From contig NZ_SMKW01000046.1 in NCBI RefSeq assembly GCF_004348985.1, positions 1-64,000 on the forward strand: a DNA stretch of 64,000 bases, written 5' to 3'. Made by a program: the position numbers and the translations under genes. The stretch's first letter is position 1. Each line of letters opens with the position of its first letter. The notes under the pieces were generated by a model. It was not told where the DNA came from and made no database searches. It worked only from the letters and a program-made list of their open reading frames with translations. The stretch comes from Saccharopolyspora elongata (GTDB lineage: Bacteria; Actinomycetota; Actinomycetes; Mycobacteriales; Pseudonocardiaceae). This document shows, piece by piece, positions 1-64,000 of the stretch.

Positions 1-72
1 CCCACCGCCAGTTCGGCCGTATCCGCGGCTACCGGGCCCCGCAGCCGCGGATACGGCCGAACTGGCGGTGGG
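1..72. terminator. Perfect 30-bp inverted repeat abutting the efflux gene stop codon
   Basis: Positions 1-30 and 43-72 are exact reverse complements around a 12-nt loop. The repeat ends one base before the stop codon (74-76) of the minus-strand efflux gene, so it lies exactly where an intrinsic terminator would act. It has no U-tract, as is usual in high-GC actinomycetes. The left boundary coincides with the window edge, so the repeat could be longer. Confidence 0.6.
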
Positions 73-73
73 T

Positions 74-1333
74 TCAGCTCACCGGGGCGGGAACAGGCGT
101 CTCGTTTTCGCTTTCGCGGCGGCTTCCGGGCGCATCGCCCTGGGCGCGTCGAGTCGTGGCAGCCGCGAGCAGTCCGATCGGCAGCAGCGCGACGCCAGTC
201 ACGACAGCGCCTAGCGCGGCAGGCCCGACCAGACCCCACGAGGTCGACAGGGTGGCCCCGGCCACCGCGGCGCCGACGGCGGTGCCCAGGTTGAACGCCG
301 CGGTCGCCAGCGAGGACGCCAGCGTCGAACCGCTGCCCGCGTGGCGCAGCGTCTGGGCGATCAGCACCGGGTTGGCCCCGAGTCCCGACGCCCCGAGCAG
401 GACGACCAGCGCGACCACGACCGTCGACCAGGTCGAGCTGAACACGATCAGCACCAGCAACAACGACGTCAGCGCGAACGCTCCGGCGACTGTCGCGAGC
501 GGACGGCGGTCGCCGAGACGACCGCCCACGGCCGTGCCCACCAGCGCGCCGATCCCGAACCCGACCAGCACCAGGGGCACGAACTCGACCGGGATGCCTG
601 CGCCGTCGGTGAGCAGCGGGCTGATGTAGCTGTAGGCACCGAGGAACCCGGCCTGGGCGAGCCCGATCGCACCCAGCACCACCCACAACCGCCACGGCCG
701 CAGCGTGGCCAGCTCCCCGCGCACCGTGACCTCCGCGCGCTGGGTGCCGGTGGCGGCCGGCATGAATCGCAGCACCGCCACGATTGCCAGCAGCGCCAGG
801 CCGGCCAACATCCAGAACGGGCCCCGCCAACCGGTGTACTGCCCGACGAAGGTGCCCAACGGCACACCGGCGACCACGGCCAGGCTCAGCCCGCCCGACA
901 TCACCGACAGCGCCCGGGCACTCGCCCCCGGACCGGCGGCCGTGGTGGCCACCACGGCACCGACCGCCCAGAACGTCCCGGTGGCCAGCGCGGTGACCAC
1001 CCGCGAGACCGTCACCACGGCGAACGAGCCGCTCAACGCCGCCACGACGTGCCCCACCGCGAACACCGCCAACGACAGCACCAACGTCGCCCGCTGGGGC
1101 AGGCGCAGCGTGGCCAACGCCATCACCGGCGGCCCGACGATCATCCCGACCGCGAACGCCGACACCAGAAGCCCCGCTCGTGCGACGTCCACGCCCAGGG
1201 CGGCGGCCGCTTCGGGCAGCAGCCCCGCGATCATGAACTCGGTGGTGCCCATCAGGAAGATGCCCGCCGCGATCACGTAGACCAGTCCCGGCGTCCGCGT
1301 GCTGCTCGTGGCACCCCGCAGCGATGTGCTCAA
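74..1333 (-). CDS. MFS drug-efflux transporter, DHA1 (Cmx/CmrA-like) family
   Basis: Predicted 12-helix proton-driven exporter of small drugs (419 residues). The first helix carries the DHA1-type motif MGTTEFMIAGLLP, followed by regularly spaced Ala/Leu/Val-rich helices and a short charged tail. An ATG-initiated frame extends further upstream, but that extension is Arg/Pro-rich and unlike the family. I chose the TTG at 1331-1333 because GGAGGG lies about 8 nt before it and the length then fits the family. The gene is divergent from the XRE-type regulator at 1500, which is probably its controller. Substrate unknown; chloramphenicol-type export is a family guess. Confidence 0.85.
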   Translation of the reverse strand: MSTSLRGATSSTRTPGLVYVIAAGIFLMGTTEFMIAGLLPEAAAALGVDVARAGLLVSAFAVGMIVGPPVMALATLRLPQRATLVLSLAVFAVGHVVAALSGSFAVVTVSRVVTALATGTFWAVGAVVATTAAGPGASARALSVMSGGLSLAVVAGVPLGTFVGQYTGWRGPFWMLAGLALLAIVAVLRFMPAATGTQRAEVTVRGELATLRPWRLWVVLGAIGLAQAGFLGAYSYISPLLTDGAGIPVEFVPLVLVGFGIGALVGTAVGGRLGDRRPLATVAGAFALTSLLLVLIVFSSTWSTVVVALVVLLGASGLGANPVLIAQTLRHAGSGSTLASSLATAAFNLGTAVGAAVAGATLSTSWGLVGPAALGAVVTGVALLPIGLLAAATTRRAQGDAPGSRRESENETPVPAPVS

Positions 1334-1430
1334 CGTCTCCGTCCCTCCAGGTGGCTCTTCATCGGGTCCGTCCTGCGGTTCCCGATGACCAGGAAACGCG
1401 GCACGTCGCGGACGTGGGAGGCGGCGTTCA

Positions 1431-1453
1431 GGGGGGTGCCGGCAGCACCCCCC
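1431..1453. promoter_or_regulatory. Candidate operator between the efflux gene and its regulator
   Basis: Inverted repeat GGGGGGTGC / GCACCCCCC with 9-bp arms and a 5-nt spacer, in the divergent intergenic region. It lies just upstream of the -35 of the regulator promoter and about 100 bp upstream of the efflux gene start, a suitable place for binding by the adjacent XRE protein. The assignment is inference. Confidence 0.5.
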
Positions 1454-1462
1454 TCGCAGAAC

Positions 1463-1492
1463 CTGGCAGCTGTGGGCCGGGCGTCGTAGCGT
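1463..1492 (+). promoter_or_regulatory. Promoter of the XRE regulator, leaderless type
   Basis: -35 CTGGCA (1463-1468), 18-nt spacer, -10 TAGCGT (1487-1492), followed 8 nt later by the ATG at 1500. No Shine-Dalgarno sequence precedes the ATG, consistent with transcription starting at or next to the start codon. Confidence 0.55.
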
Positions 1493-1499
1493 CGGCCGC

Positions 1500-2432
1500 A
1501 TGGGCAAGCAGCACCACGCGGAGATCGGTGAGTTCCTGGCGTCGAGGCGGGCCGGGATCACCCCTGAACAGGTCGGGCTGCCGGTCTACGACGCCGCCAA
1601 GCGCCGCGTGCCCGGACTGCGCCGCCAAGAGGTCGCCACCCTGGCCGGGCTTTCGGTCGACTACTACACGCAGATCGAGCGCGGGAAGGTCAACGGCATC
1701 TCCGAAGCCGTGCTCGACGCGATCGCCCGCGCCCTGCAGCTCGACGAGGCCGAACGCTCCCACCTGTTCGACCTGCACCGCAGCGCCACCACCAGCCCGC
1801 AGCGGCCCCGGCCCCGCCGCACGAAGACCATCCGGCCGATGGTGCAGCGCCTGGTGGACTCCATGACGGTGCCGGCGTTCGTGCGCAACGCCCGCCACGA
1901 CTTCGTCTGCGGCAACCAGCTGGCCTACGCCTTCTACTCCCCGCTCTACCCCGACCCGCTGCACCCCGACCCCGGCCAGCCGGTCAACTTCGTCCGGTTC
2001 TGCTTCCTCGACCCCCGGGCGCGGGACTTCTACCCCGACTGGGAGTGGATGGCCGACAGCGCGGTCAACCTGCTGCGCACCGACGCCGGCCGCGACCCCT
2101 ACGACCGGGGCATCTCCGATCTGGTCGGCGAACTGTCCACCCGCAGCGAGGAATTCCGGGTGCGCTGGGCCAAGCACAACGTGCGCCTGCACTACACCGG
2201 CACCAAGACCTTCCACCACCCCGTCGTCGGCGACATCACGGTCACCTACGAAACGATGCCGCTGCCCGCCGACCCCGGCCTGGTCCTCACCATCTACAGC
2301 CCCGAGCCCGGCAGCCCTTCGGCCGACGCCATGACCCTCCTGGCCACCTGGGCCGCCACCCACCTCGGCGAAGCTGCCTCCGCGGCCGAAGACCAAGCCG
2401 AGCGGTCGCCATCCCAGCACCCCGAGCACTGA
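1500..2432 (+). CDS. XRE-family regulator with MmyB-like ligand-binding domain
   Basis: 310-residue DNA-binding regulator. Residues about 10-90 form a helix-turn-helix (PGLRRQEVATLAGLSVDYY, then IERGKVNGISEAVLDAIARAL); about 110-280 match the MmyB-like PAS-type ligand-binding region common in actinomycetes. The ATG is placed by a leaderless promoter 8 nt upstream. Divergent to a DHA1 efflux gene, so it probably senses a small molecule and controls that pump. The ligand is unknown. Confidence 0.85.
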   Translation: MGKQHHAEIGEFLASRRAGITPEQVGLPVYDAAKRRVPGLRRQEVATLAGLSVDYYTQIERGKVNGISEAVLDAIARALQLDEAERSHLFDLHRSATTSPQRPRPRRTKTIRPMVQRLVDSMTVPAFVRNARHDFVCGNQLAYAFYSPLYPDPLHPDPGQPVNFVRFCFLDPRARDFYPDWEWMADSAVNLLRTDAGRDPYDRGISDLVGELSTRSEEFRVRWAKHNVRLHYTGTKTFHHPVVGDITVTYETMPLPADPGLVLTIYSPEPGSPSADAMTLLATWAATHLGEAASAAEDQAERSPSQHPEH

Positions 2433-2530
2433 GGTCCTGCTCCTCGCCGCGATGTCCGCAGCGGCCTCGGGCTCCGTTTCCAGAGTGGTGCGAGGGCACG
2501 CGTAGGACGTGTCCGCCCGAGTCGCGGGGC

Positions 2531-2594
2531 GCCGTTTTCGCGCGAAACCGGCGCTCCGCGTGAGGACCGGGCGCCGTTTTCGCGCGAAAACGCC
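2531..2594. repeat. Paired palindrome, TTTCGCGCGAAA type, locus 1
   Basis: Two copies of the core TTTCGCGCGAAA (2536-2547 and 2578-2589), centres 42 bp apart, each flanked by GCC/GGC. The spacer contains CCGCGTGAGG. It lies between convergent genes in an otherwise gene-free stretch (2433-2731). Related pairs occur near 16.75, 60.97 and 63.32 kb. Confidence 0.75.
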
Positions 2595-2731
2595 ACACTC
2601 ACCAAGACGGGACGGCCACAGGCACCGGGCGCCTTCAGATCAGCCGGGCAGAGCCGTTCGGAAGGGTCCTCTTGCCGGGGGAGCGAGGAGTTGCGCGGGT
2701 TTCCAGGTAGGCGCGCCGGGATGGCACCTGC

Positions 2732-4204
2732 CTACGCCCGTGCCGCGGCGCGGCCTGCTCGGCGCCCGAAGAACGTTCCGTCGCCCAGTGATGTGCCGCT
2801 CACGTAGCCTCCGCCGTGGATCCCGGAACTCGCCCGCCCCGCCGCGAAGAGCCCCGCGATCGGGTTGCCGGAGACGTCGAGCACTACACCGTCCACTGTG
2901 GTGTGCAGGCCGCCGAGCGTGAAACCGGCGATGCCCGTGCCCGGCGGCGCGGCTTCGCCGTCCCCCGGGTTGAAGCCGAGCGCCGGGTTCACCGCCGCGA
3001 ACGGCGGTTTGAGCTCGCGCAGCCACGCCGGGTTCTTGTGGAAGTGGGGGTCGTCGCCCTCGATGGCGTGCCGGTTGTACGTCGCCACGGTCGTTTCGAG
3101 CGCACCTGCCGGCATGCCGAGCTCTTCTTCCAGCTCTGCGAGGGTTTCGGCGACGTGCTGCGGTCGCACGCCCCAGAGGTCGCGCTCGGGAATGGCGTCG
3201 TAGCCCTCCTCGTCGATGATCACCCACCACGGCGCCGGGTGGTGCAGCGCGGCGTGGCTGAACATGCCCGGGTACACGTCCTCGTTGATGAACCGCTGGC
3301 CCCGCGCGTTGACGAGCATGCCGCGGCAGACCATCGCCGGCAGCGCGGTCAGCGCCGCCTCCACCTGCGCCATCCGCCGGGTGGCCGCGCCGAGGGCGGC
3401 GGCCATCCGGATCCCGCTGCCGTCGTCGAGGCCGTCGCTGACCTTGCCGTGCCCGAGCAGCACCGGCGCGTGGTCGGCGAGCATCTCCTCGTCGTCCACG
3501 AAACCGCCGGTGGTGAGCACCACACCGCGGCGGGCGCGGTAGTGGACGGTCTTGCCGTAGTTGGTCGCCGCCACCCCGGCGACCCGCCCGGACTCGTCGA
3601 CGACGAGCGCGGTGGCGAGCGTGTCGGCGTGCGTCCGCGCCCCGGCCTCGTGCGCGGCCGACGCGAGGCGCTCCATGATCAGCCAGCCGCCGAAGTTCTC
3701 CGCGGCGGGCCGGTGGCCGCGCGGGACCGGCCGCGCGATGGTGTTGTAGGGCCAGGCGTTCTCCCCCAGCCACATCAGGCCGTCGCGCGTCGGTGGCATC
3801 CAACTCGGGGCGTCGTACATCGACTCCTCGAAGGCCAGTCCGCGGGCGCAGAACCACTCGAAGTGCTCGACGCTCTCGTCGCAGTACAGCCGCAGCTTCT
3901 CCGCGTCGGCGTGCGGGCCGAGGGCCGCTTCCAGGTAGGCGAACATCTCGTCCGGCGTGTCGTCGAAACCGCATGCCCGCTGGACGCGCGTTCCGCCGCC
4001 GAGGTACAGCTCGCCGCCGGACATCGCCGAGGACCCGCCAGGGCCCCCGGCGCGTTCCAGGACGATGACGTCGGCGCCGGCGGACGCCGCCTCGAAAGCG
4101 GCCGCCGCGCCGGCGCACCCGAAGCCGACGACGAGGACGTCGGCTTCGTGGTCGAACGCTCCCACCTGCGACAGCGGCACCGGGTGCACCGGCCGGGGGC
4201 TCAT
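2732..4204 (-). CDS. 3-Ketosteroid delta4-(5alpha)-dehydrogenase-like flavoprotein
   Basis: Predicted FAD enzyme (490 residues) introducing the delta4 double bond into 3-keto-5alpha-steroids. An N-terminal dinucleotide fold (VLVVGFGCAGAAAA, about 20-33) precedes a fumarate-reductase/KstD-type body. The C-terminal GGYVSGTSLGDG places Tyr467 and Ser469 like the catalytic Tyr-x-Ser pair known from the Rhodococcus delta4-(5alpha) enzyme. Last gene of the minus-strand hsa operon, 7 nt after hsaC. With the 3alpha-hydroxysteroid dehydrogenase at 19.6 kb it would feed reduced steroids into ring degradation. A related flavin dehydrogenase of other specificity remains possible. Confidence 0.75.
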   Translation of the reverse strand: MSPRPVHPVPLSQVGAFDHEADVLVVGFGCAGAAAAFEAASAGADVIVLERAGGPGGSSAMSGGELYLGGGTRVQRACGFDDTPDEMFAYLEAALGPHADAEKLRLYCDESVEHFEWFCARGLAFEESMYDAPSWMPPTRDGLMWLGENAWPYNTIARPVPRGHRPAAENFGGWLIMERLASAAHEAGARTHADTLATALVVDESGRVAGVAATNYGKTVHYRARRGVVLTTGGFVDDEEMLADHAPVLLGHGKVSDGLDDGSGIRMAAALGAATRRMAQVEAALTALPAMVCRGMLVNARGQRFINEDVYPGMFSHAALHHPAPWWVIIDEEGYDAIPERDLWGVRPQHVAETLAELEEELGMPAGALETTVATYNRHAIEGDDPHFHKNPAWLRELKPPFAAVNPALGFNPGDGEAAPPGTGIAGFTLGGLHTTVDGVVLDVSGNPIAGLFAAGRASSGIHGGGYVSGTSLGDGTFFGRRAGRAAARA

Positions 4205-4211
4205 CGGCCGC

Positions 4212-5132
4212 TCACCCTTCCTGGCTGAACGCCGCGAGCGGTTCGGAACCGGACCAGTCGTGGCCCCAGTAGCTGTCCGCGGTGATCTCCTCGGCCGTGT
4301 AGTACGTCTCGTCGACGAGCAGGCCGTCGCAGCCGTACTCGATGTCCCAGCCGCCGGGCGCGCGGACGTAGAAGGAGATCGCCTTGTCGTTGGTGTGCCT
4401 GCCCAGGGTCGACGACAGCGAGAAGCCGCGCCGGTTGACCTCGTCGAGGGCCCGGCCCACGGTGTCGATCTCCTCGACCTCGACCATCAGGTGCACCAGG
4501 CCCGGCGGCTCGCCGTGCGGGGCCGGGCAGACCGCGAGGCTGTGGTGGCGCTGGTTCACGCCCATGAACCGCACCCGGCGCGGCGGGGCGTCCGGGGTTC
4601 CGCCGCCGATGCGGATGGCGCCGCGCGGCAGGAAGCCGAGCACCTCGGTGTAGAACTCGACCGTCTCCTGTGGACAGTTCGTCGGCAGCACCACGTGGCC
4701 CATGCCCTGATCCCCGGTGACGAACCGGTGGGCGTGCTTGGTGACGACCGGGCTGTGGTCGAGCACCGGCCCGAAGAACACCTCGACGGGAGTGCCGGTC
4801 GGGTCCTCGAAGGTGATCCCGGCCTCGATGCGCCGCTCGTCGCATTCGGCCTGCGACAGCGCCTTGACCGCCGTGCCTGCCGCCTCCACGTCGCGACCGA
4901 CGGCCGCGAGCCCGAACTGGTCGCGCACCTCCCAGCCGACGGCGAGCACCTTGTCGGTGTCGCCGGGCAGCACGATCAGCCGGGCGGCCCGCTCGTCCAT
5001 GCGCAGGTAGAGCCCGTCGGAGTGGGGACCGGTGGTCTCCTGGAGCCCGAGGGCGTCGACCGTGAGCTCGCGCCAGCGGTCGATGTCCCGGGTCTGCACT
5101 GTGAGGTATCCGAGACCGCGGATCTGGGGCAT
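4212..5132 (-). CDS. hsaC: Extradiol dioxygenase, HsaC type
   Basis: Fe(II) meta-cleavage dioxygenase (306 residues), predicted to open the A ring of 3,4-DHSA or a similar catechol. Two vicinal-oxygen-chelate halves; the C-terminal half carries the metal ligands His146 (GMGHVVL), His214 (LVHLMVEV) and Glu265 (DIEYGCD), with conserved His246 and Tyr255 near the active site. Sequence resembles mycobacterial HsaC throughout, including GHRFVTG-like and LGRHTND motifs. It lies between hsaA and the delta4-dehydrogenase in the operon. Other bicyclic catechols cannot be excluded, but neighbours point to steroids. Confidence 0.88.
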   Translation of the reverse strand: MPQIRGLGYLTVQTRDIDRWRELTVDALGLQETTGPHSDGLYLRMDERAARLIVLPGDTDKVLAVGWEVRDQFGLAAVGRDVEAAGTAVKALSQAECDERRIEAGITFEDPTGTPVEVFFGPVLDHSPVVTKHAHRFVTGDQGMGHVVLPTNCPQETVEFYTEVLGFLPRGAIRIGGGTPDAPPRRVRFMGVNQRHHSLAVCPAPHGEPPGLVHLMVEVEEIDTVGRALDEVNRRGFSLSSTLGRHTNDKAISFYVRAPGGWDIEYGCDGLLVDETYYTAEEITADSYWGHDWSGSEPLAAFSQEG

Positions 5133-5175
5133 GTGCGTTCTTCCTATCTCTGTGCGGCGGGATCGTGACGGGCGG

Positions 5176-6360
5176 TCAGATCATCGAGCGCATCGGGCCC
5201 GGCGGCGGCTCGATGCCGAGTTCGGTCAGCGCGGACACGTGGAAGACGGCGCCCGGGACGTGGATGGCGTGCACCATGCCCATGTGGCCGTCCCGCCAGA
5301 AGCGCTGGATCGGGTTGTCCATGCGCAGGCCGTTGCCGCCGGAGCGGGCGACGACCTCGTCCATCGCGCGGACGGCGCGCCACGCCGCGGCGACCTGGGT
5401 GCGGCGGCTGACCGCGCGCTCCCCGAAGCCGATCTCCACGCCCGCGGCCACCTTGTCGTAGATCCGGGACACGTTGTCGAGCAACGCGACGCGGGAGGCG
5501 TGGATCTCGGCCGCGGCCTCGCTGATCGCGAACAGCACGTAGAGATCGTCCTTGATCTTGGTGCCGGTGATCTGCACGCGCTTCTGCTGGTAGGCCATGT
5601 GGTGCGCGAGGGCGCCCTCGCAGATGCCGATCACCGCGGAGGTGATGCCCAGCGGGAAGGCCGTGGTGAACGGGACGTGGTAGGTCGGGTTGTCCAGCCC
5701 GGCGTCCCTGGGCGCCGACCCGTCGAGCATCGTGCTGAACGGGATCACCCGGTACGACGGGACGAACGCGTCCTTGACGATGACGTCCTTGCTGCCGGTG
5801 CCGCGCAGGCCCACGACGTCCCAGGAGTCCTCGACGATCTCGTAGTCGGACCGCGGCAGGATCACGTGGTAGGACACCGGCGGCTGGGCCACGTTGCCCT
5901 CCTCGTCGCCCATGAAGGCGCCGAGGAAGATCCAGTCGCAGTGGTCGGTCCCGGACGAGAACTGCCAGTGCCCGTTGAAGGTGTAACCGCCGTCGACCGG
6001 CTTGAGCACGCCGAGCGGGGCGTACGGCGAGGCGATCCACGTGTCGGTGTCCTCGCCCCAGATCTCCTCCTGCACCCGGGGGTCGGCCATCGCCATCTCC
6101 CACGGGTGGACCCCGACGATGCCGGCGACCCAGCCGGTGGAGCCGTCGTGGCTCGCGACCTTCATCACCGTCTCGGCGAACTCGGCCGGATGCGCCTCGG
6201 CTCCGCCGTACCGGGCGGGCTGCAGCATCTTGATCACACCGGTCTCGCGGAGCACCTTGGCCGCTCGGTCGTCGAGCCTGCCGAGCCGCTCGTTCGAGGC
6301 GGCGGCCGCGGCGATCTCCTCGGCGCGCTCTTCGACCGCCGTCAGAACCGGGTTGGACAT
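5176..6360 (-). CDS. hsaA: Flavin-dependent 3-HSA-type monooxygenase, oxygenase subunit
   Basis: Group D flavin monooxygenase with an acyl-CoA dehydrogenase fold (394 residues), expected to hydroxylate a phenolic secosteroid to a catechol with reduced flavin from HsaB. Typical features are the early GVIKMLQPARYGG segment, the GHWQFSSG loop and the C-terminal FWRDGHMGMVHAIH. The chosen ATG (6358-6360) overlaps the hsaF stop by one base (TGATG), indicating translational coupling; a much longer open frame upstream is just the opposite phase of hsaF. The partner reductase hsaB is divergent at 13.1 kb. Confidence 0.87.
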   Translation of the reverse strand: MSNPVLTAVEERAEEIAAAAASNERLGRLDDRAAKVLRETGVIKMLQPARYGGAEAHPAEFAETVMKVASHDGSTGWVAGIVGVHPWEMAMADPRVQEEIWGEDTDTWIASPYAPLGVLKPVDGGYTFNGHWQFSSGTDHCDWIFLGAFMGDEEGNVAQPPVSYHVILPRSDYEIVEDSWDVVGLRGTGSKDVIVKDAFVPSYRVIPFSTMLDGSAPRDAGLDNPTYHVPFTTAFPLGITSAVIGICEGALAHHMAYQQKRVQITGTKIKDDLYVLFAISEAAAEIHASRVALLDNVSRIYDKVAAGVEIGFGERAVSRRTQVAAAWRAVRAMDEVVARSGGNGLRMDNPIQRFWRDGHMGMVHAIHVPGAVFHVSALTELGIEPPPGPMRSMI

Positions 6361-7406
6361 CAGCTGGCCCTCGCTTCGGTGTCGGAGCCGCGAGCGGCGA
6401 GGCCCACGGCGAGTTCGATCAGCTGGTCCTCCTGGCCGCCGATCAGCTTGCGCTTGCCCGCCTCGACGAGGATTTCGGCGCCGGAGACGCCGTACTTCGC
6501 CGCGGCGCGATCGGCGTGCTTGAGGAAGCTGGAGTAGACGCCCGCGTAGCCCATGGTCAGCGAGAGCCGGTCGAGCAGGCACTCGCCGTCCATCACCGGC
6601 CGGACCACGTCCTCGGCGGCGTCGATGATCTTCAGGGTGTCGACGCCCGTACGGATGCCGAGCTTCTCGGCGACCGCGACGAACGCCTCGACCGGGGTGT
6701 TCCCGGCGCCGGCGCCGAAACGCCGGGTGGAGCCGTCCACCTGGGTCGCCCCGGCGCGCACGGCGAGCACCGAGTTGGCCACGCCGAGACCCAGGTTCTC
6801 GTGGCCGTGGAAGCCGACCTGGGCGTCGTCGCCGAGCTCCGCGACCAGCGCCGCGATCCGCTCGCTGGTGTCCTCCAGCACGAGGGCGCCCGCGGAGTCC
6901 ACGACGTAGACGCACTGGCAGCCCGCGTCGGACATGATCCGGGCCTGCTGCGCCAGCACCTCCGGCGGCTGGCTGTGCGACATCATCAGGAAGCCCACCG
7001 TCTCCAGGCCCAGCTCGCGGGCGAGCCCGAAGTGCTGGACGGAGACGTCGGCCTCCGTGCAGTGCGTGGCGATCCGGCAGATGGCCGCCCCGTTGTCGGC
7101 CGCCGCGCGGATGTCGTCCTTCACCCCGACGCCGGGGAGCATCAGGAAGGCGATCTTGGCGCGCTTGGCCGTGGCCACCGCGGTCTTGATCAGCTCCTGC
7201 TCGGGGGTGTGGCTGAAGCCGTAGTTGAACGACGAGCCGCCGAGGCCGTCGCCGTGGGTCACCTCGATGACCGGGACCCCGGCGCCGTCGAGGGCGGCCA
7301 CGATGTCGCGCACGTGCTCGGCGGTGAACTGGTGCTGCTTGGCGTGCGAGCCGTCGCGCAGCGAGGAATCGGTGATCCTGATGTCGAGATCGGTGCTGTA
7401 GGCCAT
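6360..7406 (-). CDS. hsaF: 4-Hydroxy-2-oxovalerate/2-oxohexanoate aldolase
   Basis: DRE-TIM pyruvate aldolase (348 residues) cleaving the hydroxy-oxo acid to pyruvate and an aldehyde that is channelled to the partner dehydrogenase. Catalytic Arg17-Asp18 (SLRDG), His21, and metal ligands His200/His202 (GFHGHEN) are present. The C-terminal communication domain ends with the GGQEDQL helix typical of BphI/HsaF. Next to hsaG in the operon, as expected for the bifunctional complex. Confidence 0.9.
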
Positions 7407-7413
7407 GGGTTTC

Positions 7414-8319
7414 TCACTGCCCCTTCTGCGCGCGGATCCGCCGGGCGAAGCCCGCGCCGACGCCGGCTGCGGCGGCGGTCATGATGTCGAGGTTCCCGGA
7501 GTACGGCGGGAGGAAGTCGCCGGCGCCCTCCACTTCGAGGAACACCGCGACGCGGGCCATACCACCGTTCACAGTGGACGGATCGTCGAACTGCGGCTCC
7601 GCGCGCAGGCGGTAGCCCGGCACGTAGCCCGCGACGGCCGCGACGACCTCGTGGACGGACCGGGCGATCGCCTCCCGGTCGCAGTCCTCCGGGATCGCGC
7701 AGAACACGGTGTCGCGCATCAGCATCGGCGGCTCGGCCGGGTTCAGGATGATGATCGCCTTGCCCCGCCGGGCACCGCCGATCTCCTCGATGCCGCGCGA
7801 GGTCGTGATGGTGAACTCGTCGATGTTCGCCCGGGTGCCGGGCCCGGCCGACGGCGAGGCGACGCTGGCCACGATCTCGGCGTAGGCGACCTCCACCACG
7901 CGCGAGACGGCGTGCACGATCGGGATGGTGGCCTGGCCACCGCAGGTGATCAGGTTGACGTTCGGCGCGTCGAGGTGCTCGCCGAGGTTGACCGCGGGCA
8001 CGACCGCGGGCCCCAGCGCGGCCGGGGTCAGGTCGATCGCCTGGATGCCCCGCTCGGCGTACTTCGGCGCGTTCTCCCGGTGCACGTAGGCCGAGGTTGC
8101 CTCGAACACGATGTCCGGCTGTTCGTCCTGCGCCAGCAGCCAGTCGACGCCCGCGGCGGAGCTGATCAGCCCCTCGCCGTGCGCGCGCTTGAGGCCGGGG
8201 CTGTCGGGGTCCACGCCGATCATCCAGCGCGGCTCGATGGTTTCGGAGCGCAGCAGCTTGTACATCAGGTCGGTGCCGATGTTGCCGGAGCCCACGATGG
8301 CAGCGGTCGCCTTGGTCAC
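7414..8319 (-). CDS. hsaG: Acylating acetaldehyde/propanal dehydrogenase
   Basis: CoA-acylating aldehyde dehydrogenase (301 residues) that converts the aldolase product to acetyl- or propionyl-CoA. N-terminal NAD fold ([13 protein letters not shown]), catalytic Cys126 in [11 protein letters not shown] use GTG at 8317-8319, since the protein then starts [12 protein letters not shown] as in MhpF/HsaG and AAAGGAA lies upstream; the frame stays open far upstream but that part is non-homologous. It sits 7 nt before hsaF. Confidence 0.9.
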
Positions 8320-8351
8320 TGTTCCATTTCCTTTCAGGTTCCCGGTGCGCC

Positions 8352-9137
8352 TCACGCGAACCGGGCCGTGACCGACCCGAGGCCGGTGAAGTCCGCGCGG
8401 TACTCCTCGCCCGGCGCGACGTCGACGGCCCTGGTGCACGAGCCCGGCAGGATCACGTGCCCCGCTTCGAGCCGGACGCCGAAGGTGGCGACCTTGCGGG
8501 CCAGCCAGGCCACCGCGGTGGTGGGGTTCCCGAGCACCGCGCTGGTGTTCCCGCGGGTGATCTCGGTGCCGCCGGAGAACAGCACCGCTTCGATGTCGGC
8601 GAGGTCCAGCTCGCCGGGCTTGGCCCGGGCGGAGCCGAGGATGACGCCCGCGGAGGAGGCGTTGTCGGCGATGGTGTCGGCGAGGCCGATCCGCCAGTCC
8701 CGGATCCGGCTGTCGATCAGCTCCAGGCTCGGGACGACGTACTCGGTGGCGGCGAGCACGTCCTCCTCCGTGCACCCCTCGCCCGGCAGCGAATCGCCCA
8801 GGACGTAGCCGATCTCGACCTCGATGCGCGGGTAGCAGTAGCGCGCGGTTTCCACCGCGCGGTCCTCCGCCAGGAACATCGTGTCGAGGAGGTGGCCGTA
8901 GTCGGGCTCGTCGACGCCCATCATCCGCTGCATCACGGGGGACGACAGCCCGACCTTGTGACCGCGCACCACCGCACCGGCGGCGAGCTGCCGGCGGATG
9001 TTCAGCAGCTGGATCTCGTAGGCGTCGACCACGTCGATGCCGGGGAACCGCTCGGTGAGCGGATCGATCGGCGCGCGATCGGACTGCGCGGCCCGGAGGA
9101 CGTCGGCGGCAGCCTGTCGAGTTGTCGCATCGAGCAT
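8352..9137 (-). CDS. hsaE: 2-Hydroxypentadienoate-type hydratase
   Basis: Fumarylacetoacetase-fold hydratase (261 residues) adding water to 2-hydroxyhexa-2,4-dienoate to give the aldolase substrate. Metal ligands Glu106, Glu108 ([11 protein letters not shown]) and Glu139 (SLELIDSR), and Lys61 in RGHKVGL, match MhpD/HsaE. First gene after a 172-bp gap containing a hairpin and two operator-like palindromes, so the hsaEGFAC part may also have its own promoter. Confidence 0.88.
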
Positions 9138-9179
9138 GCCTGAACGGTGCCAGCCGATCCCGCGCAGCTGGGATTCCTC

Positions 9180-9194
9180 TCCCGCTCACCGGGA
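9180..9194. promoter_or_regulatory. TCCCG-N5-CGGGA operator upstream of hsaE
   Basis: TCCCGCTCACCGGGA, centred about 50 bp upstream of the hsaE start codon. It is an exact match to the palindrome recurring in promoters across this catabolic module. Confidence 0.6.
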
Positions 9195-9238
9195 CCACCC
9201 CCGTGAGGTCATCGCAGAACTCCTTCCGGACAAGCGAA

Positions 9239-9279
9239 AACCCGCGGTGCGGGCGTTCTGCGCGCTCGCACCGCGGGTT
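9239..9279. terminator. Hairpin between kshB-like gene and hsaE
   Basis: 13-bp arms AACCCGCGGTGCG (9239-9251) and its complement (9267-9279), with a 15-nt loop, lie between two operator-like palindromes. It could end transcripts arriving from hsaD-kstD-kshB, or stabilise or process the operon mRNA. Confidence 0.5.
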
Positions 9280-9284
9280 CTCCC

Positions 9285-9299
9285 GCCCGCTCACCGGGA
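9285..9299. promoter_or_regulatory. Second operator-like palindrome inside the hsa operon
   Basis: GCCCGCTCACCGGGA matches the operator family in 14 of 15 positions. It starts 11 bases upstream (in operon sense, downstream) of the kshB-like stop codon and pairs with the site at 9180, about 105 bp away, which would allow looping. Inference. Confidence 0.45.
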
Positions 9300-9309
9300 C
9301 CCCGTCCGG

Positions 9310-10353
9310 TCAGTAGTCGTAGGTCAACTTCAGCCGGTCGGTGAGCGGCACGGCCTGGCAGCCGAGGATGATGCCCTCGGCTCGGTCGGTGTCGTCGAGC
9401 ACTTCGTTGCGCTCGAGGTCGACCTCGCCTTCGAGCAGCACGCAGGCGCAAGCGCTGCAGGCGCCTTCCCGGCAGGAGTAAGGCGCGTCCAGGCCCGCGG
9501 CCAGGAGCACGTCGAGCAGCTTGCTGCTCCGGGGCCACGACACGGTGCGCGTTTCCCCGTCGAGGGTCACCTCGACCTCGCTCACCGGCCCGTCCTGGCT
9601 GATCTCCGGCGGATTCTCGTTGGCGGCGAACGGATCGCCGGTCAGCGAGGTGAAGCGTTCGATGTGCACTCGCTTCGGCGGCCCGCCGAGCGCGGTCAGC
9701 GATTCGAGCACCATGTCCATGAAGACCTTGGGCCCGCAGACGAAAGTCTCGCGGTCGGCGTAGGGCCGCAGCAGCTCCCGCAGGCCCGCGGCGGTCGGCA
9801 GCCCCTGCACCGATTCCAGCCAGTGCAGCACGGTGAGCCGGTCGCCGTGCTCGTCGAGCCCGAGCGTCTGCAGTTCGTCGCGGAATATCACCGAGTTCTC
9901 GTCCCGGTTGGCGTAGAGCAAGGTGATCCGGCCCCTGCCCGCGCGGAGGGCGGACTTGAGGATCGAGAGCACCGGGGTGATCCCGCTGCCGGCGGCGACG
10001 AGCAGCAGATCGGTGTCCAGCGACGCGGGTGTGAACGTGCCCGACGGGCTCAGCACGTCGAGCACGTCGCCCGCGACGACGTTGTCGCAGATCCAGTTCG
10101 AGCCGTAGCCGTCCTTGGTGCGCTTGACCGTGACCTTCAGCTTCTCGTCGCAGACCGGGGAACTGCACAGCGAATAGCAGCGGGCGGCGCCGCCCGGCCG
10201 GTCCGAGGGGATCCGGATGGTCAGGAACTGGCCGGGCAGGTAGCCGAATGGCTCGCCCGGCTGCTCGGAGTGCTCCAGGACGAGGGTGTGCGCGTCGGCG
10301 GTCTCCCGGATCACCTCGACGACGCGAAGCTTCCACACCGTTGGCGGCGTCAT
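9310..10353 (-). CDS. kshB: Ferredoxin-NAD(P)H reductase, KshB type
   Basis: Class IA Rieske-oxygenase reductase (347 residues): FAD-binding domain (RCYSLCSSP, about 47-55), NAD domain (LLLVAAGSGITP; later CGPKVFMD), and a C-terminal plant-type [2Fe-2S] domain with Cys-rich SCREGACSACAC and a later lone Cys (ILGCQA). It should pass electrons to a 3-ketosteroid 9alpha-hydroxylase oxygenase (KshA), which is absent from this window. Start ATG has a strong GGGAGGAAAC site. It follows kstD by 13 nt. Related phenylacetyl-CoA or hydroxylase reductases share this fold, so KshB rests on context. Confidence 0.8.
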   Translation of the reverse strand: MTPPTVWKLRVVEVIRETADAHTLVLEHSEQPGEPFGYLPGQFLTIRIPSDRPGGAARCYSLCSSPVCDEKLKVTVKRTKDGYGSNWICDNVVAGDVLDVLSPSGTFTPASLDTDLLLVAAGSGITPVLSILKSALRAGRGRITLLYANRDENSVIFRDELQTLGLDEHGDRLTVLHWLESVQGLPTAAGLRELLRPYADRETFVCGPKVFMDMVLESLTALGGPPKRVHIERFTSLTGDPFAANENPPEISQDGPVSEVEVTLDGETRTVSWPRSSKLLDVLLAAGLDAPYSCREGACSACACVLLEGEVDLERNEVLDDTDRAEGIILGCQAVPLTDRLKLTYDY

Positions 10354-10366
10354 GTTTCCTCCCGCC

Positions 10367-12019
10367 TCATCCGAGAACTCCTGCGGCGTGCTTCGCCGCG
10401 ATGTAGCCGAAGACGATGGACGGGCCGATGGTGGCGCCGGGGCCCGCGTACTCGTTGGCCATGACCGACGCGGTGGTGTTGCCGGTGGCGTAGAGGCCCT
10501 CGATCGCCGAGTCGTCCGCGCGCAGGACCCGGCCGCTCTCGTCGGTGACCAGGCCGCCCTTCGTGCCGAGATCACCCGCCTCGATCCGCACCGCGTAGAA
10601 CGGCGCCTTGTCGATCACGTCCAGGTTCGGGTTCTTCAGCGTGGGATCGCCGTAGTAGCGGTCGTAGGCGCTGTCGCCACGGCCGTAGTCCGCGTCCTTG
10701 CCCGCGCGGGCGAAGCCGTTGAACCGGTCGACGGTCCACCGCAGCGCGTCCGCCGGGATGTCGATGCGTTCCGCGAGTTCCGCGATCGTGCCGGCCCGGT
10801 GCACGATGCCGGCGTCGTAGAAGCTCTGCGGGAACGGCATGCCGGGCAGGATCTGCGCGAACGGGTACCTCGCGCGCGCCCTCGCGTCCAGGATGAACCA
10901 GATCGGCCGGTGCTTGCCCGCCAACTGGGCGTGCACGAAGTTCGTGTACGGGGCCGACTCGTTGGTGAACCGCTTCCCGTCCGCCGACACGATGATCTGG
11001 CCCGGGATGGCGCGCTCGGAGACCAGCGGGATCGTGGCTCCCGAGGGATGTTCGACCGAGGGCATCCACCAGGCGTCGTCCATGAAGTCCAGGGCAGCGC
11101 CCAGCTTCCGGCCCGCCGCGATGCCGTCCCCGACGTTCTCCACCGCGCCGAGGCTGTGGTTCTCCTGCCCGCCCTCGGGCAGGTATTCCGCTCGCATCTC
11201 GCTGTTGTGGTCGAAGCCGCCGGTCGCGAGCAGCACGCCGCGGCGCGCGCGGATGCGCTGCTGCTCGCCCTCGCGACGCACCACGACACCCGCCACGCGA
11301 CCGTCCTCGACCACCAGGTCGGTCATCGGAGCCCGCAGCCACAGCGGGATTCCGGCGTCCTTGAGCGCCATCCGCATCCGCGCGACCAGTGCCCGGCCGC
11401 CGATGGACATGTGCCGCCGCCGGACGACGTTGGAGGACACCCGCCAGGCGGCGATCACCGACGCCCAGCGGCCCCGCCAGGTGCGCTTGACCATGGCCAG
11501 GTCGTGGTAGTCCTTGCCGGTGACCCACAGGCCCAGCGGGCCCTTCATGCTGTTGGGGCGCTGGAACTCCTCGTCCGCGCCGAGCTTCCGCGTGTCGAAC
11601 GGCAGCGGCTCGACGGATCGCCCCATCGGCCGGCCGCCCTCGTACTCCGGGTGGTAGTCGGCGTAGCCCTTGGTCCAGTAGAACCGCATCCACCTGCTGC
11701 GGCACAGCAGTTCCATCGCCGCGGGGCCGTGGTCGACGTAGGCGTCGAGGCGGGCGGCCGGCACCTTGCCCTCGGTGAGCAGGTCCAGGTACCGGCGGAT
11801 CGACTCGCGGCTGTCGTCGTGGCCCTTCGCCCGCAGCACGGGGTTGTTGGGGATCCAGATGCCGCCGCCGGACATCCCGGTGCTGCCGCCGTACTTCCCG
11901 GCCTTCTCGACGACCACCGTCGACAGGCCGGCGTCGGTGGCGGTGAGCGCGGCGGTCATCCCGCCGCCGCCGGACCCGACGACGACGAAGTCGAACTCGT
12001 GGTCCCAGGACGCGGTCAC
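10367..12019 (-). CDS. kstD: 3-Ketosteroid delta1-dehydrogenase
   Basis: FAD dehydrogenase (550 residues) that puts the delta1 double bond into the steroid A ring. FAD fold VVVGSGGGGMTAAL at the N-terminus; substrate domain in the middle; C-terminal EYAGPGATIGPSIVFGY gives Tyr524 and Gly528 in the spacing of the catalytic Tyr/Gly pair of Rhodococcus KstD1. The GTG start overlaps the hsaD stop as GTGA (12016-12019), so the two are translationally coupled. Together with KshB/KshA activity it would cause B-ring opening. Confidence 0.88.
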   Translation of the reverse strand: MTASWDHEFDFVVVGSGGGGMTAALTATDAGLSTVVVEKAGKYGGSTGMSGGGIWIPNNPVLRAKGHDDSRESIRRYLDLLTEGKVPAARLDAYVDHGPAAMELLCRSRWMRFYWTKGYADYHPEYEGGRPMGRSVEPLPFDTRKLGADEEFQRPNSMKGPLGLWVTGKDYHDLAMVKRTWRGRWASVIAAWRVSSNVVRRRHMSIGGRALVARMRMALKDAGIPLWLRAPMTDLVVEDGRVAGVVVRREGEQQRIRARRGVLLATGGFDHNSEMRAEYLPEGGQENHSLGAVENVGDGIAAGRKLGAALDFMDDAWWMPSVEHPSGATIPLVSERAIPGQIIVSADGKRFTNESAPYTNFVHAQLAGKHRPIWFILDARARARYPFAQILPGMPFPQSFYDAGIVHRAGTIAELAERIDIPADALRWTVDRFNGFARAGKDADYGRGDSAYDRYYGDPTLKNPNLDVIDKAPFYAVRIEAGDLGTKGGLVTDESGRVLRADDSAIEGLYATGNTTASVMANEYAGPGATIGPSIVFGYIAAKHAAGVLG

Positions 12020-12882
12020 GGCGCGTCCTTCCGCGTCAGGAACGCCAGCACCGCACTCTCCCAGGCTTCCTTCTGCTCGATCATCGTCCAGTGCCCGCAG
12101 TCGGGGAAGATGTGCAGTTCGGCGTCGGGAATCGTGCGCATCGGGACCAGCGCCATGTCGACCGGGCTGACCCGGTCGTCGCGTCCCCACGTGATCAGCG
12201 TCCTGGCCCGGATCTTGTGCAGCATCGCCCAGTACGGCGGCTCGTCGGACTTCGCCGCCGCGGCGGCGACGGCCTCGAAAGCCTTGCGGCCGTACATCTT
12301 CCGCGCGCTGGCGAGGGTGCTCGGATCGGTGGCGTGCGCCCAGCGCTCCTCGATCAGCTCCTCGGTCACCAGCGCCCGGTCGTACACCATGGAGTTCAGC
12401 CACGCCACGAGCCGTTCCCGCGTGGGTTCCTCGGTGAACTCCATCAGCAGGTTGATGCCTTCGCCCGGCGAGGGGCTGAAGACGTTGCGGCCGATCCCGC
12501 CGATGGTGACGAGCCGGCGCACGCGGTCCGGCTGGTCGATGGCGAACCGGGTCGCGACGATGCCGCCCATGGAATTGCCGATCACGTCCACCTGCTGGAG
12601 GCCGAGGCCGTCCAGGAATCGCCGGACGGCGTCGGGGGCGGCGACCATGGGGTGCTCGTCGGTCGGGTCGCTGACACCGAACCCGGGGAATTCCAGGACC
12701 AGGCAGCGGAAGTGCTCGGCGAAGACCGGCAGGTTGCCGCGGAAGTTCCGCCACCCGGTGACGCCGGGTCCGGACCCGTGCAGCATCAGCAGGGGCGGCC
12801 CGTCGCCGGCTTCGTGGTAGCGCAGGACACCGCGGTCCGTCTGCAGCTCGCGCAGCGTGGACTCGTAGCTCAGTTCCGTCAT
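12016..12882 (-). CDS. hsaD: Meta-cleavage product hydrolase, HsaD type
   Basis: Alpha/beta hydrolase (288 residues) cleaving the C-C bond of the meta-cleavage product (4,9-DSHA in steroid degradation). Catalytic Ser104 in GNSMGG, Asp236 in WGRDDRVSP and His264 in DCGHW; HGSGPG forms the oxyanion region. The N-terminus (ELSYESTLRE) resembles HsaD. First gene of the operon; a TAACGT -10 box lies about 45 nt upstream with operator palindromes further up. Confidence 0.88.
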   Translation of the reverse strand: MTELSYESTLRELQTDRGVLRYHEAGDGPPLLMLHGSGPGVTGWRNFRGNLPVFAEHFRCLVLEFPGFGVSDPTDEHPMVAAPDAVRRFLDGLGLQQVDVIGNSMGGIVATRFAIDQPDRVRRLVTIGGIGRNVFSPSPGEGINLLMEFTEEPTRERLVAWLNSMVYDRALVTEELIEERWAHATDPSTLASARKMYGRKAFEAVAAAAAKSDEPPYWAMLHKIRARTLITWGRDDRVSPVDMALVPMRTIPDAELHIFPDCGHWTMIEQKEAWESAVLAFLTRKDAP

Positions 12883-12926
12883 CTCACGCCCAAGCTCTCG
12901 AGGACTTTCAGGGGTTTCGCCGCTGC

Positions 12927-13090
12927 ACGTTAGGCGCGGGTGCCCCGGTCGGGCGTCGCGAACTCCCGATCAGCGGGATCACGGGCTCCCGGCCAACGGG
13001 ATCGCGACCGCGCGCGGATTCCGCTTCCCGGTGGTGCCTCCCGCTCAACGGGACGACGCGGCGAGAACGCCGCAACCGCGCGCATAACGT
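12927..13090. promoter_or_regulatory. Divergent hsaD/hsaB promoter with three operators
   Basis: Both directions have a TAACGT -10: 12927-12932 for hsaD (minus) and 13085-13090 for hsaB (plus); hsaB starts 7 nt later, leaderless. Neither has a good -35. Palindromes TCCCGATCAGCGGGA (12964-12978), TCCCGGCCAACGGGA (12987-13001) and TCCCGCTCAACGGGA (13039-13053) lie just upstream of each -35 position. This is the arrangement expected of an activator such as an IclR-family protein. Confidence 0.65.
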
Positions 13091-13097
13091 CGGTCCC

Positions 13098-13679
13098 GTG
13101 AACACCCAGCGTGCAGCGGAAGATCCTCAGGTGACGGTGGACGGCGCCCCCGCGGCGGTGGCGCCCACGCCGCTGGAGATGCGGCGGGCGATGGGTACCT
13201 TCGCCAGCGGCGTCACGGTGGTGACCGGGTACGACGGCGAGCCGGTGGGCTTCGCCTGCCAGTCCTTCGCCTCGGTGTCCCTGGAACCGCCGCTCGTGCT
13301 GTTCTGCGCCGACCACCGGGGCCGGTCCTGGCCGCGGATCCGCGACGCCGGGCGCTTCTGCGTGAACGTGCTCGCCGAGCGGCAGACCGACCTGTGCGAC
13401 CGGTTCGGTTCCAGCCGGGGAACCAAGTTCGAGGGACTGCCCTGGCAGCTGTCCCGGTGGGGCAGCCCGGCGCTGCCCGGCGTGCTCCTGCGGGTGCACG
13501 CGGAGGTGCACGACGTGCACGCCGCCGGCGACCACGACGTGGTGATCGGCCGGGTGCTGGAGCTGGAGACGCCCGTCGACGCGCCGCCGATGGTCTTCTT
13601 CCGGGGCAGGTTCGGGATCGCCCCGGAGCCGGAGCTCGTCATGCCGGACGCCTGGGGCTGGGGCGACGCCTGGGCCTGA
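13098..13679 (+). CDS. hsaB: Flavin reductase subunit of the HsaAB monooxygenase
   Basis: FMN/FAD reductase (193 residues) supplying reduced flavin to HsaA. The flavin-reductase-like fold is shown by MRRAMGTFASGVTVVTG, CQSFASVSLEPPLVLFC, the FCVNVLAE strand and DHDVVIGRV. Leaderless GTG start, 7 nt after TAACGT. Transcribed away from hsaD and convergent with the IclR gene. Confidence 0.87.
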   Translation: MNTQRAAEDPQVTVDGAPAAVAPTPLEMRRAMGTFASGVTVVTGYDGEPVGFACQSFASVSLEPPLVLFCADHRGRSWPRIRDAGRFCVNVLAERQTDLCDRFGSSRGTKFEGLPWQLSRWGSPALPGVLLRVHAEVHDVHAAGDHDVVIGRVLELETPVDAPPMVFFRGRFGIAPEPELVMPDAWGWGDAWA

Positions 13680-13744
13680 GCCGCCGCGCCCACCGGGTCG
13701 CGCGGGATTTCCGCGGTGCACGGCCGGAATCCGGCGCGCGGCGG

Positions 13745-14632
13745 TCAGAGCCAGTCGCCGGATCCGGCCGCCATCATCCGGTCGAGTGTCGCGGTCGACC
13801 AGGTCTTCTCGGGCGCGACCACGCTCATCTTGCGGCAGGAGCGCGGTTTCGCCGCGGCCGGGTAGAGCACGCCCGACACCGTCCTGGCGGCGTCCACAAC
13901 CAGCGGCGCCACCTTCTCCAACGGCGCCTTGACGTAGCCCACCAAGGAGATGCTGCCCACCGGTCCCTCCGGGCCGCGGACGGCGGCCGCCGCGCAGGCG
14001 AGCGAGGGAATGCACTCGCCCCGTTCGAAGGCGAGGCCGTGGCGGCGCCGGATGCGGTTGAGCTCCTGGTGCAGGGTGCCGATGTCGCCGATGGTCCGGT
14101 CCGTCAGCCGCCCGATGCGGTCGCCGAGCAGCTCGTCCACGGTCTCGGGCGCGAGCCCGGCCAGGATCGCCTTGCCCAGGGCGGTCGAGTGCGCCGGGGC
14201 CCGGCCGCCGACGCACGAGGGCACCGACGCGGCGAACCGGCCGCCCACCTTGTCGAGGTAGTGGATCTCGCCGCCCTCCAGCACCCCGAGGTGAACGACC
14301 ATTCCAGTTTTCATCTGGAGGTCGTGCAGCAGCGGTGCGGCGGCGCCGCGGAGCTCGTCGTGGGCGTTGGCCTGGCCGCCGAGGCTGAGCGCGCGGCGCC
14401 CGAGCGAGTAGCCGGCGGCGCTGTGCCGGAGCCAGTCGAGCCGGACCAGCTGATCGAGGATCCGATGCGCGGTCGACCTGGGAAGATGCGTGCGCCGAGC
14501 CACGTCTTCCAGGGTGAGCCGAGCGGAGCAGCGCTCGAACGAGTCGAGGATCAGCGTCATCCGTTCCACCATCGACGGCGGCAGCTCGCGGCGCGGGGAG
14601 TCAGCGTTCTCGCGAGCGAAAGGGACAGTCAT
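13745..14632 (-). CDS. IclR-family regulator, probable controller of the steroid cluster
   Basis: 295-residue regulator: winged helix-turn-helix about 20-85 (LTLEDVARRTHLPRSTAHRILDQLVRL) and IclR effector domain 95-270. I use ATG 14630-14632, preceded by GGGGAGAACC; an upstream ATG gives a longer N-terminus without a ribosome site. It sits in the middle of the cluster, and the palindrome TCCCGGTGACCGGGA lies at 14764 in its divergent promoter. It is the best candidate to bind the recurring TCCCG-N5-CGGGA sites; no KstR-type TetR gene is present. Confidence 0.83.
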   Translation of the reverse strand: MTVPFARENADSPRRELPPSMVERMTLILDSFERCSARLTLEDVARRTHLPRSTAHRILDQLVRLDWLRHSAAGYSLGRRALSLGGQANAHDELRGAAAPLLHDLQMKTGMVVHLGVLEGGEIHYLDKVGGRFAASVPSCVGGRAPAHSTALGKAILAGLAPETVDELLGDRIGRLTDRTIGDIGTLHQELNRIRRRHGLAFERGECIPSLACAAAAVRGPEGPVGSISLVGYVKAPLEKVAPLVVDAARTVSGVLYPAAAKPRSCRKMSVVAPEKTWSTATLDRMMAAGSGDWL

Positions 14633-14763
14633 GGTTCTCCCCTCGGCCCGGCGTACCGGAAGTAAAACTGAAATGAATTCCACCTTGCCGGGAACGGTAG
14701 CAGCGGCGCGCGAGCTGCGGAAGTGCCCCGCCGGGGTTTCGCCGTGTTCCGGGCGCCGCCGGC

Positions 14764-14778
14764 TCCCGGTGACCGGGA
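14764..14778. promoter_or_regulatory. Operator between the IclR gene and the F420-type oxidoreductase
   Basis: TCCCGGTGACCGGGA, palindromic except for its central base. It lies about 130 bp upstream of the IclR start and 30-45 bp upstream of a TAAACC -10-like box (14808) preceding the oxidoreductase gene. Confidence 0.6.
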
Positions 14779-14861
14779 TGAGCCGGGAGTTCGCGAGGCG
14801 GCTGGGCTAAACCTTGTCGACGGCCCGGTGAAACCGGCGCCGCGCGAGGAAAGGTCTGCAG

Positions 14862-15719
14862 ATGAGAGTCGGCATCGCAAGCCCGGTGGTGACGCAGGTG
14901 CCCGGCGTGCATTCGGAGTGGGAGCGCACGGCGGGCATCGAAGAGCTCGGCAGGATCGCCGAGACCGCCGACCGGTTGGGTTTCCACCACCTGACGTGCA
15001 GCGAGCACGTGGGCATTCCCCGGGAGGTCGCCGAGCAGCGCGGCGCGACCTACTGGGACCCGCTGGCCACGCTCGGATACCTGGCCGCGCGCACCACGCG
15101 GATCCGCCTCGCCACGCAGGTCCTGGTGCTCGGCTACCACCACCCGCTGGAGATCGCCAAGCGCTACGGCACCCTCGACCGCGTGTCGGGCGGCCGCCTG
15201 GTGCTCGGGCTCGGCGTGGGCAGCCTGGAAGAGGAGTTCGCGCTGATCGGCGCGCAGTTCGAGGGGCGGGGCTCGCGAGCCGACGACGCCCTCGCCGCCT
15301 TGCGGGCCAGCCTGTCGCAGCGGGAACCGGAGTACCACGGCGAGCACTACGACTACGCGGGCTTCGTCGTGGAGCCGCACGCCGTGCAGGCCCGCGTGCC
15401 GATGTGGATCGGCGGCCGGACGCTGCGCTCCCTCCGCCGCGCGGCGAAGCACGGCGACGGCTGGGTGCCCTTCGGCCTCGACACGGCTCAGCTGCGGGAG
15501 ATGCTGGCCAAGGTCGACCTGCCGGCGGACTTCGAGGTCGTGCTCTCGGCGGGCCGCGCGCTGGACCCGATGGGACGACCGGAGGCGGCCGAGGCGGCGC
15601 TGGCACAGGTGCGCGAAGCGGGCGCCACGCTCATCGGCGCCCAGCTGCGGGCGCGATCCGCCGACCACTACTGCGAGCAGCTCGAAGCCCTGGCCGGCAT
15701 CGCGGCCGGCATCGATTGA
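14862..15719 (+). CDS. LLM-class F420-dependent oxidoreductase
   Basis: Luciferase-like monooxygenase fold (285 residues), of the group that usually uses coenzyme F420. Signs are GIASPVVTQVPGVHSEWER, CSEHVGIP, LGYLAARTTRIRLATQVLVLGYHHPLEIAKR and the GVGSLEEEFALIG segment. First of three coupled genes with two NTF2-fold proteins, behind a cluster operator. It is probably a redox step on a steroid intermediate, but the substrate is unknown. Confidence 0.78.
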   Translation: MRVGIASPVVTQVPGVHSEWERTAGIEELGRIAETADRLGFHHLTCSEHVGIPREVAEQRGATYWDPLATLGYLAARTTRIRLATQVLVLGYHHPLEIAKRYGTLDRVSGGRLVLGLGVGSLEEEFALIGAQFEGRGSRADDALAALRASLSQREPEYHGEHYDYAGFVVEPHAVQARVPMWIGGRTLRSLRRAAKHGDGWVPFGLDTAQLREMLAKVDLPADFEVVLSAGRALDPMGRPEAAEAALAQVREAGATLIGAQLRARSADHYCEQLEALAGIAAGID

Positions 15720-15734
15720 CGGGATGAGGTACCG

Positions 15735-16244
15735 ATGGCTGAGGAATCCACCGATCTTGCCGAGCGGTTCGCCGCATTGGAGGAGCGCCTGCGGCAGCTC
15801 GAAGACCAGCAGGAGATCGCCCGGCTCATCGCGAGCTACGGCCCGCTGGTCGACAGCGGGAGCGCCGAGGCGGTGGCGGACCGCTGGGAACCCGACGGCA
15901 CGTACGAGGTCGACGGGTGGTCGATGAACGGCCGCGCCGAGATCGTCGCGATGGTCACCGGCGCGACGCACCAGGGCTGGATCGAGGGCGGCTGCGCCCA
16001 CTTCCTCGGCCCCGCGCACATCACCGTCGAAGGCGACGAGGCCGTCGCCGTGGGCCACTCGCTGATGGTGGTGCACAACGGCGGGGAGTTCGCCGTGCGC
16101 CGCGCCACCGCCAACCGCTGGCAGCTGCGGCGCGGACCGGCGGGCTGGCGCGTCACCCGCCGCACGGGCCGGGTCCTCGACGGCCGCGGGGAGTCGCCGC
16201 GACTGCTCGCCGCGCTCGATCCCGGTGCGGTGGAGGCGGAATGA
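15735..16244 (+). CDS. NTF2-fold (SnoaL-like) protein
   Basis: 169-residue cone-shaped NTF2-like protein. After a short helix (LAERFAALEERLRQLEDQQEIARLIASYG) come the strands seen in SnoaL_4 polyketide cyclase/dehydratase-like proteins (RWEPDGTYEVDGWSMNGRAEI). A GAGG site precedes the ATG; it begins 15 nt after the F420-type gene and overlaps the next gene by ATGA. The fold is shared with delta5-3-ketosteroid isomerase and ring hydratases, so a steroid isomerase or dehydratase role is plausible but unproven. Confidence 0.7.
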   Translation: MAEESTDLAERFAALEERLRQLEDQQEIARLIASYGPLVDSGSAEAVADRWEPDGTYEVDGWSMNGRAEIVAMVTGATHQGWIEGGCAHFLGPAHITVEGDEAVAVGHSLMVVHNGGEFAVRRATANRWQLRRGPAGWRVTRRTGRVLDGRGESPRLLAALDPGAVEAE

Positions 16245-16648
16245 CCGCCCGGGAGGAGATCGTGGAGCGGCTCGCCGAGCTGGCGACCGCGATCGACGCG
16301 CGGGACTGGACGGCGGTCGCGGCCGCCTTCCTCCCGGATGCCCACGGGTACAGCAGGGACGGCGTCGAGGCGATCGTGCGGCAGATGCGCGATCACCTCG
16401 ACGGGTGCGGGCCGACGCAGCACCTGCTCGGCAACCACCGGGTGGCGGTGGACGGCGACACCGCGCGGTCGCTCACCTACGCGCGCGTGCACCACGTCGG
16501 GGCCGGGCCGATGGCCGGGCGCTTCTTCGAGTGCATGGGCGAGTACGACGACCGCTGGGTGCGCACGCCCGGCGGATGGCGGCTGTCGTCGCGCACGTTC
16601 GACATGCGGATCGTCCTCGGCGACTTCGCCGTGCTCCGCCCGGCCTGA
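16241..16648 (+). CDS. Second NTF2-fold (SnoaL-like) protein
   Basis: 135 residues, starting MTAREEIVERLAELATAIDARDWTAVAAAF-type helices then DARGY/FRG-like strands, ending in the NTF2-type VRTPGGWRLSSRTFDMRI. The ATG overlaps the previous stop (ATGA), so the two are coupled. The pair may form a heteromer, as known for some Actinobacterial NTF2-fold hydratases/isomerases, but that is inference. No catalytic residue assignment is safe from sequence alone. Confidence 0.68.
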   Translation: MTAREEIVERLAELATAIDARDWTAVAAAFLPDAHGYSRDGVEAIVRQMRDHLDGCGPTQHLLGNHRVAVDGDTARSLTYARVHHVGAGPMAGRFFECMGEYDDRWVRTPGGWRLSSRTFDMRIVLGDFAVLRPA

Positions 16649-16740
16649 CCGCCACAGCCACGTCCTAATAGGACACGACCCGCCTCAGGAATCGTTTCAT
16701 GAAGGCTCATCGGCAAGGCGTCTGAGACCCGAGGAGGCGG

Positions 16741-16805
16741 CGGTTTCGCGCGAAAACGACGCCCGCCCTCACGCGGAACGCCGTTTTCGCGCGAAAACGA
16801 CGCCC
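16741..16805. repeat. Paired palindrome, TTTCGCGCGAAA type, locus 2
   Basis: Cores at 16744-16755 and 16785-16796, centres 41 bp apart. The spacer contains CCTCACGCGG, the reverse complement of the CCGCGTGAGG found in locus 1, so the whole unit is inserted in the opposite orientation. It lies in the convergent gap (16649-16859). Confidence 0.75.
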
Positions 16806-16859
16806 TGCGTGCCAGGCGATCACGCCTCACGCGTGCCCGCACCGCAGTCTGGAACGCCC

Positions 16860-17609
16860 TCAGAACCCGGCTCCGGCGGTCATTCCCCCGTCGACGACGA
16901 ACTCCGCTCCCGTGCAATAGCTCGACTCGTCGGAGGCGAGGAACAGCACCACGTTGCTGATCTCCTGCGATCTGGCGTAGCGGGGAATGGGCAGCCGGCG
17001 AATCAGCTCGCCGGTCCGGTCCTCCAGCTCGTCCTCCTCCCTGCCGGTCATCGGCGTGGCCACGCTGCCGGGGTGCACGGAGTTGACCCGGATCCCGCGC
17101 GGCCCGAGCTCCAGCGCTGCGGACCTCGTCAGGCCCCGGATGCCGAACTTGCTGGCGCTGTAACCGGCGAAGCCCGCTCCCCCGACCAGCCCGTTGACCG
17201 ACGAGATGTTCACGATCGAGCCGCCTTCCCGCATGACCGGCGCGGCGTGCTTGATGCCGAGCCACTGCGAAACCAGGTTGGCCTCGAGGATTTGCCGGAA
17301 GTCCTCGACGTTCGCGTCGGCGTAGGACTGGAACCGCAGGATGCCCGCGTTGTTGACCAGGACGTCGAGCCCGCCGAACGCCGAAACGGTGTGGTCGACG
17401 ATCGCCGACCAGTCGTCGGTCTCGGTCACGTCGTGCGGGAAGAAGCGGCAGTCGTCGCCGAGTTCCCCCGCCAGCCGCCGGCCCTCGTCGGCCAGGACGT
17501 CGCCGAAGACGACCCGGGCTCCTTCCGCCGCGAAGGTGCGGACGTGGGCTGAGCCCATGCCCCGCGCGCCTCCGGTGACCAGTGCGACCTTGCCGTCCAG
17601 CTTGCCCAT
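16860..17609 (-). CDS. Short-chain dehydrogenase, 3alpha/20beta-hydroxysteroid dehydrogenase-like
   Basis: Classical SDR (249 residues): cofactor motif TGGARGMG, NNAG, catalytic Ser in NISSVNG, YSASK, and PGSVATPMTG. The whole chain resembles Streptomyces 20beta-hydroxysteroid dehydrogenase, including the VDGGMTAG end. ATG 17607-17609 has GGAG upstream; longer upstream reading is Arg-rich and unlikely. Divergent from the DHA2 exporter, with operators between. Likely oxidises or reduces a steroid hydroxyl; the exact carbon is unknown. Confidence 0.8.
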   Translation of the reverse strand: MGKLDGKVALVTGGARGMGSAHVRTFAAEGARVVFGDVLADEGRRLAGELGDDCRFFPHDVTETDDWSAIVDHTVSAFGGLDVLVNNAGILRFQSYADANVEDFRQILEANLVSQWLGIKHAAPVMREGGSIVNISSVNGLVGGAGFAGYSASKFGIRGLTRSAALELGPRGIRVNSVHPGSVATPMTGREEDELEDRTGELIRRLPIPRYARSQEISNVVLFLASDESSYCTGAEFVVDGGMTAGAGF

Positions 17610-17679
17610 CGACCCGCTCCTCCACGTCCGTCGTGCGTGGGGGCAGCATGGTGGCGGAGCGCGCGGCGCACCGGCCCGA

Positions 17680-17779
17680 TCCCGCTGAGTGAGCAGCTCC
17701 GCCGCCGGCGCGCACCGGTTCCGCATCCGTCTCGGTGACCGAGACCTCTTCGGTTGCCCCCTGGTCGAGTCGCTAGCGT
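17680..17779. promoter_or_regulatory. Divergent promoter with cluster operators
   Basis: A perfect-armed palindrome TCTCGGTGACCGAGA (17730-17744) and a degenerate one, TCCCGCTGAGTGAGC (17680-17694), lie between the SDR and the exporter. A TAGCGT -10 (17774-17779) serves the exporter, and the good palindrome is just upstream of its -35 position, again activator-like. Confidence 0.55.
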
Positions 17780-17908
17780 CCGCTGGCACGCCCGCTCCGG
17801 GCATCCGCCACGGCCTGCCCCGGGCGCCGCGCGGCTGGCCAGAACTCCGCTCCGCCAGCCCGAATTCGATGAGCACCGCAGCCAATCCGACTCAGCGAGG
17901 AGTCCAGA

Positions 17909-19372
17909 ATGGATCAGGCATCGCTGCCGCAAAGATCTGCGCCCACCGGACCGGACGCCGACGGCGAATCCGTTCGCCAGGAGCGGTCCACCGCGCAGAA
18001 CTACGCGATCATCGCGCTTCTCGTCCTGCTGGTGGAGATCACCGGGCTCACCTACACGATGGTGACGCCGGTGCTGTCGAACATCGCCGCCGCGTACCGA
18101 TCGCCGGACATCTCCTGGATCATCACCGCCGTCACCCTGGTGGGCGCGATCGCGTTCGCGGTGTGCGGGAAGCTGGGCGACATCTACGGCAAGAAGAAGG
18201 TCGCGCTGGCCTGCACCGCCGTGTTCGCCGTCGGCACCGCGCTGTGCGCGACGGCTCCGGTGCTGCCGCTGATGATCGCCGGTCGCGCGCTGCAGGGCTT
18301 CGGCCTGGCCGTCCTGTCGCTGACGTACGGGCTGGTCCGGGACGTGCTGCCGAAGCGGCTGATCCCGATCGCGCTGGGCTTCATCGGCACGGGGATGGGG
18401 GCCAGCACGATCATCGGCCCGTTCATCAGCGGAATCCTGCTCGGCACGTTCTCCTTCCGCGGCGTCTTCTGGTTCCAGCTCTGCTACGCGGTCGTGGTGG
18501 GCCTGCTGGTGTGGCGATTGATCCCCGAGAGCGGGCTGCGCGCCAAGGTCGGCGTGGACTGGACCGGGGCGGCGCTGCTGGGACTCGGCGCGCTGGCCTT
18601 CCTCGCCGGTGTCGGGATGGCCAAGAAGGCGGGCTGGGTCTCGGTGCCGACGCTGGGCGGGATCATCGCGGGCGTGCTGCTCATCGCGGGATGGGTCGCC
18701 TACGAGCGGCGTGCCGCCGATCCGCTCGTCCACATCGGCCTCCTCACGCGGCGCAGGGTCGGTCTGCCCATGATCGCCAACGCCTGCGTGCAGTTCGCGC
18801 TGGTCGGCAACTCGATGCTGGTGCCGATGTTCGTGATGTCGTCGCCGGAAGGCGGCTTCGGGTTCGGCTCGTCGGCGCTCGAGGTGGCCGGATTCGTCGC
18901 CGCGTCAGGAGTATCCGGGATGATCGCGGGCCCGGTCAGCGGGCTGGTCTCGCGGCGTTTCGGGCCCCGCGCCGGCATGGCCTTCGGCGCCTCGGCGCTG
19001 ACCATCGGCGCGACCCTGATCGCGTTCGTCCACGACACCACAGGGATCGTCCTGCTGTCGCAGCTGATCTTCGGGCTCGGCATCGGGGCCGCCTCGGCCT
19101 CGCTCCCGAACGTCATCATGCACGCGGTGCCCGCCGACGTGCAGGGGGTCAGCGGCGGAATGCTGAACCTGGTGGGCAGTTTCGGAAGTTCGCTCGGATC
19201 TCAGGTGCTGGTGGTGCTGCTACTGCTGCCGGGCGCGACCTATCTCGGCACCGAGGTGCACTACGCCGAATCGGGCTTCGTGCTGGCCTTCCTCGCAACT
19301 GCGGTGTGCGGCGCCATCGCCCTGATCAGCGCCCTCTCCACCGGCCCCCTCCGCAGCCAGCACGAGTTGTAG
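17909..19372 (+). CDS. MFS exporter, DHA2 (EmrB/QacA) family
   Basis: 487 residues with about 14 hydrophobic helices. Motif A in GKLGDIYGKKK, and a DHA2-type helix 5 (GFIGTGMGASTIIGPFISGILL). GAGGAG lies just before the ATG. Shares a regulated promoter region with the hydroxysteroid-type SDR, so it may export a steroid intermediate or toxic phenol, or import; MFS direction cannot be read from sequence. Confidence 0.85.
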   Translation: MDQASLPQRSAPTGPDADGESVRQERSTAQNYAIIALLVLLVEITGLTYTMVTPVLSNIAAAYRSPDISWIITAVTLVGAIAFAVCGKLGDIYGKKKVALACTAVFAVGTALCATAPVLPLMIAGRALQGFGLAVLSLTYGLVRDVLPKRLIPIALGFIGTGMGASTIIGPFISGILLGTFSFRGVFWFQLCYAVVVGLLVWRLIPESGLRAKVGVDWTGAALLGLGALAFLAGVGMAKKAGWVSVPTLGGIIAGVLLIAGWVAYERRAADPLVHIGLLTRRRVGLPMIANACVQFALVGNSMLVPMFVMSSPEGGFGFGSSALEVAGFVAASGVSGMIAGPVSGLVSRRFGPRAGMAFGASALTIGATLIAFVHDTTGIVLLSQLIFGLGIGAASASLPNVIMHAVPADVQGVSGGMLNLVGSFGSSLGSQVLVVLLLLPGATYLGTEVHYAESGFVLAFLATAVCGAIALISALSTGPLRSQHEL

Positions 19373-19435
19373 GGGCTGTCCCGGCGGAACCGTACCCATC
19401 CGGCGAGGTGGCACGACTCGCCCGGCTGGTGTGGC

Positions 19436-19537
19436 GTGAACGGCCTGTTCGCCTCAATAGGCGAGGCAAACAGGCCGTTCACTTCATCCATCCAACACCA
19501 GCACGCACCACCGGAGCGGAGCGAACAGGCCGTTCAC
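19436..19537. repeat. Inverted repeat with an extra third arm
   Basis: Arms 19436-19455 and 19463-19482 (GTGAACGGCCTGTT..., 20 bp, one mismatch) form a hairpin downstream of the exporter. A further partial copy of the arm (AACAGGCCGTTCACCTC) is at 19524-19540. The hairpin may terminate the exporter transcript; the third copy makes alternative pairings possible. Confidence 0.5.
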
Positions 19538-19584
19538 CTCGATAGGCGCCCAGGGTCGGTGGGCGCCTTGGTTCGCCACTGCGC

Positions 19585-19629
19585 GTCGAGAACGGGGCTG
19601 CGGTCGCGCACCGCAGCCCCGTTCTCGAC
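19585..19629. terminator. Perfect 20-bp hairpin next to a stop codon
   Basis: Arms 19585-19604 (GTCGAGAACGGGGCTGCGGT) and 19610-19629 are exact complements with loop CGCGC, ending 2 nt before the stop codon of the minus-strand SDR. Probable intrinsic terminator without a U-tract. Confidence 0.7.
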
Positions 19630-19631
19630 CG

Positions 19632-20408
19632 CTAGAAGACTTCCGGGCCCCGCAGGGTGGCTTCGGCGCCACCGTCCACATAGATCACCTGCCCGGTCAT
19701 GTGCGTGTTCCCCGTGCTGATCAGCCAGCCCAGTGCCGCGGCGATCACGCCCGGTTCCGCGTATCCGTTCAGCGGCATCGGCACCGCCTCGTCCACGACC
19801 TTCTTCATCGCCTCGTCCTCGAGGAGCGGCGCCGCCATCGGGCTGAGCACCACTCCCGGTGCCACGGCGTTGAGCGGGATGCCCGCACCCGCCCAGTCCG
19901 CGGTCACCGCCGCGCGGCGCAGCCACTGCGCGAGGGCCGATTTCGACGACGGGTACAACCGGAAACCGGCCCCGCCCTCGACCGCCGCCCGCGCGCGTTC
20001 CAGCGCCGCCTGCTCGTCGTCCCGCAGGCACGCGTCGATCACGGCCTGGTCGACCGGCTGCGTGCCGGCGATGGAACCGACCACCGCTGCTCGCGGCTGC
20101 GGGGCGGCCGCGAGCAGCGGCCGAAGCCCCTCCAGCAGCCGCACGACGCCGAAGTAGTTGACGCCCACGGCGATCGGATCGGGCAGCGAGACGCCGGCGC
20201 ACGCGACCACGCCGTCCAGGCGTCCCGCGCCGAGGTCGGCCACCTCCGCCACCGCCCGGGTCCGCCCTTCGTCGGTGGACAGGTCGGCGCGGACGTCCGC
20301 GGTGTCCCGATCGACACCGATCACGGTGTCCCCCTGCGCCCTCAGCATCTCGACCAGGGCCTTGCCGATGCCCGATGCCGAGCCGGTCACGGCGATGCGG
20401 CGTGTCAT
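19632..20408 (-). CDS. 3alpha-Hydroxysteroid dehydrogenase-like SDR
   Basis: 258-residue SDR resembling Comamonas HsdA over its length: IAVTGSASGIGKAL, ADVRADLSTDEGR (shared with HsdA), VNYFG, YPSSKSAL in place of YxxxK, LNAVAPGVVLSPM and the C-terminal YVDGGAEATLRGPEVF. It should oxidise 3alpha-hydroxysteroids to 3-ketosteroids, the entry to KstD and delta4-dehydrogenase. ATG 20406-20408 has AGGAG/GAGGA upstream. An operator-like site lies about 110 bp before the start. Confidence 0.82.
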   Translation of the reverse strand: MTRRIAVTGSASGIGKALVEMLRAQGDTVIGVDRDTADVRADLSTDEGRTRAVAEVADLGAGRLDGVVACAGVSLPDPIAVGVNYFGVVRLLEGLRPLLAAAPQPRAAVVGSIAGTQPVDQAVIDACLRDDEQAALERARAAVEGGAGFRLYPSSKSALAQWLRRAAVTADWAGAGIPLNAVAPGVVLSPMAAPLLEDEAMKKVVDEAVPMPLNGYAEPGVIAAALGWLISTGNTHMTGQVIYVDGGAEATLRGPEVF

Positions 20409-20515
20409 GTCCTCGTGCTCCTCACACCAGTTCGTTCGGCCTCGCCTGGGAAAATCCGGGTCGGCGGCCATCACCGCATGCCTATCGGAGTTCACCGCCC
20501 CGCGGGATCCGGTAG

Positions 20516-20530
20516 TACCGGTGAGTGGGA
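20516..20530. promoter_or_regulatory. Operator-like site between 3alpha-HSD and lipase genes
   Basis: TACCGGTGAGTGGGA matches the TCCCGGTGAGCGGGA form in 13 of 15 positions, in the divergent promoter of the dehydrogenase and the lipase. Confidence 0.45.
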
Positions 20531-20605
20531 TCGGCGGACTCCCGCCGGGTGCCGACGAGGTTGTCTCTGCGGGACTTCGAACCCGACCGCCCGGGAGGAA
20601 CGCCC

Positions 20606-21796
20606 GTGAACCGGCTGTCCCCAACCACCTCGCTGACCGCGCTGCTCGCGGCCGGACTGGTCGCGTCCGGTTGCTCCGCAGGCACCGGCGACACCCCGCA
20701 GCCGGCGCCATCGGAACGCGGCACCCTGTCGAGCTCGGTCCCGCTGGACCACCGGCGCCTGCCCAGCGCGCAGGGCGAATGGCTGATCTCCTACACCTCC
20801 GCGGACGCCGGCGGGAAGCCGATCACGGTCTCGGGAACGGTCTCGGTGCCCAAGTCTCGCCCTCCGCAGGCGGGCTGGCCGGTGATCAGCTGGGCGCACG
20901 GCACCACCGGCACGGCCGACGTCTGCGCGCCGTCCGCCGACCGGCCGGGCGGCCCGGCGCACTCCTACGTCGGGCTCGTCGACCAGACGCTGGACCGGTG
21001 GGTCGCCGCCGGCTACGTCGTGGTGCAAACCGACTACGAGGGGCTCGGCACGCCCGGAGAGCACCCCTACCTCAACGGGCCCAGCGCGGCGAACGCGGTC
21101 ACCGACATCGTCCGCGCCGCGCACCAGGTCGACCCCGGCGTCGGATCGGACTGGTTCGCGGTGGGGCACAGCCAGGGCGGCCACGCCGCGCTGTTCACCG
21201 CGGCAGCGGACCAGCAAGCCGCCGGGCTGTCGCTGCGCGGTGCCGTGTCCATCGCGCCGGGCGGCTTCCAGACGAGCCAGACGACGGCGTACTTCCAGCA
21301 GCGAACGGGCGAGCAGGGCGTCCGCGCAGCGCTGCCGTTCCTCCCCACGATGCTCATCGGGGCGGCTGCGGTCGATCCCGGAATCGTGCCCGAACAGCTG
21401 CTCGCCGACGAGGTCCGCCCGGTGCTGGACGTGGCGCGCACGACCTGCCAGGACGGGATTCGGGAGGCCGCCTCGACGGTGCGGGCGGAGCGGGTCTTCC
21501 GCGAGGGCGCGGATCTCGACCGGCTGACGGCGTACCTGAAGTCGCAGGAACCGGAGGGCCTGGCGCTCCGCGTCCCGACCCTGGTCCTGCAGGGCACGAC
21601 GGACGTGCTCGTGAGCAAGCGGGGAACCGACCAGCTGGTGAAGTCCCTGTGCGAACGCTCCCCCTCGATCGCCTACGAGGCGTACGACGGCGCGGATCAC
21701 CGCCAGGTCCTCGCGGCGTCCCAGCCCGCGGCGCAGCGGTTCACCGAAGATCTCCTCGCGAACCGACAACCGGCGAGCGCCTGCTCCCTGCCGTGA
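20606..21796 (+). CDS. Secretory-lipase family lipoprotein
   Basis: Predicted exported esterase/lipase (396 residues) anchored as a lipoprotein: signal with LVASGC lipobox (Cys23) and alpha/beta-hydrolase fold of the LIP family. The nucleophile elbow GHSQGG has Ser189; ISWAHGTTGTADVCAPS is the typical oxyanion/lid-proximal motif, and HRQ near the end supplies the His. The GTG at 20606 follows GGGAGGAA; an in-frame upstream ATG would bury the signal peptide. Next to hydroxysteroid genes, it could release steroid esters outside the cell (inference). Confidence 0.85.
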   Translation: MNRLSPTTSLTALLAAGLVASGCSAGTGDTPQPAPSERGTLSSSVPLDHRRLPSAQGEWLISYTSADAGGKPITVSGTVSVPKSRPPQAGWPVISWAHGTTGTADVCAPSADRPGGPAHSYVGLVDQTLDRWVAAGYVVVQTDYEGLGTPGEHPYLNGPSAANAVTDIVRAAHQVDPGVGSDWFAVGHSQGGHAALFTAAADQQAAGLSLRGAVSIAPGGFQTSQTTAYFQQRTGEQGVRAALPFLPTMLIGAAAVDPGIVPEQLLADEVRPVLDVARTTCQDGIREAASTVRAERVFREGADLDRLTAYLKSQEPEGLALRVPTLVLQGTTDVLVSKRGTDQLVKSLCERSPSIAYEAYDGADHRQVLAASQPAAQRFTEDLLANRQPASACSLP

Positions 21797-21847
21797 ACCG
21801 GGCCGCCGTCCGATCCGCAGCGGGCACGGATGAACCCGGCCCCGGGA

Positions 21848-21853
21848 TATGAT
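21848..21853 (+). promoter_or_regulatory. Near-consensus -10 TATGAT of the FadR-type gene
   Basis: TATGAT overlaps the first possible ATG of the regulator frame (21849), which argues that translation starts downstream at a GTG. Confidence 0.5.
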
Positions 21854-21884
21854 GATCGGGAGGCTTTCGGGATCGTGGAGTGGG

Positions 21885-22583
21885 GTGTCGGTGGCTTACG
21901 GCGCGGTCCGCGGCAACGAGCGGAGGCAGCTGCCCGACGAGGTGGCGAGCTACGTCCGCGAGCAGATCATGTCCGGGCGCTTCAAGCCGGGCGACTTCCT
22001 CCGCATGGAGCCCATCGCCGAGGCCGTCGGCGTCAGCAACACCCCCGTCCGCGAGGGCCTGCTGACGCTGCACAGCGAGGGCTTCGTGCAGCTGGTCCCC
22101 CGCCGCGGTTTCGTCGTGGCCCCCTTCACGCGGCAGGACGTGCGGGACCTGTTCTGGGCGCAGGCGAGGCTGGCCGGTGAGCTCGCCGCGCGCGCCGCGA
22201 AGAAGATCACCCCGGAGCAGATCGACCGGCTCAAGTCGGTCATCGAGCAGCTCGACGAGGCCATCGCGGCCGGAGACAAGGACCGCATCGCCGATCTCGG
22301 GCACGCCTTCCACCGCGAGATCAACCTCGCCGCGGACTCGCACCGGCTCGCGCTGCTGCTCGCGGGCGTCGTGCGGCACCTGCCGAACCGCTTCTACGCC
22401 TCGCTGGAATCCCGCGTCGAGCTGACCAGGGAACAGCACGCCCTCCTGGTCGAGGCCCTGCGCAAGCGCAGCGCCCGGAAGGCGCGGACGCTCATGGAAG
22501 AACACGTCGCCGAGGGCGCCGACCACGTGATCGAGATGCTCGAGAAGACCGGTCTCTGGGAAGACGAGGAACCGGAATCCTGA
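21885..22583 (+). CDS. GntR-family regulator, FadR/FCD subfamily
   Basis: About 232 residues: GntR winged helix (VASYVREQIMSGRFKPGDFLRMEPIAEA, VSNTPVREGLLTL) then an all-helical FCD domain with the metal-binding Asp/His pattern (LGHAFHREI; HALLVEAL). An earlier ATG overlaps a consensus -10, so GTG 21885 or GTG 21891 (GGAG 10 nt upstream) is likelier. Such proteins usually respond to a carboxylic acid. It follows the lipase; the target is unknown. Confidence 0.8.
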   Translation: MSVAYGAVRGNERRQLPDEVASYVREQIMSGRFKPGDFLRMEPIAEAVGVSNTPVREGLLTLHSEGFVQLVPRRGFVVAPFTRQDVRDLFWAQARLAGELAARAAKKITPEQIDRLKSVIEQLDEAIAAGDKDRIADLGHAFHREINLAADSHRLALLLAGVVRHLPNRFYASLESRVELTREQHALLVEALRKRSARKARTLMEEHVAEGADHVIEMLEKTGLWEDEEPES

Positions 22584-22707
22584 AGATCAGCGGGCTTCCG
22601 CCGCGCCGGCCGGGCGTAACGCGGTCGTGCAAGCGGCGCTGATCGCGCATCCGAGAACAGCGCGTCCTGCCGTCGATCCAGGCTTAGCGGCCGTGACCGC
22701 TTCGTCT

Positions 22708-23385
22708 TCACGAGACGAGGATGCCGAGACCGTCGCCGAACAGCTTCAAGCCGAGCACGAAGAACAACACCGCCATCACGGCGGTGTTGTGCCGCACGGC
22801 CCAATCTTTCCACCCACCGAGCACGTTCTTCGCCGGCTCTCCCATGAACAGGACGACCCCGAGCGGAGCCAGAAGTCCCAGCGAACCAATGATCACGAAC
22901 ACCGCCAGCGACGCGATCTGCTGCCCGACGGGAAGCCCGGCCGAGCTTATCGACGCACCCGCGGCGAGGGTCAGCGGTGCGTTCTTGAGATTGGCCGCCG
23001 CCAGTGCCAGTCCAAGCCCGAAGATCTTGATCGGTGTGAAGCGGTCGATCGCAGCCATCCACGTCGGCAGCTGCGCCTGCGAGGCGTCGACAGGCCGTCG
23101 GCGCCACTGCCGGGCGCCGAGGAGGACGAGAAGCACCCCCAGCGCGAGCTTGAGGCCCCCCACCCAGGTGGCCGGCTGCTGGTGGGTGGAGGCACCGGCC
23201 GGCCCGCCGATCGCCAGCATCACGGCGCCCAGCGCCGAAAGCCCGACGATCCAGCCGATTGCGAACAGCGGCCCGTTGAGACGTCCCCGCGGCGTGGCCA
23301 GGACGAGGATGATCGCGACGATCGGGAGTGGGCTGACGGCGACACCGGCCGCCAGGCCCAGCACATCACCGAGAGCTTTATCCAA
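22708..23385 (-). CDS. GAP-family membrane protein (LysE-like)
   Basis: 225-residue membrane protein with about six helices; GLAAGVAVSPLPIVAIILVLATPRGR at the N-terminus and a cytoplasmic basic loop around RQWRRRP are typical of the GAP (Sap, LysE superfamily) group found in actinobacteria. Probable small-molecule or lipid export; no substrate known. Codons are slightly less GC-rich than in the steroid cluster. Confidence 0.75.
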   Translation of the reverse strand: MDKALGDVLGLAAGVAVSPLPIVAIILVLATPRGRLNGPLFAIGWIVGLSALGAVMLAIGGPAGASTHQQPATWVGGLKLALGVLLVLLGARQWRRRPVDASQAQLPTWMAAIDRFTPIKIFGLGLALAAANLKNAPLTLAAGASISSAGLPVGQQIASLAVFVIIGSLGLLAPLGVVLFMGEPAKNVLGGWKDWAVRHNTAVMAVLFFVLGLKLFGDGLGILVS

Positions 23386-23450
23386 AGCGGCCTCCGGGCG
23401 GGATCAGGGACGATCAGGCTGACTGGCTCCACCGAGCCGACCACTGGGCG

Positions 23451-24572
23451 CTATGGCAGCAATTCGTCGGCGCTGCGGGGCTCTTCGCGCTGCTGCTGGT
23501 TGAGCTTGTGACGCAGTATGGAGGAGCGGCGGTAAACCTCCTTGCGTGCCCGCATGATGTTGCCCAGGGGCGCGTGTTCAGCCGTGACCCGCCAAGGTGT
23601 GAAGGACAGCGCATCCATCTTCTCCAGGTTGTCTTCGCCCGAGATGTCCTGCTGCGGGATCCGCAGCTTGGCCACCGTGACGAACGGTGAGAGCTTTTCC
23701 GGCCACTCCACGGTGAGGTCTTCGACCGGCATCCGCTCCAGATCGGTGCACAGCTGGACCTGGATGTCGAACGCGTAGGGGCGCTCCCCCAGCTCGGCCA
23801 CCAAAGCCGGCCGGAAGACCTCCGGCGCCGAGGCGATATCCATGGCGCGCCGGACCACCCCGTCGGCGGAGACGGGGTCCGGGGCGAAACGCACCTTGGC
23901 GATGTAGTCGCCGTGCCGGACCGCGCCCATCGTCCAATAGCTCGACAGCAACACATTCACCTTGGGCAGCTGCGACAGGCGGAGGAATGCCAGGAACTCG
24001 TCCCAGGCCCAATCCTCCTGGTCGAGCGTTCCCTTGCCGGTCACGAAATCCCGGTAGAAACGATGCACTCCAGGGCGACCTTCCGCGAAGTAGGCCGGGG
24101 CCTGGAGGAAAAGGTCCTGGATGAACAGGTAGTGCTCGACCGTGTTGCAGAAGAAGATCGGCGCATTGATGTTGGCGTAGTCGAAAGTGCGCGTGTCACG
24201 CTCGTCCTCCAGCAAAATCGGACCGTCGATGCCGAAGATCTTCAGCGCCAGTCCGGCCGCCGTGCCGAGCCGCGCGTCGGCCCCGGCGTGGGGCGAACCA
24301 TTGGAGAAGCGGATGAGCGCCTCATGCCTTCCCGGTGCGGCATAGACACCCTGCGCGTACTCGGTGGGCAGCCCGCCCAGGATCTCGACCTCCGCCCGGA
24401 CCAGCCCATATCCCTTGGCATGTGCGTCGCGGACAGCCCGGCCGGTGCCCTCGGATTCGACCGAATCGGCAATGTACCGCTCCGTCTTCCCGATCACCGT
24501 CTGCAGGTTCTGGTCGAACTGGGGATCAGCGACTTCGACGTCCCGCGTGTATGGGATGAACCCTGTTGCCAT
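23451..24572 (-). CDS. Catalase-like heme protein (y4iL-like)
   Basis: 373 residues, a minimal catalase-fold protein lacking the N-terminal arm and C-terminal flavodoxin-like part of true catalases. Core segments KGYGLVRAEVEILG (where catalases have the essential His segment), RFSNGSPHAGADARLGTAAGLALKIFG, and the heme-proximal-like FTPWRVTAEHAPLGNIMRARKEVY are recognisable. Such proteins are found beside peroxidases or lipoxygenases and may act as hydroperoxide lyases/peroxygenases. The DyP gene lies 141 bp upstream on the same strand. Confidence 0.75.
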   Translation of the reverse strand: MATGFIPYTRDVEVADPQFDQNLQTVIGKTERYIADSVESEGTGRAVRDAHAKGYGLVRAEVEILGGLPTEYAQGVYAAPGRHEALIRFSNGSPHAGADARLGTAAGLALKIFGIDGPILLEDERDTRTFDYANINAPIFFCNTVEHYLFIQDLFLQAPAYFAEGRPGVHRFYRDFVTGKGTLDQEDWAWDEFLAFLRLSQLPKVNVLLSSYWTMGAVRHGDYIAKVRFAPDPVSADGVVRRAMDIASAPEVFRPALVAELGERPYAFDIQVQLCTDLERMPVEDLTVEWPEKLSPFVTVAKLRIPQQDISGEDNLEKMDALSFTPWRVTAEHAPLGNIMRARKEVYRRSSILRHKLNQQQREEPRSADELLP

Positions 24573-24713
24573 GATCTCGGCCTTCCTTCGTCATGCGGTC
24601 GATGAACGGGTCGGCCAGTACTGCGGGGTCGGCGACGAGAGCGCGTACCGGCGGGGATGTCGGCCCAAAGATCGGCGGGGGCGCGGACCGAGGAAGCGAA
24701 TCGGTCCTGGCAC

Positions 24714-26060
24714 TCAGTTCTCCAGCTCGGAGAGCCAGCGCAGGGCGCGTAGGCCGGGAAGGAAGCAGTACTCCCCACCGCGAGTGACGACGAAGCTCGG
24801 CAAGTTCTGCAGGCGGCGCCGGACCGGCTTCCCCGGGATGGTGACGCTGCCCGTTCCGCCGTGGTGCCCGGCCACCGGATCCTTCTCCCCCGGGAACCCG
24901 ATGAAGTTGCCATCGTTGACCCACTCGGACTTGATGAACTCGAACTGCCGGTCCAGGTGGGCGCAGATGAAGACCCCGACGAGTCCACGATCGGCGCCAT
25001 CATCCTCGAGCACGCCTTCCGGCAGCGGCGGGCCGTAGCTGGTACCGCGACGGATGATGCGGTGCATCCGCGCCACCCCGATGATGTTGGCATCGCGCGG
25101 GTTCACCCGCCGGATATGCGCGCCAGCGGGACACTTGAAGCCACGATCGTCGTCTTCCCGGTATTGGAAGTCATTGACGCGGCGCGGATCCGCGGCCAAC
25201 TCCGCATCATCGTGCTCCGGGGAGAGGGTCAGCGGAGCCCCGCTCGGCCAGCGTCCGATCATCTTCGCCCCCAGCAACGCCTCCTCCTCGGGACTTGAGG
25301 TGTTCGCGCGCAGGTACTGCCGCCAGGCCGCCACCTTGGTGTGAAGCTTGCGCACGGCCAGGTAGGTCCCGTTGCGCCCCAGGACCTCGGGCCGCGGCAT
25401 GGGCGGCAGGTTTCCGGTCTCATCGGGGTAGCCGAGGATGAACTCACCGGCCTTGAGGGGGACTTCGTGAGGATTGGAGCCGGGAATCCCGACCCCCTCG
25501 ATGCTCGGATGGCTGATGCCGTCGCGAAAGCCGAAGGAGGTACGGCCGGTGGGGAGCTGCTGGACCTCCTGCTGCCAGATCACCTCGACACCGGGCGTCT
25601 CCCGGAGGGCGGCGCGTTCTCGCTCCAGCGCCTTCTCCAGACTCGCCGCATCGGGCGCGAGCGCGCTCACCGCGATATGAACGTCGGGGGTTCCGAACGG
25701 CGGCTCCCACTGGGCCGGATCACTCTCGCCGACGTCGCCGATCACAGCCGCCCGCGCCGCCATGCCCTGCCGGAACGGGATCGGGAAACTGTCGAGCGAC
25801 TCCTGGGGAACCCCGAGGGCTCGTAGTCCCTGGTAGGTGAAGGCCACGGCCGCCCAGGCACCTTGACTCGGATCGGCGCTGGGGAGCCCGGCATCGATCG
25901 CCGGGAGCAGCCGCCGCAGCAAGGCACGCCCGGCTTGGCGGTCGTCAACGCGCAGGAAGAAGAACCTGCCGACGTACGGCACCGGCCGGGGGCGAAGCGC
26001 TCCACTCTGGATATCGTCGATCTCGACGCTCGGTGCGTCGCTGCTTGCCGCTGCGTCCAT
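24714..26060 (-). CDS. DyP-type peroxidase
   Basis: 448-residue dye-decolorizing peroxidase. Distal motif FGFRDGISHP (GxxDG), proximal heme ligand His315 in GAHIRRVNPRD, and a C-terminal DyP strand set. No Tat or Sec signal, so likely cytoplasmic or in an encapsulin-like setting, though no encapsulin gene is nearby. The start at 26058-26060 gives the normal N-terminus; an in-frame ATG 11 codons earlier is possible. Co-directional with the catalase-like gene and a 190-residue unknown. Confidence 0.88.
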   Translation of the reverse strand: MDAAASSDAPSVEIDDIQSGALRPRPVPYVGRFFFLRVDDRQAGRALLRRLLPAIDAGLPSADPSQGAWAAVAFTYQGLRALGVPQESLDSFPIPFRQGMAARAAVIGDVGESDPAQWEPPFGTPDVHIAVSALAPDAASLEKALERERAALRETPGVEVIWQQEVQQLPTGRTSFGFRDGISHPSIEGVGIPGSNPHEVPLKAGEFILGYPDETGNLPPMPRPEVLGRNGTYLAVRKLHTKVAAWRQYLRANTSSPEEEALLGAKMIGRWPSGAPLTLSPEHDDAELAADPRRVNDFQYREDDDRGFKCPAGAHIRRVNPRDANIIGVARMHRIIRRGTSYGPPLPEGVLEDDGADRGLVGVFICAHLDRQFEFIKSEWVNDGNFIGFPGEKDPVAGHHGGTGSVTIPGKPVRRRLQNLPSFVVTRGGEYCFLPGLRALRWLSELEN

Positions 26061-26207
26061 GATGACGTGCCCCCGTATCAGGTCTCCACACAACCCGGAT
26101 AACCCGGCGCGACCGGCACGAATCCCCGCCCCGGTCGACCGCAGGGGCCTTCGGGCCTCGACCCGCCGACCGGCATCACCCGATGAGCACCTGTGATCGA
26201 CTCGGCG

Positions 26208-26780
26208 CTAGCCCGCGGCTTCGTCGAGCAGCTTCTGGAAGGCCGGCGTGGCCAGCAGCGCCGCGTTGGCCGGATCGTCGAGCGCCGCCCGGAACTCGGG
26301 GGTGTCGAGCACCGCCTGGAACGCCTCGTTCACGCGTTGGTTCTTCCAGATCTGCTGGACGGTGAGATCCGGGTAGGAGCTGACGAAGACGCCCGCGGGC
26401 GCCTGGTGGGCGATAAACCAGTCCTTCACGTGGGGATCGGCGATGCCGGGGAATCCTTCCGTGTGCGAGAAGACCTTCTCGAATCTCGCCCCGACGGCCG
26501 TCCTGGCGAAGTCGTCGATGTAGGTGTCCCAGGACCCGTCGAAAACACTGGCGAACATGTGCCGGGTATCGTCGTCGAAGATCACATGCCGCGCGTCGTG
26601 CAGTGTGCCGATCTCTTTCAGCGCTGCGCGACCCCCCTCCGCAGACGACCCGCTCGTCAATTCGGCGAGGTCCTTGCGCAGCGCATCCGCATGGCCCGGC
26701 TTGATCTTCGTGAAAACGGTGAACTCGCTGCACACTCCATCCGCCATACCCGGCCGCTCCGGCTGAGTCGCTTCCGTCAT
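26208..26780 (-). CDS. Protein of unknown function in the heme-peroxidase group
   Basis: 190 residues. I do not recognise a firm family. The first half (FTVFTKIKPGHADALRKDL...; MFASVFDGSWDTYIDDFA) resembles dimeric alpha/beta-barrel stress proteins, with a second similar half, so a fused pair of ferredoxin-like domains is possible. ATG 26778-26780 has AGGAGGGACTCC upstream. It is first of a same-strand series with the DyP and catalase-like genes, separated by about 150 bp each, so it may be their accessory protein. Confidence 0.65.
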   Translation of the reverse strand: MTEATQPERPGMADGVCSEFTVFTKIKPGHADALRKDLAELTSGSSAEGGRAALKEIGTLHDARHVIFDDDTRHMFASVFDGSWDTYIDDFARTAVGARFEKVFSHTEGFPGIADPHVKDWFIAHQAPAGVFVSSYPDLTVQQIWKNQRVNEAFQAVLDTPEFRAALDDPANAALLATPAFQKLLDEAAG

Positions 26781-27044
26781 CGGAGTCCCTCCTCTGTGCT
26801 CATCAGGGAGCCTGGTGCCCGCAAGCAGCCATGCGCCCTCGTGCTCCAGGCTTGGGTAGGCGTTGTGACCGAGCAAGAGCCGAAAGCCCTCCTCCCGCCT
26901 CGCTGACGAGCACCGCAGCACGACCGAGATGGCCCTGAGCGCCTCTGACCCACCGCACGCCCCGATGAGCCCCACCAGCCACACCGCCGACACCCGCACA
27001 GCTCTTGCCGACCTCTGTCCCTTGTGGACCAATGTGGGGACGGC

Positions 27045-27279
27045 CTACGGCGCCTCGGGCAGGTGGTCGAGGCGGTCGCGTTGGGCCTCGGTCAGGTGGA
27101 GCCGTTCCGCGGCGAGGTTCTCCTCCAGGTGATCGATCCGGGCGGTGCCCGGGATCGGGAGGACGACCGGCGAACGGCTGAGGAGCCAGGCCAGCGCCAC
27201 CTGCCGGATAGGGGTGCAGCGCTTCGGCCAGGAGTTCCTCGTTGCCTCCCCCGCCGTACAGGTACGCGGTGTCGATCAA
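27045..27279 (-). pseudogene. Aldo/keto reductase remnant with internal deletion and frameshift
   Basis: Reading the minus strand, LIDTAYLYGGGGNEELLAEAL (the start-of-barrel AKR motif with catalytic Tyr) is followed almost at once, in a different frame, by VALAWLLSRSPVVLPIPGTARIDHLEENLAAERLHL and a TAG stop at 27045. The roughly 150 residues normally between these motifs are missing. The gene upstream of the first motif is also not recognisable, so this is a decayed gene. Confidence 0.7.
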
Positions 27280-27686
27280 CGACGACCAAGGCGACCAGGA
27301 GGACCGGCACGACGAGGGGAACGCCTCCGACCGTGGCCTTGAGCGGATTCCAGCTCCTGCCCCGGCCTGTTGTCCTGCTCGTCGCGAATTCTGCGGATGT
27401 GCTCCTCGTTGAGATCCTTCTGAGAGTTGCGCGGAAAACGGCGCGACCGACCAATCGATTTCCGGGCGGCGGCGAATCCGGGAGCCGATCGACCGGACAG
27501 GAGCTTGGAATTCCTCCGGTGGCCGCATTTTCCTTGCAGCGCGGTCGAAATCGGCTTTGTTCGGCGGATCGGGCCGACCTCGACTCGCGTCCCGCGGGCG
27601 ATTTCCATGTAGCGTAGGACGCACGAAGTGGACCCAAAAGACCTGATTCGGCACAACAGTGTTGCGCAAGACGAAAGAAGGACGCC
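27280..27686. other. Stretch without an intact gene
   Basis: No complete gene is apparent. The minus strand can encode a hydrophobic run (GGVPLVVPVLLVALVVVD, near 27282-27340) without a convincing start, and a nearby hydrophilic frame; either may be gene debris. A TAGCGT box occurs at 27611, upstream of the truncated LysR gene. Confidence 0.4.
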
Positions 27687-28205
27687 GTGGATCTGCCGGA
27701 GCTCGACGATCTGCAGTTCTGCGACGGTGTCGCCCGCTCGGAGACCCTGACCCAGGCGGCGCGGCAGTGGGGCGTGCCGCGCATCGTGTGCGCCGCCCCG
27801 AAGTACCTCGCGAACCGGAACCCGCCGCGGTCGATCCACGAGCTCCTTGAGCACGACTGCATCGTGATCCGGGAGAACGATTCCGACTACGCCGTCTGGA
27901 GATTCGGCACCGAATCGGAGGAGACCGCGGTGAAGGTCCCCGGTTCCATGGTCAGCAACGACGGCGACGTCGCGACGCAGTGGTGCGTGGAAGGCCACGG
28001 GCTGCTCATGCGCTCCCGGTGGCACGTCGCCCCGATGCTGCGCACCGGCGCGCTGGTCCAGCTGCTCGGCGACCTCCCCACCCCCAGCGCGAACATCTAC
28101 GCCGTCCACGACTCCGCCCAGAACCTGACCCGGCGCGCGAAGCTCGCGATCGACCACATCACCGAGGGCCTCACCGGGCGCCTGGATATCCCTGCGGGGC
28201 AATGA
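27687..28205 (+). pseudogene. LysR-type regulator with internal deletion
   Basis: 172 residues in one open frame, against about 300 for the family. The first 30 (LPELDDLQFCDGVARSETLTQAARQWGV) are the start of a LysR helix-turn-helix; the sequence then jumps to the second half of the effector domain (APKYLANRNPPRSIHELLEHDCIVIRE ... WCVEGHGLLMRSRW). The rest of the DNA-binding domain and half of the effector domain are missing in frame. It has a GTG start with GAAGGA. It may be non-functional or an effector-domain peptide. ATGA overlap with the next frame. Confidence 0.7.
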
Positions 28206-28252
28206 CTTTCGCGCTCCCTTTCCATAACGTCCGCCCGAGCCGAGGAGACATC

Positions 28253-29386
28253 GTGAGCACTGGCGAACCCGAGCTGGTCGACCGCACCAGCCGCCGCTAC
28301 CCGATCGACGAGCCGCGCTGGTGCGGCGACGACGGATCTCCCCTGCTGATCGAGCCGCTGCCCGGCATCACCCGCGAGCGCATCGACTTGGGCGTGCGCT
28401 CGCAATGGCGCTACGCCGCCGCGCTCGCGCTGCCCGACACCCCGGCGGTCAGCCTCGGCGAGGGGCTGACCCCGTTGCTGCACCGCCGGCTGGCGGGGCT
28501 CGACGTCGCGGTCAAGGCCGAATCGGCCAACCCGACGGCCAGCTTCAAGGACCGCGGCACCTCGGTGATGATCAGCACCCTGCGCGCGCAGGGCGTCTCC
28601 GCGGTGCTGGAGGACTCCAGCGGCAACGGCGGCTCGTCGGTCGCCGCCTACTGCGCGGCGGCGGGGATCGACGCGCAGATCCTCGCCCCCGAGGCGACCT
28701 CCCCGGCCAAGATCCTGCAGAGCCGGATCCACGGCGCGTCGGTCGAACTCGTGCCCGGCAGCAGGCAGGACACCGCCGACGAGGCGCTCCGCCGGTCGGC
28801 CGGACGCTTCTACGCCAGTCACAACTGGCACCCCCACTTCCTCGACGGCATCAAGCTCATCGCCTACGAGATCTGGGAGGACCTCGGTTTCACCGCCCCG
28901 TCCGCGGTGGTCGTCCCGGCCGGTGCCGGGAGCCTCGTGCTGGGATGCGCCGCGGGCTTCGGCGAGCTGCACCGGGCAGGCGAGATCGACCGGATCCCAC
29001 GCTTGCTGGTCAGCCAGCCGGAGCGGTGCAGCCCGCTGGTGCGGGCGTTCGACTCCGGTGCGGACGGCGTCGAACCGGCCGAATGGGCCCCAACGCTCGC
29101 CGAGGGCACCTCCATCGCACACCCCGTGCGCGACCAGGAGGTGCTGCGCGCGATCCGCGCCAGCGGAGGCGCGATGACCGCGGTGCCCGAGGAAGAACTG
29201 CGCCCGGCGACGCTGGCCCTGGCGAAGACAGGTCTCTACGCCGAGCCCACGAGCGCCCAGGTGGTGCCCGCCCTCGAACGGTTCGTGCGCGACGGCCACC
29301 TCACCGGCGACGACGTCGTCGTAGCGGTGCTGACCGGCTCGGGTCTCAAGGCGAGCACCGCGATGGCCCGGCTGCTGGAATACTGA
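28253..29386 (+). CDS. Threonine synthase-like PLP enzyme
   Basis: 377-residue fold-type II PLP enzyme. PLP lysine in SANPTASFKDRG, phosphate-binding SSGNGGSSVAAY, and a late GTGxG-like VLTGSGLK. Resembles threonine synthases and related beta-replacing enzymes, though a house-keeping thrC role is uncertain given the isolated setting. GTG 28253 follows GAGGAGACATC and a TAACGT -10 lies just upstream (28224-28229); an ATG at 28202 overlapping the LysR stop is the alternative. Reaction unproven. Confidence 0.72.
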   Translation: MSTGEPELVDRTSRRYPIDEPRWCGDDGSPLLIEPLPGITRERIDLGVRSQWRYAAALALPDTPAVSLGEGLTPLLHRRLAGLDVAVKAESANPTASFKDRGTSVMISTLRAQGVSAVLEDSSGNGGSSVAAYCAAAGIDAQILAPEATSPAKILQSRIHGASVELVPGSRQDTADEALRRSAGRFYASHNWHPHFLDGIKLIAYEIWEDLGFTAPSAVVVPAGAGSLVLGCAAGFGELHRAGEIDRIPRLLVSQPERCSPLVRAFDSGADGVEPAEWAPTLAEGTSIAHPVRDQEVLRAIRASGGAMTAVPEEELRPATLALAKTGLYAEPTSAQVVPALERFVRDGHLTGDDVVVAVLTGSGLKASTAMARLLEY

Positions 29387-29540
29387 CGCCGTTCGCGGGA
29401 AGACGGTCATCCCGCCGTCAAGGTCCGCCCGCCACCTGTAGGGATCGCGTCAAGAGCCCGTCCGGGAGCCGCCCGGCGAGCTTCACTGAACGGGTCACCG
29501 CCGATGGAAGACGGTGCTCATCAGGTCCGGGGGCGTCTTG

Positions 29541-30053
29541 ATGGTCGTGTTCCGGCGTGGCCTGGTTCGCCGGTCGGTGGCCGGGCCCGCGACATCATCC
29601 GCGGTCGGTTTCTTCGCGGTCGTGGCGGGGATGGTGCCGACGGCCGTGGCGGTCTGGTGGTCGGGCGGGCAGGTGGCCGGGTTGGTCGTGCTGTGCCTCG
29701 TGGCCGGCGGCTACGGCTTCGCCGTCCGCAACGCCACCGGCGCGCTGGTCACCGCGGTGCTGGGCTGGATGTTGTTCAACGGCTTCGTCGTGCACTCCCA
29801 CGGCGACCTCGGCTGGAACGGCTCCGGCGACACCGTTCGACTGGCCGCGCTGACGGGTGCGGCGCTGCTCGGCGCGCTCCTCGGCAATGTCCGGGCCACC
29901 CGCCTTGAGCGGCCGGTGGTCGTGGAGACCACCCCGGCCCCCAGAGTCGAGCAGCCTGCGGGCGACCGACAGCCGAGGGAGGAACTCGCGAAGAGCGCTT
30001 CCTCACCCGAGGTCGCGGTTCCACCGGCGCGGGCGTCTCGGCCCGTGGCGTGA
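29541..30053 (+). CDS. Small membrane protein with a DUF4118-like segment
   Basis: 170 residues: three to four hydrophobic helices (VGFFAVVAGMVPTAVAVWW; GLVVLCLVAGGYGF; ALVTAVLGWMLFNGFVV) and a Pro-rich cytoplasmic tail. The NGFVVHSHGDLGWNGSGDTVRLAAL part resembles the DUF4118 sensor region of KdpD. It ends just before kdpD, so it may extend or modulate that sensor. ATG 29541 chosen over an upstream GTG because of the GGGGG site. Confidence 0.62.
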   Translation: MVVFRRGLVRRSVAGPATSSAVGFFAVVAGMVPTAVAVWWSGGQVAGLVVLCLVAGGYGFAVRNATGALVTAVLGWMLFNGFVVHSHGDLGWNGSGDTVRLAALTGAALLGALLGNVRATRLERPVVVETTPAPRVEQPAGDRQPREELAKSASSPEVAVPPARASRPVA

Positions 30054-30130
30054 GCCGGAAACGGGTGCGCACACTGGTCGTGAGCACCCCGAACGGCTGT
30101 GCGCCGATCCGAGCCGTGGAGGTGGGGCGG

Positions 30131-32719
<2,589 letters not shown>

Positions 32720-32737
32720 CCCGGGCTCGGGACCGCG

Positions 32738-33484
32738 TCAGGACGCAGCGGGTCCGGTTCGGTCGACCACGAGGGCGATCGGCGTTTCGCCGCAGCGCCT
32801 GAGCACCACGCCGTTCTCGGCGCGCGGGGTCGCGCCTGCGTTCCACCACGCCGGCACGTCCAGTTCGCGGGCGAGCGCGCCCGTCGCCTGCCCGACGTTG
32901 TTGGAGACGATGAACCTTCCCTGGGAGTTGACCAGCGCGGCTCGGCCGCGGAGTTCGCGCAGGTGCGGGAACACCGCGCGCTCGAAGTCCTTCACGAACA
33001 CGTCCGCGCCGACGACTCCGGCGAAGCCCTGCCGGACGTTCAGCGGCACGGTGAAGGTCAGTGCGTACTCGTCGCTGCACAGGTAGTCGACGTAAGGGCC
33101 GGTGATGTGGCGCTGCGCGGTGTCGCGCGGGATGGTGAACCAGGGCTGCCGCGTGTAGTCCAGGAAGTGCTCGCTGGCCGGGTCCAGGCTGATGAGGAGC
33201 TGTGCGGGCTCCTCGCCCGGCGTCAGGGTCCACCACTGGAAGCCCAGTTCCTGGTCGACCAGCAGGTTCGGCGCGGTGATGAAACCCGCTCCGTTCACCA
33301 GCTCGCCGAGGGCGCCGACCACCTCCGGCCGCAGCCGGGCCAGGTCGCGGGCCCGTAACGAATCCTCGGCGAGCAGGGTTTCGGCACCGCTGCGGATCGT
33401 TGCCAAGCGCGCGAAGACGTCCTCCACCAGCGTCGAAACGTGGTCGATGACCTCGTCTCCGACCAGTGTGCGCGTGTCCTTCAC
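32738..33484 (-). CDS. Cache-domain protein, probable sensor
   Basis: 248 residues without a clear signal peptide or membrane helix. The central part (about 80-215) reads like a dCache/PDC sensor domain (QWWTLTPGEEPAQLLISLDPASEHFLDYTRQPWFTIPRDTAQRHITGPYVDYL; TVPLNVRQGFAGVVGADVFVKDFE), where the motif Y-(R)-PW usually marks amine or amino-acid binding. Co-directional with the GntR gene upstream and next to a polyamine-type transporter module, so it may sense the amine that module imports. No output domain is present, so its mode of action is open. Confidence 0.68.
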   Translation of the reverse strand: MKDTRTLVGDEVIDHVSTLVEDVFARLATIRSGAETLLAEDSLRARDLARLRPEVVGALGELVNGAGFITAPNLLVDQELGFQWWTLTPGEEPAQLLISLDPASEHFLDYTRQPWFTIPRDTAQRHITGPYVDYLCSDEYALTFTVPLNVRQGFAGVVGADVFVKDFERAVFPHLRELRGRAALVNSQGRFIVSNNVGQATGALARELDVPAWWNAGATPRAENGVVLRRCGETPIALVVDRTGPAAS

Positions 33485-33625
33485 GTTGCGACCACCTCAT
33501 GCACGTGCCGATTGCGTCGCCGGCTGCCGATGTTGGGGTTGGGACAGAGTAGCGGCATGCCGCTCGCCGGTGCGCCCATTGCGCCAGGCCGTTTCGCGGC
33601 GCATGTGCCGGGTGCCCGGAATGCA

Positions 33626-34369
33626 CTACTGCCGGGTCAGCTCCAGGTGGACTTCGGCCGCCCGATCCACGGCCGCGAGGATGTGCTTCTCCGTGAGCGT
33701 TCTGGCCAGTGGGCCATCGGCGCGCGCTATCGCCTCCGCGATCGCGCGGTGCTCGGAGTGGGAGCGGTCGGCTCCCCCGCCACATCCGGCCGACAGCCAC
33801 AGCACCGCGCCGAGCTCGCCCTGCAGCTGGACCTCCTGCTGGGTCAGCCTGCTCGACTGGGCCGCGGCGGCGACTTCGAGGTGGAACTGCCGCTCCGCGC
33901 GGGCGGTGCCGTTCCCGCTGGTCCCGCGCACGTCGTCGGCGGCCTGCTCGAGCCGTTCGAGGTCCTCCGGCGAGCTGCGCTCGGCCGCGAGGCGGGCGGC
34001 CGCCCCGGCGATGGCCGCGTAGTGGTCGCCGAGGTCGCGCAGCTCGCCGAGGCTCACCTCGCGCAGCCGCTCGCGCCAGAACTCGCCGCCGTGGTCGCGC
34101 GGGGCCCGCACGAAGCTGCCGCCGCTGCGCCCGCGCCGGGTCTCCACCAGCCCCTGCTGCCGCAGGGCCATGAGCGCTTCGCGGATGGTGACCGTCGAGA
34201 CCCCGAGCTGGCCGGCCAGCTCCGCTTCGCTCGGCAGCTGCTCCTCGTCGGCGAGCAGACCCAGCGTGATGGCGTCGACCAGCCGCCTGGTCACCGCCTC
34301 CACGCGGCCGGTCTGGTCCAGCGGCGCGAACATCGCTGATCGCGCGCGATGCGGCACCCGTTCGCCCAT
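33626..34369 (-). CDS. GntR/FadR-type regulator of the amine module
   Basis: 247 residues: winged helix (AVTRRLVDAITLGLLADEEQLPSEAELAGQLGVSTVTIREALMALRQQGLVETRRGRSGG) and FCD helical effector domain (RAERQFHLEVAAAAQSSRL). Divergent from the aldehyde dehydrogenase/ABC operon; an operator ACATAT-N6-ATATGT overlaps that operon's promoter. Likely represses it until an amine or its breakdown product appears. A second Met about 12 codons in is an alternative start. Confidence 0.83.
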   Translation of the reverse strand: MGERVPHRARSAMFAPLDQTGRVEAVTRRLVDAITLGLLADEEQLPSEAELAGQLGVSTVTIREALMALRQQGLVETRRGRSGGSFVRAPRDHGGEFWRERLREVSLGELRDLGDHYAAIAGAAARLAAERSSPEDLERLEQAADDVRGTSGNGTARAERQFHLEVAAAAQSSRLTQQEVQLQGELGAVLWLSAGCGGGADRSHSEHRAIAEAIARADGPLARTLTEKHILAAVDRAAEVHLELTRQ

Positions 34370-34389
34370 GCGCTTCCCCGGCTCCTCTC

Positions 34390-34449
34390 GGTCCTACGGG
34401 ACCAATCTTGCCGGAAACTCTTGTTCTATTACATATGGTCTTATATGTT
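34390..34449 (+). promoter_or_regulatory. Promoter and operators of the aldehyde dehydrogenase/ABC operon
   Basis: -35 TTGTTC (34421-34426), 17-nt spacer, -10 TATGTT (34444-34449), in an AT-rich island. The palindrome ACATAT-GGTCTT-ATATGT (34431-34448) covers the spacer and -10, a typical repressor position. A second palindrome GGTCC-TACG-GGACC (34390-34403) lies upstream. The divergent GntR gene is the obvious candidate binder. Confidence 0.65.
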
Positions 34450-34496
34450 TTCGTCCCACCGAGCCCCCCTGCCCCTCTTGACTAGGGAGCTATCCA

Positions 34497-35915
34497 GTGG
34501 AGCTCAAGCACTTCGTGGGCGGCGAGTACACCGAACCCCGCGCGGACCGGGTGGCCGAGATCATCGATCCGGTCACCGGCCGGCCCTACTGCACCGCGCC
34601 CGTCGCCGGCGCCCAGGACGTGGACCACGCGATGCGGACCGCGTCGGCGGCGTTCCGGAAGTGGCGCGACACCACCCCCGCCGAACGCCAGCTCGCGCTG
34701 ACCCGCATCGCCGACGCGATCGAGGCCCGCGCCGACGAGATCGTGCGCGTCGAATCCGCCGACACCGGCAAGCCCCTCGCGCTCACACACGCCGAGGAAA
34801 TCCCGATGGTGCTCGACCAGGTGCGCTTCTTCGCCGGCGCGGCCCGGGTGCTCGAAGGCAAGGCCGCGGGCGAGTACCTGGCCGGGCACACCTCCTACGT
34901 TCGCCGCGAACCCGTCGGCGTGTGCGCGCAGGTGACGCCGTGGAACTACCCGCTGCTGATGGCGATCTGGAAGATCGCGCCCGCGCTGGCCGCCGGCAAC
35001 ACCGTGGTCCTCAAACCCGCCGATACCACCCCGGCGTCGACGCTGCTGCTGGCCGAGATCTGCGCCGAATTCCTGCCGCCGGGCGTGTTCAACGTGCTCT
35101 GCGGCGACCGCGACACCGGCCGCGAGCTCGTGACGCACCCGATCCCGGCGATGGCCTCGATCACCGGCTCGGTGCGCGCCGGCATCGAGGTCGCCGGGGC
35201 CGCGGCCACCGACCTCAAGCGCGTGCACCTGGAACTCGGCGGCAAGGCGCCGGTGCTGGTCTTCGCCGACGCCGATCTCGCCGCCGCCGCGGAAGGCATC
35301 GCTGCCGCCGGGTTCTTCAACGCCGGGCAGGACTGCACCGCCGCCACCAGGGTGCTGGTGCACGAATCGGTGCACGACGAGTTCGTCGCCGCGCTCGTCG
35401 AGCAGGCCGGCGCGACCCGGACCGGCAAGCCCGATGACGACGATGCGGCCTACGGCCCGCTGAACAACGCCACCCAGCTGCAACGGGTATCCGGTTTCGT
35501 CGAGCGACTGCCCGACCACGCTGTCGTCCGCAGCGGCGGGAAGCGCGTCGGCGACCAGGGCTACTTCTTCGACCCGACCGTGATCTCCGATGTGCGCCAG
35601 GACGACGAGATCGTGCAGAACGAGGTCTTCGGCCCGGTGATCACCGTGCAGCGCTTCGCCGACGAGGACGAAGCGCTGGCCAACGCCAACGGCGTCGACT
35701 ACGCCCTCGCCTCCTCGGTGTGGACCGCCGACCACGGGCGCGCCATGCGGGTTTCCCGCGAGCTGGACTTCGGCTGCGTGTGGATCAACACCCACATCCC
35801 GCTGGTGGCCGAGATGCCGCACGGCGGCTTCAAGAAATCGGGCTACGGCAAGGACCTCTCGCTGTACGGCATGGAGGACTACACGCGCATCAAGCACGTC
35901 ATGAGCGCTTTCTAG
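34497..35915 (+). CDS. Aminoaldehyde (gamma-aminobutyraldehyde-type) dehydrogenase
   Basis: 472-residue NAD-dependent aldehyde dehydrogenase. Cofactor site TPWNYPLLMAIWK, catalytic Glu in LELGGKAP, catalytic Cys in GQDCTA, and the C-terminal GGFKKSGYGKDLSLYGMEDYTRIKH. It resembles PatD/PuuC-like enzymes acting on aminobutyraldehyde, betaine aldehyde or related compounds. It leads a polyamine-type ABC operon, so amine catabolism is likely. GTG 34497 with GGGAG upstream. Confidence 0.85.
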   Translation: MELKHFVGGEYTEPRADRVAEIIDPVTGRPYCTAPVAGAQDVDHAMRTASAAFRKWRDTTPAERQLALTRIADAIEARADEIVRVESADTGKPLALTHAEEIPMVLDQVRFFAGAARVLEGKAAGEYLAGHTSYVRREPVGVCAQVTPWNYPLLMAIWKIAPALAAGNTVVLKPADTTPASTLLLAEICAEFLPPGVFNVLCGDRDTGRELVTHPIPAMASITGSVRAGIEVAGAAATDLKRVHLELGGKAPVLVFADADLAAAAEGIAAAGFFNAGQDCTAATRVLVHESVHDEFVAALVEQAGATRTGKPDDDDAAYGPLNNATQLQRVSGFVERLPDHAVVRSGGKRVGDQGYFFDPTVISDVRQDDEIVQNEVFGPVITVQRFADEDEALANANGVDYALASSVWTADHGRAMRVSRELDFGCVWINTHIPLVAEMPHGGFKKSGYGKDLSLYGMEDYTRIKHVMSAF

Positions 35916-36010
35916 AGCAGAAACGCTGTTTCCACACTCGTTTTGTGGCAGTGCGGGTAGCGGCCCCCCGCGGGAGTTGCGGCCGCTGCCTCACCCGGGT
36001 GGGTGTCGGT

Positions 36011-36128
36011 CCCGCAATTTCAATGGAAATCGAAGGTCCGATTTCCATTGAAATTGCGGGAGTTGTCCACACCCTCCGGCGTGTCGTGGCCCGACACGCC
36101 GGAGGACCGCAACTTCCATTGAAATTGC
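36011..36128. repeat. AT-rich inverted repeat element between aldDH and potA
   Basis: Three structures in tandem. First, perfect 22-bp arms 36011-36032/36039-36060 with a 6-nt loop, each arm holding ATTTC-N4-GAAAT (N4 = AATG or CATT). Second, perfect 14-bp arms 36073-36086/36092-36105 (CCTCCGGCGTGTCG). Third, a near-palindrome GCAACTTCCATTGAAATTGC (36109-36128). The element is much more AT-rich than its surroundings. A twin of the first structure lies at 39476. Confidence 0.75.
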
Positions 36129-36154
36129 AGCCGGTACGGCAGGAAAGGCAGACG

Positions 36155-37246
36155 ATGTCGCCGAATTCAACTTCACCGCTGGTCGGCAGTCCGCCGGCCG
36201 CGGCGGCGAGCGGGGCGGAGCCCGCCGTGCGACTGCGCGATCTGCGCAAGTCCTTCGGCCAGGTGCACGCCGTCGACGGGGTCGACCTCGACATCGCCGG
36301 CGGGGAGTTCTTCTCCATGCTCGGGCCGTCGGGATCGGGCAAGACGACGGTGCTGCGCATGATCGCCGGATTCCAGCTGCCCACCAGCGGCACCGTGGAA
36401 CTCGACGGCCGGGACGTCAGCCGGGCGGCACCGTTCCAACGCGACGTCAACACGGTCTTCCAGGACTACGCCCTGTTCCCGCACATGACCGTGCTGGGCA
36501 ACGTGGAGTACGGGCTGCGGGTCAAGCGGGTGCCGAAGGCGGAGCGCCGCGAGCGCGCCCTGCAGGCGCTGCGCAGCGTGCGGCTGGGCGAGCACGGGGA
36601 CCGCAAGCCCTCGCAGCTCTCCGGCGGCCAGCGCCAACGCGTGGCGCTGGCACGAGCGCTGGTCAACCGGCCCAAGGTGCTGCTGCTGGACGAACCGCTG
36701 GGCGCGCTGGACCTCAAGCTCCGCCAGGAGATGCAGTTGGAGCTCAAGCAGATCCAGCGCGAGGTGGGCATCACGTTCATCTTCGTCACCCACGACCAGG
36801 ACGAAGCGCTGACGATGAGCGACCGCATCGCGGTGTTCAACCAGGGCCGCATCGAGCAGGTCGGCACCCCGGCGGACGTCTACGAACGGCCCGCCAGCCC
36901 GTTCGTCGCCGGATTCGTCGGCACCTCGAACCTGCTCAGCGGTTCCAGCGCGGAAGCGGTCATCGGCAGGACGGGCGTCTACAGCATCCGGCCCGAGAAG
37001 ATCCGCATCGACGCCGACCTCGACCGCGGCACGGCACTGGGCGAAACCAGCGCCGCCGGCACGGTGACCGACGCCGTCTACGCCGGTGCGTCGGTGCGCT
37101 ACGAGGTGTCGCTGGACGCGGGCGCGCGGCTTTCCGTGGTGCGCCCCAACTCCGGCACCGCCGACCTCGACCACCCCGCGGGCAGCAAGGTCCGCCTCGT
37201 CTGGCGCGACGAGCACAGTTTCCAACTCACCGAAGCCGATCGCTGA
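36155..37246 (+). CDS. potA: Polyamine-type ABC transporter, ATP-binding subunit
   Basis: 363-residue ATPase: Walker A GPSGSGKTT, Q-loop FQDYALFPH, signature LSGGQRQRVALARAL, Walker B LLLDEPLGALD, H-loop THDQDEA, and a C-terminal TOBE domain. Typical of PotA/spermidine-putrescine or related MOI-family importers. ATG 36155 has AGGAAAGG upstream; the frame is also open further 5' but that part overlaps aldDH. Powers the permeases at 38.6 and 39.6 kb. Confidence 0.85.
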   Translation: MSPNSTSPLVGSPPAAAASGAEPAVRLRDLRKSFGQVHAVDGVDLDIAGGEFFSMLGPSGSGKTTVLRMIAGFQLPTSGTVELDGRDVSRAAPFQRDVNTVFQDYALFPHMTVLGNVEYGLRVKRVPKAERRERALQALRSVRLGEHGDRKPSQLSGGQRQRVALARALVNRPKVLLLDEPLGALDLKLRQEMQLELKQIQREVGITFIFVTHDQDEALTMSDRIAVFNQGRIEQVGTPADVYERPASPFVAGFVGTSNLLSGSSAEAVIGRTGVYSIRPEKIRIDADLDRGTALGETSAAGTVTDAVYAGASVRYEVSLDAGARLSVVRPNSGTADLDHPAGSKVRLVWRDEHSFQLTEADR

Positions 37247-37272
37247 TCCCTCCGAGGAACAGGAGAAACCCG

Positions 37273-38478
37273 ATGCGCAACCGCAAGAAGATGAGCCTGC
37301 TCGCGGGCGTGCTGGCCGCCACCACCGCGGTCGCCGCCTGCGGCACGGCCGGCTCCTCGAACCCGGCGCCCGGCGGCCACGGCTTCAAACCGCCCGCGCT
37401 GCCCGCCCTCGACGCGCTCGGCCAGCCCGAGGGCGAGCTCAACGTTCTCGCCTGGCCCGGCTACGCCGAGGACGGGTCCAACGACCCCGCGGTGGACTGG
37501 GTGACGCCGTTCGAGCAGGAAACCGGCTGCCAGGTCAACGTCAAGCCGTTCGGCACCTCCGACGAGGCCGTGAACCTGATGAAGACCGGCCAGTACGACG
37601 TGATCTCCGCATCGGGTGACGCCTCGCTGCGGCTGGTGGCGGCGGGCGACGTCGAACCGGTCAACACCGCACTGGTCCCCAACTACAACGACGTGTTCCC
37701 GTTCCTGAAGGACAAGCCGTGGAACAGCGTCGACGGCACCTCGTACGGCGTGCCGCACGGCTGGGGCGCGAACCTGCTGGCCTACCGCACGGACAAGGTC
37801 CAGCCCGCCCCGGACTCGTGGTCGGTGATGTTCGACCCGAACTCGCCGCAGAAGGGCAAGGTCATCGCCTACGACTCGCCGATCTACATCGCGGATGCCG
37901 CCCTCTACCTGATGAAGCACCGGCCCGAGCTGGGCATCACCAACCCCTACGCGCTCGACGACAAGCAGTTCCAGGCCGCCGTCGACCTGCTCAAGCAGCA
38001 GCGGCCGATGGTCAGCGAGTACTGGTCGGACTACCTCAAGGAGAGCCAGGCCCTCAAGAACGGCGACGCCCACGTCGGAACCGCCTGGCAGGTCACGGTG
38101 AACCTGACCCAGTCCGAGGGCGCCCCGGTCGCCGCCACGCTGCCCACCGAAGGCGCCACCGGCTGGTCGGACACCTGGATGGTCTCGGCGAAGTCGAAGC
38201 ACAAGACCTGCGCCTACAAGTGGCTGAACCACATCGTGAGCCCGCAGGCCAACGCCAAAGTCGCCGAGTACTTCGGGGAATCCCCGGCCAACCCGAAGGC
38301 GTGCGAGCTGACCGAGGACCGCAACCACTGCACGACCTACCACGCCGGGGACGCCGGCTACGCGTCGCAGATCTGGTACTGGACGACGCCGATCGAGCAG
38401 TGCCTCGACGGGCGCACCGACGTGAAGTGCAAGGACTACGGCGAGTGGACTCGCGCCTGGACCGAGATCAAGGGCTGA
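37273..38478 (+). CDS. potD: Extracellular solute-binding lipoprotein, PotD-like
   Basis: 401 residues; signal with lipobox VAAC (Cys23) and a PotD-type two-lobe binding protein (LNVLAWPGYAEDG, TGCQVNVKPFGTSDEAVNLM, YDVISASGDASLRL). Binds the solute, by family a polyamine or small amine. 26 nt after potA. Confidence 0.83.
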   Translation: MRNRKKMSLLAGVLAATTAVAACGTAGSSNPAPGGHGFKPPALPALDALGQPEGELNVLAWPGYAEDGSNDPAVDWVTPFEQETGCQVNVKPFGTSDEAVNLMKTGQYDVISASGDASLRLVAAGDVEPVNTALVPNYNDVFPFLKDKPWNSVDGTSYGVPHGWGANLLAYRTDKVQPAPDSWSVMFDPNSPQKGKVIAYDSPIYIADAALYLMKHRPELGITNPYALDDKQFQAAVDLLKQQRPMVSEYWSDYLKESQALKNGDAHVGTAWQVTVNLTQSEGAPVAATLPTEGATGWSDTWMVSAKSKHKTCAYKWLNHIVSPQANAKVAEYFGESPANPKACELTEDRNHCTTYHAGDAGYASQIWYWTTPIEQCLDGRTDVKCKDYGEWTRAWTEIKG

Positions 38479-38550
38479 CGCGAACCGCGGCCGGTGGGTG
38501 CGAGGGGCGTCCACCGGCCGCCCACCCCCGACGAGCGAGGATCGAGAGAG

Positions 38551-39441
38551 ATGACAACCACGGCCTCCGCCGAGCGCGCTCCGCGCCGGTCGTCGAGCTT
38601 GCTGTACCGCAGACCGCGGCTTCGGCTGGGACTGCTGCTGTCCGCGCCGATGCTGTGGCTGGGGCTGGCCTACCTCGGTGCCCTGGCCGCCCTGTTCATC
38701 ACCGCGTTCTGGAGCACCGACCCGTTCACCGGCCAGGTGGTGATCGAGTGGTCGCTGGACAACTTCGCGACGCTGCTCACCGACGAGGTCTACCGGACCG
38801 TCACGCTGCGCACGGTCGGAATCGCCCTGCTGGTCACCGTCGTGGACGCGGTGATCGCGTTCCCGATGGCCTACTACATGGCCAAGTTCGCCTCGCCCAG
38901 GGCGCAACGGCTGCTGGTCATCGCGATCATGACCCCGCTGTGGGCCAGCTACCTGGTCAAGGCCTACGCGTGGCGGGTCATGCTCTCCGGCAACGGCGTG
39001 GTGCACTGGCTGCTGAGCCCGCTGGGCCTGGACGCCCCCGGCTACGGACTGCTCGCCACCGTGATCACGCTGTCCTACCTGTGGTTGCCGTACATGATCC
39101 TGCCGATCTACGCGGGCCTGGAACGCCTTCCGGACTCCCTTGTGGACGCTTCCAGCGATCTGGGTGCCAAGCCCTGGCGCAGCTTCCGGTCGGTGGTGCT
39201 GCCGCTGGTCTTCCCGGCGATCGTGGCGGGCTCGATCTTCACGTTCTCGCTGTCGCTGGGCGACTACATCGCGGTCAAGATCGTCGGCGGCACCAACCAG
39301 ATGCTGGGCAACGTCGTTTACGACAACATCGGCGCCGCCAACAACCTGCCCTTCGCCGCGACGGTGGCCACCGTCCCCGTCGTGATCATGCTCTGCTACC
39401 TGGCGGCGGTCCGCCGGACCGGCGCCCTCGACAACCTCTGA
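38551..39441 (+). CDS. potB: ABC transporter permease, PotB-like
   Basis: 296-residue permease with six helices. Cytoplasmic EAA-type loop DASSDLGAKPWRSFRSVVLPL couples to the ATPase. ATG 38551 follows GAGAGAG; a longer upstream frame lacks homology. Forms the channel with the PotC-like permease. Confidence 0.83.
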   Translation: MTTTASAERAPRRSSSLLYRRPRLRLGLLLSAPMLWLGLAYLGALAALFITAFWSTDPFTGQVVIEWSLDNFATLLTDEVYRTVTLRTVGIALLVTVVDAVIAFPMAYYMAKFASPRAQRLLVIAIMTPLWASYLVKAYAWRVMLSGNGVVHWLLSPLGLDAPGYGLLATVITLSYLWLPYMILPIYAGLERLPDSLVDASSDLGAKPWRSFRSVVLPLVFPAIVAGSIFTFSLSLGDYIAVKIVGGTNQMLGNVVYDNIGAANNLPFAATVATVPVVIMLCYLAAVRRTGALDNL

Positions 39442-39475
39442 ACCCCGCTTCGCAACCGTGTTCCGACCGCGTTCC

Positions 39476-39523
39476 CCGCAATTTCCATTGAAATCGAACC
39501 TTCGATTTCAATGGAAATTGCGG
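39476..39523. repeat. Perfect 23-bp inverted repeat between potB and potC
   Basis: Arms 39476-39498 and 39501-39523 are exact complements with a 2-nt loop; each contains ATTTC-N4-GAAAT (centres 24 bp apart), the same design as the first structure at 36011 but with the arms in the opposite order. Located inside a transporter operon, where it would form a very stable mRNA hairpin. Confidence 0.78.
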
Positions 39524-39592
39524 ACCCGGGAACTCGCTTCGAAGACCAGACCCTGGCCCACTCCCGAAACAGCCCCTCTAGGAGCCGCTGCG

Positions 39593-40399
39593 ATGAGTGC
39601 TTCCCGAACGACCCGGCTGGTGCTGCTGGGCGCGCTCGTTCTCGGACTGGCGGTGATCTACTTCCCGCTGCTGGTCGTGCTGCTCAACTCGGTCAACGCC
39701 GACACCACGTTCGCCTGGCCGCCGTCGTCCTTCACCTTTGAGTGGTGGCACCGGGCGCTCGGCAACCAGGGCGCCCTCGACGCCCTGGCGACGAGCGCGC
39801 TGGTCGGCGTGGCCTCGACCGCGATCGCGCTGGTCCTCGGCACGATGGCCGCATTCGCCCTGCAGCGGTTCCGGTTCTTCGGCCGCGACCAGGTGTCGTT
39901 GCTGATCATCCTGCCGATCGCGCTGCCGGGGATCGTCACCGGCATCGCGCTCAACAACGCCTTCCGCACCATCCTGGGCATCGACCTCGGCCTGTTCACG
40001 GTCATCGTCGCGCACGCGACGTTCAGCATCGTGGTGGTGTTCAACAACGTCGTGGCCCGGCTGCGGCGGATGGGCGGCAACCTGGAGGAGGCGTCGATGG
40101 ACCTCGGCGCAGGCGGAGCCACCACCTTCCGCCTGGTGACGTTCCCGATGCTGCGCTCCGCGCTGCTGGCGGGCGGACTGCTGGCGTTCGCGCTGTCCTT
40201 CGACGAGATCATCGTCACCACCTTCACGCTCGGCACCGGCATGGAAACGCTGCCGATCTGGATCCTCAACAACCTGTTCCGCCCCAACCAGGCCCCGATC
40301 GTCAACGTCGTGGCGGCCGTGCTGATCGTGTTCTCGACGGTCCCGGTGTACCTGGCGCAACGGCTCTCCGGCGACACCAACGCCGGCGGCCGCCTCTGA
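39593..40399 (+). CDS. potC: ABC transporter permease, PotC-like
   Basis: 268-residue permease with six helices and EAA loop EASMDLGAGGATTFRLVTFPM. ATG 39593 has AGGAG upstream. It follows potB with an unusual gap that contains the inverted repeat. Last gene of the importer operon. Confidence 0.83.
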   Translation: MSASRTTRLVLLGALVLGLAVIYFPLLVVLLNSVNADTTFAWPPSSFTFEWWHRALGNQGALDALATSALVGVASTAIALVLGTMAAFALQRFRFFGRDQVSLLIILPIALPGIVTGIALNNAFRTILGIDLGLFTVIVAHATFSIVVVFNNVVARLRRMGGNLEEASMDLGAGGATTFRLVTFPMLRSALLAGGLLAFALSFDEIIVTTFTLGTGMETLPIWILNNLFRPNQAPIVNVVAAVLIVFSTVPVYLAQRLSGDTNAGGRL

Positions 40400-40584
40400 G
40401 CCGCGTTCGCCCCACCGAGTCCACCCCCAGCAGATCCCCCCGGCATGACGAGCGGTCCGCTTGTGACATCGCGCCCAGGCGTGCGGGACCGCGGGGAAGG
40501 CGCGCCCGTTGTCAGGCATGCTCTACGCAACGGACCAGGTCCGCGGCCGAGCGGATCCTGGTGGTGGACTCGGGGTGGTGCCAG

Positions 40585-41532
40585 GTGACCTTGCAGCAGC
40601 TTCGCTACTTCCTCGCCGTCGCGCGCGCCCTGCATTTCACCAAGGCGGCCGAGGCGGTCAAGGTCGCGCAGTCCTCGCTGAGCAACCAGATCCGGGCTCT
40701 GGAGGCAGAACTGGGCGCGGAGCTGTTCATCCGCGCCCGCGGCGAAGTGCTCCTCACGCCCGCCGGGGAGGCGCTGCTGCCGATCGCGACCCGGATGCTG
40801 GCAGACGCGGACGTCGCCAAGCGCGAAGTGGCCGACGTGGTCGGTGTGCACGGCGGGCTGGTCCGCCTCGGCGCGCCTCCGAGCCTGTGCGTGACGGTCC
40901 TCGCCGACGCCCTGCGCGCCTTCCACCGCGAGCACCTGGGCGTGCGGCTTTCCGTGCGGGAGAACGGATCGCGCGACCTGGCGAGCGCGCTCCTCCACGG
41001 TCAGCTGGACCTCGCCCTCGTCGTCCTGCCGACCGGCGGCGTCAGCGACCAGCCCTCGCTGTCGATCACGCCGCTGCTGACCGAGGAGCTCGTCGTCGCA
41101 ACGGCCGCCACCGGCACCACGCGGCCGAGCGCGCCGATCCCGATCGAGGCGCTGCGCGACCGGCAGATGGTGCTGTTCCGCGAGGGCTACGACCTGCGGG
41201 AGACGACCCTGCGCGCGTGCGCGGAGGCCGGCTTCACCCCGAAGCTGGCCGTCGAGGGCGGCGAGATGGATGCCGTGCTGTGCTTCGTCGAGGCCGGGCT
41301 GGGCGCGGCGATCGTGCCGAGGATGGTGCTTTCCGGGCGCCCCGGCCTGCGCGGCACCCGGCTCGCGCGCCCGGGCCTTCGCCGCACGATCGGCCTCGCG
41401 CGCAGGACCGACACGGCGCCGACGAACGCGGTGCGCGCGTTCGAAACCGCGCTACTGGACTTCCTGCGCAGCGCGGCGGCCACCGGCGACCTGCCCAGCG
41501 GAGTCGAGTTCATCGGCGGCAGACCGGACTGA
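40585..41532 (+). CDS. LysR-family transcriptional regulator
   Basis: 315 residues: intact helix-turn-helix (LQQLRYFLAVARALHFTKAAEAVKVAQSSLSNQIRALEAELG) and effector domain (about 90-290, with LVRLGAPPSLCVTVLADALRAF). GTG 40585 is chosen so that the HTH starts near residue 1; an earlier GTG at 40561 is in frame. It stands between the importer operon and sdhCAB, same direction; it may control sdh. Effector unknown. Confidence 0.83.
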   Translation: MTLQQLRYFLAVARALHFTKAAEAVKVAQSSLSNQIRALEAELGAELFIRARGEVLLTPAGEALLPIATRMLADADVAKREVADVVGVHGGLVRLGAPPSLCVTVLADALRAFHREHLGVRLSVRENGSRDLASALLHGQLDLALVVLPTGGVSDQPSLSITPLLTEELVVATAATGTTRPSAPIPIEALRDRQMVLFREGYDLRETTLRACAEAGFTPKLAVEGGEMDAVLCFVEAGLGAAIVPRMVLSGRPGLRGTRLARPGLRRTIGLARRTDTAPTNAVRAFETALLDFLRSAAATGDLPSGVEFIGGRPD

Positions 41533-41839
41533 CCGGAGTCACCCGGCGGAGACCAGCACGATGCCGGTGCCCGTGTAGAGCGCAAGCCAGAGCGGTGCGG
41601 ATGGATCCGACCCGCCCGCCGATCCCGTGGGCCAGTGCCATGGTCGCCCCTCTCCCATCGCGTCCCGGAGAACTGAGGATGACGGCGGGCCGATGTGACA
41701 TCCGGACCAGCCGGTGCCGAGACCTGGGACACACCTGCGGCGCCGCGAGACCCCTCACGAGCGGCGATCGCCTCGGGCTATCGAGCCCAGCGTCTCACCA
41801 TATTGGACAGTGCCGGAGTGCCGTGCCTAGCTTGCTTTC
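41533..41839 (+). promoter_or_regulatory. sdh upstream region with leaderless promoter
   Basis: No gene is seen. A promoter for sdhC is visible: -35 TTGGAC (41804-41809), 18-nt spacer, -10 TAGCTT (41828-41833), GTG 6 nt later. A palindrome GGGCT-N4-AGCCC (41776-41789) just upstream could be a regulator site. The sequence TGTGACATC occurs at 41694 and also about 1.2 kb upstream, before the LysR gene. Confidence 0.55.
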
Positions 41840-42595
41840 GTGACTCTCCAAGACGAACGAGTCGAACCCGCGCTCCCTGCTCGCGATCGAAGGCCCGCGG
41901 CCGGGCGCGAGCGCCGCCGGACGTCGATCGGCAGGCTGTGGTCGTCGACGGCCGGCAAGAAGATCGTCATGGCGGCGTCGGGTGCCATCCTGCTGCTGTA
42001 CGTGGTAGCGCACATGCTGTCCAACCTCAAGGTCTTCATCTCCCCGGCCAGCATCGACGCGTACGCGGTGTGGCTCCGCAGTCTGTTCGACGGCCTGCTG
42101 GGGTACGAGGGTTTCGTGTGGGTCGTGCGGTTCGTGCTGCTGGCCGCCGTGCTCGTGCACGCGACCGCCGCCTACCAGCTGGCGCGTCGGGCGAAGGCGG
42201 CCCGGCCGGTCGGCTACCGGCGCCGCCCGAAGGTGCAGGCGGGGTACGCGGTGCGCACCATGCGGTGGGGCGGCGTGATCCTCGTCTTCTTCGTCGTCTA
42301 CCACCTGCTCGACCTCACGACCGGCCACGTCAACCCGCACGGCGTGCACGGCGAGGTCTACCGGAACGTGGTGGCCAGCTTCCAGCGCTGGTACATCGCG
42401 CTGTTCTACGCGCTGGCGGTCTGCTCCCTCGGCCTGCACATCCGGCACGGGTTGTGGAGCGCCATGCAGAGCCTCGGGGCGATGACCGCCGCGCGGCAAC
42501 GAGCCGCGAAGCTGACCGCGCTCGTGGTCGCGATCGCCATCACCGCCGGGTTCCTCTCCGTGCCGTTCGCCGTGGTGACCGGGATTCTGAAATGA
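41840..42595 (+). CDS. sdhC: Succinate dehydrogenase cytochrome b subunit
   Basis: 251-residue di-heme-type membrane anchor with five helices as in Bacillus-type SdhC ([72 protein letters not shown]). Heme-ligand His residues sit in the helices (AHM, VHA, YHL, LHIRHG). GTG start placed by a leaderless promoter. Anchors SdhAB to the membrane and passes electrons to menaquinone. Confidence 0.86.
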
Positions 42596-42603
42596 GGGCA
42601 ACG

Positions 42604-44535
42604 ATGCCGCTGTACACCGAGGGCGAGCCGATCGCGGACGGCAAGGCACCGGACGGGCCGATCGCCCGCCGCTGGGAGCAGCGCCGGTTCTCCGCGCGGT
42701 TGCTGAGCCCCAACAACAAGCGCAAGCGCACGGTGATCGTCGTCGGCACCGGGCTCGCCGGCGGTTCGGCCGCGGCCACGCTCGGCGAGCTGGGCTATCA
42801 GGTCTCATCGTTCTGCTACCAGGACAGCCCCCGCCGGGCGCACAGCATCGCCGCGCAGGGCGGGATCAACGCGGCGAAGAACTACGCCGGCGACGGCGAC
42901 AGCGTGTACCGGCTCTTCCACGACACCATCAAGGGCGGTGACTTCCGCGCCCGGGAGTCCAATGTGTACCGGCTGGCCGAGATCAGCACCCAGATCATCG
43001 ACCAGTGCGTCGCGCAGGGCGTCCCGTTCGCGCGCGAGTACGGCGGGCTGCTGGACACAAGATCCTTCGGCGGTGCGCAGGTTTCCCGCACCTTCTACGC
43101 GCGCGGCCAGACCGGGCAGCAGCTGCTGCTCGGCGCTTACCAGGCGCTCGCCCGCCAGATCTCCGCGGGGACGGTGACCATGCACCCGCGGACCGAGATG
43201 CTCGACCTGGTCGTGATCGACGGGCGCGCCCGCGGCGTGGTGGTCCGCGACCTGGTCAGCGGCCGGGTGTCCACCCACCTCGCGGATGCGGTGGTGCTCG
43301 CGACCGGCGGCTACGGGAACGCGTTCTACCTGTCCACCAACGCGAAGGGCTGCAACGCCACCGCGATCTGGCGCGCGCACCGCCGCGGAGCGCTGTTCGC
43401 CAACCCGTGCTTCACCCAGATCCATCCCACGTGCATCCCGGTCAGCGGGGAACACCAGTCCAAGCTGACCCTGATGAGCGAGTCGCTGCGCAACGACGGC
43501 AGGGTGTGGGTGCCGCAGGCGCGCGGCGACACCCGCCCGCCGGAGCGGATCCCCGAGGCCGAGCGCGACTACTACCTCGAACGAATCTACCCCAGCTTCG
43601 GCAACCTGGTGCCGAGGGACATCGCCTCGCGGGCGGCCAAGAACGTCTGCGACGAGGGCCGCGGGGTCGGTCCCGGCGGGCGCGGCGTGTACCTCGACTT
43701 CGCCGACGCGATCGAGCGGCTCGGCGCACCCGCGGTGAAGGCCAAGTACGGCAACCTCTTCGAGATGTACGAGCGGATCACCAACGAGGATCCGTACCGG
43801 GTGCCGATGCGGATCTATCCGGCCGTGCACTACACGATGGGCGGCCTCTGGGTCGACTACGACCTGCGCAGCACGATCCCGGGGCTGTTCGTGATCGGTG
43901 AAGCGAACTTCTCCGACCACGGCGCGAACCGGCTCGGGGCGAGCGCCCTGATGCAGGGCCTCGCCGACGGCTACTTCGTGCTCCCGAGCACGATCGGCGA
44001 CTACCTCGCCGACTGTCCTGCCGAGACGATCACCGACAGCCACCCGGACGCCGTCGCGGTGGCCGGTGACGTCCGCGAGCGCATCGATCGGCTGCTCGCG
44101 GTCGGCGGCGATCGCACCGCCGACTCCTTCCACCGCGAACTCGGCGGCATCCTGTGGGAGCACTGCGGGATGGAGCGCAACGCGGCCGGGCTCCGCTCGG
44201 CGATCGACCAGATCTCCGCGCTGCGCGGGGAATTCTGGCGCGACCTCCGGGTCCCCGGCACCGGCGCCGAGCTGAACCAGTCGCTGGAGCGAGCCGGCCG
44301 GGTGGCCGACTTCCTCGAACTCGCCGAGCTGATGTGCGTCGACGCGCTGCACCGCGAGGAGTCCTGCGGCGGGCACTTCCGCGCGGAGCACCAGACCGAG
44401 GACGGCGAGGCGCTGCGCGACGACGAGAACTTCGACTACGTGGCGGCCTGGGAGTTCACCGGCAACTCCCCCGTGCTGCACCGCGAGCACCTGCAGTTCC
44501 ACGAAGTCCGGCCGAGCCGGCGAAGCTACCAGTGA
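42604..44535 (+). CDS. sdhA: Succinate dehydrogenase flavoprotein subunit
   Basis: 643 residues. FAD fold [17 protein letters not shown], covalent-FAD His region [18 protein letters not shown], substrate/active site QIHPT and [29 protein letters not shown]. Oxidises succinate to fumarate or the reverse with menaquinol. ATG 42604 follows GAGGG; an ATG four codons earlier overlaps the sdhC stop. Confidence 0.9.
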
Positions 44536-44550
44536 TCAGCGGAGGCGATC

Positions 44551-45306
44551 ATGCGTTTCACCCTGCGCATCTGGCGCCAGGACAGCCAGGACTCGGACGG
44601 GCGGCTCGTCGAGTACGTCGTGGACGACGTGCTGCCGGACATGTCCTTCCTGGAAATGCTCGACGTGCTCAACGAGCGGCTCGCCGCCGACGGCGAGCAG
44701 CCGGTCGCGTTCGACCACGACTGCCGCGAAGGAATCTGCGGCATGTGCGGGATGATGATCGACGGGATCGCGCACGGCCCGCAGCGGGAGACCACCACCT
44801 GCCAGCTCTACATGCGGCACTTCGACGAGGGAAAGCCGATCACGATCGAGCCGTGGCGGGCGAAGCCGTTCCCGGTCGTGCGCGACCTAGTGGTGGACCG
44901 GAGCGCGTTCGACCGGATCATCGAGTCCGGCGGCTACATCAGCGCGCCGACCGGCAGCGCGCCGGACGCGCACGCGGTCCAGGTGCGCAAGCGCGACGCG
45001 GACCGCGCGTTCGAGGCCGCGGCCTGCATCGGCTGCGGCGCCTGCGTGGCAACCTGCCCGAACGGCTCCGGGATGCTGTTCACGGCGGCGAAGGCGACCC
45101 ACCTCGGCAGCCTCCCGCAGGGCCAGCCGGAACGGCTGAGCCGCGCGGAGAACATGCTGGAAACCCATGACGACCTGGGTTTCGGCGGCTGCACCAACAC
45201 CGGCGAGTGCACGGTGGTGTGCCCGGTGGGCATCCCCCTCGAAACGATCGCCCGGTTCAACCGCGACGTCCTGAAGGCATCCTTCCGCGACACCGCGGCG
45301 AGCTGA
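44551..45306 (+). CDS. sdhB: Succinate dehydrogenase iron-sulfur subunit
   Basis: 251 residues carrying three clusters: [2Fe-2S] [16 protein letters not shown] with a later Cys (TTTCQLY), [4Fe-4S] [13 protein letters not shown], and [3Fe-4S] region [15 protein letters not shown]. 15 nt after sdhA. Wires SdhA to the cytochrome b anchor. Confidence 0.9.
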
Positions 45307-45409
45307 ACTCCTGTTCGGGGAACAACGTCGTCGGTGTCGGCGTTGCCGGGATCGTGCACCCGAACTTGCTGATCGACGCGGCGGAGCCATGGTGAACGCT
45401 CTTCCCCAG

Positions 45410-45439
45410 CCGGCTGTCTGGCTGTCGCTCGACAGCCGG
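45410..45439. terminator. Hairpin downstream of sdhB
   Basis: Arms CCGGCTGTC (45410-45418) and GACAGCCGG (45431-45439), 12-nt loop, about 100 bp after the sdhB stop. Plausible terminator of the sdh operon. The rest of 45307-45500 shows no gene. Confidence 0.45.
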
Positions 45440-45500
45440 TCGGCGGCCGGGTCATCTTGGTCGGCGGCATGACGGTCGTTCGCTGAGAACGGGAGTGTTC

Positions 45501-45581
45501 ATGGCAAGCAGCGCCACCACCGCTGTCGTCGCCCACGGGTCCGACCTGCACTACTGGCGGCACGTGCTGCTCGTCTTCTGA
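45501..45581 (+). CDS. Possible 26-residue peptide upstream of gnd
   Basis: An ATG with GGGAG about 5 nt upstream opens a 26-codon frame (MASSATTAVVAHGSDLHYWRHV then LLVF) ending in TGA at 45581, about 110 bp before gnd. Size and place resemble a leader peptide, but there is no codon run pointing to a particular amino acid and no clear attenuator after it. May be chance. Confidence 0.25.
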   Translation: MASSATTAVVAHGSDLHYWRHVLLVF

Positions 45582-45694
45582 CCCGGACGACGACGGCCTG
45601 CACCCGGTCACCGGAGCCGAGAAGATGGCAGGCGGTACACCGCGGACCCCACGGCCCGAAAGCTGCACGCACTATCCGAACCAGAGAGGTCCAC

Positions 45695-47143
45695 ATGGAC
45701 ACCAGGACAGCAACCGCGAACATCGGCGTCGTCGGTCTGGCGGTGATGGGTTCGAACCTGGCCCGCAACCTCGCCTCGCGCGAAGGCAACACCGTCGCCG
45801 TCTACAACCGCACGTACGCGCGCACCGAGGAGCTCCTCGCCGAGCACCCCGAGGCCGGTTTCGTGGCGAGCGAGACGATCGACGACTTCGTCGCGTCGCT
45901 GGCGAAGCCGCGCACCGCGATCATCATGGTGCAGGCCGGGGCGGGCACGGACGCGGTGATCGACCAGCTCGTCGAGCGCTTCGAACCCGGCGACATCATC
46001 GTCGACGGCGGCAACGCGAACTTCCACGACACCATCGCCCGGGAGCAGCGGATCGCCCCCACCGGCATCCACTTCGTCGGTGCCGGCATCTCCGGTGGCG
46101 AGGAGGGCGCGCTCCACGGCCCGTCGATCATGCCGGGCGGCTCGGCGGAGTCCTACGAGACCCTCGGGCCGATCCTCGCCTCGATCGCGGCCGTCGCCGA
46201 GGGCGAGCCCTGCGTCACCCACGTCGGCACCGACGGCGCGGGCCACTTCGTGAAGATGATCCACAACGGCATCGAGTACGCCGACATGCAGCTGATCGCC
46301 GAGGCGTACGACCTGCTGCGCACCGTCGGCGGCCTCCAGCCCGCGGCCATCGCCGACGTCTTCGCGGGGTGGAACGAGGGCCCGCTGGAGTCCTACCTGA
46401 TCGAGATCACCGCCGAGGTGCTGCGCCAGGTCGATCCCGCCACCGGCCGGCCCTTCGTCGACATCGTGCTCGACCAGGCCGGTTCGAAGGGCACCGGCGT
46501 GTGGACCGTGCAGAACGCGCTCGACCTCGGCGTCCCGGTGGGCGGTATCGGCGAGGCCGTGTTCGCCCGCGCCGTCTCCTCGAAGCCGGCGCAGCGCGCG
46601 GCGGTGCAGCGGATCGTGAACTCGCGGCCGACGGTGCAGGAGGCCGGCACCTCCTTCGCCGACGACGTCGCCAAGGCGCTCTACGCCTCCAAGGTCGTCG
46701 CGTACGCGCAAGGCTTCGACGCCATCATCGCCGGGGCCGAGAAGTACGGCTGGGACATCCACAAGGACCGGATCGCCAAGATCTGGCGCGGCGGCTGCAT
46801 CATCCGCGCCCAGTTCCTCAACCGCATCGCCGAGGCCTACGACGAGAACCCGGACATCGCGACCCTGCTCGAAGCGCCCTACTTCGCGCAGGCCGTCGCC
46901 GACGGCGAGGCGGCCTGGCGCCGCGTCGTCGCGACCGCCGCCCTCTCCGGCGTGCCGGTCCCGGGATTCAGCTCCGCGCTCAGCTACTACGACTCGCTGG
47001 CGGTGAAGCGGCTCCCCGCCGCGCTGGTGCAAGGCCAGCGCGACTTCTTCGGCGCGCACACCTACAAGCGCGTCGACAAGCCCGGCACCTTCCACACCCT
47101 CTGGTCCGGCGACCGCGCCGAGGTCGAAGTCCCCGGCCACTAG
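45695..47143 (+). CDS. gnd: 6-Phosphogluconate dehydrogenase, decarboxylating
   Basis: 482-residue enzyme of the pentose phosphate pathway making ribulose 5-phosphate, CO2 and NADPH. Full-length family size. NADP site GVVGLAVMGSNLARNL with NRT(Y) after the second strand; substrate site VGAGISGGEEGALHGPSIMPGG; catalytic Lys in HFVKMIHNGIEY; C-terminal GQRDFFGAHTY(K)R. Monocistronic as far as seen. Confidence 0.93.
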   Translation: MDTRTATANIGVVGLAVMGSNLARNLASREGNTVAVYNRTYARTEELLAEHPEAGFVASETIDDFVASLAKPRTAIIMVQAGAGTDAVIDQLVERFEPGDIIVDGGNANFHDTIAREQRIAPTGIHFVGAGISGGEEGALHGPSIMPGGSAESYETLGPILASIAAVAEGEPCVTHVGTDGAGHFVKMIHNGIEYADMQLIAEAYDLLRTVGGLQPAAIADVFAGWNEGPLESYLIEITAEVLRQVDPATGRPFVDIVLDQAGSKGTGVWTVQNALDLGVPVGGIGEAVFARAVSSKPAQRAAVQRIVNSRPTVQEAGTSFADDVAKALYASKVVAYAQGFDAIIAGAEKYGWDIHKDRIAKIWRGGCIIRAQFLNRIAEAYDENPDIATLLEAPYFAQAVADGEAAWRRVVATAALSGVPVPGFSSALSYYDSLAVKRLPAALVQGQRDFFGAHTYKRVDKPGTFHTLWSGDRAEVEVPGH

Positions 47144-47206
47144 CAAGCCGGAAGTCCGGTCAGGACAAGCACTTTCCCGCCGGGTGTGGGGAATCCTCGC
47201 CACCGC

Positions 47207-48580
47207 TCATGACGTGGCGAGCGGGATGACCCGGCGGTACTTGCCACCGGATGACCGCTGCGGCGGCTCCTCGGCGCGTTCCAGCGTCACGTGGTCGGCT
47301 TCGCGCTCCGCGAGCAGGTGGCCGATCTCGTCGCGCACCGCCTGCCATACGCGGTCGGCGTCGGCGCCGTCCCTGGGCTGCAGACGCACGCGCAGCGTGG
47401 TGGGCGTGGTCTGGACGATCTGGAACCGGTCGACGCCGGGAGCGCGATCCAGCACGGTGCCGAAGAGCATCGGCGAGATGCTGACGTGCCCGCCGTTGCC
47501 GGCGGGGAAGGTGAGCACGTCGGCGGCGCGACCCGCTACCCGGATGGCCGGCAGCGGGTTGCCGCAGGGGCAGGGGTCGGGGCGGAGCAGGACGCTGTCG
47601 CCGAGGTCGTAGCGCAGGAACGGCTGGACCCGGTTGGCGAGGTTGCTGATCAGGACCGTGTGCGACGGCTGCCCCGCCGGGACCGCCCGGTGGTCTGCGT
47701 CGACCGGCTCGACCACGACCCAGTCGCTGTTGACGTGGTACCAACCTTGCGCGCAGCCGACGCTCAGGAAGTCGCATTCGGTGGCGGCGTAGGCGGCGCG
47801 GACCTTGGCGTGGAACGCGGCCGCGATCCGGTCCCGGACGTCGACCGCCAGCGTCTCACCGCCCGGCATGACGACCGACGGGCGGAGGTGCAAGCGGCCG
47901 GCCTCTTGCTCCTCGGCCAGCTGCGCGAGCGTGCTCAGGAAACCGGCGAGGTTGGCGGGGTCGTACCGGTTCAGCTCGTCGACCAGGGTCGGCAGCGGCT
48001 GATCGATCGGGAAGGACCGCATGATCCGGCCGAGCCGCGGGTGGTCGCGGCGGAACCGCTCCGCCGAGGCGACGGTGTAGAAGTGGCCGCTGGGTGCGGC
48101 GACGACGGCGGTGCGGCCGCCGCGGGCGAGCATGCGGACGACGTCGCGGAATCCCAGCAGGCCGCGGGTGCGTGACGCGAGTGCGGACGGCACGGCGAGG
48201 TTCCGCTCGTCCAGCACGAACAGCCCGCGCAGACCGCTGGTGCCGGAGGTGGTGGCCACCAGGTACCGGTCCTGGAACCGCGCCCCGACGAGGTCCGGGT
48301 CCGCGATGAACGCCTCGACCCGCTCGCGGGTCACCCGGCGGTCGGTGACCCAGTCGTCGAAGTGGCCCATCAGCGTCTTCTTGTCGGTGACCGGGAGCAG
48401 CGCCGGGTCGTCGACCGCGGCGGGCAGGTCGCGGTACAGCTCGCGGTAGTACGGCGAGTTCGCGCGGGCGTGGGCCACCGCCTCGGCAAGGCGGGCGCGT
48501 TGCCGCCGCGCGATGGCGGCGGGGCCTTGCCGCATGTCCCGTCGTGCCTCGCGGGCGAGGCGCCGGACGCTTTCGGTCAT
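47207..48580 (-). CDS. PaaK-like adenylate-forming enzyme
   Basis: 457 residues of the phenylacetate-CoA ligase/coenzyme F390 synthetase-type group. An adenylation motif is visible (VATTSGTSGLRGLFVLDERN), later YAATECDFLSVGC and YDLGDSVLL with DPCPCGNPLPAI, which looks like the Cys motif often found in this group. Acid substrate unknown. ATG 48578-48580 overlaps the stop of the upstream TetR gene (ATGA), so the two are translationally coupled. Confidence 0.72.
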   Translation of the reverse strand: MTESVRRLAREARRDMRQGPAAIARRQRARLAEAVAHARANSPYYRELYRDLPAAVDDPALLPVTDKKTLMGHFDDWVTDRRVTRERVEAFIADPDLVGARFQDRYLVATTSGTSGLRGLFVLDERNLAVPSALASRTRGLLGFRDVVRMLARGGRTAVVAAPSGHFYTVASAERFRRDHPRLGRIMRSFPIDQPLPTLVDELNRYDPANLAGFLSTLAQLAEEQEAGRLHLRPSVVMPGGETLAVDVRDRIAAAFHAKVRAAYAATECDFLSVGCAQGWYHVNSDWVVVEPVDADHRAVPAGQPSHTVLISNLANRVQPFLRYDLGDSVLLRPDPCPCGNPLPAIRVAGRAADVLTFPAGNGGHVSISPMLFGTVLDRAPGVDRFQIVQTTPTTLRVRLQPRDGADADRVWQAVRDEIGHLLAEREADHVTLERAEEPPQRSSGGKYRRVIPLATS

Positions 48581-49236
48581 GATGAGCTGGTCCTCTCTCC
48601 GGACGGATCCGGGCTTTCCGCGGGCGGTCGCACCGAAACCAAGCCGTGCAGGGCGACGTCGAGACCGCGACGGGCGGCCTCCCACAGCTCGTCCTGCGAC
48701 CGTCCCAATTGGACGCTCGCGAGACTCGCCTGCTGGATGGCGCCGATCACGGCGCCGGTCATCGCCGCCGCCGTGATCTGGTCGAGCCGACCGGGGAACG
48801 CCGCCAGCAGTTCCGCGGCGATCCGCCGCTGCAGGTCCGACAGCAGGTAGAGCCCCTTGGCCTGCAGCGCCGGCGTGGTCAGCGCCAGCCGGGCCGCCGC
48901 CGACAGCTCCGCGGGCTCCCGGCGGGGAACCTTGGGCCGGCGATGAGCGGCGTAGGTCTGGACCGCCCGCGCCAGCACCTCGCCCGGGCCCTCCTCCGGC
49001 CGGCGTTCCGCGATCGCCCCGAACAGCACGTCGAAGTCCCGTTCGACGTCGTTGAACAGCACCTCGTCCTTGCTGCGGAAGTAGTTGAAGAACGTCTTGG
49101 GGTCGACATCCGCCACGGCGGCGATCTCCGCCACCGTGGTCTGCTCGTACCCCTGCTCCTCGAACAACCTGACGGCCGCCATGACGATCCGGCGTCTGGT
49201 CAGCTGCTTCTTCCGCTCGCGCCGCGACTCCTCCAC
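48577..49236 (-). CDS. TetR-family regulator coupled to the PaaK-like gene
   Basis: 219 residues: N-terminal HTH (RRRIVMAAVRLFEEQGYEQTTVAEIAAVADVDPKTFFNYFRSKDEVLF) and helical C-terminal ligand domain. The GTG at 49234-49236 is placed by a promoter 7 nt upstream; an ATG five codons earlier (49251) would lie inside the promoter/operator. Overlaps the adenylating gene by ATGA. Autorepression through the palindrome at 49254 is likely. Confidence 0.82.
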   Translation of the reverse strand: MEESRRERKKQLTRRRIVMAAVRLFEEQGYEQTTVAEIAAVADVDPKTFFNYFRSKDEVLFNDVERDFDVLFGAIAERRPEEGPGEVLARAVQTYAAHRRPKVPRREPAELSAAARLALTTPALQAKGLYLLSDLQRRIAAELLAAFPGRLDQITAAAMTGAVIGAIQQASLASVQLGRSQDELWEAARRGLDVALHGLVSVRPPAESPDPSGERTSSS

Positions 49237-49242
49237 GACGCC

Positions 49243-49271
49243 AAGGTACATCCGATGGAATCTTCCATCAA
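49243..49271 (-). promoter_or_regulatory. Promoter with TetR operator
   Basis: On the minus strand: -35 TTGATG (49271-49266), 17-nt spacer, -10 TACCTT (49248-49243), GTG start 6 nt later (leaderless). The palindrome GATGGAA-TC-TTCCATC (49254-49269) fills the spacer and touches the -35, a classic autorepressor site for the downstream TetR gene. Confidence 0.65.
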
Positions 49272-49371
49272 CTGGAAAATTTGGACAGCGCCGGGCCCAC
49301 CGGCGCAGAAGCGGTGAAATGCAGATCAGCCGCGGCCCATGGACGGGTTGCACCCGGGCGACCGGCCTCAG

Positions 49372-49390
49372 TAGAGTGAACATCAGTTCA
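49372..49390 (+). promoter_or_regulatory. -10 and palindrome of the second TetR gene
   Basis: -10-like TAGAGT (49372-49377) overlapped by palindrome TGAAC-ATCA-GTTCA (49377-49390), 27 nt before the start of the TetR gene. Probable autoregulatory operator. Confidence 0.5.
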
Positions 49391-49416
49391 TTCAAAAACA
49401 GGCGGTGGAGGCGGGA

Positions 49417-50034
49417 ATGCCGAGGACGGCCGAGCAGTACGCGGCGATGCGCTCCGGGACGCACGAGAAGATCCAGGCCGCCGCGATCGGCCTGTTCGCA
49501 CGGAAGGGCTTCGCCGCCACGTCCGTGCGGGACATCGCGCAGGCGGCCGAGATCAGCACGGGCCTGATGTACCGGCACTACGCGACAAAGGAAGCGCTGT
49601 TCGACGACCTGGTCGCCCAGGCCGCGGACGGCCTGGCCAGGGTGACGGCGGCATTCGAGCGGGCCATCGAGCAGGAAGCGCCGCCGGCGGAGCCGATCCG
49701 GGAGTTCGTGCGCGAGTTCGCCGCGGATCTCGCGGCCGACAACGGGTTCGCCGAGTTCTCCCTGATCATGAGCCAGGCGCTGGTGATGCCCGACCGGCTG
49801 CCGCACGCGAAGCGACTGGCGGAACAGCACCGGGCGCTGGCCGCGCGCACGACCGAGCTCATCGAGCGGGGCCAGCGCCGCGGCGAGTTCGCCGACGGCG
49901 CCGCCGGCGATCTGACGACGTGCTTCTTCGCCCTGCTCGACGGGCTCGCGTCGATGAAGTTCGTGCTGGGCGCGGACTTCACTCCCCCGGACCCGTCCGT
50001 CGTGACAGCACTGTTGATCAAGGAGGACCGGTGA
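49417..50034 (+). CDS. TetR-family regulator coupled to an acetyltransferase
   Basis: 205 residues: HTH (HEKIQAAAIGLFARKGFAATSVRDIAQAAEISTGLMYRHYATKEALFDDLV) and all-helical effector domain. ATG 49417 has GGAGGCGGGA upstream; a GTG at 49405 is in frame. The stop overlaps the start of the GNAT gene (GTGA). Ligand unknown. Confidence 0.82.
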   Translation: MPRTAEQYAAMRSGTHEKIQAAAIGLFARKGFAATSVRDIAQAAEISTGLMYRHYATKEALFDDLVAQAADGLARVTAAFERAIEQEAPPAEPIREFVREFAADLAADNGFAEFSLIMSQALVMPDRLPHAKRLAEQHRALAARTTELIERGQRRGEFADGAAGDLTTCFFALLDGLASMKFVLGADFTPPDPSVVTALLIKEDR

Positions 50035-50624
50035 CGATAGAAGTCAGGCGCGGGAGCGAGCTGGGCGAGGAGTACCGGACGGCGATCGCCGAGGTCTACG
50101 TCGACGGGTTCGGCGAACACCTGGAGTACTTCTCGAAGGATCGCCGCAAGCTCGTCGAGACCTTCGAGCACATGCTCGTGCTCGACCTGTTCCACGTCGC
50201 GCTCGTCGACGGCCGCCCGGCCGCGATCGCCGCCTGCACCGACGGCGTCGAGGTCTCGACCAGGCACGACGCTCGCGTGCTGCGCAAGCATCTGGGGCTG
50301 ATCAAGGGAACGATCGCCGATATCGGCTTCCGGCGGGAGTTCAAGCAGTCGTGGGCGCGGGCCGAACCGGGAACGGCGTCGATCGAGTTCGTGGCGACGG
50401 CCGCGGCTTTCCGGGGGCGCGGAGTGGCGACCGCGCTGCTGCGGCACATGCTCGCCTTTCCCCAGTTCAAGACGTACGTGCTCGAAGACATCGCCGACAC
50501 CAACGCGCCCGCGCTCGGCCTCTACGAGAAGCTCGGCTTCCGCGAGTTCAAGCGCGAGAAGGTGCGGCACACCAAGCGGACCGGGATCAACGCGTACGTC
50601 TCGATGCGCCTCACGCAGGCATAG
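50031..50624 (+). CDS. GNAT-family N-acetyltransferase
   Basis: 197 residues. The acetyl-CoA motif AFRGRGVATALL is clear, followed by YVLEDIADTNAPALGLYEKLGFREF. Substrate unknown. GTG start with AAGGAGG upstream overlaps the preceding TetR stop, so the TetR protein likely controls this gene; a self-protection or small-molecule modifying pair is plausible. Confidence 0.83.
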   Translation: MTIEVRRGSELGEEYRTAIAEVYVDGFGEHLEYFSKDRRKLVETFEHMLVLDLFHVALVDGRPAAIAACTDGVEVSTRHDARVLRKHLGLIKGTIADIGFRREFKQSWARAEPGTASIEFVATAAAFRGRGVATALLRHMLAFPQFKTYVLEDIADTNAPALGLYEKLGFREFKREKVRHTKRTGINAYVSMRLTQA

Positions 50625-50708
50625 CGCGATCCGGGCCCCGGACGACGATTCATGCGGAATCACGCATAAAACGCCAAACGGGTGAACGCGCTTTACATGA
50701 TCACGATC

Positions 50709-51200
50709 ATGACGCAGATCGAACCACCCACTCCGCACTCCGTCGTCCGGGCCATGGGCAACCTCGGCGCCGAGATCCAGACCCCCGACGAGGGCACCGG
50801 CCCGGGCGACATGCCGTTCCTGCTCGGCGCGCTGCTGACCCACGTCGAACGCCTCGTCGCCGAGCAGATCGGCGACCACAACGACGACGTCGTCCAGGGC
50901 TGGATCCTGGCGACCGACGGGGATCCCGGCGAGTCCCTGGAACTGCTGCACCGGCGCGTCCTGCTGCTCCAGCACCAGCTCGTCACCATCGCCGAGCACA
51001 CCAATCCCGATGACGCCGGCGCGCAGATCCTCAACGCCTCCAACCACGCCGCGGTCGCAATGCTGTACCTGATCAGCCTGTGGGGCGTGTGGCGCAGCGA
51101 CGACAACGACCCCGAATGGATGGAGAGCACCCGCAAGGAAGCCCTGGACCGGCTGCAGGACGCTGTGTCCTACCTGAGCACCGACGTCCGGTACCAGTGA
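50709..51200 (+). CDS. Hypothetical protein
   Basis: 163 residues, not recognised. Soluble, acidic, mostly helical (FLLGALLTHVERLVAEQIGDHNDDVVQGW; LELLHRRVLLLQHQLVTIAEHT; KEALDRLQDAVSYLS), with no signal or membrane helix. Earlier in-frame starts at 50682 (GTG) and 50697 (ATG) are possible; I chose ATG 50709. Stands alone, followed by a hairpin. Confidence 0.6.
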   Translation: MTQIEPPTPHSVVRAMGNLGAEIQTPDEGTGPGDMPFLLGALLTHVERLVAEQIGDHNDDVVQGWILATDGDPGESLELLHRRVLLLQHQLVTIAEHTNPDDAGAQILNASNHAAVAMLYLISLWGVWRSDDNDPEWMESTRKEALDRLQDAVSYLSTDVRYQ

Positions 51201-51265
51201 CCAGCTTCCCCAAGCGACGCAACGGAAACACCTGACCGTCAGCCGCCGAGGCGGCGCCCTGATCC

Positions 51266-51308
51266 GCGCAACGCGCTCGCGACGCCGGCCGCCGCGAGCG
51301 CGTTGCGC
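51266..51308. terminator. 16-bp hairpin downstream of the hypothetical gene
   Basis: Arms GCGCAACGCGCTCGCG (51266-51281) and its exact complement (51293-51308), 11-nt loop. Likely terminator. The remainder of 51201-51507 holds the promoter described next and no gene. Confidence 0.6.
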
Positions 51309-51398
51309 CGCCTCCCGGGGCTTCGGCCCGGCGAACTCGCATGCGGCCCCGGGCAGCACTGGCGGCGCATCGCTCGGCACGCAAGCCGACTCAATGGT

Positions 51399-51428
51399 TG
51401 ACTCACATCGTGGGTTTATGTCCATAAT
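51399..51428 (+). promoter_or_regulatory. Strong promoter of the CoA-transferase operon
   Basis: -35 TTGACT (51399-51404), 18-nt spacer, -10 CATAAT (51423-51428), about 80 nt before the start codon. Close to the bacterial consensus, unlike most promoters here. Confidence 0.55.
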
Positions 51429-51507
51429 GCGGATGACGTCGGGGCGGCGCCGGTCCGCGCGCTCCGCCTCGTCCGGCGATCGGAAGCCCGTTCGCGGAAA
51501 GGGAGAA

Positions 51508-52725
51508 ATGCACAACGACAGCAGCCGGTTCCCGCTGGCGGGCGTGCGCGTCCTCGAACTCGGCAACTACATCGCCGCCCCCACCGCCGGGCGGATGCTC
51601 GCCGACTTCGGCGCCGAGGTCATCAAGGTGGAGCGGCCCGGCACCGGCGACGAGCTCCGGGGCTGGCGGCTCCACGCCGGTTCGACGTCGATGCTGTTCC
51701 ACACCATCAACCGCGGCAAGAAGTCGGTCGTGCTGGACCTGAAGACCCAGCGCGGCCGCGACGCTGTGCTGGAGCTGGTGCGGCACTGCGACGTCGTCAT
51801 CGAGAACTTCCGGCCGGGCACGCTGGAGAAGTGGGGCCTGGGGCCGGACGTGCTGGAAGCCGCCAACCCGGACGTGGTCCTGGCCCGCATCTCGGGCTTC
51901 GGCCAGACCGGGCCGCTGGCCGACCGGCCCGGCTTCGCCGCGGTGGCGGAGGCGATGGGCGGGCTGCGCGACCTGGTCGGCGAAGCCGACCGGCCGCCGT
52001 CCCGCGTGGGGGTGTCCATCGGGGACTCGATCGCCGGGCTGCACGCGGCCTTCGGCATCGTCGCCTCGCTCCTGCAACACTCGACGGCGCGCGACGCCGA
52101 GCGGCCACCGCTCGCCGATCGCGTCGTCGACGTCGCGCTGCACGAAGCGGTCTTCTCGGTGATGGAATCCCTGGTGCCCGACTACCTCGCGCACGGCGTC
52201 CAGCGCCGCCGCGTCGGGGGCCGGATGGAGGGCATCGCACCGACCAACGCCTACGCCTGCCGCGACGGCAGCAGCGTGGTCATCGCGGGCAACGGGGACT
52301 CGATCTTCCGCCGCTACATGCAGGCGATCGGCCGCCCCGACCTCGCCGACGACCCGGAACTGCAGACCAACGCGGGGCGCTGGGAGCGGCGGGACGAGCT
52401 CGACGACGCCATCGAGGAGTGGACGGGCGCGCACACCCGCGCGGAAGTCCTGGCCGCGCTGGACGCCGCCGGAGTCCCGGCCGGGCCGATCTACACGGCC
52501 GCCGACATCTGCGCCGACGAGCAGTACCGCGCACGCGGGATGATCCAGGAACTCGCGGTCGACACCGGCGCGGGCGAGCCCGTCGAGGTCGGATTCCCCG
52601 GTGTCGTCCCGGTCATCGGCCCGACGTCGCTCCCGGTTCGCGCGCCCGGACCGGAACTCGGCGCGCACACCGACGAGGTGCTCGGCGCGCTGCTGGGCCA
52701 GCACGCCGACGAGGAGCGGAAGTGA
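51508..52725 (+). CDS. CaiB/BaiF-type CoA-transferase (class III)
   Basis: 405 residues of family III CoA-transferases that move CoA between carboxylic acids. N-terminal GVRVLELGNYIAAPTAGRMLADFGAEVIKVERP, FHTINRGKKSVVLDLK, catalytic-Asp region VGVSIGDSIAGLHAAFG. ATG 51508 follows AAAGGGAG. Overlaps the lyase gene by GTGA. The acid is unknown; with an HMG-CoA-lyase-type partner it suggests citramalyl- or hydroxymethylglutaryl-like CoA cleavage. Confidence 0.85.
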   Translation: MHNDSSRFPLAGVRVLELGNYIAAPTAGRMLADFGAEVIKVERPGTGDELRGWRLHAGSTSMLFHTINRGKKSVVLDLKTQRGRDAVLELVRHCDVVIENFRPGTLEKWGLGPDVLEAANPDVVLARISGFGQTGPLADRPGFAAVAEAMGGLRDLVGEADRPPSRVGVSIGDSIAGLHAAFGIVASLLQHSTARDAERPPLADRVVDVALHEAVFSVMESLVPDYLAHGVQRRRVGGRMEGIAPTNAYACRDGSSVVIAGNGDSIFRRYMQAIGRPDLADDPELQTNAGRWERRDELDDAIEEWTGAHTRAEVLAALDAAGVPAGPIYTAADICADEQYRARGMIQELAVDTGAGEPVEVGFPGVVPVIGPTSLPVRAPGPELGAHTDEVLGALLGQHADEERK

Positions 52726-53678
52726 CCGGCGAGCCCCGGGCCGCGCTCCGCGACGTGACGTTGCGCGATGGCCTGCAGCTGACCGGCAAGCGGTTGCCGA
52801 CCGAACGCAAGGTGGCCGTGGTCAGGGAACTGCTGCGCCTCGGCGTGCCCGCCGTCGAGGTCGGCTCGCTCGCCCGCGCCGACCTGGTGCCCGCCATGGC
52901 GAACACACTCGAAGTCGTCGAGCGGCTCAGCCCCGACGAGCTCGCCCGCTGCTGGGTCTGGGTGGCCACCCCGCGCCACGTGCAACGCGCCGCCGAGGCC
53001 GGGGCCGTCAACTTCCAGTACTGCCTGTCGGCCTCCGACAGCCACAACCGGGCCAACATCGGACGCGCCACGGAGGACAGCCTCGCGGCCATGCCCCGGG
53101 CCGTCGAGCACGCGCTGGACGCCGGCGGGCGCATTCAGCTGTGCATCGCCACCGCGTTCACCTGCCCCTTCGACGGGTTCGTGCCCGAGCGGCGGGTCCT
53201 CGACATCGCCACCGACCCGCGCGCGGCAGGCGCCACCGACGTCGTCGTCTGCGACACCCTCGGCCAGGCCGTCCCCGGCCAGGTCACCAGCCTGATCACC
53301 AAGATCGCCGGGCACGCCCCACCGCGCCGGATCGTCTACCACGGGCACGACACCTGGGGGCTCGGCGTGGCCAACTCGCTGGCCGCCATCGCCGCCGGAG
53401 CCGCCGAGGTCGACGGCGCGCTAGGCGGCCTCGGCGGCTGCCCGTTCGCCCCCGGGGCCGGCGGCAACACCAGCACTGAGGACCTGCTCTTCGCGCTCCG
53501 CCCGGACTGGCTGACACCCAGCACCTTCGCCCGGATCGTCGAGCTCTCCGGCGAACTCCTCGACGAACTCGGCGAACCCAACCGGTCCCGCGCCGCCCAA
53601 GGCGCCCGCTCCAGCGCTACCGCCTTCCCCTGGGCGCTCGTGCACGGCCAGGAGAACCCCGCTCCGCGTTCCTCGTGA
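52722..53678 (+). CDS. HMG-CoA lyase-type enzyme
   Basis: 318 residues of the DRE-TIM family: LRDVTLRDGLQL at the N-terminus, catalytic His/metal site YHGHDTWGLGVAN, and the conserved GLGGCPFAPGAGGN with catalytic Cys. It cleaves a beta-hydroxy-beta-methyl or similar acyl-CoA to acetyl-CoA or pyruvate plus a ketone/ketoacid. GTG start overlaps the CoA-transferase stop. The matching IclR gene is convergent downstream. Confidence 0.85.
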   Translation: MTGEPRAALRDVTLRDGLQLTGKRLPTERKVAVVRELLRLGVPAVEVGSLARADLVPAMANTLEVVERLSPDELARCWVWVATPRHVQRAAEAGAVNFQYCLSASDSHNRANIGRATEDSLAAMPRAVEHALDAGGRIQLCIATAFTCPFDGFVPERRVLDIATDPRAAGATDVVVCDTLGQAVPGQVTSLITKIAGHAPPRRIVYHGHDTWGLGVANSLAAIAAGAAEVDGALGGLGGCPFAPGAGGNTSTEDLLFALRPDWLTPSTFARIVELSGELLDELGEPNRSRAAQGARSSATAFPWALVHGQENPAPRSS

Positions 53679-53769
53679 CGACTCCGCAGCCGCCCGATCT
53701 CGAACGCTCTCGGCCTCTGCAAGCAGGAGCCGGGCGCAAGGCTGCTCTCATGCGAGCAGCGCTACCCGC

Positions 53770-54555
53770 TCAGCTCGGGTGCCGGCCGCCGAGCGCGCGG
53801 GTGATCCGCTCCGCGTGCTCCACCAGGACGTCGACCCACTCCACGCACTTCTCGTAGGGCATCCGCAGCGTCGGCCCGTGCACCATCACCGCGCCGAGGA
53901 GGTCGGCGGCCGAATCGAACACCGGCGCCGCCAGGCCCGAGGCCCCGTCGACGCGTTCGCCCACCGTGATCGCGTACCCCTCGGCCGCCGTCTGCCTGAT
54001 CAGCCGGTGCAGCTCGTCCCGATCGGTCACCGTGCTCTCCGTCAGCCTGGGCAGCTCGGCGTCGAGCACGCGCTCGGCCAGGCCCGGGTTCCAGGCGAGC
54101 AGCACCCGGCCGGAAGAGCCGACCGTGATCGGCGCGATGTCGCCCACCGACATCGTCCTGCGCAGCGCGTGGTGGGTCTCGGCGACGGCCACGCACACCC
54201 GGTGCTCGCCTTCGACGCGGAAGAAGCACGCCGTCTCGCCGGTCGCGTCGCGCAGGTCCTTCAGCACGGGGTTGACCACGCCCAGCACGTCGAGGTCCTT
54301 GCCCGCGGCAGCGCCCCAGTAGGCCATCTGCACGCCGAGCCGGAACCGGTCGTCGGCGCGGTCCAGGAACCCGTGTGCGACCAGGTTCGTCACGAGCCGC
54401 TGCACGGTGGACTGCGGAAGCCCGGTCGCCTGCTGGATCTCCCGCAACGTCAGCGACGGCTGCCGCAGCGTGAACGCGTTCAGGATCTCCGCGATCTTGC
54501 CGAGCACGAGCAGCGGACGCTGCGCCCCACCTGCGGAATCTCCACCGGTTGCCAT
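53770..54555 (-). CDS. IclR-family regulator, second
   Basis: 261 residues with winged helix (LTLREIQQATGLPQSTVQRLVTNLVAHGF) and IclR effector domain. Leaderless: TAAGTT -10 about 6 nt before the ATG on the minus strand. Likely regulates the convergent CoA-transferase/lyase operon. Distinct in sequence from the steroid-cluster IclR protein. Confidence 0.82.
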   Translation of the reverse strand: MATGGDSAGGAQRPLLVLGKIAEILNAFTLRQPSLTLREIQQATGLPQSTVQRLVTNLVAHGFLDRADDRFRLGVQMAYWGAAAGKDLDVLGVVNPVLKDLRDATGETACFFRVEGEHRVCVAVAETHHALRRTMSVGDIAPITVGSSGRVLLAWNPGLAERVLDAELPRLTESTVTDRDELHRLIRQTAAEGYAITVGERVDGASGLAAPVFDSAADLLGAVMVHGPTLRMPYEKCVEWVDVLVEHAERITRALGGRHPS

Positions 54556-54722
54556 GCCCAGAACTTACGGCAAACCACGAGCGCCACCGGCACCCGCACC
54601 GGCGGCACGCCCGGCTGAACCGGCCGATGACCAGAACTCCTTGCCGCTCAAGCGTTCTCGCGGCCCGCCCGGCCGCCCGCGACGGGTCGCCGTCGCGGCG
54701 CCGGAGCGGGCGCACCGCAGGA

Positions 54723-54980
54723 TCAGACGGTCCGGTACGGGTAGCGCGTGGACCGGCGGCCGATGAAGAACCAGAGGAGGCTGCCCAGGAACGGCGCCAT
54801 GAACACGAGCACGATCCAGACCAGCTTCATCCCGAGGCCCTGGTGCGACGCGAGGATGCTGATCACCGCCCCGACGACCAGGACGACGTACCCGAGCACC
54901 GCGAGCGTGGCGACGATCAACCCGACCGAGTACAGGCCGCTGTCGGCGACGAGGGCGGCCTGCTGAACGACTGAGAGCAT
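54723..54980 (-). CDS. Small PLDc_N-type membrane protein
   Basis: 85 residues, three hydrophobic segments; the second half (LVWIVLVFMAPFLGSLLWFFIGRR) matches the phospholipase D-nuclease N-terminal domain found alone in many actinobacterial small proteins. Function unknown. Followed by a gene-free stretch to 55177. Confidence 0.75.
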   Translation of the reverse strand: MLSVVQQAALVADSGLYSVGLIVATLAVLGYVVLVVGAVISILASHQGLGMKLVWIVLVFMAPFLGSLLWFFIGRRSTRYPYRTV

Positions 54981-55177
54981 GACGTGACTTCTCCTGTCCG
55001 CGCCCGTAGCGCGTGTCTTCTCAGGTCGCGACCCTGCACTGCTCGCGACCGGTCAACACGGACGAACGTATTCGGCAGGCGCGTAATACCGCGTCATCCC
55101 CGGCACTGGTCTTCCGGTAGTCCGCAGGTCGTAGTCCGCGTCAATCCCCAGTCGTAGGAACCGCTTCCGCCGCAGGT

Positions 55178-55945
55178 TCAGCTCGCCTTCGGCGAGCCCA
55201 CCTCGAACTCAGCGCCGAACGGGTCCGTGATCCTGGCCAGCCGGCCGTAGATCATGTCGAAGGGCTCGCCCGCGGTGCCGCCTGCCTCGACGGCCCGCCG
55301 CGCCGCCGCGTCGGCGTCCGCCACCTGGAACAGGGTCGCCCAGCGGGACTTCCCGGCGTTCGGGTCGCCGAAGATGCCGCCGATCTCGTGGCCATCCGGC
55401 CTGCGCAGGAACGTGAAGTCGGCGCCCGGCATGTCCGGGTTGCCGTCCAGCACGTAGTCGAAGGTCGCCGCGTAGAAGTCTCGCGCGGGCCCCGGCTGCG
55501 CGGTGACCAGGTCGTTGCGCAGCAAGGAATTCGGCTCGTTGACGATCTCGCAACCGAGGTGCGCGCCGGCCTGCCACACCCCGAACTGCGCGCCGGTGGT
55601 GTCCCTGATGATCGCCATCCGGCCCTTGTCCATCACGTCCATCGGGCCCGCCAGGACCGAGCCGCCCGCATTGACCGCCTTGGCGACCGTGGCGTCGCAG
55701 TCATCGGTCGCGAAGTACATGTTCCACCAGAACTCCGCGGCGTCGGGATCCGGGTTCGGCATGAGCGCCGCGACGGGCTTGCCGCGCAGCAGGCACATGG
55801 TGTACCGGCCGGTCTCCTCCGGGCCCACCTCGAACTCCCAGCCGAACAGCGCCCCGTAGAACGCCATCGCCCGATCGAGGTCCGGGATGCCGAGGTCGAT
55901 CCAGGTCGGCGTGCCCGCCGGCTGGGCGGTGGTCAGCTCGCTCAT
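55178..55945 (-). CDS. Two-domain VOC (glyoxalase-like) protein
   Basis: 255 residues made of two vicinal-oxygen-chelate halves (IPDLDRAMAFYGALFGWEFEVG; QPGPARDFYAATFDYVLDGN). The fold is that of glyoxalases, but metal ligands are not fully conserved in either half, so a binding or isomerase role is as likely as a lyase. ATG 55945 has GGGGAG upstream. Confidence 0.78.
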   Translation of the reverse strand: MSELTTAQPAGTPTWIDLGIPDLDRAMAFYGALFGWEFEVGPEETGRYTMCLLRGKPVAALMPNPDPDAAEFWWNMYFATDDCDATVAKAVNAGGSVLAGPMDVMDKGRMAIIRDTTGAQFGVWQAGAHLGCEIVNEPNSLLRNDLVTAQPGPARDFYAATFDYVLDGNPDMPGADFTFLRRPDGHEIGGIFGDPNAGKSRWATLFQVADADAAARRAVEAGGTAGEPFDMIYGRLARITDPFGAEFEVGSPKAS

Positions 55946-56074
55946 CACTGCTCCCCTGTCGTGTCGGTGTGGAGCGACGGTAACGACGGGGTCCGACAGC
56001 CGCACGTCGATCGGCCTCCGGTCTCCCGCCGAAACGCCTTGCGGACGAACCAAAACGGGGACGACTGCCCGCCT
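55946..56074. other. Short gene-free stretch between the VOC gene and the WD40 remnant
   Basis: No gene or clear signal recognised. Confidence 0.3.
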
Positions 56075-56260
56075 TCCAGCGAACTTGCGACCATCGGTGC
56101 CGCAGATCGAACCGTGCGGCTGTGGAGCGCGGCGGCGGCCAGGTGCATCACGGCCTTGCGCACCGATTCCGCGTTGAACGAGATCGCGTGGTTCCCGGAC
56201 GCACCGCGCATCGCTGTCACGAGCCCTGTCGGTCTGTACGTCTTCCAACTCGCCGTCTGA
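56075..56260 (+). pseudogene. C-terminal fragment of a WD40-repeat protein
   Basis: A 61-codon open tail reading LATIGAADRTVRLWSAAAARCITAL ... GLYVFQLAV, i.e. one to two WD40 blades with the RTVRLW motif, ending in a proper stop. The frame is open upstream but contains no further blades, start or signal, so this looks like the end of a large WD40/NACHT-type gene whose 5' part was lost. Confidence 0.55.
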
Positions 56261-56295
56261 TGCGCGCGCCGCGCCAGAACTCCCGGCTCGGCGTC

Positions 56296-56739
56296 TTACC
56301 GGCAGGCGTCGATCAGCCGTGCCAGCAGGCCGTGCGGGTCTCGGAGGACTCGGATCCCGTCCAGGACCACCTTCTTCGTTCCACTGTCCACCTCGGGTGT
56401 CGTGGCAGCCCATTCCGGTGTCGTGAAGTTCAACTCCACCGCCAGACCCGTTTCGCGATGGCGGAGTCGCCGTTCGTGCACCACGCCCCACTGCTTCGCG
56501 CGCAGCGGCGGCAGTTCCAGCGTTGCCGGGAAACCGTCAGTGCTCTCGAGATAGTCCGAGACCTTCGATGTCACCACGACGATGTCGACGTCCGACTCCG
56601 CAGTCGCAGCACCGGGTTCTCGCGCATACGAGCCCACTAGGGCGACCGCCTGGACATCGATCCGCCCGTCAGCCCAGGCCCGCAGTTCCGCCGTCACCTC
56701 CTCGACCTGGGCGCTCCGGTCGGCGCTGCCGTCGTCCAT
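56296..56739 (-). CDS. Nucleotidyltransferase-domain protein (MNT-like)
   Basis: 147 residues. The active-site pattern GSYAREPGAATAESDVDIVVVT gives the paired Asp and the third acidic residue follows (VELNF). Such minimal nucleotidyltransferases act alone or as antitoxin partners; no HEPN partner gene is adjacent. ATG 56739 with GGGAGG upstream. Confidence 0.68.
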   Translation of the reverse strand: MDDGSADRSAQVEEVTAELRAWADGRIDVQAVALVGSYAREPGAATAESDVDIVVVTSKVSDYLESTDGFPATLELPPLRAKQWGVVHERRLRHRETGLAVELNFTTPEWAATTPEVDSGTKKVVLDGIRVLRDPHGLLARLIDACR

Positions 56740-56978
56740 GGCACCTCCCATGAGATCCGATGCGGCACCCATTCCGGCCACTGCGCAGCCTATGCGGAAA
56801 GCAAACCGCCCGAACCCGGTTCTCCACTCACCGTCAACCGGGATCCCGGTTGAGGCGGCCAGGGGCCTTCCCACCGCCGCGAAACCGCCGTCGCGGAACG
56901 GCACTACCGTGGACCGGAAGGAGGCCGCCGCTGCCTGACCCTCGGCGCCGACCTCGGGGTTCGTCCGGTTCCGGGGTG

Positions 56979-57011
56979 CCGGAGCAAAACCGTAAACATC
57001 CCGTAAGCCGT
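56979..57011 (+). promoter_or_regulatory. Triple 11-bp direct repeat, candidate SARP box
   Basis: Three tandem 11-bp units starting CCGGAG (56979), CCGTAA (56990) and CCGTAA (57001). Repeats of heptamers at exactly 11-bp spacing are the known signature of SARP/AfsR-family binding sites. Located 62-94 bp upstream of the RibD-C gene. The rest of 56740-57072 shows no gene. Confidence 0.65.
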
Positions 57012-57072
57012 CCCCGCGAAGCTTTCAGCACACGACGACGGCCGGACGGCCCACCCGAAGGGAACGCAAGCG

Positions 57073-57633
57073 ATGCGCAAGTTCAAGCTCCAGGTCCAGA
57101 CCACCATCGACGGCTACATGTCGGGCCCGAACGGCGAGATGGACTGGATGACGCTGCCGTGGAGCGAGGACCTCGCCTCCTACATCGAGGCGCTCAACGA
57201 GCCGATCGGCACGATCGTGCTGGGCCGCAAGCTCGCCGAGGGCTTCATCCCGCACTGGGCCTCGCAGCCGGCGGACGAGGCGCAGGAGGGCATCGACCGG
57301 ATCAACAACACGCCGAAGGTCGTCATCTCCACCACGCTGACCGAATCGCCGTGGGAGAACACCGTCGTCGCGAGCGATCTCGTCGAGACGATCCGCGAGC
57401 TCAAGGCGCAGCCGGGCGGCGACATCATCGCCTACGGCGGTGGCGCGCTCGTCGCGAGCCTGATCGCCGAGGGCCTGCTCGACGAACTGCACCTGATCGT
57501 CAACCCGACCGCGATCGGCGCCGGCCTGCCGGTCTTCGGCGCCACCGGCTCGAACCAGCAGTTCGACCTCGTCGCCGCGACGCCGTTCGAGTGCGGGATC
57601 GTCGCACTGCAGTACGCGCCGAAGAAGTCCTGA
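57073..57633 (+). CDS. RibD C-terminal/dihydrofolate reductase-like protein
   Basis: 186 residues: strand-rich DHFR-like fold (KFKLQVQTTIDGYMSGPNGEMDW; GTIVLGRKLAEGF; GGGALVASLIAEGLLDELHLIVNPTAIGAGLPVF). Standalone members of this family are of unknown substrate, probably NADPH-dependent reductases. Preceded by the SARP-like box and convergent with the AfsR-like gene; a paralogue lies at 62673. Confidence 0.83.
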   Translation: MRKFKLQVQTTIDGYMSGPNGEMDWMTLPWSEDLASYIEALNEPIGTIVLGRKLAEGFIPHWASQPADEAQEGIDRINNTPKVVISTTLTESPWENTVVASDLVETIRELKAQPGGDIIAYGGGALVASLIAEGLLDELHLIVNPTAIGAGLPVFGATGSNQQFDLVAATPFECGIVALQYAPKKS

Positions 57634-57654
57634 GCGATGGCCCGGATGCCGGGC

Positions 57655-60600
57655 TCAGACGGGATCCAGCACGTCGGCGTTGCCGGCGGCGACCATGAGC
57701 GCGCGGGCCTGATCGGTGGTCAGGCCGCGGCCTTCCGCGTGGGCGGCGTCGAACGCGGCGCCGCCCATCGCGGTGCGCGCGATGTCGGCGACGCGGTCGA
57801 TATCGGGTCGTTCGGCGGGCAGCAGCGGCATCCCGGTGACATCGCGGAGGGCCTCGGCGGCGCCGAGCAGCCGGGCGGCGGTGTCGTGCTCGCCGAGTGC
57901 CGCCGCGGCTGCGGCTGAGCCGCCGAGTGCGAACGCGGCGTCGCGCGGGGCCTCGATGCGCTGGGCTCCGTCGAAGGCACGAAGGTGTTCGGCCATGGCG
58001 GCGGCCGCTTCACCTCGTTGTTCGAGGACGTAGCCGAGTTCGACCTGGAGCATCGGCAGGAACAGCGGCGTTTCCGGGCCGTCGGCGTTGAGCGCGAGCA
58101 GTTCGCGGAGGTGCCGTTCGGCGTCGTCGGGCCTGCCGTCGCGGCGCGCGGTGAACGCGAGCACGATCGTTGCGAACAACCGGCCGGGGTCGTGGCCGTG
58201 GTCGGCGGACAGCACCAGCACCTGTCCGGCGAAGTCGCGGGCCCGGTCGAACTCGGCGTGCTGCATCGCGATCCAGCCGAGCCAGCCGAGGTGGGAGGTC
58301 ACCTGGCCCCACATCTCCAGCTCCTGCGCCAACACCAGCGCCTCGCGGTGGATCTCGGCGGCGCCGGCGAGATCACCGGTCAGCTCGGCCAGGCCACCGA
58401 GCCATTCGGCGGCCTGCAGCCGGCCCCAGCGATCGCCCAGCTCGGCGAACGAGCGAGCCGCCTCCTGCGCGTGCCGCGCCAATGCGTCCACATCGGCGCG
58501 GCTGTGCGCCGATTTCGCCAGCGCCAGCTGGATGGTCGCCACACCCCAGCGATCGCCCAGCTCGCGACACGTCGAAAGCGTCTGCTGCACGGTCGTTTCC
58601 AGGTCCTGCTCGTCGCCCGAGTCCAATGCGGACAGGGTGAGGATCACCTCGGCGCGGGCGCGCGCGGGCGGATCGTTAAGCGCGGACAGCGCCGCCGAAA
58701 CCTCGTGCCGGCGCGACGCGGCATCGTTGAAATCGCCCTGCTGGAAGGCGAATGTGAGGCGCCACGCCAACACCGGTGCCCGGTGCCGCGCGCTGCCGCC
58801 CAGTTCGAGCGCGGCATCGACCCAGCGGCGCGCCAGGCCGGACCGACCGCGCAGCAGCCAGTACCAGGCGAGCGCGTGCACCAGCCGGAGCGCCGAGTCG
58901 GCGTCGGCGTCCCGCACGAAACCGTCCAGCGCCGCACGCAGATTCGCGTCCTCGGCGTCTAGACGGCGCAGCCAGCGCTGCTGATCGGCGCCGTGCAGCT
59001 CGGGTTCCGCGCGCTCGGCCAGCGCCAGGTAGTACGCATGATGTGCGTGCCGCGCCGTCACGTCTTCGCCTGCCTCCGCCAAGCGGTCGAGGCTGAACGC
59101 TGTCACCGATTCCAGCAGCCGGTAGCGCCGCCCGCTCTGCTGCACCAGCGACCGATCCACCAGCCGCGCGACGACATCGGCGACCGCCGCGGCGTCGAGG
59201 CGGCCGTCCTCCCCGACGGATGCCGTTGCGGCGCAGACGGTTTCGGCGGCTTCGAGGGTGCATCCGCCCGGGTGGATCGCGAGGCGACGGAGCACCGCGC
59301 GTTCGGTGTCGTCGAGCAGTCCCCAGCTCCAGTCGATCATCGCCGTGAGCGTTTGCTGCCGCGGCGGGGCGCCGCGGTGACCGGTGGCGAGCAGCCGGAA
59401 CCGGTCGTCCAGCCGGGAGACCATCTCGTGCACGTCGAGCGCGCGAACCCGGGTCGCGGCCAGTTCCAGCGCCAGCGGAATCCCGTCGAGCCGCCGGCAC
59501 AGGGTCGCGACCGCATCGGCGTTGTCGGCGTCCAGCGCGAAGCCGCGGGCGCTCGCGCGGGCGCGGTTCACGAAGAGCCGGACCGCGTGCGACTGCGCGA
59601 GATCGTTGAACGAGGTGTCCGCGGCGGGCACGGACAGCGGTTGCAGCGGCACGATGTCCTCGCCAGGCAGGCGCAGCGGTTCGCGGCTGGTCGCCAGGAC
59701 GTGCAGGTTCGGCGCCGCGCCCAGCAGGTGCTCGGTCAGGTCCGCGGCGTGGTCGACGACGTGCTCGCAGTTGTCCAGCACCAGCAGCAGGTGCTTGTCG
59801 GCCAGCGCTTCGCCCAGTGCTTCGACGGCGTCGGCGGGCCCGTCCTCCGCGGCGCGGATACCGATGACCTGCGCGACCTCTTCCGCGAGCCAGCCGGCCT
59901 CGTCGGTCGCGGTCGGCTGCAGCGGCGCCAGCTCGACCAGCCACGTGCCGTCCGGGAACCGGTCGGCCGCGCTCGCCGCCGCGGCCAGCGCGAGCCGGGT
60001 CTTGCCGACGCCGCCCGGCCCGGTGAGGCTGACCAGCCGCGATTCGATGATCGCGCGGCCCAGCTCGCCGAGATCGGTGTCGCGGCCGATCAGCTCGGTG
60101 CGCTGCGCCGGGATGTTGCTGGTGCGCCGGCGAACCACCTGTTGCGGTCGCGGCGCGGCGAGGGCGGGATCCTGCGCGAGCAGCGACCGTTGCAGCTCGA
60201 CCAGCTCCGGGCTCGGGTCCACGCCCAGTTCGTCGGCCAGCCGCCTGCGCAGATCCTCGTAGCCGTCGAGGGCCTCGGCCTGGCGTCCGGCCCCGTAGAG
60301 CGCCCGCAGCTGGGCTGCGCGCAGGCGTTCGCGCAGGGGGTGTGCGGCGACGAACGTCGTGAGATCTCCCGCCACCTCGCGGTATTCGCCCAACGACAGC
60401 CGCGCCTCGGCGAGTTCTTCGACGGCCACCAGGCGCAGTTCTTCGAGCTGTGCGATGGCCGCCTGCGTGAAGGCCGCGTCGCGGAAGTCGGCGAAGGCTG
60501 GCCCCCGCCACAGGCCGACCGCCTCCGCGAGCACCCGGACCCGGGTCGCGGTGTCGGAGGTTTCGCGGGCGTCGGCCAGCAGCGCGCGGAAGCGCAGGGC

Positions 60601-60900
60601 GTCGACGTCGGCGGTGGCCAGGCGGTAGCCGGGCGGCGGCGACACCACCAGATCCCGGCCGCCGGGCTCGGCGTCCTCCAGCGCGCGCCGCAGCTGCGAG
60701 GCCTTGGCCGCCAGCGTGCCCGCGGGATTGCCCGGTGAATCCTCGGCCCAGATGTCGTCCACCAGCCGGTCCGCGGACACCGGCTGGCCGGCGTCGACGA
60801 GCAGATCAGCCAGCAGGGCACGCACCTTCGCACCCGGCACGGGCACGACGGCGCCGCTGTCGGTCCACACCGTCAACGGGCCCAGCACACCGAAACGCAT
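57655..60900 (-). CDS. AfsR/SARP-type regulator with NB-ARC ATPase domain
   Basis: 1081 residues: OmpR-type DNA-binding winged helix (about 1-95), BTAD (95-250), NB-ARC ATPase with Walker A TGPGGVGKTR and Walker B LLLVLDNCEHVVD, then a long TPR-rich helical part. A pathway-specific activator class that binds direct heptamer repeats. Leaderless ATG (TAAGCT -10 six nt upstream on the minus strand). Flanked on both sides by matching boxes at 56979 and 61059, implying it activates both neighbouring transcription units. Confidence 0.87.
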   Translation of the reverse strand: MRFGVLGPLTVWTDSGAVVPVPGAKVRALLADLLVDAGQPVSADRLVDDIWAEDSPGNPAGTLAAKASQLRRALEDAEPGGRDLVVSPPPGYRLATADVDALRFRALLADARETSDTATRVRVLAEAVGLWRGPAFADFRDAAFTQAAIAQLEELRLVAVEELAEARLSLGEYREVAGDLTTFVAAHPLRERLRAAQLRALYGAGRQAEALDGYEDLRRRLADELGVDPSPELVELQRSLLAQDPALAAPRPQQVVRRRTSNIPAQRTELIGRDTDLGELGRAIIESRLVSLTGPGGVGKTRLALAAAASAADRFPDGTWLVELAPLQPTATDEAGWLAEEVAQVIGIRAAEDGPADAVEALGEALADKHLLLVLDNCEHVVDHAADLTEHLLGAAPNLHVLATSREPLRLPGEDIVPLQPLSVPAADTSFNDLAQSHAVRLFVNRARASARGFALDADNADAVATLCRRLDGIPLALELAATRVRALDVHEMVSRLDDRFRLLATGHRGAPPRQQTLTAMIDWSWGLLDDTERAVLRRLAIHPGGCTLEAAETVCAATASVGEDGRLDAAAVADVVARLVDRSLVQQSGRRYRLLESVTAFSLDRLAEAGEDVTARHAHHAYYLALAERAEPELHGADQQRWLRRLDAEDANLRAALDGFVRDADADSALRLVHALAWYWLLRGRSGLARRWVDAALELGGSARHRAPVLAWRLTFAFQQGDFNDAASRRHEVSAALSALNDPPARARAEVILTLSALDSGDEQDLETTVQQTLSTCRELGDRWGVATIQLALAKSAHSRADVDALARHAQEAARSFAELGDRWGRLQAAEWLGGLAELTGDLAGAAEIHREALVLAQELEMWGQVTSHLGWLGWIAMQHAEFDRARDFAGQVLVLSADHGHDPGRLFATIVLAFTARRDGRPDDAERHLRELLALNADGPETPLFLPMLQVELGYVLEQRGEAAAAMAEHLRAFDGAQRIEAPRDAAFALGGSAAAAAALGEHDTAARLLGAAEALRDVTGMPLLPAERPDIDRVADIARTAMGGAAFDAAHAEGRGLTTDQARALMVAAGNADVLDPV

Positions 60901-60965
60901 GAACGCAGCTTATAGAGCCTGTTTCCAGACTTGCTCTGCGTGGCGGTCCGGGTGGCGGGGCGGCG

Positions 60966-61020
60966 TTTTCGCGCGAAACCGTCATCGGCAGGCATGGCGG
61001 ACGCCGTTTTCGCGCGAAAA
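60966..61020. repeat. Paired palindrome, TTTCGCGCGAAA type, locus 3
   Basis: Cores at 60967-60978 and 61008-61019, centres 41 bp apart. The spacer lacks the GCGTGAGG element found at the other loci. It lies between the AfsR-like gene and the divergent lipoprotein operon. Confidence 0.72.
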
Positions 61021-61058
61021 CGGCGCGCAACCCGACCGTCCACCGACGCGCACCTGGG

Positions 61059-61091
61059 CCGGAAGGCGACCGTAAACAATCCGGAAGGTGC
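61059..61091 (+). promoter_or_regulatory. Second triple 11-bp direct repeat, candidate SARP box
   Basis: Units CCGGAA (61059), CCGTAA (61070) and CCGGAA (61081) at exact 11-bp spacing, 52-84 bp upstream of the lipoprotein hydrolase. Matches the box at 56979 in unit size, number and core sequence. Confidence 0.68.
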
Positions 61092-61142
61092 CGCGCGCAC
61101 TGTGGTGACAACAAAGCGAACACCGCAAAACAGGAGATCACC

Positions 61143-62054
61143 ATGAAGCGCATCGCCCTCGCCCTCACCGCCGGAATCGCAGCCACCGCGCTGCTCACCG
61201 GGTGCGGCGCCGCCGATGCCCCGGCCCAACCGGCCGCCACTGCGACTCCGGGCGCGTACGCCGATGTCAACGGCCTGCACATGTACTACGAGCGGTACGG
61301 CACCCCGACCGACCAGCCGCCGCTGGTGCTGTTGCACGGCGCCCTGTCCGGCATCAGCACCGACTTCGGGCAGCTGATCCCGGAGCTCGCCAAGACCCGC
61401 GAGGTCATCGCCGTGGAACAGCAGGCCCACGGCCGGACCGCCGACATCGACCGCCCGCTCCGCACGTCGCAGATGGCCGAGGACACCGTCGCGCTGCTGC
61501 GGCAGATCGGCGTCCAGCGCGCCGACGTCCTCGGCTACAGCATGGGCGCCGGGGTGGCGCTGGAGATCACGCTGAAGCACCCGGACCTGGTGCGCAAGCA
61601 GGTGCTGCTCTCCGGTGGCCTGGGCGTCGACGGCATGCACCCGGGCGTGCTGGACGGGATCGCGGAACTGCGCCCGGAACACCTGCACGGATCGCCGTTC
61701 CACGCCGACTACCTGAAGAACGCGCCGCGCCCGGAGGACTTCCCGCAGCTGGTCTCCCGGGTCATCGAGTACGACATGAACCCGGCCCCGTCGGTGTCGC
61801 CGGACGCCGCCCGCACGGTCAAGGCCCCGACGCTGACGGTGATCGGCGACTCCGACATCGTCCGGCCCGAGCACGCCGTCGAGATGTTCCGGCTCTTCGG
61901 CGGCGGCGTCATGGGCGACACCCCCGAAGGCCTGCCGAACGCACAGCTGGCGATCCTGCCCGGCACCTCGCACGTCACCGCGCCGCACCGCCCCGAGCTG
62001 CTGCTGCCGATGATCCCGGCCTTCCTCGACGCGCCCGTCAAGGAAACCCGATGA
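61143..62054 (+). CDS. Alpha/beta-hydrolase lipoprotein
   Basis: 303 residues: signal with lipobox LLTGC (Cys21), then alpha/beta hydrolase fold (LVLLHGALSG; GYSMGAG nucleophile elbow with Ser; GTSHVTAP supplying His). Extracytoplasmic esterase, haloperoxidase-like or lactonase; substrate unknown. Overlaps the next gene by ATGA and stands first in the SARP-box operon. Confidence 0.82.
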   Translation: MKRIALALTAGIAATALLTGCGAADAPAQPAATATPGAYADVNGLHMYYERYGTPTDQPPLVLLHGALSGISTDFGQLIPELAKTREVIAVEQQAHGRTADIDRPLRTSQMAEDTVALLRQIGVQRADVLGYSMGAGVALEITLKHPDLVRKQVLLSGGLGVDGMHPGVLDGIAELRPEHLHGSPFHADYLKNAPRPEDFPQLVSRVIEYDMNPAPSVSPDAARTVKAPTLTVIGDSDIVRPEHAVEMFRLFGGGVMGDTPEGLPNAQLAILPGTSHVTAPHRPELLLPMIPAFLDAPVKETR

Positions 62055-62632
62055 CGGGCTGGCTGCGGATCGCGATGATCACCGGATCCACCCGGGCGGG
62101 CCGCTTCGGCCCGCTCGTGGCCGACTGGTTCGGCGGCCGCATCGGCCGCCGCCGCGACCTGGAGCTGGACCGCATCGACCTCGCGACCGCCGGCCTCCCC
62201 GACCAGCTGACCGAGCCCGGCGAAGAGGTTCCCGCTCCCGTCCGGGAGCTGGGGGCCCGGCTGGCGGCCGCGGACGCGTTCGTCGTGGTCACCCCGGAGT
62301 ACAACCAGAGCTTCCCGGCCGCGGTGAAGAACGCGATCGACTGGTTCGACGCCGAATGGGCCGCCAAGCCGGTCTCGATCGTCGCCTACTGCCGCGACGC
62401 CGAAGGCGGCCAGGCCGCCGCGCAGCTGCGGCAGGTGTTCGGCGAGCTGAACGCGGTCCCGATCCGCCGCACCATGACCATCCGCAACGCCTGGCAGCGC
62501 TTCGGCGCCGACGGCAGCTGGCCGCGCCGCGATCCCGAGCTCGAGGAATCCGTCAACGCGGTGCTCGACCAGCTCACCTGGTGGGCGAACGCCCTGCGCG
62601 TCGCCCGAACCGCGAGCCCCTTCGTCCAGTAG
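62051..62632 (+). CDS. NADPH-dependent FMN reductase family protein
   Basis: 193 residues of the flavodoxin-like NAD(P)H:FMN reductase group (ITGSTRAGRFGPLVADWF phosphate loop; VVVTPEYNQSFPAAVKNAIDWF). Supplies reduced FMN or reduces quinone-like compounds. Its start overlaps the hydrolase stop (ATGA). Confidence 0.83.
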   Translation: MTGWLRIAMITGSTRAGRFGPLVADWFGGRIGRRRDLELDRIDLATAGLPDQLTEPGEEVPAPVRELGARLAAADAFVVVTPEYNQSFPAAVKNAIDWFDAEWAAKPVSIVAYCRDAEGGQAAAQLRQVFGELNAVPIRRTMTIRNAWQRFGADGSWPRRDPELEESVNAVLDQLTWWANALRVARTASPFVQ

Positions 62633-62672
62633 CACCTTCCAGCCATTCGCATCCAGACCTTGGGAGAACATC

Positions 62673-63221
62673 ATGAGGAAGTTGATCGAGTCGACGTTCG
62701 TGACCCTCGACGGGACCATCTCGGCGCCGGAGCAGTGGGGCCCGCCGTACTGGGATTCCGAGCACTCCGCCCACGCCCACAAGCTGCTGTTCGGCGCCGA
62801 CGCACTGCTGCTGGGCCGCGAGACCTACGAGTCGTTCGCGCAAACCTGGCCGGCTATGGACGACGAGTACGGCAAGCGGATCAACGGCATGCCCAAGTAC
62901 GTCGCCTCCCGCACGCTGCAGAACTCCGAAACCACCTGGAACGCCACCATCCTGGGCGGCGACGTGGCCGCGGAGGTGGCGGAGCTGAAGCAGCAGCCGG
63001 GCCAGGACATCCTGAAGTTCGGCACGGGCGTGCTGGACCACACGCTGCTGGAGCACGGGCTGGTCGACGAGCTCCACCTGTGGCTGTTCCCCGTCATCGC
63101 CGGTAGCGGGCAGCGGATCCTGGACGGCCTCGTGACCACCCACCTGACGCTGGCCGAGACCACGACATTCAGCAGCGGCATCGTGGTGGCCGTCTACGAA
63201 CCGAAGTCGGGCGCGATGTGA
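62673..63221 (+). CDS. RibD C-terminal/dihydrofolate reductase-like protein, paralogue
   Basis: 182 residues, same family as the gene at 57073 (STFVTLDGTISAPEQW; ADALLLGRETYESFAQTWP; FGTGVLDHTLLEHGLVDELHLWLFPVIAGSG). The two share the probable SARP-controlled promoters on either side of the AfsR-like gene. Preceded by TTGGGAG; 41 nt after the FMN reductase, with which it may work. Confidence 0.82.
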   Translation: MRKLIESTFVTLDGTISAPEQWGPPYWDSEHSAHAHKLLFGADALLLGRETYESFAQTWPAMDDEYGKRINGMPKYVASRTLQNSETTWNATILGGDVAAEVAELKQQPGQDILKFGTGVLDHTLLEHGLVDELHLWLFPVIAGSGQRILDGLVTTHLTLAETTTFSSGIVVAVYEPKSGAM

Positions 63222-63236
63222 AAGCGCCACCACCCC

Positions 63237-63278
63237 AACGGATGTGGGTGCCTTCCGCGGCGGGCACCCACATCCGTT
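63237..63278. terminator. Perfect 16-bp hairpin downstream of the operon
   Basis: Arms AACGGATGTGGGTGCC (63237-63252) and its complement (63263-63278) with a 10-nt loop, starting 16 nt after the stop codon. Probable terminator, of the same U-tract-less type as 1-72 and 19585-19629. Confidence 0.65.
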
Positions 63279-63310
63279 CCTCGTCTCGTGCCGTGCCCAC
63301 GTGGCGCGCC

Positions 63311-63370
63311 GATTTCGCGCGAAATCAGCGCCTTGCGTGAGGGTGAGGTGGCGATTTCGCGCGAAATCGC
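63311..63370. repeat. Paired palindrome, ATTTCGCGCGAAAT type, locus 4
   Basis: Cores at 63312-63325 and 63354-63367 with flanking A/T (ATTTC-GCGC-GAAAT), centres 42 bp apart; the spacer contains GCGTGAGG, as in locus 1. Lies in the convergent gap before the DUF899 gene. Confidence 0.75.
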
Positions 63371-63498
63371 CAACGCCGCCGGGCTCCTTCGGGAGGAGCT
63401 TGCCCGCAGTCGTCGGCGAAACGAGCCCAAGGGGCCGTTCGCATCGTCCAGACCGCCCGCACCCAACACCTTTTGCCGACGCCGTCGACGAAGGCGCG

Positions 63499-64000
63499 TC
63501 AGTGGTGGCCGTGCCGGCCGAGGGTCTCCACGGGGGTCGCGCCGGGGCGGGTCCACTGCGGCACGGGGCGGCTGGTCGGGCCCCAGGTGGCGTTCCCGTC
63601 GGCGTCCGTGCGCCAGTACCAGCAGATCGGCGAACCATGCCCGCCGACCGGCGAGCCGGCCTGAGGGGCCTCGGGCCATCCCTCCGGATTGTCCTCCCAC
63701 GCCTCGCGGCGGCCGTAGGGCGTCATGTCGAGCAGGCCGAGGGACCCGTTGACCGGCTCGTTGCCGCGGCTCGTCGTGGAGTAGGTGAGGAACACGCGGT
63801 CGCCGTCGCGCAGGAAGCAGGTGATGTAACCCATGTCGCCGCCGACCGGCTCGTCCACGCCACGCACCGAGTACCAGGGCTCGGTGTAGCCCATGAACTC
63901 GACGTAGGGGGCCACTTCGTCCCACCGGCCCGTGGTCAGGATGGCGAACGAGACGCCGCGGGCGTTGAGGTAGACGGCGTCCTTCAGGTGCCAGGCCGTG
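63499..64000 (-). CDS. DUF899 (thioredoxin-like) protein, 5' end outside the window
   Basis: About 167 residues are visible, starting in mid-frame at the window edge: HLKDAVYLNARGVSFAIL ... MGYTEPWYSVRGVDEPVGGDMGYITCFLRDGDRVFLTYSTTSRGNEPVNGSLGLLDMTPYGRREAWEDNPEGW. This matches the DUF899 family (thioredoxin-fold, unknown role). The N-terminus lies beyond 64000. Confidence 0.8.
   Translation of the reverse strand, partial: TAWHLKDAVYLNARGVSFAILTTGRWDEVAPYVEFMGYTEPWYSVRGVDEPVGGDMGYITCFLRDGDRVFLTYSTTSRGNEPVNGSLGLLDMTPYGRREAWEDNPEGWPEAPQAGSPVGGHGSPICWYWRTDADGNATWGPTSRPVPQWTRPGATPVETLGRHGHH

Follow-up and report, generated by a model that had tools for sequence, protein, structure and literature searches.

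A palindrome in a Saccharopolyspora elongata steroid gene cluster as the probable operator of a PobR-like IclR-family activator

The 64,000-nucleotide stretch of Saccharopolyspora elongata DNA analyzed here (hereafter the window) carries a steroid module whose promoter regions share the palindrome TCCCG-N5-CGGGA, raising the question of which protein reads it and whether that reading switches genes on or off. Knowledge of how bacterial bile-acid breakdown is regulated is limited, according to the part available of a 2021 review (PMC8399759). We consider it probable that the palindrome is the operator of a PobR-kind, IclR-family activator controlling a bile-acid (cholate-type) catabolic regulon.

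Distribution and conservation of the palindrome

The cluster genes probably break down bile-acid-type steroids. On the minus strand lie genes for an HsaC-like extradiol dioxygenase (4212..5132; Pfam BphC_D1 and Glyoxalase, context suggesting the HsaC role), an HsaA-like monooxygenase (5176..6360; NF045629, 386.5 bits, cut-off 450), an HsaF-like aldolase (6360..7406; TIGR03217, above cut-off), an HsaG-like acetaldehyde dehydrogenase (7414..8319; TIGR03215, above cut-off), an HsaE-like hydratase (8352..9137; hydratase models HpaH/DmpE, below cut-off), a KshB-like reductase (9310..10353; PaaE and other ferredoxin-reductase models, all below cut-off, so named presumptively from context), a KstD-type ketosteroid dehydrogenase-like FAD protein (10367..12019; NF009473 above cut-off, NF005882 at 691.7 bits, cut-off 788), an HsaD-like meta-cleavage hydrolase (12016..12882; NF045632, 288 bits, cut-off 400) and the IclR-family regulator that we propose as reader, IclR_A (13745..14632). 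Plus-strand genes encode an HsaB-like flavin reductase (13131..13679; NF045630, 182 bits, cut-off 230), an LLM-class F420-dependent oxidoreductase (14862..15719; TIGR03619, above cut-off) and an MFS transporter, a candidate regulon member (17909..19372; Pfam MFS_1). The regulon also reaches beyond the window to other contigs, casG and casI included; the casG and casI models on contig C137 lie above their curated cut-offs.

Sites were scored with a matrix derived from 15 S. elongata sites and no others. The five exact matches and one single-mismatch site of the initial annotation were all recovered at their positions. Upstream of the hsaE-G-F-A genes, an exact putative operator (9180..9194, score 22.5) is followed on the HsaE side by a -10-like CACCGT, 38 bp from its center and with just 12 bp left to the start codon as called, so that either the message is leaderless or the start is miscalled; a second putative operator in the hsaE promoter region (9285..9299, score 16.7) carries the mismatch, its reported agreement at 14 of 15 positions corresponding to nine of the ten specified, and has no -10 at 37–39 bp from the center. 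Three more putative operators occupy the hsaD/hsaB region: one facing hsaD (12964..12978, score 22.3) and one facing hsaB (13039..13053, score 23.0), each with TAACGT 39 bp from its center on the side of the gene faced, and between them a site without the core T (12987..13001, score 16.8) and with no -10 at 37–39 bp from its center. The putative operator between the IclR and LLM oxidoreductase genes (14764..14778, score 22.0) offers TAAACC at 37 bp or AACCTT at 39 bp from its center on the LLM side, and no -10 at 37–39 bp on the IclR side.

Three further sites had been proposed as related, and they fared differently. The putative variant TCTCGGTGACCGAGA upstream of the MFS transporter gene (17730..17744, score 17.3) stands, with TAGCGT 37 bp from its center on the MFS side and counterparts scoring 17.3–20.2 in three relatives (loci L048–L050). 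The site between the SDR and lipase-like genes (20516..20530) is weak and yet conserved: it scores 9.8, and its counterparts score 9.8, 9.8 and 10.3 in S. shandongensis, S. indica and S. kobensis, where the two flanking genes are the same, that of S. shandongensis overlapping the lipase start by 6 bp in our gene calls. The site at 17680 (score 8.5) looks unreal and is unlikely to be an operator, its only counterpart lying in the near-identical S. shandongensis and none in S. indica or S. kobensis. An operator-like site missed by the initial annotation (1380..1394, score 18.5) is flanked by genes for an MFS protein and an XRE-type regulator, with no -10 at 37–39 bp on either side.

In the window, five exact matches to TCCCG-N5-CGGGA compare with 0.43 expected, and none of 100 shuffles reaches five. 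With one mismatch allowed the window holds 15 matches vs 8.65 expected, and loose matches therefore carry little weight. Across the 10.3-Mb genome there are 45 exact matches, a rate of ~0.28 per 64 kb, against 10 for a reversed-pattern control; 15 of the 45 were examined as loci, 11 of them inside called genes and four uncovered by any called gene (at one of these four no gene is called at all), and on these counts the loose motif was rejected as stand-alone evidence. The refined motif TCCCG-N-T-S-A-N-CGGGA fares better, with four matches in the window vs 0.01 expected and nine exact matches genome-wide vs none in the reversed-pattern control. Eight of these nine are intergenic and belong to three steroid clusters, of which one contains casG and casI; the ninth (C191:167624) falls inside a called ORF and is taken as chance. 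With up to two mismatches the refined motif yields 1234 matches vs 272 in the control, many contigs being represented among the matches listed.

The palindrome sites are conserved across several actinobacterial families. The 80 named loci that surround relatives of the window IclR gene contain 255 sites scoring at least 15, and 236 of these fall between genes or no more than 30 bp from the end of one, though 82% of the DNA is called coding; 76 of the 80 loci hold an intergenic site. Permuted matrices with another consensus (150) give a mean of 2.9 intergenic hits, the top two shuffles (147 and 92 hits) retaining nearly the real consensus and the next giving 10; a first permutation run had reached a maximum of 235, from swaps among three C columns. 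The LLM-[site]-IclR and hsaB-[site]-hsaD arrangements recur among 15 mapped loci. In S. shandongensis the counterpart of the site at 12987 fits the refined motif exactly, and in the region matching 9180 and 9285 there are two exact sites, 85 bp apart vs 105 bp here. Comparison, not experiment, thus supports one operator common to the steroid module.

IclR-family proteins as candidate readers

IclR_A scores above cut-off for both IclR domains (PF09339, HTH_IclR, 50.6 bits; PF01614, IclR_C, 100.1 bits) and belongs to the IclR family. Its best NCBIfam match is PcaR/PcaU/PobR (TIGR02431) at 106.7 bits against a cut-off of 284.75, and we therefore call it PobR-like rather than filing it as a member. 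The recognition helix LPRST[A/V]HRI is present in all 75 recovered named IclR proteins and in none of the 25 other IclR proteins of this genome, which have no upstream site above 10.4; since the named relatives are 56–97% identical, a helix common to all of them is partly expected. In unnamed loci of the family the helix varies, LPRSTTHRI occurring both in L033, with a perfect site, and in L032, with none upstream. Only 36 of the 75 recovered named loci have a site scoring at least 15 in the 330 bp that precede the IclR gene.

In a sample of 200 genomes the median site density is 0.625 per Mb in the 15 that bear the IclR protein (E at most 1e-60) vs 0.222 in the 185 others (P 2e-6, with no correction for kinship). 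Up to nine exact matches occur in genomes that lack a close IclR, and the per-genome count, being only moderate as proof of the IclR, led to the locus-level test described above.

A paralogue on contig C170, IclR_B, could instead be the main or only reader, IclR_A having another or an overlapping role. IclR_B is 59% identical to IclR_A, has the same helix (LPRSTAHRI) and is encoded amid the sites of C170; relatives carry a site between its gene and a divergent SDR gene, and in genome G129 the sole close IclR is of the B type and the cas genes have a site. We nevertheless regard this as unlikely. Within the ~10 kb mapped per locus, 14 of the 15 mapped named loci have an A-type or no labeled IclR and carry the sites all the same, the B type appearing only in L114; in S. 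elongata, moreover, the best score immediately upstream of IclR_B is 7.8, short of 15, and the first gene there is of DegT type. A protein tree places A and B types in one starred group of 33 rows and, as it has 11 open forks and long branches, is used only for this grouping.

Promoter layout and alternative regulators

On the sense of regulation the promoters are informative. TANNNT begins 37–39 bp from the palindrome center in 66 of 295 site/gene pairs, where ~3.3 would be expected, so that the site holds the fixed position upstream of the core promoter that characterizes activator sites; a -35 TTG at matching spacing accompanies at most one of these 66. The relaxed NANNNT is found at 37–39 bp in 138 of 295 pairs, compared with 13 of the 295 when a control distance is used, and its absence from the remaining 157 is due in part to divergent or tandem sites counting towards both genes. 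Such fixed -10 spacing in the absence of a -35 reads as an activator's layout. It does not extend to all pairs: only 7 of 35 LLM-side pairs have a -10, and the two KstD genes of C170, despite their strong sites, lack a -10 at the set distance. On the IclR side of the sites a -10 (relaxed) occurs in 3 of 30 pairs, equal to the control, and autoregulation of IclR by activation is not supported. The two proposals of the initial annotation that bear on mechanism, namely the IclR protein at 13745 as likely reader and activation from just upstream of promoters lacking a -35, thus find support in comparative data, as distinct from experiment.

That the IclR protein reads the sites as a repressor appears improbable. 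The family includes repressors, activators and dual regulators, as far as the consulted part of PMC8222616 describes it, and the distant loci L174–L176 have GATAAT or GATGAT ~18 bp from the center, a spacing at which binding would block the promoter; in the steroid regulon, by contrast, the palindrome lies upstream of the core promoter and not over it, 37–39 bp from a -10 whose -35 is missing.

Repression by a TetR-family protein also has to be weighed, the initial annotation having placed the IclR protein in the stead of the KstR system of mycobacteria. That substitution is not supported, as the genome carries a KstR above the curated cut-off at C199:39152, on a contig that carries a further set of steroid genes. 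The KstR box is AACnnGTT-based; scanned as TnnAACnnGTTnnA, it is found nowhere in the window or in loci L016 and L018, once in L168 and twice in L170 (both on C199), and by this box the window does not belong to the KstR regulon.

A KstR-like TetR on C170 (44307-44867) might read the palindrome as a repressor. It occurs in 12 of 200 family genomes (E at most 1e-30), together with the IclR in 11 of them, and the promoter of another, similar TetR gene (C47) contains a site; one genome (G196, 83% complete assembly) has the TetR and five motif matches with no close IclR (best E 1e-30). Two genomes lacking such a TetR at 1e-30 weaken its case, G074 with seven exact sites, four of which share a contig with its IclR, and G063 with six sites, four on the contig of a 39%-identical IclR relative, as do three distant IclR loci from other genera, which carry such a palindrome with no such TetR in 20 kb. 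The box also has the PobR form, and a repressor needs no fixed 38-bp spacing upstream of a promoter lacking a -35; the TetR is still a candidate, and a very unlikely one. That the sites are chance GC-rich palindromes devoid of regulatory role, as the loose genome-wide matches might suggest, is scarcely credible given the refined core, intergenic placement, conservation, -10 spacing, and shuffle and permutation controls.

Proposed mechanism and known systems

As we picture activation by the IclR protein, IclR_A would bind the palindrome as a dimer centered near -50, and IclR_B, with the same helix, would probably bind it too. A bile-acid catabolite would occupy the C-terminal domain, and the IclR protein so loaded would help RNA polymerase to start at promoters lacking a -35. 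Predicted targets are hsaD, hsaB, the hsaEGFA genes, the transporter, kshA and the cas genes. If true, this would name the reader of a published motif (Lcin1, below), predict activation rather than repression, list likely targets in Saccharopolyspora and set the cholate regulon apart from the cholesterol regulon of KstR; the promoter rule (palindrome center, 38 bp, TAnnnT) could be used to find cholate genes in other genomes.

The palindrome itself had already been described: Shtratnikova et al. reported it in 2020 (PMC7593942) under the name Lcin1 for genes that lithocholate induces in Nocardioides simplex VKM Ac-2033D. There, in the sections available, the same TCCCGGT[C/G]ACCGGGA lies both in a cholate-type cluster and ahead of an HsaEGF operon, and most genes of that cluster are induced by lithocholate. 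The site at 14764, TCCCGGTGACCGGGA, matches it exactly, while the other window sites differ at one position or more; N. simplex, however, is of another genus, and the predicted targets here are spread over at least three contigs. That paper suggests KR76_18060 among the factors and gives KR76_18065 as a flavin-dependent oxidoreductase, the counterpart of ro05794 (Table 4); we take KR76_18065, numbered next to KR76_18060, to be the LLM gene that adjoins IclR here. CamM of R. jostii being ro05792 (PMC6498646, part consulted), its IclR protein would be ro05795 by gene count in L100 from CamM and ro05794. The word IclR is absent from the main text of PMC7593942, and its available sections give no promoter geometry; what the present analysis would add is evidence on reader and mechanism.

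With the PobR/PcaU/PcaR group the palindrome shares CCG-NTSAN-CGG, present in the published PobR box TTGTCCGATSATCGGACAR (PMC8222616, Table 1), but the outer bases are GT/AC there and TC/GA here, and aromatic acids are handled there, steroids here. The same source, in the portion available, gives IclR group-1 operators as 15–16 bp palindromes, GKTYCRYW3-4RYGRAMC and variants; by eye, the half-site YCG and T-S-A core fit and the outer bases differ. KstR3 of Mycolicibacterium neoaurum (PMC10398937) resembles these systems in name and steroid pathway, but is a TetR/AcrR-family negative regulator of another operon. KstR and KstR2 likewise control the 9,10-seco steroid pathway in actinobacteria (PMC8399759, as partly available), but are TetR-family repressors, unlike the IclR protein here. 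With its gene order kept in several actinobacterial orders, the IclR activator may well be, though we say so with some reserve, a general switch of bile-acid catabolism, acting from a PobR-like box at about -50 of promoters lacking a -35, in parallel to repression of cholesterol genes by KstR in the same cells: two opposite logics for one steroid nucleus.

A constrained palindrome at three places in the genome

The five exact and one near-exact copies of the palindrome TCCCG-N5-CGGGA that the initial annotation had located across the steroid module are correctly placed. Comparison of 15 sites, hand-picked from the exact and near matches clustering on three contigs, reveals that the middle of the palindrome is also constrained, giving a refined motif (TCCCG-N-T-S-A-N-CGGGA) that matches four times in the window (0.01 expected) and nine times exactly in the whole 10.3 Mb genome, against none with a reversed control. 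Eight of these nine lie between genes, at three places and with near matches around them; the ninth (contig C191) is within an ORF. At two or fewer mismatches there are 1234 matches genome-wide versus 272 in the control, such that weak matches away from the clusters carry little meaning. Overall, the operator is real and functional-looking.

The first place, in the window, comprises the hsaE-G-F-A genes, hsaD/hsaB (where operators stand in tandem, 12964–13053), the divergent IclR gene (IclR_A, 13745–14632, reverse strand) and F420-dependent oxidoreductase gene (LLM, 14862–15719) and, via a near match, an MFS transporter. The second (contig C170, ~28–46 kb) holds two KstD-type proteins, KshA, SDRs, a hydratase, a second IclR (IclR_B) and a KstR-like TetR; the third (contig C137, 2–3 kb) holds casG, an SDR, an OYE-type enzyme and casI. 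CasG and CasI score above the cut-offs of the steroid-24-oyl-CoA and steroid-22-oyl-CoA synthetase models, respectively, and the Hsa-like proteins of the window fall mostly below the curated cut-offs of cholesterol-pathway models. The cas genes suggest bile-acid side-chain degradation, and the module is hence best called cholate-type.

On C170, a DegT/DnrJ/EryC1 aminotransferase-type gene (13922–15154 of locus L016) separates the operator at L016 13723 from IclR_B; in three relatives (L044–L046) the operator immediately precedes IclR_B. A further site, TACCGCTCACCGGGA (C47:7726–7740, L129 2160; score 16.2 with a matrix built from the 15 sites), precedes another KstR-like TetR gene (product 43% identical to the C170 TetR) by ~70 bp, and so IclR may control a TetR. 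Counterpart TetR genes with a preceding site of 16 are found in S. hirsuta (L051) and genome G161 (L188).

Conservation and promoter layout

IclR_A is 97% identical to the IclR of Saccharopolyspora shandongensis. In the best 80 of 182 loci around IclR relatives from named species, the matrix finds 255 sites scoring at least 15. Coding sequence makes up 82% of these loci, and 236 of the sites fall between genes or no more than 30 bp from a gene end; 76 of the 80 loci have such an intergenic site. Shuffled matrices with a different consensus (150 in all) gave a mean of 2.9 intergenic hits, the two highest (147 and 92) being near copies of the real matrix and the third reaching 10. Gene order, mapped in 15 of the 80 loci, places one site between divergent LLM and IclR genes and another between divergent hsaB and hsaD in Pseudonocardiaceae, Geodermatophilaceae, Nocardioidaceae, Streptomycetaceae and Nocardiaceae, with only the hsaB/hsaD part in Streptosporangiaceae; the order is incomplete in some mapped loci.

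In a non-redundant set of 295 site/gene pairs, 27 of them from this genome and 268 from the named loci, the start of a TANNNT hexamer peaks at 37 bp (18 pairs), 38 bp (30) and 39 bp (18) from the palindrome centre, 66 in total against ~3.3 expected; the nominal P of 1.6e-63 is a rough guide only, because the pairs are related by descent. A second peak near 107–109 bp probably reflects site pairs ~69 bp apart, as seen in several relatives. The −35 region of these 66 promoters is nearly devoid of information, with TTG at −35 spacing (14–21 bp) in at most one. A relaxed NANNNT occurs at 37–39 bp in 138/295 pairs versus 13/295 at 50–52 bp, and is frequent before hsaD (42/58), hsaE (18/20), the cas SDR (7/7) and the MFS gene (4/4), with lower counts for hsaB (18/61), LLM (7/35) and the IclR side (3/30). 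Within the window, TAnnnT stands at 37–39 bp for hsaD, hsaB and the MFS gene, CACCGT at 38 bp for hsaE and TAAACC at 37 bp for LLM. A −10 at 37–39 bp is absent for the sites at 9285, 12987 and 1380 and for both KstD sites of C170; that at 1380–1394 is a good site (score 18.5) between another MFS gene and an XRE/MLTR-type regulator gene.

If the hexamer T is taken as −12, the palindrome centre would fall near −50 and its end just upstream of the expected −35, a placement as for an activator. From site position we infer an activating mode; the earlier proposal of activation from just upstream of promoters gains new support from the compared spacing and missing −35.

The candidate reader

Comparison likewise strengthens the proposal that IclR reads the palindrome. 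The helix LPRST[A/V]HRI is present in all 75 IclR proteins recovered from the 80 named loci and in none of the further 25 IclR proteins encoded in this genome, whose genes have a best upstream site score of at most 10.4. The named relatives are 56–97% identical, so a shared helix is partly expected from kinship; among further family loci outside the named set the recognition helix is variable. In 36 of the 75 named loci a site of at least 15 is located no more than 330 bp upstream of IclR; the other 39 have none there. The published PobR box (PMC8222616) shares CCG-NTSAN-CGG with the palindrome, and PcaR/PcaU/PobR is the best NCBIfam match of IclR_A, yet far under its cut-off. Among 200 sampled family genomes (IclR called at E ≤ 1e-60), median site density is 0.625 per Mb in the 15 with the IclR versus 0.222 in the 185 others (P 2e-6, kinship uncorrected).

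Distant IclR proteins (38–41% identical) in three other genera have the same type of palindrome between the IclR gene and an HsaG homologue, or at the gene start. These TYCCGnTSAnCGGRA-type sites (L174 10336, L175 10690, L176 10045) stand beside the HsaG homologue, and from the palindrome centre it is only ~18 bp to a hexamer reading GATAAT or GATGAT. Such repressor-like placement suggests that one box may serve opposite modes in the two branches.

Reading by the KstR-like TetR is not favoured. The two regulators co-occur, IclR also being present in 11 of the 12 genomes holding the TetR, and G196 (assembly 83% complete) has the TetR and sites but lacks a close IclR; G074 and G063 have sites and an IclR without such a TetR at 1e-30. 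Weighing these genomes together with the IclR evidence against the TetR co-occurrence and G196, we favour IclR as the reader, with IclR_A and IclR_B likely co-readers.

Relation to KstR and to known systems

The suggestion that this system stands in place of KstR has to be abandoned: a KstR is encoded at C199:39152 (333.7 bits, cut-off 280), on a contig that also carries KshA, KstD, HsaG and HsaE relatives. Three KstR-type boxes lie on C199, with none in the window or the C170 and C137 loci examined, and the C199 stretches examined (10.1–60.7 kb) have no palindrome scoring at least 15. The IclR system would therefore operate alongside KstR rather than replacing it.

The cholate genes listed for S. 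hirsuta include a predicted regulator, kstR3 (PMC8708139). The name KstR3 also denotes a TetR-type repressor of M. neoaurum (PMC10398937), which may be a different protein from the predicted cholate-cluster regulators called KstR3 elsewhere. The Rhodococcus ruber Chol-4 steroid cluster includes an IclR gene and a TetR gene, according to a figure legend (PMC6498646). We found no report of an IclR reader for this regulon in the largely open-access literature searched. The motif is already known, and the species is new for it: Shtratnikova et al (2020; PMC7593942) used footprinting to find Lcin1, TCCCGGT[C/G]ACCGGGA, in cluster E of Nocardioides simplex. That cluster is of the cholate type and lithocholate induces the majority of its genes; KR76_18060 was proposed as a factor. 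Of three papers in the literature searched that mention Lcin1, this one alone deals with steroids. KR76_18065, a flavin-dependent oxidoreductase, is numbered beside KR76_18060, paralleling the IclR gene that adjoins LLM in the Nocardioides loci mapped here, and KR76_18060 is therefore probably the same IclR.
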